In this document: positions 1 through 21,384 of the stretch, one piece after another | How positions within the stretch are numbered: the first letter of the stretch is position 1 | Layout of the letters: the number at the start of each line of letters is the position of its first letter | Virus record (IMG/VR): IMGVR_UViG_3300010883_000601 | Location: 1-21,384 of that record | DNA length: 21,384 nucleotides | Reading direction: 5' to 3' (one strand) | Origin: a virus | The notes under the pieces: model-generated | Database searches by the model: none | What the model was told of the DNA's origin: nothing | Seen by the model: the letters and a program-made list of their open reading frames with translations, nothing else | Position numbers and translations under genes: made by a program

Positions 1-11
1 GAGATAAACGG

Positions 12-884
12 ATGCGTAAAGTAAAACACTCTAAATTCCGTAATACTGGCCTATTGTATGAATTTATACTTAGACAGATTACTACGGAAATTTTAGGAAA
101 AAATAAAAATAACAAAGCTACTGAAATAGTAAGAACTTATTTCAATGAGAACACAGGTTTAGGCCGTGAGTTGAATTTATATAGTTTATTGATGCAAAGA
201 AAATTCAAAGATGATAGAAAAGCCGAATATTTCGTAAATGAGGTTATTACCGAAAGAAAAAAGTTAAATAATTCTATTTTACGCAGAGAAAAATTTAACT
301 TAATTAAAACGATAAAAGAGAATTACGATATAAACAAATTTTTCTCATCAAAGGTACAAAATTATAAAACTTATGCATCTGTATATAAATTATTCGAGCA
401 TAATGTAATATCTCCGGAAGAAAAAACAGAATCACATTTTAATTTGGTAGAACACATAACTACAACAAATAAAGAAATTAAATTATCAGAAACAATTGGT
501 GGTACGGCATTACCAAAAGATGAAGATTTAAGAATCTTAACTTATAGAACTCTTTTAGAAAAATTTAATCAAAAATATTCTAAATTAAATTTACCTCAAA
601 AATCTTTACTGCGAGCATATATTAACAATGTATCTAATACTAATTCATTAAAAGAATATATTGAAAGAGTAACACCTGTTATGAAAAGAGATTTAAAAAA
701 ATATTCAAAAGGTATAACAGACAAAGTAGTAAAAATAAAATTAAAAGAAGCAATAAACTCAATTAGTAAATTTTGTAATACAGGAAAAACACAAATAGTA
801 AAAGACTCTGTAGTTGTTCAGACTATGAGATATATGGAACTCTTAAAAGAATTAAAGAAAAATGGCAACAAAAAAGTCGTTTAA
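12..884 (+). CDS. Conserved-looking hypothetical protein upstream of prohead genes
   Basis: A 290-residue Lys-rich, probably all-helical protein with no signal peptide or membrane segment. The N-terminus (KHSKFRNTGLLYEFILRQIT) resembles, from memory, uncharacterised proteins near the portal and protease genes of marine T4-like phages. I recognise no catalytic motif. The ATG follows a weak purine-rich stretch at the very left edge, and the 3' end overlaps the next gene by 23 bp, suggesting translational coupling. By position it could be a prohead-core or portal-associated protein; that role is inference only. Confidence 0.75.
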   Translation: MRKVKHSKFRNTGLLYEFILRQITTEILGKNKNNKATEIVRTYFNENTGLGRELNLYSLLMQRKFKDDRKAEYFVNEVITERKKLNNSILRREKFNLIKTIKENYDINKFFSSKVQNYKTYASVYKLFEHNVISPEEKTESHFNLVEHITTTNKEIKLSETIGGTALPKDEDLRILTYRTLLEKFNQKYSKLNLPQKSLLRAYINNVSNTNSLKEYIERVTPVMKRDLKKYSKGITDKVVKIKLKEAINSISKFCNTGKTQIVKDSVVVQTMRYMELLKELKKNGNKKVV

Positions 885-1551
885 TTCAATAATTCATCAA
901 CTGGTATATGAAATACTCGGTGAGGATGGAGAAGATTATACAGATGAGGAAGAGTTAGAAGAACTAACTACTACTGGTGATGCTGAAGGATATGAGACAC
1001 CATTTGCTTTTAATAAGGGTAAAAAAGGTAGTAAAAAGAATAAAAAGATTTCAACTAATAGTACGGGGTATAAATACTTTAAAGAAAATGTTTATGTAGG
1101 TTCTTTGAAAAATTTATTGTTTGAAAAGGAAAAATCGGGTGAAAGACCTAAACGGGAGCGTGGTGATGTATGGAAGAGAGAAAGTGGGGCATGGGCTGCA
1201 AAGAATAGTAAAGGTAATATTCAATCTTTTAAAGAGAAAGATGGAGCAGAAGCTTATGCTAAATCAAGAGGTGGCCAACACGGATTCAATAAAAAAGGTG
1301 AACCTAAAAAAGGTGGAGATACTAAACCACCAAAAAGTGGAGGTGATAAACCTACTCCAAAAAAGAAACCTACTCCAAAAAAGAAACCTACTCCAAAAAA
1401 GAAACCTACTCCAAAAAAGAAACCTGGTAGTAGTATGAAAGATTTATTCGGTAAAAAAGGTGGAGCATCAACTAGTCTTAATTTTAAAGACAAATTTAAA
1501 AGTGCAATTGATGATTTAGAACAACAAAAAAAGACAGATATTGACAAATGA
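862..1551 (+). CDS. Putative prohead core/internal protein with basic PTPKKK repeat tail
   Basis: 229 residues in several distinct parts. The N-terminus ends in EILGE (E21), a possible gp21 cleavage site, and is followed by an acidic patch (residues 21-35). Next comes a TTTGDAEGYETPFAF segment and a Lys-rich NSTGYK motif that I associate with marine T4-like phages. A region around residues 94-135 has Trp/Lys/Gly-rich spacing (VWKRESGAW...AAKNSKGN). The tail contains four perfect KPTPKK repeats (about 163-187) like histone H1 or nucleoid-protein tails. It sits where T4 has the small prohead core genes 67/68. A DNA-condensing internal protein or core component fits, but function is inferred. 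Stop and next start overlap (ATGA). Confidence 0.7.
   Translation: MATKKSFNSIIHQLVYEILGEDGEDYTDEEELEELTTTGDAEGYETPFAFNKGKKGSKKNKKISTNSTGYKYFKENVYVGSLKNLLFEKEKSGERPKRERGDVWKRESGAWAAKNSKGNIQSFKEKDGAEAYAKSRGGQHGFNKKGEPKKGGDTKPPKSGGDKPTPKKKPTPKKKPTPKKKPTPKKKPGSSMKDLFGKKGGASTSLNFKDKFKSAIDDLEQQKKTDIDK
1351..1422. repeat. Tandem repeat, 4 x 18 bp, in-frame
   Basis: Four perfect head-to-tail copies of cctactccaaaaaagaaa, each encoding Pro-Thr-Pro-Lys-Lys-Lys. The units are identical at third codon positions, implying recent slippage expansion. The repeat keeps three frames open, which creates spurious long reading frames on both strands here. Confidence 0.95.
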
Positions 1552-1688
1552 TAAATAAACAAAAATTAACAGAAGGTTTAGAGAAAAACGACATTAAAAT
1601 GATTAAATCGTTAATCAGAGATGTTGTAGCAGATATTTTACGAGACCTTTGGATTAAACGAGCTATGTGGAAGAAATCTACTAAGTAA
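1548..1688 (+). CDS. Small protein with possible gp21-cleavable leader
   Basis: A 46-residue reading frame whose ATG overlaps the previous stop (ATGA). A purine-rich AGGAG follows its stop and serves the next gene. The product begins MINKQKLTEG, with L-T-E|G after nine residues matching the gp21-type cleavage signature seen in many neighbouring genes. The rest is an amphipathic helix (SLIRDVVADILRDLWIKRAM). The tight coupling and the shared leader argue that it is real despite its size. Function unknown. Confidence 0.6.
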   Translation: MINKQKLTEGLEKNDIKMIKSLIRDVVADILRDLWIKRAMWKKSTK

Positions 1689-1700
1689 TAGGAGAAAAAA

Positions 1701-2111
1701 ATGTATAAATCAGATGGTGGTAAAAAACAAGTTCCAAGTAATACAATTTATGGTGGGAATGAGGGAACAGGTTCAAATGCTAAAAAAAATTATAATTATG
1801 CTGATATTCCTGCTCCTATGACAGTAACAGATAGACCTGACCATATTGTTATCAATGGTGATGCTGGTGGTGGGACATATATGTTTAAATATTCATCTAC
1901 AGGTTCTTTAGGTGACACAATACCAGCTGTTGCAACCAAACCAGGTGATGGTGATGGTCCTTGGGTAAGTGGTTCAATACATCCAGGTGAAGGTGGAGCT
2001 ATAAAATTAGAAATAAATCCAAATGCATGGAAAAGAGTAGGAGCACATGCAACAGGTAATACTGGTATAGCAGGTGAAGTGACATATGTTTACAGTAAAC
2101 AAGATAAATAA
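1701..2111 (+). CDS. Hypothetical Gly-rich beta-type protein
   Basis: 136 residues, rich in Gly, Thr, Tyr and Asn, with beta-strand-like character and no membrane segment or cysteines. An AGGAG 6-10 bases before the ATG supports the start. Its composition, unlike the Lys-rich helical neighbours, suggests a folded virion surface or decoration protein, but I recognise no family. It lies just before the protease gene and shows no gp21-type leader. Confidence 0.7.
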   Translation: MYKSDGGKKQVPSNTIYGGNEGTGSNAKKNYNYADIPAPMTVTDRPDHIVINGDAGGGTYMFKYSSTGSLGDTIPAVATKPGDGDGPWVSGSIHPGEGGAIKLEINPNAWKRVGAHATGNTGIAGEVTYVYSKQDK

Positions 2112-2125
2112 AGGAGATATAGATA

Positions 2126-2755
2126 ATGAATAAAAAATTAATAGTAGATTATATACCATTTGAAATAGATAGAAGCACTATAAATGAGTCTCTTTCAAAA
2201 AATAATGGTAGACTTATTGTAAAGGGTGTCCTTCAAAGAGTAAATGCTAAAAATCAAAATGGTAGAATCTACCCAAGAGATGTTTTAGTTAAAGAAGCTA
2301 AAAAGTATGCTCAAGAAAATATAGCAGAACGAAGAGCTCTAGGTGAATTAGACCATCCTGAATCTTCTGTTGTTAACTTAAATAACGCTTCTCATAATAT
2401 ACTTGAAATGCATTGGAAAGGTGATGATTTATTAGGAACTGTAGAAGTTCTTTCAACACCAAGTGGAAACATCTTAAAAGAATTATTTAAAAGTGGTATT
2501 AAATTGGGTATATCATCTCGTGGTTTAGGTTCAGTTGAAGAAGTAAATGAGGGTGATGAAAAAGATGGAGACGAAGAAAATCCAACAGTTAAAGTTAAAG
2601 ATGACTTTGAATTAATTGCATTTGACTTCGTATCAAACCCATCTACACACGGAGCTTTTATGAAACCATCTTCAATGAATGAGAGTACTGGAAATAGAAT
2701 ACAAACAACTTCAAAAGTAGAATCTATAATTAATGATATATTGAGAGGTGAATAA
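2126..2755 (+). CDS. 21: Prohead maturation protease, T4 gp21 family
   Basis: 209 residues, close to T4 gp21 (212). Family signatures are visible: KNQNGRIYPRDVL (42-54), the His-containing GELDHPES (73-80, His77), the Ser-containing GISSRGLGS (128-136, Ser130/131) and FDFVSNPS (166-173). His and Ser are the expected catalytic residues of this serine protease family, which cleaves scaffold, core and capsid proteins after [I/L]-x-E inside the prohead. The N-terminus has I-N-E21|S22, a plausible self-cleavage point. AGGAG precedes the ATG. The linker around residues 139-160 is acidic. This gene sets the interpretation of the [I/L]-x-E leaders in the downstream genes. Confidence 0.93.
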   Translation: MNKKLIVDYIPFEIDRSTINESLSKNNGRLIVKGVLQRVNAKNQNGRIYPRDVLVKEAKKYAQENIAERRALGELDHPESSVVNLNNASHNILEMHWKGDDLLGTVEVLSTPSGNILKELFKSGIKLGISSRGLGSVEEVNEGDEKDGDEENPTVKVKDDFELIAFDFVSNPSTHGAFMKPSSMNESTGNRIQTTSKVESIINDILRGE

Positions 2756-2756
2756 T

Positions 2757-3098
2757 ATGGATTATAAGAAAGTAATGGGGTATAGTAAAGAATTAAAAAA
2801 GAAAGTTGTTAAAGAAATAACTAAACCTCGTGTTAATGAAGTGATTAATTCTATTAAAGAAGAGTTTGGATATAAAAATAAAATAAACGAAACATTACCT
2901 GCACTTGGTAGAGAATATGATAATTATTCAAAAGCTAGAAAATTATATTTAAAATCTGTTATTGATTTAGAAAAAGCTGCTGGTAAAGTTGATAGAACAT
3001 TTGGTAAACAAATACAGAGTGTTTGGAAAAAAACTATAAGTAATAATATGAAGAAGTTTGACGATGCACTTAATGATGTATTGAGTAAATTACAATAA
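2757..3098 (+). CDS. Hypothetical Lys-rich helical protein, possible prohead internal protein
   Basis: 113 residues from the ATG at 2757. A GTG at 2748 would add three residues, but the GAGAGG at 2743-2748 is better spaced for the ATG, which lies just beyond the gp21 stop. The first 45 residues are highly basic and helical and end in I-N-E45|T46, a possible gp21 site. The remainder (YSKARKLYLKSVIDLEKAA) is helical. No family recognised. Immediate coupling to gp21 and the possible cleavage site suggest a packaged internal or core protein. Confidence 0.7.
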   Translation: MDYKKVMGYSKELKKKVVKEITKPRVNEVINSIKEEFGYKNKINETLPALGREYDNYSKARKLYLKSVIDLEKAAGKVDRTFGKQIQSVWKKTISNNMKKFDDALNDVLSKLQ

Positions 3099-3113
3099 TT
3101 AGGAGAAAATAAG

Positions 3114-3452
3114 ATGAAATTAACTAGAGGTAAATTAAAAAAAATGATTGCAGAAGAACTTTTAAAAGAAGGTTTTAAAGATGATGTGAAAGCATTTCAA
3201 TCAGAAGTAGGTCAAGCTGAAGCTGGATGGAAAGAGAAGTATTCTCAATTAGAAGTAAGAGAAAACTCTATGAAATCAGTAAATCGTGTTCATAGAAGTT
3301 TAAAAGCTGTAGTTGAAGGATTTAAAAAAATGCCAATGGAAGAAACTTTAGGTATGGTAGGTAAAGGGCATAGTAAGAAATTTCAAAATGCAATTAGTGT
3401 TCTTGAAGGTATACTTGAAGATACAGGTGGCTGGATAAAAGAGAATCACTAA
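3114..3452 (+). CDS. Candidate capsid-targeted internal protein
   Basis: 112 residues. The leader MKLTRGKLKKMIAEELLKEG is an amphipathic Lys/Leu helix ending in L-K-E19|G20, the gp21 cleavage signature. This design parallels the T4 internal-protein capsid-targeting sequence, a short N-terminal helix removed by gp21. The mature part is helical, possibly coiled-coil, with a Gly-rich patch near 80. AGGAG lies 8-10 bases before the ATG. It overlaps the next gene by one base. Function of the mature protein unknown. Confidence 0.75.
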   Translation: MKLTRGKLKKMIAEELLKEGFKDDVKAFQSEVGQAEAGWKEKYSQLEVRENSMKSVNRVHRSLKAVVEGFKKMPMEETLGMVGKGHSKKFQNAISVLEGILEDTGGWIKENH

Positions 3453-4516
3453 TGACACCCAAAGAACGCAAAATATTAAAGGAAATTGTTAAAAAACAAA
3501 TTTTAAAAGAGACTAATACACCTGATAAATTTTCAAAGTTAATTACAGAGAATTACAAAAATTGGGAAATAGGTAAAGTTATGACTTTTAAAGACAATCC
3601 TCCTTTTAAAACACCTAAACAGATAAGAGAAGAAAATCTTACAGAAGCTCCACAAAAAGGTAAGCATGTAGTATATTATGAAAAGGGTTCAAGTGGAAAG
3701 AAAGTTCTTGATGTTAAACCAAATTATAAGAGTGCTGCACTAGCAATGAATAAACATATGAATACTGGTAAATATGAGACTGTTGGTATTCAACATTGGG
3801 AATCTTGGAATAAAGTTGAATCACCAAAGATTAAAGAAGGAAAACTTACAGAAGCTAATTCTTCTAAATATATACAGGCTCATAATAAAATGTATAAAGC
3901 TTATGAGAACTTTGCTAGAGAAGTTATGAATTTAGCTAAAACTTCATCTAAATTAGATGGTGATAAAGTAGATGAAAAAATCATTTTAAAGAATTTCAAA
4001 AAGGATGTTATTCCATTTATATCTTTAATGAAAGGTTGGTTAAAGGGTAAAATGAGAGAATCTGTGAATGAAGGAAAACTTAAAGAAGGTAAGTTTTCAA
4101 AAGAACATATACATATGTTGAAATTGGCGTATGGAAGTCTTGATAAAATGAACCCATCTTCACCTACCTATAAGAAATTTATTAAGTTTTTAGAGAAGCT
4201 ACCTAAAGACCAATTGAAACAATTGGCGAATGCTGATATAAAATTTGTATCAATGTTAGCAAAGAATAGAATGAAAGAAGGAAAACTTACAGAAGCTAAA
4301 GAAACAATATTTGATGTTGCAGCTAAAGTAATGCAAGATTCACAGATGTATAATTACAAAAGTAGAAAAGGTATGGTAAAGGTAGATATGCAAACGGCAA
4401 ATCTATTAACAAAAGTATGGAAAAAAGTAAGTCCTAAAATGAAAAAACATTTAGCAGGAATGGGTGAAGCCAATCCAGCTGGGTTAGTTCAAACTTTATG
4501 GGCTGCAGCTAAATAG
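3452..4516 (+). CDS. Candidate internal-protein polyprotein with repeated gp21 sites
   Basis: 354 residues. The leader ends in L-K-E20|T21. Near-identical linkers then recur: NLTE65|A66, KEGKLTE134|A135, NEGKLKE212|G213 and KEGKLTE281|A282. Each ends in [I/L]-x-E then Ala or Gly, the signature cut by T4 gp21. Cutting at all of them would release modules of about 45, 69, 78, 69 and 73 residues. The modules differ in sequence: the second is Tyr/Lys-rich and beta-like (KGKHVVYYEKGSSGKK), the others are helical. The linkers are conserved at DNA level (25 bp identical in two). This fits a head polyprotein processed during maturation. Module functions are unknown and cleavage is predicted, not shown. 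Confidence 0.8.
   Translation: MTPKERKILKEIVKKQILKETNTPDKFSKLITENYKNWEIGKVMTFKDNPPFKTPKQIREENLTEAPQKGKHVVYYEKGSSGKKVLDVKPNYKSAALAMNKHMNTGKYETVGIQHWESWNKVESPKIKEGKLTEANSSKYIQAHNKMYKAYENFAREVMNLAKTSSKLDGDKVDEKIILKNFKKDVIPFISLMKGWLKGKMRESVNEGKLKEGKFSKEHIHMLKLAYGSLDKMNPSSPTYKKFIKFLEKLPKDQLKQLANADIKFVSMLAKNRMKEGKLTEAKETIFDVAAKVMQDSQMYNYKSRKGMVKVDMQTANLLTKVWKKVSPKMKKHLAGMGEANPAGLVQTLWAAAK
3833..3857. repeat. 25-bp linker repeat, copy 1
   Basis: In-frame 25-bp sequence encoding KEGKLTEA, identical at every base to 4274-4298 in the same gene. A diverged copy lies at about 4067-4090 and a partial one at about 3629-3649. Each marks a predicted protease linker between modules. Confidence 0.95.
4274..4298. 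repeat. 25-bp linker repeat, copy 2
   Basis: Second exact copy of the 3833-3857 sequence, again in frame and encoding KEGKLTEA at residues 275-282. Identity at synonymous positions while the flanking modules differ points to recent duplication or recombination at the linkers. Confidence 0.95.
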
Positions 4517-4525
4517 GAGATAGAA

Positions 4526-4846
4526 ATGATTAATATGAAAAAATTATTAAAAGAGGGATTTGCTTGGGAACGAAAGTTTGGTGAATCTCTTCCAACAGTA
4601 GCAGAAGTACAAAAAAAATATGAAGATAAATTAAAAAACGAAGCTCCTGACCAATTAGAAAGAGAAAAAGTTCCTGCAAATGTAAATAGATTTATGACTA
4701 AATTTATCGATACACTTAAAGGTGCAAAACTTACAAGAAATAAACAAAAAGCAATTCTCTTTAAAGTAGTCAAAGCTTTAAATATATCACCAAAAGAATT
4801 AGCTATGTATACACAAAGAGTTAAAAAAGGCTTGGAAAAAAGATGA
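4526..4846 (+). CDS. Candidate capsid-targeted internal protein
   Basis: 106 residues. A short leader MINMKKLLKE10|G11 carries the L-x-E|G signature of gp21 substrates. The C-terminal two thirds (NVNRFMTKFIDTLKG to the end) is a compact basic helical region. AGGAG at 4516-4520 supports the first ATG; a second ATG at 4535 would also keep the leader. Stop and next start overlap (ATGATGA). No family recognised beyond the leader. Confidence 0.72.
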   Translation: MINMKKLLKEGFAWERKFGESLPTVAEVQKKYEDKLKNEAPDQLEREKVPANVNRFMTKFIDTLKGAKLTRNKQKAILFKVVKALNISPKELAMYTQRVKKGLEKR

Positions 4847-5139
4847 TGAAATTGAAATCTTTATTATTAACAGAAAAAAGGAAAATGGGTGATAAACAAC
4901 TAATGTCGATTAAACAAATGACAGATAGAAACAATCACACAGAAAACAGAAAAAAATTATCAAGTTTGATGGGAAATGATAAGTTAGCTCAATTCTATAA
5001 AGCTATGGCTACACTTAATTTAGTATTTAATGGTACTAACGCTGAAATGAATAAACTTAATCAAAAGATGGAAAAAGAATTTTATAAACAGATAAAAAAA
5101 TCTTATGCAAATGCGGAAGAGATTATAGGATTATTTTAA
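4843..5139 (+). CDS. Candidate capsid-targeted internal protein
   Basis: 98 residues. Two adjacent ATGs (4843 and 4846) overlap the previous stop; the second gives MKLKSLLLTE, closely matching the leader of the next gene (MKLKDLLVE) and so is perhaps the true start. Predicted gp21 cut is L-T-E|K. The remainder is a helical region rich in Lys, Asn and Met. Its stop shares one base with the next ATG (TAATG). Function unknown. Confidence 0.72.
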   Translation: MMKLKSLLLTEKRKMGDKQLMSIKQMTDRNNHTENRKKLSSLMGNDKLAQFYKAMATLNLVFNGTNAEMNKLNQKMEKEFYKQIKKSYANAEEIIGLF

Positions 5140-5486
5140 TGAAACTTAAAGATTTATTAGTAGAAGGTGTGACAAGTAAATACGCTGCTATATATCAAAT
5201 GAAAGAAGAGATGAAGAGTGGGAAGTTCGACCCCAAGAATCCGACAGTTAGTGTTAATGGTCTTGGAGTATATAATTTAAAATTATTAGAAAAAGTAATT
5301 AAGAGAGATTTAGGTAAAGCTGTAAATAATTTAGGGTATGAAAGTGGTATTAATAATTTAATGTATCACTTATATAAAGATAAATCACCATTAGGTTCAA
5401 AAATAAAAGGATTACACGAGGTATACCAACAGATGAATACATCACAATATAAGAGAGCTGTAACGATGTATAAGCGGAGAAAATAA
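5139..5486 (+). CDS. Candidate capsid-targeted internal protein
   Basis: 115 residues. The leader MKLKDLLVE9|G10 matches the gp21 signature and is nearly the same as that of the gene before it. The rest is a basic helical domain with Gly turns (VNGLGVYNLKLLEKVIKRDL) and a strongly basic C-terminus (MYKRRK). Start overlaps the upstream stop by one base. Packaged DNA-associated protein is a reasonable inference; no family recognised. Confidence 0.73.
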   Translation: MKLKDLLVEGVTSKYAAIYQMKEEMKSGKFDPKNPTVSVNGLGVYNLKLLEKVIKRDLGKAVNNLGYESGINNLMYHLYKDKSPLGSKIKGLHEVYQQMNTSQYKRAVTMYKRRK

Positions 5487-6137
5487 ATGGCTAAAGAAAA
5501 TTTTAATGCAAAAAATAAAAGTGGTAAAAAGGGTACATATAGTATGAATGAACGCAAGAATGCAGCTCGACCTATATCTCGTACACCACAAAATAGACAA
5601 ACCCCTGGTGGCTTAATTAATAAACCTTTTCGTTGGTCTTGGTTAGATGATGGTGGTATGAGTAAAGTGAAAGGTGCATTTTGGATGGGTAATCCAAATT
5701 CAAGTATGTTTCAGCAATGTGATTGTAGATGCAGCTGCGATGTACCAACAGAAGCATTAACAATGCCCGATGGTACTCTATGTCCTACTTCATCACCATA
5801 TGGTGGATATAAATTTGTTCAAGAACCTCATCCTATCGGACATATGGATGATTGGAATTATGGATGGGGAATGCAGCATGGACTTGACAATTGTGATAAT
5901 ATAACATCTGGTGGCACTGCAAATAGATATTGTCATTTTGAACAACTTGGAGTAAATGATGGATTCTCAATTGATTTTAATGGTGTAGAAACTTCTGATG
6001 AATGTTCAGATTTATGTGGGAATCATTGTTTAAATAACTCTGATGAATGTGGAGAGCTGTATGGTTTATGTGGAGCTCCAACTGCCCCTGGACCACGACC
6101 AAGAGGTAGAAATGGTGGAACAGGTGGACAATATTGA
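5487..6137 (+). CDS. Cys-rich protein with MAKENF leader
   Basis: 216 residues. The N-terminus MAKENFNAKNKSGKK is basic and shared with small proteins at 16806 and 17134, and resembled by 16650. The rest is rich in Gly, Asp, Asn, Trp and Tyr with 12 cysteines, including clusters CDCRCSC (about 78-84), DECSDLCGNHC and DECGELYGLC. The C-terminus is Pro/Arg/Gly-rich. Clustered Cys suggest metal binding or disulfides in a secreted or virion-exposed protein. It carries no gp21-type leader, so it interrupts the run of candidate internal proteins. Starts immediately after the previous stop. Role unknown. Confidence 0.72.
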   Translation: MAKENFNAKNKSGKKGTYSMNERKNAARPISRTPQNRQTPGGLINKPFRWSWLDDGGMSKVKGAFWMGNPNSSMFQQCDCRCSCDVPTEALTMPDGTLCPTSSPYGGYKFVQEPHPIGHMDDWNYGWGMQHGLDNCDNITSGGTANRYCHFEQLGVNDGFSIDFNGVETSDECSDLCGNHCLNNSDECGELYGLCGAPTAPGPRPRGRNGGTGGQY

Positions 6138-6796
6138 AAATAACCGAATTACAGATAAGAGAAATTATTAAAAAAGTTATTTCGGAAAAAAGAGATTACA
6201 AAGATGAATACAAGAAATTTCAATCATCTACTAAATCTAAAAAGTACCGAGCAGAATTAAATGCCTATAATAGAAAAAAAGGTACTTATGGTAATGGTGA
6301 TGGTTTAGATGCATCACATAAGAATGGTAAAATTGTAGGGTTTGAAGAGCAATCGAAGAATAGAGGAAGAGCTGAAAAGAGTAGATTAAAGAAAGAAGGG
6401 AAACTTGATGAACTTGGTGGGTTTAGTATAGATGGTAGTACTGATTTTAATGATACTTATATAGCTCCAAAGAGAGATACATCAAAAGGTGATATGAAAA
6501 CATTTTATCAAAAGTTTTCATCTCCTGAAGCTAAAAAAGTAGTAGATGGTAAGTTAGCTGACTATGTTAAGGGGTTAAGAAAATTAGAAGGTAAGTTGGT
6601 TAAAGATTGGATGACAGCTGCTAAATCAGGTAATATTGACTTTTTTGATTTAATGAGAGGATTCAATACTGGTGATGTTCAAAGAGCACATAAATTTGAA
6701 ATAGATTTTTTAACAGGTGTACTACAAAGAGATAAAATACAAGACAGATTTAGAAGTTACTTCAAAGGTAAAAAAGGTAAACATAGAGGAAAATAA
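6134..6796 (+). CDS. Candidate internal protein with HNH-like segment
   Basis: 220 residues from a TTG start that overlaps the previous stop (TTGA), with AGGTGGA at 6122-6127 as ribosome site. The leader ends V-I-S-E18|K19. Residues 21-86 (RDYKDEYKKFQ ... YGNGDGLDASHKNG ... SKNRGRAEKSR) have the D-x-S-H ... N-R spacing reminiscent of HNH endonucleases: D59, H62, N64, N76, R77. A KKEGKLDE93 linker like that of the 3452-4516 protein follows. The C-terminal part (94-220) is helical and very basic at the end. The HNH reading is tentative because the full metal-binding set is not obvious. A protein cut into two packaged parts would fit. Confidence 0.72.
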   Translation: MKITELQIREIIKKVISEKRDYKDEYKKFQSSTKSKKYRAELNAYNRKKGTYGNGDGLDASHKNGKIVGFEEQSKNRGRAEKSRLKKEGKLDELGGFSIDGSTDFNDTYIAPKRDTSKGDMKTFYQKFSSPEAKKVVDGKLADYVKGLRKLEGKLVKDWMTAAKSGNIDFFDLMRGFNTGDVQRAHKFEIDFLTGVLQRDKIQDRFRSYFKGKKGKHRGK

Positions 6797-7083
6797 TGGC
6801 TATTACTAACAAAGAAATATGTGAACGATTGCAATGTATTGAAAATAGACTACCAAATGGTGAACTTTTAGAAATACACGAAAATGTCAAAGAAATTAAA
6901 GAAATTCTTTTAGACCCCGAAGATGGTGTTATTGTCCGTGTTAATAAAAACACATATTGGAGAAAAGAAATCGACTCAGACGAATTTAAAGCATTATTAA
7001 GATGGAAACAAGGTGTAACACACGCGATGTGGGTTGCTTACACAGCATTAATAGGAATTATAGTAAAAATAATATTTTTTTAA
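6796..7083 (+). CDS. Small membrane protein, XhlA-like architecture
   Basis: 95 residues. An N-terminal heptad-like helix (about 4-38, IENRLPNGELLEIHENVKEI) and a GVIVRVNKNTYWRK segment are followed by one C-terminal hydrophobic span (about 76-94) ending in FF. Cytoplasmic coiled coil plus C-terminal anchor is the layout of XhlA-type proteins that help holins. It lacks the gp21-type leader. It shares one base with the upstream stop. A lysis role is possible but not demonstrated; membrane anchoring is the safe statement. Confidence 0.7.
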   Translation: MAITNKEICERLQCIENRLPNGELLEIHENVKEIKEILLDPEDGVIVRVNKNTYWRKEIDSDEFKALLRWKQGVTHAMWVAYTALIGIIVKIIFF

Positions 7084-7110
7084 TACTTATAGTATATAGG
7101 AGACAATAAA

Positions 7111-7677
7111 ATGGCAAAACTAAAATCACTTTTAGAAGATGTTCTAAAAGAAACAAGAAGAAATAAAAGACACGAAACTATCGAGAGTGTAAGAGGGTAT
7201 GGTGGATTAGGTAGTGGATTATATAAAAATAATGTACTTGAAGTTGCATCAAAATTATCTGAAATAGCAGATGCTGCACATTCTCATATAATCGGTGAAA
7301 ATGATGAATGGTTTGATAAGATAACCGTTAATAAAAATATGAAATCACTAAAAGGTAGTGTTTCAGAATTTAAAAAAGCTGCTCTTGAATCACATAGATT
7401 AAATCAAAGAATGACTGCTTTATATGAAGATATGGGTGGAGTTCTGAATCGTTATTATGACATAGATGAAGGTCTACTTGAAGGTGACAAAGGTGATATG
7501 GATAACGATGGTAAAGACGAACCAGATGATGAAGAATATATGGATAACAAAGACAAAGCTATTAAAAAAGCAATGGGTGAGACTTACGCTAATATATCAA
7601 AAAGACCAACTAAAAGACTAAAAGATATTAATAGTGTAGTTGGTATTGGTGTTGTAGGTAATTCATTTAAGAAATAG
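7111..7677 (+). CDS. Candidate capsid-targeted protein with Ca-loop-like motif
   Basis: 188 residues. Leader MAKLKSLLEDVLKE14|T15 matches the gp21 signature. A central helical domain (about 65-118, EWFDKITVNKNMKSLKG ... LYEDMGGVLNRYYDI) resembles a region I remember from uncharacterised marine T4-like proteins. Another possible site L-L-E124|G125 precedes D129-M-D131-N-D133-G-K-D136, the DxDxDG pattern of EF-hand or dockerin calcium loops, and an acidic patch. The C-terminal 30 residues are basic. AGGAG precedes the ATG. Probably packaged and cut in two; function unknown. Confidence 0.76.
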   Translation: MAKLKSLLEDVLKETRRNKRHETIESVRGYGGLGSGLYKNNVLEVASKLSEIADAAHSHIIGENDEWFDKITVNKNMKSLKGSVSEFKKAALESHRLNQRMTALYEDMGGVLNRYYDIDEGLLEGDKGDMDNDGKDEPDDEEYMDNKDKAIKKAMGETYANISKRPTKRLKDINSVVGIGVVGNSFKK

Positions 7678-8028
7678 ATGATAGAACTTTATCATCATCT
7701 AGAACATTTGATGATGTACAGTTTATTATTATGGCAATGTACATTGAGTGTTTGGTTAATCTTAAAGTGGATTAACAAAAATTGGAAGACAAAAAAGACA
7801 TTTTCTGTTATGTCTCCAACAGAGAGTAAACAACCAATTATAAATATAGATGGTTCTTCTATTAGTGGAATGTCTACCACTAAAAAGAATATGGGACCAA
7901 TCGATGTAGATATACAAAAAAATATAGTAGTAGGTGATGTTGATAAATCAGATTTAAGTAAATCGACTGATATAACAAAAGGTAAAGTTAAAACACAGAA
8001 GGATAAGCTGAGGAGTTTAAGAAAATGA
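7678..8028 (+). CDS. Membrane-anchored protein with DVDIQ C-terminal module
   Basis: 116 residues. One hydrophobic span at about 10-31 (LMMYSLLLWQCTLSVWLILK) is followed by a polar, Ser/Thr/Lys-rich tail. The tail IDVDIQKNIVVGDVDKS ... KVKTQKDKLRSLRK matches the C-terminus of the soluble protein at 17599 (IEVDIQREIAIGNVDIS ... KVNTSKLKKLKALRK). The ATG directly follows the previous stop. The shared tail suggests a common binding partner, with this copy tethered to the membrane. Function unknown. Confidence 0.68.
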   Translation: MIELYHHLEHLMMYSLLLWQCTLSVWLILKWINKNWKTKKTFSVMSPTESKQPIINIDGSSISGMSTTKKNMGPIDVDIQKNIVVGDVDKSDLSKSTDITKGKVKTQKDKLRSLRK

Positions 8029-8231
8029 AAAAATCATTTAAAGAAACATTAAAAAACATAGGTGGTGGTCATCTACTTAAAGAAGCTTCTGGTAAAGTTT
8101 CGGTAGGATTTTCAAATACAATGGGTGCCTTATATGTAAGTAAAGGTAATCAAAAGACGGTTGAATTAAAGAAAGCTGATGTTGAAGAGATTATAAAGCA
8201 GTATAAAAAATTTAAAAGTAAAATGGACTAA
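8025..8231 (+). CDS. Small candidate internal protein
   Basis: 68 residues. The N-terminus MKKSFKETLKNIGGGHLLKE20|A21 ends in the gp21 signature followed by Ala, the favoured T4 context. The short mature part (about 48 residues) has a beta-like half (GKVSVGFSNTMGALYVSKG) and a Lys-rich helix. It overlaps both neighbours (ATGA at the start, TAATG at the end). No family recognised. Confidence 0.7.
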   Translation: MKKSFKETLKNIGGGHLLKEASGKVSVGFSNTMGALYVSKGNQKTVELKKADVEEIIKQYKKFKSKMD

Positions 8232-8515
8232 TGAATATAAGTAAAGAGGATATATTGGAAATTATTAAAGAGGAAATTCAAAAAATTAATGAAGGTCCAA
8301 GAGATTTTATCCATCATAGTCAAGCAAAGTTTTTACAAGTACCTAAAAATGATATAAATAAAGTAGGTAAACTACTTAAAAAATTTAAATGGCAGGTTGA
8401 AGTTGATACAAAACCTGTTAGAGTACCAGGGCATATTAAAGTAACTACAACAAAAAAAATCTATAATAATGTTCTTGAAATTTTAATGAAAAATAATATA
8501 AAAGTAAGAGGTTAA
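8231..8515 (+). CDS. Small candidate internal protein
   Basis: 94 residues. The leader MNISKEDILEIIKEEIQKIN ends at E21|G22, with I-N-E|G as gp21 signature. The mature part is about 73 residues, basic, with alternating beta and helix (VGKLLKKFKWQVEVDTKPV ... IKVTTTKKIYNNVLEILMK) suggesting a small folded alpha/beta domain. Start shares one base with the preceding stop. Function unknown. Confidence 0.72.
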   Translation: MNISKEDILEIIKEEIQKINEGPRDFIHHSQAKFLQVPKNDINKVGKLLKKFKWQVEVDTKPVRVPGHIKVTTTKKIYNNVLEILMKNNIKVRG

Positions 8516-8518
8516 TAT

Positions 8519-9553
8519 ATGGCTAAGGGTTTAGATTGTGGGACATCGTTTTATATAGCAGCTACAGACAAGAGTATAAAAAAACAAAGAAATGCGTTTT
8601 TAACAGTAGATGGTGAAGCTGCACAAGTAAAACGAATGTTAAAAAGACAGAGTATTCCATTTGTGGAAAAAGCAGGTAAAGTTCACATTGTTGGACAACA
8701 CGCATTTAATTATGCACAGATATTTAATACGACAGAATTAAAAAGACCTATGAAAAGTGGTCTTCTTAATCCTCAAGAACGAGATGCATTACCAGTACTA
8801 AATGCAATAGTTGGTGAATTATTAGGTAAAGCTAAAAAAGATGAAGTGTGTGTTTATTGTATACCTTCAAAACCAATTGACCAAGACAGGGAAGTTTCGT
8901 ATCACGAAGATGTATTAAGGACTATTATAGGTGGATATGGATATGATGTTAAAGTTATTGAAGAAGCAGTTGCAATAGGTTATGAGGGACTTGTAGATAA
9001 TAATCTTACAGGTATAGCTATTTCAATGGGAGCTGGTATGTGTAACATTGCTGTTATGTATGCTGGCATGTCAGCATTATCATTTTCAGTAGCTAGAGGT
9101 GGTGACTGGATTGATATTAATAGTGCAAACGATTGTGGTGTATCAACATCAAAAGTAACAGCAGTTAAAGAAAATTCAAATCAATTAGATTTGACACAGA
9201 GTAAAATACAAGATATTTATGAAGAGGGAACTGCAGAACAAAATATAGTTAATGCTATTCGTTCTTATTATGGAGCTCTTATAAATTATCTTTTAACAAA
9301 TTTAAAAAATCAATTTGAAAATACAGATAACATGCCAAACTTTCCAGATAAGATACCAATTGTTATTGGTGGTGGAACAGCATTAGTAAAAGGATTTTTA
9401 GATGTATTTCACGAGCAATTTGATGCTGAGAAATTTCCAATACCAATTAGTGACATAGTATTAATAGAAGACGCTCATACAGCAGTCTCAAGAGGCTGTT
9501 TAAGTGAAGCACAACTCATAGAGGAGGAACAAAGTGAGAAAGACAACAGTTAA
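8519..9553 (+). CDS. Actin/MreB/Hsp70-fold ATPase
   Basis: 344 residues, the usual size of prokaryotic actins. Fold motifs in order: phosphate-1 GLDCGTS (4-10), a strand-helix region with CVYCIPSKP (111-119), connect-1-like EEAVAIGYEGL (148-158), phosphate-2-like SMGAGMCNIAV (169-179), ARGGDWID (192-199) and adenosine motif IVIGGGTALVKGF (281-293). In phosphate-2 the usual Asp of DxGxGT is Ser169, so nucleotide chemistry may differ. No leader or membrane segment. It lies between the internal-protein island and the scaffold gene. Filament formation, host-cell positioning or chaperone-like head assembly are possible; only the fold is well supported. Its end overlaps the next gene by 20 bp. Confidence 0.85.
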   Translation: MAKGLDCGTSFYIAATDKSIKKQRNAFLTVDGEAAQVKRMLKRQSIPFVEKAGKVHIVGQHAFNYAQIFNTTELKRPMKSGLLNPQERDALPVLNAIVGELLGKAKKDEVCVYCIPSKPIDQDREVSYHEDVLRTIIGGYGYDVKVIEEAVAIGYEGLVDNNLTGIAISMGAGMCNIAVMYAGMSALSFSVARGGDWIDINSANDCGVSTSKVTAVKENSNQLDLTQSKIQDIYEEGTAEQNIVNAIRSYYGALINYLLTNLKNQFENTDNMPNFPDKIPIVIGGGTALVKGFLDVFHEQFDAEKFPIPISDIVLIEDAHTAVSRGCLSEAQLIEEEQSEKDNS

Positions 9554-9815
9554 AGAAGTCAAACAATGGATGAGAACTCTTGAAGAGAACAGATATAAGA
9601 AAACTTATGCATCTGATGCTCGTAGAGTTTCTTGGATGGTAAATAATAACTTATCTGAAGATTATGAAGCTATGCCTACAACTATGAGAAAAAAATGGTC
9701 TAAGGCAGCATATGGAAGAGAAAGATTTCTTGCAAAGGAATTTGTAAAACATAAAAAAGCAGAACAGAAATTGAGAGAATCGATTAGAAAAGTATTAAAA
9801 GGTTTATTAAATTAA
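9534..9815 (+). CDS. Small basic hypothetical protein
   Basis: 93 residues from a GTG start, chosen because a strong GAGGAGG (9521-9527) sits 6-7 bases upstream inside the end of the actin-like gene. The protein is basic and helical with aromatic motifs (RRVSWMVNNNLSEDYEAMP, KAAYGRERFLAKEF). Its C-terminus (LRESIRKVLKGLLN) is an amphipathic Lys/Leu helix similar in style to the leaders of the island. T-L-E-E near residue 17 is only a weak gp21-like site. The overlap implies co-translation with the actin-like protein. Function unknown. Confidence 0.75.
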   Translation: MRKTTVKEVKQWMRTLEENRYKKTYASDARRVSWMVNNNLSEDYEAMPTTMRKKWSKAAYGRERFLAKEFVKHKKAEQKLRESIRKVLKGLLN

Positions 9816-9840
9816 AATTTAGATAAAATAAGAGGTAAAA

Positions 9841-10083
9841 ATGAAACAAAAAAAGAACTTTAGGAAAAAAAAACACCCTAAAGAACAATTACAAGGTTTA
9901 CAAGTAAAGGTTTTTAATAACAATGTAGAGGGTGCTTTAAAAATATTAAAAAGGAAAGTAAAGGATAGTAATCTATTCATAGAATTAAGAGAAAGAGAAT
10001 ACTATACAAAACCTTCAGAAACTAAAAGACACAAGCACAATTTAGCAAAATTACGAAATAAATATAACTTAGAAAAAAATTAA
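9841..10083 (+). CDS. rpsU: Phage-encoded ribosomal protein bS21 homologue
   Basis: 80 residues. The core (about 22-65) matches bS21: VKVFNNNVEGALKILKRKV followed by FIELREREYYTKPSETKRHK, equal to the family's conserved N-x-x-(x)-A-L-x-x-x-K-R...R-R-x-x-Y-x-K-P-S-x-x-R pattern. bS21 sits near the anti-Shine-Dalgarno end of 16S rRNA on the 30S subunit, so a phage copy could bias initiation toward phage mRNAs. Phage bS21 genes are known in marine viruses. A basic 20-residue N-terminal extension precedes the core. It is preceded by AGAGG before the ATG and is the last gene before the scaffold promoter region. Confidence 0.85.
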   Translation: MKQKKNFRKKKHPKEQLQGLQVKVFNNNVEGALKILKRKVKDSNLFIELREREYYTKPSETKRHKHNLAKLRNKYNLEKN

Positions 10084-10106
10084 ATAAACTACTATTTTTT
10101 TGTAAA

Positions 10107-10125
10107 TTCATATATTTATATACGA
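10107..10125 (+). promoter_or_regulatory. Putative late promoter box upstream of the scaffold gene
   Basis: ttcatatatttatatacga contains TATTTATA at 10113-10120 and differs by one base from 19294-19312 upstream of the sheath gene. TATTTATA is the reverse complement of the T4 late -10 box TATAAATA. Promoter function and rightward direction are inferred from location before gp22. Confidence 0.5.
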
Positions 10126-10137
10126 ACAAACCTTAAT
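10120..10137. repeat. 18-bp intergenic repeat, copy 1
   Basis: atacgaacaaaccttaat is identical to 13692-13709. Both copies are intergenic, downstream of a stop codon and just before a hairpin. Likely a regulatory or RNA-processing element; function not known. Confidence 0.85.
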
Positions 10138-10160
10138 ACACCGTCGTTCCTATACGGTGT
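10138..10160 (+). promoter_or_regulatory. Stem-loop in the gp22 leader
   Basis: acaccgt (10138-10144) pairs with acggtgt (10154-10160) around a 9-nt loop. No T-run follows, so this is not an intrinsic terminator. It starts directly after the 18-bp repeat and may be an RNA stability or control element in the 151-bp gap 10084-10234, the longest non-coding gap in the window. The rest of that gap is AT-rich with the gp22 ribosome site (GGAG) at its end. Confidence 0.55.
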
Positions 10161-10234
10161 CTAAATATCAAAACAACGATATTATAGTTCCCAATAACTA
10201 TATTCCAAAATAATTAAAATTATGGAGAAAACAA

Positions 10235-11377
10235 ATGAGTGATATTTTAAAAGAAGCTATCGCGGATGCTAAAGCAGTTAGAGAAACAGCTTTACAAAAC
10301 GCAAAGATGGCATTACAAGAAGCATTCACTCCTCAACTTAAATCTATGCTTTCTGCAAAACTTAAAGAAGACGATATGGATGATGAAGATGATGTAGCTA
10401 TGGATGATGAAATGGGCGATGAAGAGGAAGAAGAAGTTCCTGCTGAATATGCCGATACTGATGAAATGGCTGACTATTCTGAAGACGAAATGGAAGACGA
10501 AGAAATGGGTGGCGAAGAAGATATGGGTGACGAAGAAATGGGTGACGAGGAAGGCGAAGAAGATATGGAATCTGAAAGCCTTGAACTTGAAGACATTATT
10601 CGTGAACTAGAAGATGAATTATCAGCTGATGGTGAAGAAGAGGGCGAAGAGGAAGTAGACGAGACTATTGAAGTTAATGGTGTTCGATATGCTCCAATTC
10701 GTGAAGGTGAAGATAAAGAAGATGAAGAAGAAATCGATGAGATACAGAAAAAAGGGCGTCCTGGTTACCTTAAAAAAGGTGAAGCAGACCCTGATACAGC
10801 TGCATCTGCAGGCGATTCTGTAAACGAATCTAACGAAGAGTATGAAATTAGTGATACTTTATTTGAGGAAGATGAAGATGATGATGATGATGAAGAAGTA
10901 GACGAAGGAAAAACACCATCTGTATCTTCTAACATAGGCAAGGGTGGTAATCCAGATACGAACTACGCTCCTACTGAAGACCCAGGTAAAAATAAAATTT
11001 CAGAAATAGTAACTGAGTTAGCAGAATACAAAGAAGCAGTACATTTCTTGAAAGATAAACTTCACGAAGTGAACATCTTGAATGCTAAACTATTATTCAC
11101 AAATAAATTGTTTAAAGAATATGCTCTTGATAACAATCAGAAATTAAAAGTAGTCGAAACTTTTGATAGAGCACAATCTACAAGAGAGATTAAACTTGTT
11201 TATTCTACACTTGCAGAACAATTTACAGATAATAGTAATATAATTAACAGAAAATCAATAACCGAATCAGCTAGTGCTAAATCAGGTTCAACTAAACCTT
11301 CTAAAGGGTCACGAAAAGTGATTTCTGAAGAAAGTCAAGTTGCTAATCGATTTAAGAAATTAGCTGGTATCTTATAA
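10235..11377 (+). CDS. 22: Prohead scaffold/core protein, T4 gp22-like
   Basis: 380 residues, longer than T4 gp22 (269) because of a large Asp/Glu-rich region (about 46-225). The order is N-terminal helix MSDILKE7|A8 with LQEAF a little later (both gp21-type sites), acidic low-complexity core, then a conserved-looking helical C-terminal region (about 253-325, EYKEAVHFLKDKLHEVNILN ... STREIKLVYSTLAEQF) and end ANRFKKLAGIL. Position directly before the capsid gene, acidic core and terminal helix fit the major scaffold, assembled inside the prohead and digested by gp21. GGAG precedes the ATG. Confidence 0.85.
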   Translation: MSDILKEAIADAKAVRETALQNAKMALQEAFTPQLKSMLSAKLKEDDMDDEDDVAMDDEMGDEEEEEVPAEYADTDEMADYSEDEMEDEEMGGEEDMGDEEMGDEEGEEDMESESLELEDIIRELEDELSADGEEEGEEEVDETIEVNGVRYAPIREGEDKEDEEEIDEIQKKGRPGYLKKGEADPDTAASAGDSVNESNEEYEISDTLFEEDEDDDDDEEVDEGKTPSVSSNIGKGGNPDTNYAPTEDPGKNKISEIVTELAEYKEAVHFLKDKLHEVNILNAKLLFTNKLFKEYALDNNQKLKVVETFDRAQSTREIKLVYSTLAEQFTDNSNIINRKSITESASAKSGSTKPSKGSRKVISEESQVANRFKKLAGIL

Positions 11378-11391
11378 TTGGAGAATAAATA

Positions 11392-13098
11392 ATGTCAAAT
11401 TACATTAACGAAGCGTTGTTAGACGCTAGTCCTTATAGGAAACAGAAAGATGAAGCCGGCAAACTCGTGTCAAAATGGGAAAAAACTGGCCTTCTTGAAG
11501 GTCTTAATGAGGATTTTAACAAAAGTGGAATGGCAGTTCTTCTTGAAAACCAAGCTAGACAGTTGATTAACGAGTTTAATACAACTTCACCGTCTGGTAC
11601 TGGAACAAGTAATCAAGAAGAATGGTCAGGTGTAGCTCTACCACTAGTACGAAGAATATTTTCTTCTATAGCTGCACAAGACTTTGTGTCAGTTCAACCA
11701 ATGAACTTACCATCTGGTCTAGTATTTTACTTAGACTTTAAATATGGTACTACACAAAATGGTTTTACAAAAGGTAAATCTGTATTTGGTGATACAGGTC
11801 CTTTAACAACATCAGGTTCAACTGCTCCTTATGGTGTAGGTGGATTTTATGGTGATAACGATAAAAATGGTAACATACCTGGATATGACTATACTATCAG
11901 TCAATCAGCTGTTATACCTACTGCAAGTAATTGGAGCTGGGAATCAATAGCAGTGGCAGACCATACAGTATCAGGAGCTATTGCTTTTGATTTTGATGCA
12001 GAATTATCTGCATCAGTATTAGCTGCTAAAGCTGTTGATACTTGGTTTAAAGTACATATACCTATTGGTGATTTACCAAATGCTGATTTTAAAGCTATTA
12101 GAAGCTTTCATATTGGTGGTAGTGGTTCAGCTGCAGGTCTTACAGATGGTACAGCTGTATCAGCTTCAATACCTCAATTGACTAAACTATCAGCTGACGG
12201 TGGATATGTTTCATTCGTAATAAACGCTGATTCTGAAGCTGATGTTGAACAAGATTCAGGTCTTCAAGTTGTTTATTCAAAACAACCTACTGCTGAAAAC
12301 AGAGGTGACTTTGAAGATAGATTAGGTCATTCTGATGATGGTATAGACTTAAGCATACCTCAAGTAGACCTACAACTTAATAGTTTATCTATTGTCGCTA
12401 AGACTCGTAAGCTAAAAGCTGTATGGACTCCTGAGTTAGCTCAAGACTTGAATGCTTATCACTCAGTTGATGCTGAAGCTGAATTAACTTCAATGTTAAG
12501 TGAATATATTTCAATGGAAATTGATTTAGAAATACTTGATATGTTAGTTACTGATGCTGTAACAACTGATTACTGGTCAGCTAGACCTGGTAATGACTTT
12601 AACTCTGCTACAAACACATTTGAAAACACTACCTTCACAGGTACTCGTTTTGAGTGGTGGCAGACACTTGTTGGTAAGGTACAGAAAGTATCTAACGAAA
12701 TTCATAGATTAACATTAAGAGGTGGAGCTAACTTTGTAGTTTGTGGTCCTAAGATTGCTACTATATTAGAATCTCTACCAGGCTTTATGGCTGATACTGA
12801 TGGAAATCAAATGAACTTCGCAATGGGTGTTCAAAAAGTGGGTGGATTACAAAGTAGATTTAATGTCTATAAAAATCCATATATGGCTGAAAACACAATG
12901 TTAGTTGGTTTCAGAGGAGGAAACTTCTTAGAAACTGGTGCTGTGTATGCTCCATATGTTCCATTGATTATGACACCTCTTGTATATGACCCAGAAGACT
13001 TTACACCAAGAAAAGGTGTAATGACTAGGTACGCTAAGAAAATGGTACGACCTGAGTTTTATGCTAAGATTCATTGTACTGACTTAAACCTAATATAA
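11392..13098 (+). CDS. 23: Major capsid protein, T4 gp23 family
   Basis: 568 residues (T4 gp23: 521). The block ALPLVRRIFSSIAAQDFVSV followed by QPMNLPSG aligns by eye with the T4 segment VMGMVRRAIPNLIAFDICGVQPMNSPTG. Near the C-terminus PLIMTPLVYDPEDFTPRKG and MTRYAKKMVRPEFY are typical. The N-terminal about 61 residues look like the removable delta peptide, ending L-I-N-E61|F62, where Phe after the cut is unusual compared with Ala in T4. Forms the hexameric shell after scaffold removal. GGAG precedes the ATG. A strong hairpin follows the stop. Confidence 0.95.
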   Translation: MSNYINEALLDASPYRKQKDEAGKLVSKWEKTGLLEGLNEDFNKSGMAVLLENQARQLINEFNTTSPSGTGTSNQEEWSGVALPLVRRIFSSIAAQDFVSVQPMNLPSGLVFYLDFKYGTTQNGFTKGKSVFGDTGPLTTSGSTAPYGVGGFYGDNDKNGNIPGYDYTISQSAVIPTASNWSWESIAVADHTVSGAIAFDFDAELSASVLAAKAVDTWFKVHIPIGDLPNADFKAIRSFHIGGSGSAAGLTDGTAVSASIPQLTKLSADGGYVSFVINADSEADVEQDSGLQVVYSKQPTAENRGDFEDRLGHSDDGIDLSIPQVDLQLNSLSIVAKTRKLKAVWTPELAQDLNAYHSVDAEAELTSMLSEYISMEIDLEILDMLVTDAVTTDYWSARPGNDFNSATNTFENTTFTGTRFEWWQTLVGKVQKVSNEIHRLTLRGGANFVVCGPKIATILESLPGFMADTDGNQMNFAMGVQKVGGLQSRFNVYKNPYMAENTMLVGFRGGNFLETGAVYAPYVPLIMTPLVYDPEDFTPRKGVMTRYAKKMVRPEFYAKIHCTDLNLI

Positions 13099-13109
13099 TG
13101 TAACTAAAC

Positions 13110-13139
13110 TATGAGAGCTGATTAATTTCAGCTCTCATA
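13110..13139 (+). promoter_or_regulatory. 12-bp hairpin between capsid gene and next gene
   Basis: Perfect 12-bp inverted repeat tatgagagctga / tcagctctcata with loop ttaatt. No T-run follows (taacaagg), so read-through is expected. It may protect the abundant capsid mRNA 3' end or reduce downstream expression. Confidence 0.75.
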
Positions 13140-13156
13140 TAACAAGGAGAAATGAA

Positions 13157-13681
13157 ATGGCAACATATCAAAAATCGAATGTTACACATAAAGGGTTAAA
13201 GTACAATCTTGATAATTATCATTCAATAGCAGTCGAAGCAGCACTAAATAATCCAGAGGTAGACCATTGGTATCCTAATGGAGTTGGTGCTTTAACAGAT
13301 GCAACTACTGCTTTAGTAGCTGGTACAATATACACTTATGTTGATGCTAACGGTGGTGCAAATGCATTACCAGTATTAGGTATTGGTGAAAGAATAAAAG
13401 TATTGATTAAAACAGCATCTGGAAGTACAGTTTATACCTGTGGTTCTGGTCAAACAATACATACAAGTTCTTACGCTACCTTAACTGATATTGTTAATGG
13501 TGATGCAGCATTCGCAGCAACAGCTGTTGCACTTAACAACACCTTTACAGTAAATAAAACAACTACAGGTGGATTGGGTGGAGATGAATATGATTTCATC
13601 GGTGTAACATCATCATTGATTATGATAGTAGCACGATTGAATGGTTCAGGCGCTTTAGCTTCACCATTTAGTACTGTATAA
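13157..13681 (+). CDS. Possible head accessory/decoration protein
   Basis: 174 residues, rich in Ala, Thr, Gly, Ser and Val with beta-like alternation (VLIKTASGSTVYTCGSGQT, SSLIMIVARLNGSG). One Cys, no leader. The AAGGAGA 8-13 bases before the ATG is good. Located between the capsid gene and the terminator, so probably transcribed with the capsid gene. Composition and position suggest a decoration or spike-like virion protein; no family recognised. Confidence 0.75.
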   Translation: MATYQKSNVTHKGLKYNLDNYHSIAVEAALNNPEVDHWYPNGVGALTDATTALVAGTIYTYVDANGGANALPVLGIGERIKVLIKTASGSTVYTCGSGQTIHTSSYATLTDIVNGDAAFAATAVALNNTFTVNKTTTGGLGGDEYDFIGVTSSLIMIVARLNGSGALASPFSTV

Positions 13682-13691
13682 TAGTTAAGTA

Positions 13692-13709
13692 ATACGAACA
13701 AACCTTAAT
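13692..13709. repeat. 18-bp intergenic repeat, copy 2
   Basis: Exact second copy of the 10120-10137 sequence, 11 bp after the stop of the preceding gene. It is followed by a small inverted repeat (aattgt 13707-13712 / acaatt 13717-13722) and then the terminator. Confidence 0.85.
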
Positions 13710-13731
13710 TGTGTAAACAATTGAAAAAATC

Positions 13732-13765
13732 AAAGGGAAGATTTAATTATCTTCCCTTTTTTTTT
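13732..13765 (+). terminator. Rho-independent terminator closing the capsid operon
   Basis: Perfect 11-bp stem aaagggaagat / atcttcccttt with a 6-nt loop, running into an unbroken run of nine T. Textbook intrinsic terminator geometry at the end of the gp22-gp23-13157 unit. Confidence 0.93.
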
Positions 13766-13771
13766 GTGCTC

Positions 13772-13789
13772 TTTGATATTTATACTTGA
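13772..13789 (+). promoter_or_regulatory. Putative late promoter box upstream of the neck operon
   Basis: TATTTATA at 13777-13784, just after the terminator and 27 bp before the ATG of the next gene, matching the boxes before gp22, the 18932 gene and gp18. The position between terminator and gene supports promoter activity. Confidence 0.5.
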
Positions 13790-13811
13790 GAAGTATTATG
13801 GAGAAAAATAA

Positions 13812-15011
13812 ATGAGTAAATTTCAATATGTGTATGAAGACCCATCAATTGCAGACAATGCGTGTGTAAATGATTCGACACCCTTTGGTGTTTATGATAA
13901 TGATGCAACATTCTGTTCAGAGAGTATAAGTGTATGTAAATTTGTAGCCCGAAGATTAGGTTTCCCTACTATGCAATTAGAATATGGTAGTGGTTCAATA
14001 TACGCTATGTTTGAAGAGTCTGTATCAGAATATTCTCAACAGATAAATCACTATAATATGAAAAATTGGTTATGGGAACATTATGGTAGTAGTAAACTTG
14101 CTGCTACTGGTTCTATGTTGTCGGGTTCAGGCTCATTAACACATAATCCTGTTACTCCACATATGGGAATGTCTGTACATTTATCTCAACAATATGGTCA
14201 AGAAGTAGGCCTTGGTGGTGATGTAACAATGTATACAGGCTCATTAGTTTTAACAGGAAGTAAACAAGTATACGATTTTAATACAGCAGACATACCTGAA
14301 TCACATACAGGAAGTAGAATTGAAATTTCAAGAGTATTCAATGAAGGTCCGTCAGCAATAACAAGATTTTATGACCCATATGCTGGTTCTTATGACCAAA
14401 GAAGTATGTTAGATGGATTTGGATTTGGTAATTCATCTCCAGCAGTAGAGTTTGTATTAAGACCAGTATCACACGATATAGCAAGAGCACAAGCAATTGA
14501 AACAAGTGATAAAATAAGAAAATCAGCATACTCATTTGAATTGATAAATAATCAAATAAGATTATTTCCTAGACCAGACCCAGCAGATAATGGAGATAGA
14601 ATTTGGTTTAATTACCAATTGAGAGAAGATAAAAGAGGTGCAAACACAGCTGAGTACTTATCAGGTACAACATCAGACCCATCTAATGCACCATATAACT
14701 TTATAGAATATACTAATATAAATGCACCTGGTAGACAATGGATAAGAAAGTATACTTTAGCATTATCAAAAGAATTATTAGGGATAATAAGAAGTAAGTA
14801 TCAAACTATGCCAATACCTAATGGTGAAGTAACAATGGATGGTGAAGGTTTGAAAGCTGAGGGTAGAGAAGAAAAACAACTACTTTTAGATGAATTAAAA
14901 GAATTTTTAGAGTCAGTAACTCTCACAGAAAGAGCAAGAGCTGAACAGGAACAAGCAGAATCTACACAGGTAGTTTTAAATAAATCACCTTTAAAAATAT
15001 ATTTAGGTTAA
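13812..15011 (+). CDS. Probable neck/connector protein, gp13-like
   Basis: 399 residues (T4 gp13: 309). The N-terminal helix segment VCKFVARRLGFPTMQLEYGS with a following I-x-x-x-x-E-x-x-x-x-Y pattern resembles head-completion adaptors of T4-like phages (RRLG-x-P...IE). A Gly/Ser-rich insertion (about 92-160) follows. The C-terminal RKYTLALSKELLGIIRSKYQ ... PIPNGEVTMDGEGLKAEGRE and a long helix resemble connector or adaptor C-termini. GGAGAAAA precedes the ATG. Recognition is by motif and by place between capsid and gp14/gp15-like genes; the exact T4 counterpart is uncertain. Confidence 0.7.
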   Translation: MSKFQYVYEDPSIADNACVNDSTPFGVYDNDATFCSESISVCKFVARRLGFPTMQLEYGSGSIYAMFEESVSEYSQQINHYNMKNWLWEHYGSSKLAATGSMLSGSGSLTHNPVTPHMGMSVHLSQQYGQEVGLGGDVTMYTGSLVLTGSKQVYDFNTADIPESHTGSRIEISRVFNEGPSAITRFYDPYAGSYDQRSMLDGFGFGNSSPAVEFVLRPVSHDIARAQAIETSDKIRKSAYSFELINNQIRLFPRPDPADNGDRIWFNYQLREDKRGANTAEYLSGTTSDPSNAPYNFIEYTNINAPGRQWIRKYTLALSKELLGIIRSKYQTMPIPNGEVTMDGEGLKAEGREEKQLLLDELKEFLESVTLTERARAEQEQAESTQVVLNKSPLKIYLG

Positions 15012-15023
15012 TAGGAGAAAAAA

Positions 15024-15887
15024 ATGGCTTACAATCGTAATAGAAAAATGAATGCTGGTAGAAAGGCATCGTCAAGACCAAATTTCAGGAAAGCAGCACC
15101 GTCTCAAACCCCAAGAATGCAACAAATGGGTAAAACGAATAGAGTACAAACAGTAGATTATATGGGAGCAACATTTAGAGTTTCAATGAACCCAATGAGA
15201 CCGGGTAGTGGTACTTTTACTTTAGTAAGAGGTAATTTGAATGGTGTAAAAATTCCAGGAGGTGTCAAACCAGGTAATGAATATATGGGATGGCCTGGAG
15301 AAAAACCAGATGATGGTGGTAATGAATCGGATTGTTTTAGTAGAAATTCTATTGTTAAATTAGAAAATGGAAATAATATTTCAATAAGTAAATTAAAAAT
15401 TGGTGATAAAGTAAAAACTATTAATAAGAATGGTAAAACAGAGTATTCAGAAGTTTATGCTTGGTTCCATAAATCGTATGAAGATTATCGTGATGATTAT
15501 ATAAATGTTAAAACTGAAGATAATACTTTAACAATAACACCGCAACATAGAATATTTGTAAATGATGTAGATAGTCCAGCTTCAGATATAAAAGTTGGTG
15601 ATACTATAAGTGGTCAGAAAGTTACAAGTGTAGATAGTATTACTGCATATGGTAAATATGCACCAGCAACAAAAAATGGATTTATTGTCGTTGATGGTAT
15701 AAATTGTTCTTGTTATGCATTTTATAGTCATAACTTCTGTCATGCAATGGTAAATGTATTATTAAAACCTCTTGTTAAACTTGTTCCTTCATTAGGTTCT
15801 TGGTTAGGTAAAGATGGTATTAATAAATTTTGTGCACCATTTATGAAAGATAGAACAATTGGAAGATTAATAACTAAATTAGGATAA
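15024..15887 (+). CDS. Hedgehog-type Hint domain protein
   Basis: 287 residues. Residues 1-103 are a basic tail plus a Gly/Pro-rich region; a Hint domain follows from Cys104. Motifs in order: C104-F-S at the start, IVKLENGNNISISKLKIGDK (110-129), T172-P-Q-H175 (the TxxH catalytic pair), IKVGDTISG (189-197), YAPATKNGFIVVDG (212-225) and C228-S-C230-Y-A (228-232), with His240 after it. The YAP-x-T...G...VVDG...SCYA pattern is that of hedgehog autoprocessing domains rather than inteins. Such domains rearrange the peptide bond before the first Cys to a thioester and release or esterify the N-terminal part. A 47-residue tail follows. It sits between neck genes; AGGAG precedes the ATG. Activity and purpose are inferred. 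Confidence 0.85.
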   Translation: MAYNRNRKMNAGRKASSRPNFRKAAPSQTPRMQQMGKTNRVQTVDYMGATFRVSMNPMRPGSGTFTLVRGNLNGVKIPGGVKPGNEYMGWPGEKPDDGGNESDCFSRNSIVKLENGNNISISKLKIGDKVKTINKNGKTEYSEVYAWFHKSYEDYRDDYINVKTEDNTLTITPQHRIFVNDVDSPASDIKVGDTISGQKVTSVDSITAYGKYAPATKNGFIVVDGINCSCYAFYSHNFCHAMVNVLLKPLVKLVPSLGSWLGKDGINKFCAPFMKDRTIGRLITKLG

Positions 15888-15891
15888 AACT

Positions 15892-16173
15892 ATGGCAAAT
15901 GAAATAGGAAAACCAAAATCAAATGCTCCATGGCCTTCACCTGAAATAAGAAGGAAATGGCAACATCACCCAGGTGCAAAACAGCGTGGGTTGACTGGAT
16001 TTAGTGGTGTAGACTCATATACTCTTTCAATACAAAATAAAAAGTATGGTGGGTATGGAGTACAATCATTAGGAGACTATAGAGCTAATGTAGTAAAACG
16101 AAGTGAATGTATGAATCCCGTACAAGGTATATTAGGTAAAAGAGCTCGTTTAAAACGAGACCAAGGAAGTTAG
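15892..16173 (+). CDS. Small basic hypothetical protein
   Basis: 93 residues, basic, rich in Gly, Lys, Arg and Pro, with a PWPSPEIRRKWQHHPG motif near the start and YGVQSLGDYRANVVKRSEC toward the end. No membrane segment or leader. It lies 4 bp after the Hint protein and 3 bp before the gp14-like gene, so it belongs to the neck operon. Probably a minor virion protein; no family recognised. Confidence 0.7.
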   Translation: MANEIGKPKSNAPWPSPEIRRKWQHHPGAKQRGLTGFSGVDSYTLSIQNKKYGGYGVQSLGDYRANVVKRSECMNPVQGILGKRARLKRDQGS

Positions 16174-16176
16174 ATT

Positions 16177-16650
16177 ATGGCAGATAAACCATTTTTCTTA
16201 CCACAACACGAGCTAGATATGATTAATTCAGTTAATAAAGAATTAATTGATGAGATTGTAGGTCAATCAGTTGACATCTATAAAGTAGATGCAGATGAAA
16301 CTGAGGCTAATATGTATGGTGAATCTGATACGAAATATTTTAAGGTTGGATTTAGAGTTAATTGTCTAGTATTATTTAATGAACCAGAAGAATTGTATGA
16401 AGCAGAGTATGGGCCTGATTATAATGCTACAATAGAAATGTATTTTCAGAAAGCTAATTTATCAAATGGTTCAGTAAATTTTTATCCAGAGTTGGGTGAT
16501 ATTGTAGATTGGAATGAACATTATTGGGAAATAAGTTCAGTAACACAACCTCAATTGGTATTAGGTCATCCAGGATACAGGCATCAAATTAAAGCATTAG
16601 CAAATAGAGCAAGATTATCTAACTTACAGATTGAAGAAAGGCCAAGATAA
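16177..16650 (+). CDS. Probable neck protein, gp14-like
   Basis: 157 residues, shorter than T4 gp14 (256). Features I associate with marine T4-like gp14: ELIDEIVGQSVDIYKVDADE (23-42), a conserved NMYGES, then acidic beta segments, PELGDIVDWNEHYWEISSV and the end RLSNLQIEERP. Acidic overall, no membrane segment. Position between gp13-like and gp15-like genes supports a neck or head-completion role. One-base overlap with the next start. Confidence in the exact T4 equivalence is moderate. Confidence 0.68.
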   Translation: MADKPFFLPQHELDMINSVNKELIDEIVGQSVDIYKVDADETEANMYGESDTKYFKVGFRVNCLVLFNEPEELYEAEYGPDYNATIEMYFQKANLSNGSVNFYPELGDIVDWNEHYWEISSVTQPQLVLGHPGYRHQIKALANRARLSNLQIEERPR

Positions 16651-16805
16651 TGAAACGAGAAAATTTTAAAATAAAAAATAAGGGAACATTAACTGGCACA
16701 GGCCCGAGTCAGAGGTTACCAATAGGTAGTAGACTGAAATACAGAACTACTAACTTTGGTGGATTTAGTCCTTTTGATATGCAACAAGTAAACAGGAGAA
16801 GATAA
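16650..16805 (+). CDS. Small basic protein with RENF leader
   Basis: 51 residues. The ATG shares one base with the previous stop (TAATG), and the stop abuts the next ATG. It begins MKRENFKIKNKG, related to the MAKENF leader of the two proteins at 16806 and 17134 and of 5487. The rest is Gly/Arg/Pro-rich without Cys. The tight packing and the shared leader support it as real. Function unknown. Confidence 0.65.
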   Translation: MKRENFKIKNKGTLTGTGPSQRLPIGSRLKYRTTNFGGFSPFDMQQVNRRR

Positions 16806-16825
16806 ATGGCAAAAGAAAATTTTAA
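16804..16825. repeat. 22-bp repeat at MAKENF gene start, copy 1
   Basis: Exact 22-bp match to 17132-17153, covering the start codon and leader codons. A third copy with one mismatch lies at 5485-5506. Shows that the leader spread by duplication. Confidence 0.9.
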
Positions 16826-17123
16826 TACAAACCCTAAAAAAAATACAAACTTACACGATAGAAGAAATATTGGGACTCATAAGAACAAAGGGCAGTGGCA
16901 TTTTGATAGTACTGGTCCTGGAATGGGGAAGAAAAAATATACTCAACAAGAAATTGTAAACTTATATTATAACTCAACTAAATTCCAAACTCAGTTTGGT
17001 AACCCACCATCTCATAATGTTGATGGTTTCTGGTTATACTTATGTTGTAAAATAACAGGTTCGTATGGTGGTGAATCAGCACAATCTTCTTGTTGGGGTG
17101 ATTGCGGTGGTTCAACCAATTAG
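16806..17123 (+). CDS. MAKENF-leader small protein with Cys cluster
   Basis: 105 residues: basic leader MAKENFNTNPKKN, then Lys/His-rich sequence, a helical KKYTQQEIVNLYYNSTKF segment and a Cys-bearing end (YLCCK and SSCWGDCGG, four Cys). AGGAG in the end of the upstream gene serves as ribosome site. Related to 17134 and 5487 by leader and Cys-rich end. Likely a small virion or envelope-exposed protein; function unknown. Confidence 0.7.
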   Translation: MAKENFNTNPKKNTNLHDRRNIGTHKNKGQWHFDSTGPGMGKKKYTQQEIVNLYYNSTKFQTQFGNPPSHNVDGFWLYLCCKITGSYGGESAQSSCWGDCGGSTN

Positions 17124-17131
17124 GAGATAAC

Positions 17132-17153
17132 AAATGGCAAAAGAAAATTTTAA
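17132..17153. repeat. 22-bp repeat at MAKENF gene start, copy 2
   Basis: Exact copy of 16804-16825 spanning the start codon of the next gene. Confidence 0.9.
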
Positions 17154-17325
17154 AGTAAAACAGGGAAAAAAACATCATAGTAAAGCTCAACCTAAATTAA
17201 AAAATAACCCAGGTGGTGATGATGAGACTTATGGTTGGTTTTGTTGTGCTTTTAATTTGTGGTGTTGTAATGATGGTAGAAACCATCCAAGAGAATATCC
17301 TAATAAACCTAATCCACCTTATTAG
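17134..17325 (+). CDS. MAKENF-leader mini-protein with CC...CC motif
   Basis: 63 residues: basic leader MAKENFKVKQGKKHHSK, then WFCCAFNLWCCNDG (two Cys pairs) and a Pro/Asn-rich end. AGGAG is 9-13 bases before the ATG. The paired Cys suggest disulfide or metal binding. The first 8 codons are nearly identical in DNA to those of the preceding gene. Function unknown. Confidence 0.68.
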   Translation: MAKENFKVKQGKKHHSKAQPKLKNNPGGDDETYGWFCCAFNLWCCNDGRNHPREYPNKPNPPY

Positions 17326-17334
17326 AGAGATAAA

Positions 17335-17589
17335 ATGAGAAAAAAATCAGAAAATCTAAAGGTAAGACCTAGTAATAAGAAAATGCCTCAAATGAGTGCA
17401 GATGAATTTAAACATTACAATGGTGATAATTTTCGTGGGTGTTCTTGTCAGAGGATAAGTTGGTGGACACATCATAGAGAATGTCAAGGCACCAATTGTC
17501 AAAATGGTGGAACATCTTGTTGGTTTGAATCAACTTGTATTGAAAGACCAGATGACAATAAAGACCGTAGAAATGATTCATACTTATAG
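17335..17589 (+). CDS. Small Cys-rich protein
   Basis: 84 residues with a basic N-terminus (MRKKSENLKVRPSNKK) and six Cys within about 37 residues (GCSCQ, REC, TNC, TSC, STC), with His-His and Trp-Trp between them. Could be a small zinc-binding or disulfide knot domain. It is flanked on both sides by the same junction (tagagagataaaatg), as is the next gene's start. Same general design as the MAKENF proteins but with a different leader. Confidence 0.68.
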   Translation: MRKKSENLKVRPSNKKMPQMSADEFKHYNGDNFRGCSCQRISWWTHHRECQGTNCQNGGTSCWFESTCIERPDDNKDRRNDSYL

Positions 17590-17598
17590 AGAGATAAA

Positions 17599-18006
17599 AT
17601 GGCAGTTAAAATACTAACAAATAAAAGAATAATTAAATATAGTGATAATAATCCTAATTTTGTTCCTGCAGTGGAAGAAAAGAAGAAACCTATTATTAGT
17701 GGTAATTTAAAAGAAGAGCACGAAGACGATATATATGGAGAACAAGAAGATAAAACACATACATATCAACCAGATAATGGTAATCTACAAATGACTGAAT
17801 TAATGACAGGACTTATGAATAAATTAGATGGGTTAAATGTTAATAAAGACATAATACAAAATAACAGAGCTATAGAAGTTGATATACAGAGAGAAATAGC
17901 TATAGGTAATGTTGATATTAGTGCTATTAAATCAGAAAAAATAAAAAATAAAGTAAATACATCAAAATTAAAAAAACTAAAAGCATTGAGAAAAAAGAGA
18001 AAATAA
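17599..18006 (+). CDS. Hypothetical protein with DVDIQ C-terminal module
   Basis: 135 residues, soluble, with an acidic middle (EEHEDDIYGEQEDK) and a basic C-terminus. Residues about 91-132 (AIEVDIQREIAIGNVDIS ... KVNTSKLKKLKALRK) match the C-terminal part of the membrane-anchored protein at 7678. The N-terminus MAVKILTN resembles MAVKPITN of the next gene, including at DNA level. Stop abuts the next ATG. Function unknown. Confidence 0.72.
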   Translation: MAVKILTNKRIIKYSDNNPNFVPAVEEKKKPIISGNLKEEHEDDIYGEQEDKTHTYQPDNGNLQMTELMTGLMNKLDGLNVNKDIIQNNRAIEVDIQREIAIGNVDISAIKSEKIKNKVNTSKLKKLKALRKKRK

Positions 18007-18876
18007 ATGGCAGTTAAACCAATAACAAACCCAAATCCTAAACAAGAAGTCAATAGAGGTAAAGAGGTTTCATTTAGACCTATTGATAGTCGTATGAGTG
18101 GAAACACGCAACGAGTATTACCTGCAGGAAAAGGTGGAACTAAAAATCACTCGATACATTTAAAAGATATAGATATGTCAATGATGAGTCATATAAAAAA
18201 TGTTATGAATATCCATGTTACTGAAGCAGGAGAGAAAATTAAAGTTCCTATATACTATGGTAATGAAGAGAGGTGGGCTGCTATTAAACGAAGAGGTGCA
18301 ATAAGAGATAAACAAGGTTCATTAATTTTACCATTAATGACTTTTAGAAGAACAAATGTAGTATTTACAGATTCTATGCCACAATCGTTTGACCATGATG
18401 TTAGAGGTGAGCATATACAAGTAGTTCGTTCAAAACAATATTCCCCAAAAAATAGATATTCTAAATTTTCAGTACAAAACGGAATAAAACCAGTTACACA
18501 AAGTATAGTAACAGGCATGCCAGATTTTATAGATTGTACTTATGAATTTTTTATATGGACAAGTTATACTGAACAGATGAACATTATTTTAGAATCATTT
18601 ATAGAACACGAAAACACTTATTGGGGTGATGAGCATAATTATAGATTTGTTGCTGCTCTTGAGGGTGGTTTTAACGATGTTACAGAACAAGAATTAGAAA
18701 GAAATAGAGTAGTATCATCTAACTTTAGTATTATGTTAAAGGGTTATGTACTACCAGAAATGAATAGTAGTATATATAGTGGTAAGTCTTTTGAGGCATT
18801 TAAAACACAATCGCCTTCTAAAGTTGTATTCGGATATGAGGGTGACGCTACAAATAAACAAGTTTTAGAAGATTAA
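18007..18876 (+). CDS. 15: Tail completion / sheath stabiliser, T4 gp15-like
   Basis: 289 residues (T4 gp15: 272). Matches by eye to gp15 in order: EKIKVPIYYGNEERW (T4 FIRVPITYASKEHF), ILPLMTFRRTNVVF (T4 LPRINLHLVDF), QYSPKNRYSKF, TYEFFIWTSYTEQMNIILES (T4 YELSIFTRYEDDMFQIVEQ), YRFVAALEGGFNDVTEQELE, RNRVVSSNFSIMLKGYVLPE (T4 RRRIEWSLTFEVNGWMYPP). gp15 caps the tail tube and sheath and joins the tail to the neck. Location before the sheath gene agrees. A basic 45-residue N-terminal extension is not seen in T4. Confidence 0.85.
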   Translation: MAVKPITNPNPKQEVNRGKEVSFRPIDSRMSGNTQRVLPAGKGGTKNHSIHLKDIDMSMMSHIKNVMNIHVTEAGEKIKVPIYYGNEERWAAIKRRGAIRDKQGSLILPLMTFRRTNVVFTDSMPQSFDHDVRGEHIQVVRSKQYSPKNRYSKFSVQNGIKPVTQSIVTGMPDFIDCTYEFFIWTSYTEQMNIILESFIEHENTYWGDEHNYRFVAALEGGFNDVTEQELERNRVVSSNFSIMLKGYVLPEMNSSIYSGKSFEAFKTQSPSKVVFGYEGDATNKQVLED

Positions 18877-18895
18877 TTGATGGTTTGAAAAAAAA

Positions 18896-18916
18896 CTATA
18901 TATTTATATATATATA
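18896..18916 (+). promoter_or_regulatory. Putative late promoter box upstream of the 18932 gene
   Basis: TATTTATA at 18901-18908 inside a TA-rich tract, 23 bp before the next ATG and followed by AGGAGG. Same core as the three other intergenic boxes. Confidence 0.45.
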
Positions 18917-18931
18917 CAATAGGAGGTTACA

Positions 18932-19249
18932 ATGCCAGAAGAAAAATCAAAAATAGAAGAAAAATACAAACAAGCAACTGAACCAGTTAAATTTAATGAA
19001 GACGAAATGAAATCAGTCAAAGATTTAAAACAAACTTATGGTTCTATTCAAGTACAATTTGGACAAGCTGCAATAACTAAGATAAAATTAGAAGAAGAGA
19101 TTGATGGTCTTAATAAATATGCAGATGAACTAAAAACACAATTCCTAGAAACACAGAAAAAAGAAGGTAGTTTTTTAGATTCTATTAAAGAGAAATATGG
19201 TGACGGGGAACTAAATCCTGAAACAGGTATTTTTACACCAGTAGACTAA
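18932..19249 (+). CDS. Small acidic coiled-coil protein
   Basis: 105 residues, charged and helical, with heptad-like stretches at about 40-80 (ITKIKLEEEIDGLNKYADEL) and a conserved-looking end YGDGELNPETGIFTPVD. A strong AGGAGG 7-12 bases before the ATG. It lies between gp15-like and sheath genes with its own promoter-like box. It could be a tail assembly factor; no family recognised. Confidence 0.75.
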   Translation: MPEEKSKIEEKYKQATEPVKFNEDEMKSVKDLKQTYGSIQVQFGQAAITKIKLEEEIDGLNKYADELKTQFLETQKKEGSFLDSIKEKYGDGELNPETGIFTPVD

Positions 19250-19293
19250 AATAATCATAAAAAATAAAAATATAATTGATGTTTGCAGTTAAC

Positions 19294-19312
19294 TTCATAT
19301 ATTTATATATGA
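19294..19312 (+). promoter_or_regulatory. Putative late promoter box upstream of the sheath gene
   Basis: ttcatatatttatatatga, with TATTTATA at 19300-19307, is 18/19 identical to the box before gp22. It overlaps the start of a perfect 14-bp palindrome (gacaattaattgtc, 19311-19324). The 138-bp gap 19250-19387 otherwise holds only AT-rich sequence and the sheath ribosome site (AGGAG). Confidence 0.55.
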
Positions 19313-19387
19313 CAATTAATTGTCTAAAAGCATGCATAAAATAACAAAAAAACAAGTTTTAAATACTAATATATTAGGAGAAAATTA

Positions 19388-21384
19388 ATGGCAGAAAAAG
19401 TCGTATCCCCAGGAGTATTTACGAATGAAGTTGACGCGTCGTTTCTACCTGCAGCTATAGCTGAAATAGGAGCCGCATTTGTGGGTCCTACTGTAAAAGG
19501 ACCAGCATTAGTTCCAACGGTAGTAACTTCATACGCAGAGTTTACTGAAAAATTCGGAGATTCATTCCTGAGTGGGTCAAATTATTATCAATTTTTAACA
19601 TCACATGCAGTTGAAGGGTATTTAGCACACGCCGGAACTGCAACAATAGTAAGAGTATTAGATGGTACCTATTCACAAGCTAGTGCTAGTGTAGGTTCAA
19701 GTATAACAATAGGTGCAACAGCAGCATCGTCATCTATTGTAGTAGCTGCAATAGCTTCTTCATCATTCTTAGACCACGAATTAACAGTTAATGATATTTC
19801 ATTTAAACCAGTTATTTCTGCATCATCATATACTGATAGTGCAACTGAAGTTTATTTTGACTATGTAACTGATGGTGACTATGCAAATGATGCCAAAGCA
19901 ACAGATATTTTTGGTTTAAGTTTATCAACTAAAATTGGTGCAATTACTGCAGCAAATGTATCTTCATCTTATGACCCTGCTACAAATAAATTATTACTAA
20001 AAGGTGGATTAGATGGCCTTTTAACAGGAATAGCAGCTAATGTAACTATAACTACAGGTTCATATGGTTCTACTGTTCTGTTCTCAACAGGTTCAGTTGG
20101 ATTTGCAGCTCCATTGACTTCAGATTTTGGATATAGTCTAGTAGGTGGTACTGATTCACTAAGTTCAACTGATTCATTTGTATTAAAAACACATTCAGAT
20201 GGTGAGATTATGAATAGTGTTGGAACTGTAGGTACGAATAATATTTCTACTTCAGGTTCAAAACACAATATAAGATGGGAAGTTTCAACACGAAATGTAA
20301 CTAAAGGAACATTTACTCTTTTAATTAGAAAAGGTGATGATTCTCATAAAAGAAAACAAATAGTTGAAACTTGGAACAATGTTTCATTAGACCCTAATTC
20401 ACAGAACTATATAAGTAAAAGAATAGGTGATTCAGTAACTACATTAGCAGGTACTGAAAGTGACCCATTCTTACAACCTTCAGGTTCTTATCCAAATAAA
20501 TCTAAATATGTATATGTTACAAGTGTATCAGATACAGTAGATTATTTAGATGAAAATGGTGGACTAAGATTAAATTCATTATCAGCATCAATACCTTCAG
20601 TAGGTAGTGGTTCAGCTAAAAATGGTGGATTTGAAGGAGGTGCTAATGGATACTTTGGTACAACAACTGCTCCAGGAGGAGTAGCTGGTGATAACACAGT
20701 AGCAAGTATGTATGAATCAATCGAAGAAACTAATTCACAAGGTCTTAAACCTGCAACAGCTGACCAAGGTAAAACAGGATATATGAAAGCACTTAACTTG
20801 TTATCAAATCAAGATGAGTACGATATAAACGCAATGTATTTACCAGGTTTAGTACAAGCAGGACATAATGCAGTAATAGATAAAGCTATTGATGTATGTG
20901 AGACTCGTGGTGATTGTTTTGTTGTAGCTGACCCTGTACCACATGGTTCAGGAATAACAGATGCTACAGGTGAAGCAGCTGATTACGATTCAAACTATGC
21001 AGCAATGTATTGGCCTTGGATTCAGATACCAGATAATCAAACAGGTAAAAACAGATGGGTACCAGCTTCAGTTGGAATAGCAGGTGTTTATGCGTTCAAC
21101 GATAAAGTAGCTCATCCATGGTTTGCTCCTGCAGGATTAAATAGGGGTGGTATTGATATGGCTATTCAAGCTGAAAGAAAACTAACTCACGGAAATAGAG
21201 ATACTTTGTATGATTCTAATGTTAATCCTATAGCAACTTTCCCAGGTGAAGGTATATGTGTATGGGGACAGAAGTCTCTACAAAAGAAATCTTCAGCACT
21301 TGATAGAGTAAATGTAAGAAGATTGATGTTTAAAGTTAAAAAGTTTATTTCTTCAACATCAAGATTCTTAGTGTTTGAACAAAA
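19388..21384 (+). CDS. 18: Tail sheath protein, T4 gp18-like (3' partial)
   Basis: The frame stays open from the ATG at 19388 to the window edge (665 codons; T4 gp18 has 659). The N-terminus AEKVVSPGVFTNEVDASFLP followed by AAFVGPTVKGPALVP and a F-x-x-x-F-G segment is the sheath signature. The C-terminal part has DVCETRGDCFVVADP, WPWIQIPD, WVPASVGIAGVYAFND, WFAPAGLNRGGI, NPIATFPGEGICVWGQKSL and RRLMFKVKKFISSTSRF, the conserved sheath-assembly region. The sheath polymerises round the tube and contracts at infection. AGGAG precedes the ATG. The C-terminus lies outside the window; the protein is probably a little longer than T4's. Confidence 0.93.
   Translation, partial: MAEKVVSPGVFTNEVDASFLPAAIAEIGAAFVGPTVKGPALVPTVVTSYAEFTEKFGDSFLSGSNYYQFLTSHAVEGYLAHAGTATIVRVLDGTYSQASASVGSSITIGATAASSSIVVAAIASSSFLDHELTVNDISFKPVISASSYTDSATEVYFDYVTDGDYANDAKATDIFGLSLSTKIGAITAANVSSSYDPATNKLLLKGGLDGLLTGIAANVTITTGSYGSTVLFSTGSVGFAAPLTSDFGYSLVGGTDSLSSTDSFVLKTHSDGEIMNSVGTVGTNNISTSGSKHNIRWEVSTRNVTKGTFTLLIRKGDDSHKRKQIVETWNNVSLDPNSQNYISKRIGDSVTTLAGTESDPFLQPSGSYPNKSKYVYVTSVSDTVDYLDENGGLRLNSLSASIPSVGSGSAKNGGFEGGANGYFGTTTAPGGVAGDNTVASMYESIEETNSQGLKPATADQGKTGYMKALNLLSNQDEYDINAMYLPGLVQAGHNAVIDKAIDVCETRGDCFVVADPVPHGSGITDATGEAADYDSNYAAMYWPWIQIPDNQTGKNRWVPASVGIAGVYAFNDKVAHPWFAPAGLNRGGIDMAIQAERKLTHGNRDTLYDSNVNPIATFPGEGICVWGQKSLQKKSSALDRVNVRRLMFKVKKFISSTSRFLVFEQ

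Follow-up and report, generated by a model that had tools for sequence, protein, structure and literature searches.

The window analysed here, a stretch of 21,384 nt (positions 1 to 21,384 of IMG/VR record IMGVR_UViG_3300010883_000601), is the head-gene region of an uncultivated marine T4-like phage. The 7.5-kb stretch between its genes for the gp21-type prohead protease and the gp22-type scaffold is very probably best explained as a cargo cassette, in which a capsid-targeting and gp21-processing system of the T4 type appears to have been enlarged. Genes of this stretch share a leader with fixed spacing and a conserved Glu, behind which the mature parts are unrelated; the leader genes are linked to gp21, and modules meet at junctions that end in xE. 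In T4, a capsid-targeting sequence is carried by IPI, IPII, IPIII and Alt (Mullaney and Black; reviewed in PMC9026906 and PMC3012670). A near-identity DNA search of the window against phage records gave no match. Three MAG contigs carry relatives of its gp21; their labels (Pelagibacter, Alphaproteobacteria and Bacteriovorax) disagree and may be binning errors, and no host was assigned.

A shared leader on genes adjoining gp21

The initial annotation described about ten small genes whose products begin with a leader ending in [I/L]-x-E, followed by G, A, T or K. All ten open reading frames begin where it placed them, with the Glu at residues 8-21 (Table 1, where genes are named by first position). 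The count of "ten small" proteins is too low, because the product of gene 3452 resembles a polyprotein of about six pieces. Candidate sites absent from that first list lie in gp21 (TINE/S), in gp23 (LINE/F) and in the products of genes 862 and 2757.

Table 1. Genes and predicted cleavage sites in the window (a slash marks the predicted cut; aa, amino acids)
Position	Strand	Feature	Leader or predicted cut	Remarks
862..1551	+	Candidate, Lys/Pro repeat-rich basic protein	MATKKSFNSIIHQLVYEILGE/DG	Amphipathic rule satisfied; weaker candidate
1548..1688	+	Leader gene	MINKQKLTE/ at 1548-1574	Mature 37 aa
2126..2755	+	gp21-type prohead protease (Peptidase_S77)	After residue 21, TINE/S, ends 2188	PF03420, E 1.5e-30; phrog_207, 6e-51; IxE/S in relatives' N-termini
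2757..3098	+	Candidate	KINE/TLPALGREYDNY, ends 2891	
3114..3452	+	Leader gene	MKLTRGKLKKMIAEELLKE/ at 3114-3170	Mature 93 aa
3452..4516	+	Putative leader-bearing polyprotein	Leader 3452-3511	
4526..4846	+	Leader gene	MINMKKLLKE/ at 4526-4555	Mature 96 aa
4843..5139	+	Leader gene	MMKLKSLLLTE/ at 4843-4875	Mature 87 aa
5139..5486	+	Leader gene	MKLKDLLVE/ at 5139-5165	Mature 106 aa
6134..6796	+	Leader gene, TTG start	MKITELQIREIIKKVISE/ at 6134-6187	
7111..7677	+	Leader gene	MAKLKSLLEDVLKE/ at 7111-7152	Mature 174 aa
8025..8231	+	Leader gene	MKKSFKETLKNIGGGHLLKE/ at 8025-8084	Mature 48 aa
8231..8515	+	Leader gene	MNISKEDILEIIKEEIQKINE/ at 8231-8293	Mature 73 aa
9534..9815	+	Stand-alone module without N-terminal leader		Found inside leader-bearing polyproteins of relatives L236 and L239
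10235..11377	+	gp22-type scaffold		C-terminus KKLAGIL at 11354-11374
11392..13098	+	gp23 major capsid protein	After residue 61, LINE/F, ends 11574	PF07068, 4.8e-77

Of the 16 genes in the region, 10 begin with the motif. Shuffling each N-terminus 2000 times gave an expectation of 1.42, and no shuffle reached 10; in the rest of the window the motif heads 1 of 19 genes (0.65 expected). A stricter amphipathic rule, with hydrophobic residues at E-2, E-3 and E-6, is passed by six of the genes (3114, 4526, 5139, 6134, 7111 and 8231; 0.63 expected), and the other four (1548, 3452, 4843 and 8025) are supported by the looser motif together with homology. Compared with the 10-residue class, the longer leaders of 3452, 8025 and 8231 and the short one of 1548 show less uniformity. 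The shared core uses different Leu codons from gene to gene (CTT, TTG, CTA, TTA), which rules out a recent DNA duplication of the leader and indicates that the likeness is kept at the protein level. Nine of the ten open reading frames start with ATG; the TTG of gene 6134 overlaps the preceding stop, and a relative (L002:9054) has ATG at that place. The predicted site in gene 2757 matches an INE/GPAYEYKKH junction in relatives.

The leader among related phages

Among 1190 open reading frames of 80 relatives, 76 begin with the core leader, M-x-K-L-K-x-[LI]-[LI]-x-E; 1.2 were expected, and the shuffle maximum in 200 runs was 5. The leader stands at an internal Met in only 2 of 5370 cases in relatives, and in none of 1433 open reading frames of arbitrary viral contigs. 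That the downstream sequences are unrelated, as the initial annotation held, is borne out by the 25 unrelated mature families that follow the core leader in relatives. The exact form MIKLKD[LF][LF]xE, 123 of whose 127 matches lie at plausible N-termini, heads 57 mature families, among them NUDIX, zeta-toxin-type kinase and Acb1/2H-phosphoesterase-like proteins. Cargo content varies between phages, with lysozyme as well as NUDIX, kinase and 2H-phosphoesterase domains.

Spacing is equally characteristic. In relatives the leader Glu falls at residue 10, 14 or 18 in 78, 49 and 16 open reading frames, against 0-11 at every other position, while arbitrary contigs have 9, 6 and 3 at these places, without peaks. 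Glu occupies P1 in 69 of 96 leaders, and in 59 of the 72 leaders of the clade it lies at exactly residue 10 with L/M4, L/I7 and L/I8. In T4 IPIII, genetic analysis assigned residues 4 and 7 to targeting and residues 8 and 10 to processing (PMC9026906), and the fixed positions of the core leader (4, 7, 8 and 10) are the same. Leaders in the window are 9-21 residues long; the IPIII register is exact for 4526 and shifted by a helix turn in others.

Homologues keep the leader and its Glu where their mature parts are only 28-60% identical, as the capsid-targeting reading predicts. Examples are nearly all of the 11 copies of the 4843 family in relatives and also the 3114, 5139 and 1548 families; D or Q replaces the Glu in some family members, and D is at the cut position in many relatives of 7111, the commonest leader family here (27 copies). 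For the mature part of 8025 no homologue was found; IGGGHL[LV]xE leaders do stand on other proteins in L069 and L039. The predicted clustering near gp21 was likewise found: leader genes make up 23-29% of the open reading frames 0-7 kb downstream of gp21, compared with 1.3-1.5% in the 10 kb upstream. An S77 protease is encoded in 10 of 21 long contigs with the exact leader form, and in 1 of 16 arbitrary contigs. The other 11 leader contigs, three with gp23 near the contig end and eight with neither gene, are all possibly fragments; a phrog_207 search of leader contigs without S77 gave no match, and neither did its controls.

Head genes and the tail of the scaffold protein

The S77 head protease is encoded in the same genome and the same cluster as the leader genes, and all 13 of the gp23 sequences examined have [LI]xE at the expected place of N-terminal cleavage. 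These observations, together with the conserved Glu, the clustering and the match with IPIII, support the earlier reading of the leaders as capsid-targeting sequences cut by gp21. In a sister group of phages the leader is a copy of the C-terminus of the scaffold gp22, followed by a cut site; the very peptide that ends gp22 of the window is reused there as a leader. Such mimicry of the gp22 tail offers a concrete hypothesis for the binding partner of the capsid-targeting sequence.

A putative polyprotein and the shuffling of its modules

Gene 3452 looks like a polyprotein gene, its small modules joined by predicted "EGKLTE/" sites. Predicted cuts end at 3511, 3550, 3646, 3853, 4087 and 4294, with the motifs ILKE, LITE, NLTE, KLTE, KLKE and KLTE in that order; the first annotation had listed neither the sites beyond the leader (at least five) nor the single internal site of 6134. 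The latter, GKLDE/ ending at 6412, divides two modules, of which the first (phrog_6437, 1.6e-13) is also found in 16 polyproteins of relatives. Modules of 3452 recur in relatives in other orders with xE at the junctions; modules of this kind occur there in 46 arrangements, and recurring modules start directly behind xE in unrelated contexts. Internal linkers number 89 (16.6 expected), and 14 proteins have at least two (0.2 expected). Some modules also stand alone as genes of their own, with a leader that ends at the same residue; the 1548 module lies in relatives at the C-terminal end of a longer protein, behind a VNE, LGE or VTE site.

A simple tally of [LIVMF]xE where homology begins (87 of 701) was dropped as proof: similar rates are obtained within homologous regions, and the tally is confounded by homology. 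In the change-point test that replaced it, with Glu masked, a shared Glu at the edge of homology was 2.7 times as frequent as homology would predict, a modest excess, while other residues reached at most 1.3 times. No Pfam domain was found in 3452-4516; among the relatives' polyproteins DUF3008 alone came above or near the cut-off, and the large polyprotein matched none of 50,697 phage records. For the RDYK module (pLDDT 53, pTM 0.24) and for the 7111 family (pLDDT 56, pTM 0.29), AlphaFold gave models too poor to use. Among solved structures, neither the RDYK module nor the 2H-phosphoesterase-like protein had a relative, and the WYPAHT family of about 300 aa gave one weak match, probably by chance, to WW domain-binding protein 4 (E 0.008).

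Proposed mechanism and alternative explanations

From these features we infer docking, cutting and packaging of the cargo; its injection and its role in the host are speculative. The leader would be a short amphipathic helix that docks the protein to the prohead core, through residues 4 and 7 in the 10-residue form. Once the shell has closed, gp21 would cut behind the leader Glu, removing the leader and leaving the cargo free inside the capsid. In the case of gene 3452 a single leader would import a string of small modules, which gp21 would then separate at the linker sites. Mature cargo would remain with the DNA and probably be injected alongside, either to confront the defences of the host or to reprogram it.

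The principal alternative to packaged cargo, possible though distinctly the less likely, is that the leaders are targeting helices for core assembly or scaffold parts, like T4 gp67 and gp68, which are cut and largely lost and have no role after infection. In T4, gp21 cleaves core proteins as well, and these are for the most part removed (PMC9026906); the commonest leader family, 7111, resembles a core protein in being mostly helical and conserved, with an acidic Asp-rich stretch. The cargo content that varies between phages, with its NUDIX, kinase, 2H-phosphoesterase and lysozyme domains, however, is more in keeping with enzymes than with scaffold, and at least 57 families stand under one leader. 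It is rather unlikely, too, that gene 3452 and its relatives encode ordinary uncut multidomain proteins with EGKLTE linkers as flexible spacers. A clean [LI]xE is missing at some junctions, the cutting of 3452 is predicted from sequence, and other phages are able to package polyvalent proteins whole, the virion RNAP of phage N4 being one (PMC5512222). Against this, the linkers have at their end the xE that also closes the leaders, and they exceed expectation both in number and in their repetition within single proteins, and the single-gene versions of modules have leaders ending at the same residue.

That the common N-terminus serves some other purpose (membrane or nucleoid localisation, translation initiation context or turnover), with the Glu coincidental, is very improbable. 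An amphipathic N-terminal helix could by itself bind membranes, and these are AT-rich genes for Lys/Leu-rich proteins, yet the Glu is fixed at the leader end with quantised spacing, [LI]xE recurs at gp23 and at internal module junctions, the positions agree with the IPIII mapping, and arbitrary viral contigs lack the core leader. As for compositional chance in proteins rich in Lys, Leu, Ile and Glu, the short motif alone would be expected in 1 to 2 of 16 genes; the ten seen here and the 76 in relatives, set against their shuffles, refute it, and the arbitrary-contig control does so too.

For the packaged-cargo reading, a wider proposal has about an even chance of being right: that marine T4-like phages possess a general virion-loading system, in which a detachable 10-residue tag (in the sister group, the scaffold C-terminal copy with its cut site) loads unrelated proteins and polyprotein strings, and the head protease frees injected effectors, some of them counter-defence enzymes. 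If so, the tag would be a sequence handle for virion-delivered effectors in metagenomes. Phage proteins that enter the host with the DNA, before any expression, are mostly unknown beyond a few model phages, and a cargo tag readable from sequence would make packaged effectors predictable genome-wide for these ocean phages, which are a widespread group. The tag already picks out ADP-ribosyltransferase-like proteins in addition to the NUDIX, kinase and Acb1-like families, and for a head protease to process polyproteins in this way would be unusual.

Comparison with known systems

The window shares with the T4 internal proteins an N-terminal propeptide of 10-20 residues ending in [LI]xE, diverse basic mature parts and an S77 protease. 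T4 internal proteins are basic (PMC9026906), and mature products here have a pI of 8.2-10.4 in nine cases of ten and 6.1 in the remaining one. The N-termini of T4 ipIII and gp24 likewise have hydrophobic residues at 4, 7 and 8 with Glu at 10, as in the 10-residue form, and T4 gp23 is cut at residue 65, where 61 is predicted here. While the IP genes of T4 are some 30-40 kb away from gp21, the leader genes here adjoin it in a dense cassette of many more genes, leader lengths are quantised (10/14/18), polyproteins have internal sites, and relatives bear leaders on recognisable enzymes.

In the giant phages phiKZ, 201phi2-1 and SPN3US, too, many head proteins are cut behind Glu by the prohead protease, and gp53 and gp54 of SPN3US have common N-termini (PMC5694885). 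The cut in SPN3US, however, is at A-x-E, and propeptides often exceed 100 residues (PMC5694885), whereas the leaders of the window have 9-21 residues and end in [LI]xE, unlike the S/A/G-x-E and long propeptides of the phiKZ type. Polyvalent proteins of phages and conjugative elements, predicted to be packaged and injected, resemble the putative polyprotein in being multi-modular, and among the relatives' leader-bearing proteins there is one match to each of the domains ART-PolyVal and MPTase-PolyVal. They often contain their own protease domain (PMC5512222), whereas 3452-4516 appears to consist of small unnamed modules between head-protease sites, and named effector and peptidase domains are not joined in its chain.

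The order gp20-gp21-gp22-gp23 is common to T4, Prochlorococcus phage P-SSM2, Methylophilales phage Melnitz-3 and Flavobacterium phage immuto, the last of which has single leader genes, one copying the gp22 tail. The gap between gp21 and gp22 is 30 bp in T4, 71 bp in P-SSM2, 43 bp in Melnitz-3 and 384 bp in immuto, compared with 7,479 bp in the window.

Gene organization around the leader genes

The window, 21,384 bases from an uncultivated virus, carries T4-type head genes on the + strand (see table). Its gp21 and gp22 genes are separated by 7,479 bp, as against 30 bp in T4, 71 bp in P-SSM2, 43 bp in Melnitz-3 and 384 bp in Flavobacterium phage immuto, and the leader genes sit mostly inside this gap. 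The initial annotation had claimed ten ORFs whose products begin with a gp21-type leader; all ten are present, each with [IL]-x-E, then G, A, T or K, the glutamate lying at residue 8-21. They are ten among the region's 16 genes, where 1.42 would be expected and ten was never reached in 2000 shuffles per N-terminus; of the window's 19 genes outside this region, 1 passes. Six ORFs pass a stricter amphipathic rule. Since the Leu codons of the leader core vary from gene to gene, the likeness is maintained at the protein level.

Features of the window
Feature	Position	Strand	Basis
Conserved unnamed head gene (MRKVKHSKFRNTGLLYEF...)	12-884		weak DUF7403 match at most in family search
Protease gp21	2126-2755	+	Peptidase_S77
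Volactin-family actin-like protein	8519-9553		PF25216, E 1.4e-73
Stand-alone, leaderless module	9534-9815		same module in leader-bearing polyproteins of L236 and L239
Scaffold gp22	10235-11377	+	homology to related phages' gp22; position preceding gp23
Major capsid protein gp23	11392-13098	+	
Hint domain (hedgehog/intein-type self-splicing)	15024-15887		PF01079, E 5.2e-28

The head gene just 5' of the cluster follows the portal gene in essentially all relatives, including immuto and Microcystis phage Mel-JY01. The actin-like gene, with 18 homologous sequences in the relative set, lies between the cargo cassette and gp22, and the Hint domain in the phage late gene block. A second common N-terminus, M[AK][KR]ENF[NK]xK, heads small, often Cys-rich proteins at 5487, 16650, 16806, 17134 and 17335, one of them within the leader cassette; none of these has an [LI]xE site, and they are possibly another virion-related family.

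Leaders in related phages

The relative set, 80 IMG/VR loci whose gp21 is related plus 7 longer contigs, yielded 1190 + strand ORFs. A strict leader, M-x(0-4)-[KR]-[LIM]-x-x-[LI]-[LIM]-x(1-2)-E, stands at the start of 76 (shuffled expectation 1.2, maximum 5 in 200 shuffles) and occurs at 2 of 5370 internal methionines and in none of 1433 ORFs of 120 loci from arbitrary viral contigs; the mature parts behind it form 25 unrelated families. Clustering near gp21 was borne out in the relatives, with leaders on 23% of ORFs 0-3 kb downstream and 29% at 3-7 kb. Upstream, the share is 1.3-1.5% within 10 kb and 12% farther out, a second cluster lying past the terminase. Leader-bearing genes for a NUDIX hydrolase-like protein (L099:14901-15329) and a zeta-toxin-type kinase (L091:10750-11514) belong to a second cargo cluster; their distances upstream from gp21 are about 9 and 18 kb, respectively. 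Also upstream of the terminase, loci L085 and L101-L102 (G001, G006) encode proteins of 1133 and 1593 aa that begin MNKLVEEIIKPILE, ending at the predicted cut, and have several more [LIVMF]xE sites inside; one relative in Mel-JY01 is annotated cytidylyltransferase-like.

A register-free scan of the relatives for hydrophobic-x-x-hydrophobic-hydrophobic-x-E placed the glutamate at residue 10 in 78 ORFs, 14 in 49 and 18 in 16, with 0-11 at every other position; arbitrary viral contigs gave none of these peaks. Because leader lengths go in steps of four, the pattern suggests one docking helix extended by whole turns.

Scanning IMG/VR for MIKLKD[LF][LF]xE returned at least 127 matches. Among those listed, 123 of 127 are at plausible N-termini, and the 117 proteins of at least 50 residues represent at least 57 mature families. 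Pfam finds NUDIX in four and a zeta-toxin-type kinase in two; single members match phage lysozyme, ART-PolyVal, MPTase-PolyVal and 2'-5' RNA ligase/Acb1-like 2H phosphoesterase, the last at E 6e-5 and 5e-4, under curated cut-offs, with two HxT motifs. Independently, the gp21-centred set places leaders on one zeta-toxin-type kinase and one NUDIX protein. Among the listed matches, 10 of 21 long tag-bearing contigs encode S77, versus 1 of 16 long contigs taken arbitrarily; another three carry gp23, the place expected for gp21 falling at or past a contig end, and in 8 neither S77 nor gp23 was seen. The 2H-phosphoesterase-like protein at L322:10674-11222 (leader MIKLKDLLTE), which weakly matches 2'-5' RNA ligase as well as anti-CBASS Acb1, is a possible virion-carried counter-defence enzyme. 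The largest exact-tag family among the matches listed (about 300 aa; L245, L253, L258 and 14 others) has an (N/D)xWYPAHT...SFH[IV]T motif and is perhaps ADP-ribosyltransferase-like.

Leaders resembling the scaffold tail

The gp22 C-termini of the clade are mostly F[KR]KLAG[IL]. A small gene of immuto starts MKKQILSEQFRRMQKLAGIITE, up to the predicted cut, a near-copy of the immuto gp22 tail IISEVSEQVSRWQKLAGIIK. MQKLAGI was found at 64 C-termini and in 13 N-terminal leaders, most of the latter reading ..SE.FxRMQKLAGI[IL][TS]E before the cut; 52 of the 64 C-terminal cases end 16-61 bases ahead of gp23, which identifies them as gp22. The targeting leader of this group thus appears to be a scaffold tail plus a cut site. 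The resemblance of KLAGIL to KLKDLL in the window's own clade is only suggestive.

Predicted polyproteins

Described initially as small, the leader genes include one, 3452, to which that does not apply: its product is multi-site, with LITE, NLTE, KLTE, KLKE and KLTE behind the leader, the last three predicted sites being EGK-L-x-E linkers. Relatives have larger versions (in L096, 698 aa and nine modules), and the large polyprotein had no match in 50,697 phage records. Internal EGKLxE-type linkers number 89 where shuffling gives 16.6; two or more occur in each of 14 proteins, versus 0.2 expected. Module seeds occur in 46 arrangements, some modules also being single leader genes: AKETIF[DH] is preceded, in unrelated contexts, by KKKLKE, LEGKLSE, GESINE and EGKLTE, and RR(E/Q)LE(I/V)H follows MEGKLTE within a polyprotein and a leader in G006. 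In a masked change-point test, 35 of 325 junctions shared an E at the edge of the homology, a rate 2.7 times that expected from homology alone reaching that residue (at most 1.3 times for the other residues tested), which is supportive but modest backing for the xE junctions; an earlier, cruder junction test was discarded. Cutting of the polyproteins at linker sites is likely. The stand-alone module of the window ends in IRKVLKGLLN, which somewhat resembles the gp22 tail and is perhaps a C-terminal targeting signal.

Comparison with the T4 system

Taken overall, a T4-type capsid-targeting system is very probable: the leaders would dock cargo onto the prohead core, gp21 would then cut behind [LI]xE, and the cargo would afterwards be retained with the DNA. 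The enzyme types, with the T4 precedents of Alt and of IPI*, which acts against a restriction enzyme (PMC3012670, PMC5512222), incline us towards cargo that may be injected to serve host take-over or counter-defence.

That T4-like phages load diverse proteins by a capsid-targeting leader is already known, and the leader has been proposed as a general loading mechanism (PMC9026906). A literature search covering few subscription papers, and so weak evidence, found no report of a gp21-adjacent cassette this large, of leader lengths rising in steps, of polyproteins joined by gp21 linkers, of leaders that copy the scaffold tail, or of one exact tag on at least 57 families, enzymes among them.

T4 IPIII needs no more than its first ten residues for packaging; targeting rests mainly on residues 4 and 7, processing on 8 and 10, and Asp at 10 blocks cutting while targeting is retained (PMC9026906). 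The family of leader gene 7111 (7111-7677; 27 copies) has an acidic Asp-rich stretch and may consist of core proteins, not effectors. Many of its members have D for E at the cut position and, given the T4 effect of Asp there, may be packaged uncut. At the cut position of 96 leaders, E occurs in 69, D in 7 and Q in 6; E is at exactly residue 10 in 59 of 72 marine leaders. Clade gp23 has hydrophobic-x-E in 13 of 13 sequences at the position corresponding to the T4 cut (residue 65), likely the motif of the cognate protease independently of the leaders. The N-termini of T4 ipIII and gp24 share an identical register with the marine leaders, whose consensus, M-I-K-L-K-D-L-L-x-E, is invariant or hydrophobic at 4, 7, 8 and 10, the residues mapped in T4 IPIII.

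Follow-up and report, generated by a model that had tools for sequence, protein, structure and literature searches.

A volactin-family actin gene in the head operon of an uncultured T4-like marine phage, with a possible role in late assembly

What is an actin-like gene doing among the head genes of a T4-like phage? The window, by which we mean the whole 21.4-kb stretch of DNA analyzed here, is an uncultured virus record from a T4-like marine phage with T4-type head and tail genes. An initial annotation, made from the letters alone, had placed an actin-like ATPase within the head-morphogenesis cluster (Table 1). The open reading frame (ORF) starts 3 nt past the upstream stop codon and overlaps the following gene. 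Its protein matched the Pfam family Volactin (PF25216) with 248.6 bits (E value, 1.4e-73; residues 1 to 331; profile positions 1 to 321 of 321) against a curated cutoff of 35 bits, while its match to MreB_Mbl was marginal (27.3 bits) and PHROGs assigned it no family. We found at least 100 close relatives, the best 80 of which were 73 to 92% identical. The gene is under strong purifying selection (dN/dS of 0.083 between the window and its closest relative, L002; clade median, 0.13). The Pfam match, the relatives, the dN/dS values, and the confidence of the AF2 model described below show that the ORF is real and not a chance reading frame.

Table 1. Coordinates of the volactin gene, its motifs, and the surrounding genes in the window
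Feature	Position	Strand	Details
gp21-like prohead protease (Peptidase_S77)	2126..2755	+	
Tightly packed small genes	2748..8515	+	Most with N-terminal (L/I)xE prohead-core-like signal
Volactin-family actin-like protein	8519..9553	+	ATG start, 344 aa; PF25216, AF2 model, dN/dS ~0.1
Phosphate-1 motif GLDCGTS	8528..8548	+	Residues 4-10, D6 invariant; alignments and column counts
E149	8963..8965	+	Aligned with MreB catalytic Glu (hhalign); Glu in 400/401 homologues
Phosphate-2 motif SMGAGM	9023..9040	+	Residues 169-174, Ser for Asp, Met for Thr; hhalign against MreB
Adenosine motif GGT	9371..9379	+	Residues 285-287; columns invariant or near-invariant
Helical 93-aa protein	9534..9815	+	Overlaps volactin gene by 20 nt; candidate adaptor
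bS21 ribosomal protein	9841..10083	+	Pfam E 3.8e-13
Acidic gp22-like scaffold	10235..11377	+	Assigned by position and composition alone; no profile match
gp23 major capsid protein	11392..13098	+	Pfam Gp23 4.8e-77

The AF2 model (pLDDT, 90.1; pTM, 0.88; 40-sequence alignment) has an actin fold with a two-domain nucleotide cleft, and this excludes a tubulin/FtsZ fold. Compared by VIA-align, the model matched MamK, BeeR, MreB, and F-actin with Z scores of 24 to 28: the best match was the MamK filament (Z, 28.2; 297 residues; 3.0 Å), followed by the BeeR filament (Z, 26.8) and by Mbl/MreB and F-actin (Z, about 25 to 26). The comparison with known actins that the initial annotation had proposed thus returned an actin fold whose nearest solved relatives are filament formers and, with the PF25216 match, upholds an actin-like ATPase fold inside the head cluster. 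A search of a viral structure library yielded only remote actin-fold matches, such as Bacillus phage G gp506 (14% identity). The window protein is almost certainly a member of the volactin family with an actin fold. The full set of actin motifs that had been claimed could also be located in the ORF, namely, phosphate-1, connect-1 (EEAVA, containing E148/E149), the phosphate-2 position, the adenosine motif (reading GGGTALVKGF), and connect-2 (AVSRG).

We aligned the profile of the window volactin family with four MreB sequences (hhalign), which set S169-M-G-A-G-M174 on the MreB motif D-I-G-G-G-T. This register agrees with the initial annotation that Ser169 stands in place of the phosphate-2 Asp, and it adds a second family-wide change, from Thr to Met174, that the annotation had missed; both the canonical Asp of the actin superfamily and the adjacent Thr are therefore replaced. 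Residue 169 was Ser in 401 of the 401 volactin homologues collected, a count that is partly circular because some of the collection scans had Ser in their search patterns, and in all 77 members of a set gathered by patterns that avoided this position. Met174 was near-invariant across the 401. The Haloferax motif reads S-F-G-A-G-M, with the Ser present in the volactin of Haloferax gibbonsii, and the Haloferax volcanii genome matches PF25216 above the cutoff. In Caulobacter crescentus MreB, the attacking water is held by E140 and T167 (PMC4051119); by their spacing in the four MreBs, these residues correspond to E149 and M174 of the window protein. The further proposal that Ser169 signals altered hydrolysis peculiar to this protein did not hold: because Ser is invariant throughout the family, the Haloferax volactins included, a phage-specific lesion is ruled out. 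Since the change is a family trait, and since H. volcanii volactin polymerizes and depolymerizes, forming dynamic filaments in vivo (PMC10869688), Ser169 does not point to an ATPase that is broken or has been modified by the phage. With both phosphate-2 residues changed, the ATPase cycle could nonetheless be slow or absent, and the paired Asp-to-Ser and Thr-to-Met replacements offer a natural test of ATP hydrolysis by actins.

The gene surroundings agree with the initial annotation and comprise a gp21 protease, an acidic gp22-like protein, and gp23. Genes from 1701 to 10083 lie on one strand, separated by no more than 27 nt, and the window also encodes an Ad2-like neck protein, a gp15-like protein, and a tail sheath. 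In the 80 relatives, gp22 lay downstream of volactin in 71 and gp23 in 69, at distances of 1.5 to 5.4 kb; many of the remainder are short contigs. For a control scan that started from gp23, we compared loci that extended 8 kb upstream. Volactin was present in all 5 such loci with a gp23 identity of at least 58% and absent from 19 sister loci (gp23 identity, 47 to 56%) that had gp22-gp23 and, mostly, a detectable gp21. The absence of a counterpart in T4, which had been noted at the outset, thus extends to T4-like sister phages with the same gene order. Because these sisters keep the gp21-gp22-gp23 order without volactin, the distribution of the gene across loci suggests that it was most likely inserted into a preexisting head operon, probably in a single event, so that the loci are not independent; loss in the sister phages would be a less likely account of the pattern. 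The neighboring bS21 is a bacterial ribosomal protein. Phage-encoded bS21 has been associated with structural genes being expressed late (PMC9723584). From this neighbor and the position in the operon, we infer a bacterial host and late expression of the volactin operon.

Other features of the window concern its promoters and structural genes. The T4 late-promoter motif TATAAATA was not enriched (7 occurrences versus 4.9 expected). A second motif, TATTTATA, which is the T4 late-promoter element in reverse complement, occurs on the coding strand at 10113, 13777, 18901, and 19300, and all four copies are intergenic although intergenic sequence makes up only 839 of the 21,384 bases by the gene list. 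Its ATTTATA core was found upstream of gp22 in 11 of 11 relatives checked, and it is possibly a late promoter of this phage group. A 16-nt intergenic repeat, ACGAACAAACCTTAAT, lies at 10122 and 13694, upstream of gp22 and the neck gene; upstream of gp22 in 11 relatives, the first 11 bases of the repeat were not found. The neck/tail region contains a Hint-module protein (15024 to 15887; Pfam E value, 5e-28) with a Cys at the start of the domain, a possible self-processing virion protein. Small Gly/Cys-rich proteins starting with MAKENF, possibly paralogous, are scattered in the structural region (5487 to 6137, 16806 to 17123, and 17134 to 17325), and a perfect 18-bp tandem repeat at 1348 to 1425 encodes PTPKKK within the ORF at 862 to 1551.

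The small gene that overlaps the 3' end of the volactin gene travels with it. An 80-residue domain of its product was encoded in 73 of 80 volactin-bearing relatives, either downstream of volactin or about 1 kb upstream, and in 0 of the 19 volactin-less sister loci; loci of the gp23 set that carried the domain without a detected volactin had little upstream sequence. By this distribution the domain appears to have been gained together with volactin, and the co-gain may be one evolutionary event. In some relatives the domain is fused to larger, prohead-core-like ORFs, which carry an N-terminal (L/I)xE-type signal; several of these ORFs have at their start a lysine-rich segment resembling that of the small genes upstream of gp22. 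The AF2 model of the window protein (pLDDT, 88.7) consists of three helices without strands, so it is not a ribbon-helix-helix protein, and it matched neither a PDB entry nor a DNA-binding fold. We consider it a candidate adaptor between filament and cargo.

To our knowledge, the volactin family has so far been characterized experimentally only in salt-loving archaea. Profile scans nevertheless recovered at least 580 to 590 viral contig stretches encoding volactin, and nearly all of the large records checked (225 to 595 kb) were single-copy. Volactin was encoded in only two of 50,697 phage records, both of them uncultured huge phages; we found no paper on phage volactin and no cultured phage that carries it. 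Archaeal volactins occurred in Halobacteria, Methanosarcinales, Archaeoglobi, and Methanophagales, and bacterial ones (in MAGs or genomes) in Omnitrophota, Planctomycetota, Desulfobacterales, Acidobacteria, and others. In the phylogenetic tree, phage volactins split into several lineages. The window protein grouped with those of two other phages, L394 (55% identity) and L322, with support of 100/100; its nearest neighbors were other phages and then, with weak support, Planctomycetota/Omnitrophota proteins. Acquisition from an archaeal host is not supported, as bS21 points to a bacterial host and the tree neighbors are phages. Among bacteria, a Patescibacteria MAG (L106, 1356 to 3690) has volactin next to two gas-vesicle genes (GvpL/GvpF) and one for an ArsA ATPase, and in a Desulfobacterales MAG (L095, 8497 to 11261) volactin lies near ArsA-like and Hsp20 genes, a possible link with gas vesicles. 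It adjoins a ParA-like ATPase in two Omnitrophota sequences (L089, 4164 to 8461, and L090); the first volactin of L089 is followed by another that has an N-terminal extension.

The genomic context of volactin differs among phage lineages. In L394 and L322 it lies one or two genes upstream of the portal gene, and in LR756511 and its relatives it lies between gp25 and terminase, roughly 12 to 24 kb away from either gene; that region of LR756511 also encodes a gp23-like capsid protein. In L313, L314, L319, and L321 it sits beside UvsX, DnaB, SbcCD, or clamp-loader genes, which rules out that volactin is always found in structural modules and means that a virion-assembly role is not general. A conserved cassette surrounds volactin in the LR745208-like clade, where the tail-sheath identity of a neighbor of 1,500 to 1,800 residues was not confirmed and terminase, sheath, and gp25 profiles had no match in the genomes; whether this context is structural is uncertain. 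These contexts support the view that volactin is a cytoskeletal tool of general use, employed in late assembly by the window clade, and not a universal virion factor. No tubulin (PF00091; E value threshold, 1e-3) was detected in 20 volactin-bearing records of 225 to 595 kb. The same search detected PhuZ in all three phiKZ-like controls (phiKZ, 201phi2-1, and PhiPA3; E values, 2.6e-8 to 5.1e-4), and these had no volactin. This pattern is only suggestive, since most jumbo phages outside the phiKZ group, as far as we know, lack PhuZ anyway. In L394, the closest sister phage, a reverse-transcriptase-like gene (phrog_2825/1423; 18880 to 19782), possibly a diversity-generating element, lies in the vicinity of volactin.

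What, then, might volactin do in the window phage? We assign a probability of about 0.5 to the reading that it forms a phage cytoskeletal filament that organizes assembly or packaging late in infection. Volactin would assemble into ATP-dependent filaments inside the infected bacterium and, because its gene is built into the head operon, would be made late, alongside the proteins of the prohead core, scaffold, and capsid. In the manner of PhuZ in phiKZ-like phages, these filaments would place or transport either proheads during their assembly or the genome during its packaging, and the 93-residue helical protein may link filament to cargo. The phosphate-1 Asp and the catalytic Glu are retained and the nearest structures are filament formers; the fold, the conserved site, and the behavior of Haloferax volactin together suggest that the window protein binds ATP and probably polymerizes.

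The main rival to late assembly is DNA positioning, in which ParM/AlpC-like filaments would push or tether replicated phage genomes rather than capsids and the helical protein would be a DNA-binding adaptor. The AlpC/AlpA pair of prophage CGP3 works in this way (PMC4446434), salactin of Halobacterium aids DNA partition (described in PMC10869688), and the volactins set among replication genes in several other phage clades fit such a role. We nevertheless regard it as rather unlikely here. Scans of the region and the window revealed no iterated centromere-like repeats near volactin, in contrast to the 24 copies in alpS; expression of AlpAC is early, whereas the window gene belongs to the head operon; and the strandless three-helix model of the partner matched no DNA-binding fold. 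A nonfilamentous role, as a monomeric or oligomeric ATPase serving as a component of the prohead core, scaffold, or chaperone machinery, would suit the position of the gene between core-like proteins and gp22, the fusion of the neighboring domain to ORFs with (L/I)xE signals, and phosphate-2 changes that could mean a weak ATPase. It is improbable given that the first 30 residues of volactin, unlike those of most neighbors, have no (L/I)xE signal, that sister phages build heads without volactin, and that the nearest structures are filaments. Least probable is host takeover, whereby the phage actin would co-assemble with or disrupt host MreB and so change wall synthesis or cell shape: the MreB-like fold, the marginal MreB_Mbl match, and a bacterial host are in its favor, but genes for takeover are as a rule expressed early and located elsewhere than in the head operon, and conservation of volactin across archaea, bacteria, and phages argues for self-assembly.

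Returning to late assembly, we note a broader and more tentative version, in which volactin is a widespread non-tubulin counterpart of PhuZ that serves hundreds of T4-like and jumbo phages. In the T4-like clade, its insertion into the head operon along with a dedicated adaptor, which would bind the filaments to proteins of the prohead core, would have led to actin-guided capsid assembly. What is known of phage-made filaments comes mainly from PhuZ tubulin and a small number of ParM-like actins. Volactin is a distinct actin family, characterized elsewhere only in archaea, and is encoded in at least 580 viral contigs, many of them more than 200 kb long; as the family occurs in hundreds of uncultured phages, often giant ones, actin filaments of their own may be made by many phages. 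If volactin polymerizes, phage cytoskeletons are commoner than supposed, and the idea of actin-assisted virion assembly in bacteria can be put to the test.

The closest experimental parallel is VolA (HVO_2015) of H. volcanii, which is similar in length, homologous over its full length (haloarchaeal homologues are 31 to 36% identical), and shares the altered phosphate-2 motif S-x-G-x-G-M. VolA is an archaeal cell-shape protein, whereas the window volactin belongs to a T4-like phage of a bacterium, is encoded in a head operon, ends in an acidic C-terminal tail, and is linked to a helical protein of 93 aa. MreB and MamK are the closest solved folds (about 16 to 19% identity), although the MreBs compared keep the canonical D-x-G-G-G-T and form a separate clade on a long branch of the tree. 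AlpC of the Corynebacterium prophage CGP3 is likewise an actin that a phage encodes together with a small partner gene; it is early and acts with a DNA-binding adaptor and the alpS repeats (PMC4446434), in contrast to the repeat-free head operon of the window and a partner unlike known DNA-binding folds. With PhuZ of the phiKZ-like jumbo phages, the window volactin would share a phage-made cytomotive filament during infection, built in the one case on a tubulin/FtsZ fold and in the other on an actin fold.

Follow-up and report, generated by a model that had tools for sequence, protein, structure and literature searches.

In animal Hedgehog proteins, a self-cutting domain brings about release and the attachment of cholesterol. 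A gene with a resembling domain lies in a 21,384-nucleotide stretch of virus DNA (IMG/VR record IMGVR_UViG_3300010883_000601, positions 1 to 21,384; hereafter the window), which raises two questions: whether the domain is of the Hedgehog (Hog) type or a more ordinary member of the Hint superfamily, and what it might do in a phage.

Gene layout

The gene (15024..15887, + strand, like its parts and its two neighbouring genes given below) starts with ATG behind an upstream AGGAGA and encodes 287 residues, made up of a basic N-part, a Hint domain (PF01079, E=5.2e-28) and a helical tail. The N-part (residues 1-103, 15024..15332) has no domain match, and no Pfam match to the Hedge signalling domain was found in residues 1-103; it could be aligned with its counterparts on two related contigs, L002 and L003. 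Its first 40 residues contain 11 Lys or Arg and no Asp or Glu, which agrees with the basic N-terminal region described in the initial annotation. A short conserved stretch from T43 to G80 (TVDYMGATFRVSMNPMRPGSGTF..) follows, and then a variable linker ending in D103. The Hint core (residues 104-232, 15333..15719) runs from the first cysteine, C1, to the SCYA motif and is delimited by PF01079, by a Drosophila Hedgehog Hint match over residues 104-232 and by Foldseek matches to 6tyy and 1at0. The motifs pointed out earlier are all in frame in ORF 15024-15887: C104, TPQH 172-175, IKVGD 189-193, YAPATKNGFIVVDG at 212-225 and CSCYA 228-232, the last followed by histidines (H236 and H240), as had been noted. 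The codon of C104 (15333-15335) coincides with the start that had been proposed for the unit. The proposed end at 15749 comes too early, however: the PF01079 match reaches residue 263, and the helical tail continues to the stop at 15887. This C-terminal tail (residues 233-287, 15720..15884) comprises 55 residues with four helices predicted in the AlphaFold model, the first of them amphipathic (hydrophobic moment 0.55), and occupies the place of the sterol/adduct recognition region.

Assignment to the Hog branch

In a Pfam search, the domain matched the Hedgehog Hint module PF01079 with 98.5 bits over profile positions 10-188 of 213, compared with a cut-off of 29.7 bits. When the profile was run on whole genomes with bacterial intein-like domains (BILs) or inteins, these scored at most 39 bits and none extended past position 141; the BILs of sister phages scored 17.5-21.6 bits. 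Coverage of positions 142-188, where motif J lies and the tail begins, sets the phage domain apart from inteins and BILs. By sequence, the PDB search ranked three Drosophila Hedgehog entries highest (6tyy, 6td6 and 1at0; E 2e-14 to 6e-13) and put human Shh in fourth place. In a maximum-likelihood tree of 32 Hint domains (LG+G4, unrooted), which contains only two eukaryotic Hogs, one of them partial, the three phage Hogs group with fly and human Hedgehog and are separated from all BILs by a long branch with support of 99.9/100. In the alignment, SCYA stands where BILs have HN. Splicing is not expected, because the HN and the subsequent C/S/T end are absent. CSCYA 228-232 is present in all three phage copies.

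Profile score and coverage, the tree and the missing splice junction together support a Hedgehog/Hog-type Hint domain rather than a splicing intein, as had been claimed; a splicing intein or BIL is rejected on junction, scores and tree. Two further Hint families were considered and rejected, since VWA-Vint (24.7 bits, cut-off 27) and Hint_2 (17.8 bits, cut-off 28.4) fell short of their cut-offs; each matched residues 104-181 only. An assembly chimera was rejected because the same domain adjoins phage genes on two other IMG/VR contigs.

Active site and the residue preceding the scissile bond

Alignment to PDB sequences shows that C104, T172, H175 and C230 correspond to C258, T326, H329 and C400 of Drosophila Hedgehog. 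T172 and H175 belong to TPQH (15537..15548), the TxxH motif of block B, and C230 lies in CSCYA (15705..15719), the Hog motif J. C1, TxxH and the SCYA cysteine are identical in all three phage copies. The earlier statement that all key residues are intact holds for these four positions but not for the general base: H149 (15468..15470) aligns, in a stretch ungapped to 6tyy and 1at0, with D303 (D46 in Hint numbering), and a histidine is found there in 3/3 phage copies. Nematode Hogs probably also have a histidine at the general base position. In Hedgehog, D303 is the general base that activates cholesterol; the D303H mutant retains structure and activity, and in Drosophila Hh it reacts far better with some non-native sterols and has a wider substrate range (PMC9163320). 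By analogy with this active mutant, the exchange of Asp for His would not in itself amount to a loss. Since it lacks both the Hedge domain and the general base Asp, we file the phage protein as a Hog-domain protein and not as a Hedgehog protein.

The predicted scissile junction is D103/C104 (15330..15335), where both the Asp at position -1 and C1 are invariant in the three phage copies. The -1 Asp is shared despite differing linkers. In inteins, an Asp at -1 leads to faster and often premature N-terminal cleavage (PMC8891592, PMC11842431). Because the three copies are related and their linkers are rich in Asp, the shared residue could also be a chance match.

Predicted structure

AlphaFold was given residues 103-287 together with 20 phage and bacterial Hint sequences; with three sequences only, the pLDDT was 42. 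The resulting Hint core is partly confident, with some blocks at pLDDT 82-94 and others at 61-67, and the tail helices (232-253, 255-260, 263-275 and 278-286) are predicted with low to moderate confidence. The top Foldseek matches were Drosophila Hedgehog structures (6tyy, the D46H mutant, E 1.6e-7 and 30% identity; 1at0, E 2.0e-7 and 29% identity), followed by inteins at E about 1e-4. Global superposition was poor (rmsd about 12 Å), the model being of low global accuracy, and VIA-align placed several inteins slightly above Hedgehog (Z 9.3 versus 7.8). Given these similar Z scores and the poor superposition, the fold supports 'Hint', and it is the sequence that supports 'Hog'. The tail takes the position of the helix-loop-helix with which Hedgehog recognises sterols; its H240, P249 and K252 are spaced unlike the HPR motif of human Shh, which consists of H374, P379 and R381 (PMC7906309). 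Motif K, of which HPR is the Hedgehog form, is variable or missing in some eukaryotic Hogs (PMC2362128).

Relatives and probable modular exchange

Protein, alignment and motif scans of IMG/VR returned two further Hog copies only, L002 and L003/L007, both on related phage contigs; all three known phage copies, including that of the window, thus come from metagenome contigs. Two motif patterns, with which the fly protein too would agree at the protein level, returned only L002 and L007 in IMG/VR. On L002 (4.5 kb), the gene has the same layout as in the window and directly precedes g17599 and gp15. On L003/L007 (11 kb), it occupies the same slot but carries an extra intein-like Hint between the N-part and the Hog domain: the 477-residue product (L003:2783-4216, identical to L007) has tandem Hints, the first intein-like (C123 to HN/S) and the second Hog. 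The first matches intein_Cterm (2e-10) and Intein_splicing (43.7 bits, above the cut-off), with Asn in place of the block B His. No Hog was found in 50,697 INPHARED phage records, no Hog relative in genome contigs, and PLSDB plasmids gave two weak, intein-like Hint matches and no Hog. Likewise, PF01079 revealed no Hog in 1,468 sampled prokaryote genomes from five phyla (395 Bacteroidota, 292 Cyanobacteria, 299 Bacillota, 237 Omnitrophota and 245 Marinimicrobia), where the sole match was intein-like (39 bits, ending at position 135). For this profile, the phage records acted as positive controls; the absences apply to those collections and samples. We found no phage Hog in the literature; subscription journals and database annotations were outside the scope of that search, and earlier notice is possible.

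The three copies share about 80% amino-acid identity in the Hint domain for every pair. Within the domain, conservation is lowest in the tail (48-69% between pairs), and the N-parts are only 28-42% identical. Between the window and L002, the backbone protein gp15 is 46% identical with a dS of 0.93, compared with 0.42 for the Hint; for the pair of window and L003, the Hint has a dS of 0.27 and four neighbouring genes have values of 0.57-0.75. In blastn comparisons of the window with L007 and with L002, similarity begins at the identical base, 15330, which is the start of the -1 Asp codon. The N-parts before this boundary are 34-42% identical in these comparisons. The Hint domain thus appears to travel between phages as a unit, most simply by recombination that carries the -1 Asp along and places both behind diverging N-parts. 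Its dN/dS of 0.30-0.46 indicates selection for function.

Genomic surroundings

The DNA that hosts the gene is that of a marine T4-like phage. In the window, a prohead protease (S77), an acidic scaffold-like protein, the major capsid protein gp23, a gp13-like protein, a gp15-like protein and the tail sheath follow in this order. The upstream neighbour of the Hog gene (13812..15011) encodes a gp13-like head-completion/head-tail adaptor protein (phrog_211, E=5e-9), annotated as 'putative head completion protein' in Flavobacterium phage immuto; downstream lies a T4 gp15-like tail sheath stabiliser (18007..18876; PF16724, E=1.5e-6). The location in a neck operon that had been proposed therefore stands insofar as the gene lies between gp13-like and gp15-like genes, but synteny points to an accessory slot rather than a core neck gene. 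The order gp13, g16177, g17599, gp15, g18932, sheath is largely kept in some 50 related IMG/VR contigs, the gaps being filled by changing accessory genes. These encode Cys-rich proteins with Arg/Lys tails, coiled-coil or LamG-like, LRR-dockerin and endonuclease-like proteins (several named by eye), as well as small proteins with capsid-targeting-like starts. Most related phages lack the Hog gene in this interval, and its product has no PHROG or Pfam match to a neck protein such as T4 gp14; it counts among the accessory genes of the gp13-gp15 region. The basic tail of the N-part resembles those of the neighbouring accessory proteins in composition only, and any role of the N-part in the virion or on its surface is guesswork based on where the gene lies. 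Judged by gp13 and the capsid protein, the closest cultured phages are Microcystis phage Mel-JY01 and the Flavobacterium immuto phages, neither of which has a match to the Hog gene.

Several other features of these phages were observed. Cys-rich accessory proteins of sister phages (L027:10843-12009 and L031:6861-8093) carry BIL-type Hints ending in THN/K, whose nearest non-phage counterpart is found at the end of a dockerin-bearing ORF on a Neomarinimicrobiota MAG contig, L091 (1,307 residues, measured from the start to the contig end). A 933-residue protein with leucine-rich repeats and a dockerin (L008:7540-10341) lies directly after gp15 and is a possible hint at the host group; relatives were found in 5/100 Marinimicrobia and 1/99 Bacteroidota genomes. 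In the window, an actin-fold protein of the Volactin family (8519-9553; PF25216, E=1e-73) is encoded between the prohead protease and the major capsid protein, and a protein with tandem Lys-Pro repeats (KKKPTP; 862-1551) upstream of the protease. The region 2748-8515 contains many small ORFs with amphipathic starts of the form M-K-x-L-x-x-L-L-x-E (for example at 3114, 4526, 4843, 5139 and 7111), which resemble the T4 capsid-targeting signals cut by the gp21-type protease (2126-2755 in the window); these ORFs may encode packaged internal proteins. Similar starts are seen in 'MIKLKDLL.E' proteins in the gp13-gp15 interval of L011, L023 and L030. Small basic-tailed, Cys-containing proteins are encoded at 5487-6137, 16806-17123, 17134-17325 and 17335-17589, three of them starting with MAKENF.

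Proposed chemistry

With no splice junction present, N-terminal self-cleavage at D103/C104 is the likely chemistry, as judged from the conserved residues. We consider it probable that the product is an accessory protein of the phage with a Hog-type autoprocessing domain as its C-terminal half, that the thioester is resolved externally and that the N-part is released. Once the domain has folded, C104 would attack the D103-C104 bond, helped by T172 and H175, and an N-S acyl shift would generate a thioester at this junction. The thioester would then be resolved from outside and without splicing, freeing the basic 103-residue N-part. Release would occur most simply by hydrolysis, favoured by the -1 Asp, with water giving the conservative outcome; alternatively, a nucleophile could be presented by the tail and H149, in which case the outcome would be joining, as in Hedgehog. 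Among related phages, the Hint would be exchanged as a module behind different N-parts.

That the domain acts as a ligase in the full Hedgehog sense is a reading we regard as doubtful: the tail would bind a host lipid, small alcohol or amine, H149 would activate it for an attack on the thioester, and the N-part would gain a covalent C-terminal anchor or label. It accords with motif J and with an amphipathic helical tail where Hedgehog recognises sterols, and with the finding that in Drosophila Hh a His at the base position preserves ligation and admits a broader range of substrates (PMC9163320). Against it, the spacing of the HPR motif is not kept, the tail is less conserved than any other part of the domain and the -1 Asp favours plain release. 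Sterols are, as a rule, absent from bacteria, which also counts against this reading. Also unlikely in our judgement is the broader proposal that, through Hedgehog-like chemistry and a Hog module exchanged between different N-parts, the phage attaches either another of its proteins or a non-protein adduct (host lipid, polyol or amine) to the C terminus of an accessory virion protein.

A decayed, inactive Hint retained solely as a structural domain might be suspected from the replaced general base Asp and the fast divergence of the N-part, but it is improbable given the invariance of C1, TxxH and the SCYA cysteine, the purifying selection on the Hint and its better conservation relative to tail and N-part. 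It is very improbable that a neighbouring virion protein, through a lysine or another amine, attacks the thioester, or an anhydride formed from it with the side chain of D103, and so becomes cross-linked to the N-part: the -1 Asp in every copy and the numerous basic accessory proteins of this operon would suit such a protein-protein ligation, but the chemistry is proposed by analogy only. Finally, a splicing intein or type A BIL with a chance likeness to Hog is hardly tenable, since the shared Hint core, a weak intein_Nterm match (21.3 bits, cut-off 24.5) and the BIL/intein-type Hints of sister phages (the first Hint of L003 and those of L027 and L031) are outweighed by SCYA in place of the C-terminal HN junction and by scores and a tree that separate it from BILs.

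If autoprocessing by the Hog-type domain is the correct reading, the phage may process or modify its own protein by Hedgehog chemistry. The presence in a T4-like phage of a Hog domain with intact nucleophile and TxxH motif opens two questions to testing: the function of such a domain in a setting that normally lacks sterols, and whether bacterial viruses were a route of transfer for Hog domains or their place of origin. Given its natural His at the general base, the domain may also be a compact self-cleaver whose substrate range differs. Joining of an adduct or protein by the phage Hog, if true, would be Hedgehog-type ligation outside eukaryotes.

Comparison with known systems

By sequence, the locus is a phage-borne Hog domain on a new partner, of a type previously described from eukaryotes, with a His at the base, a -1 Asp, a new N-part and a modular character. 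Type A BILs and inteins (including the first Hint of L003 and those of L027 and L031) share with it the Hint core, C1 and an occurrence in accessory proteins that occupy the same gene slots in sister phages; unlike the phage Hog, they end in HN, have neither SCYA nor the tail, form a separate clade and score at most 39 bits against PF01079. The Hog domains of Drosophila Hh (1AT0; D46H, 6TYY) and human Shh resemble the phage domain in the Hint fold, C1, TxxH and the SCYA cysteine, in the YxxxAP..xGxIxV pattern before motif J and in the helical tail after it. In contrast to them, the phage Hog has His instead of Asp at the general base and Asp instead of Gly at -1, lacks the insert between block B and the second GD motif, and has a shorter tail without HPR spacing; it is encoded by a phage, behind an N-part that has neither a Hedge domain nor, by eye, a signal peptide. 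Hog domains occur in animals and many protist groups and have been placed early in eukaryotic evolution, and the same survey describes another Hint group from bacteria (PMC2362128). Compared by published description, the Hedge-less Hog proteins (nematode warthog and groundhog, choanoflagellate Hoglet, fungal GIN1 and protist Hogs; PMC2362128) are eukaryotic, unlike the phage copy, but likewise carry the Hog domain behind an unrelated N-part, and their modular re-use with new N termini parallels that in the phage.
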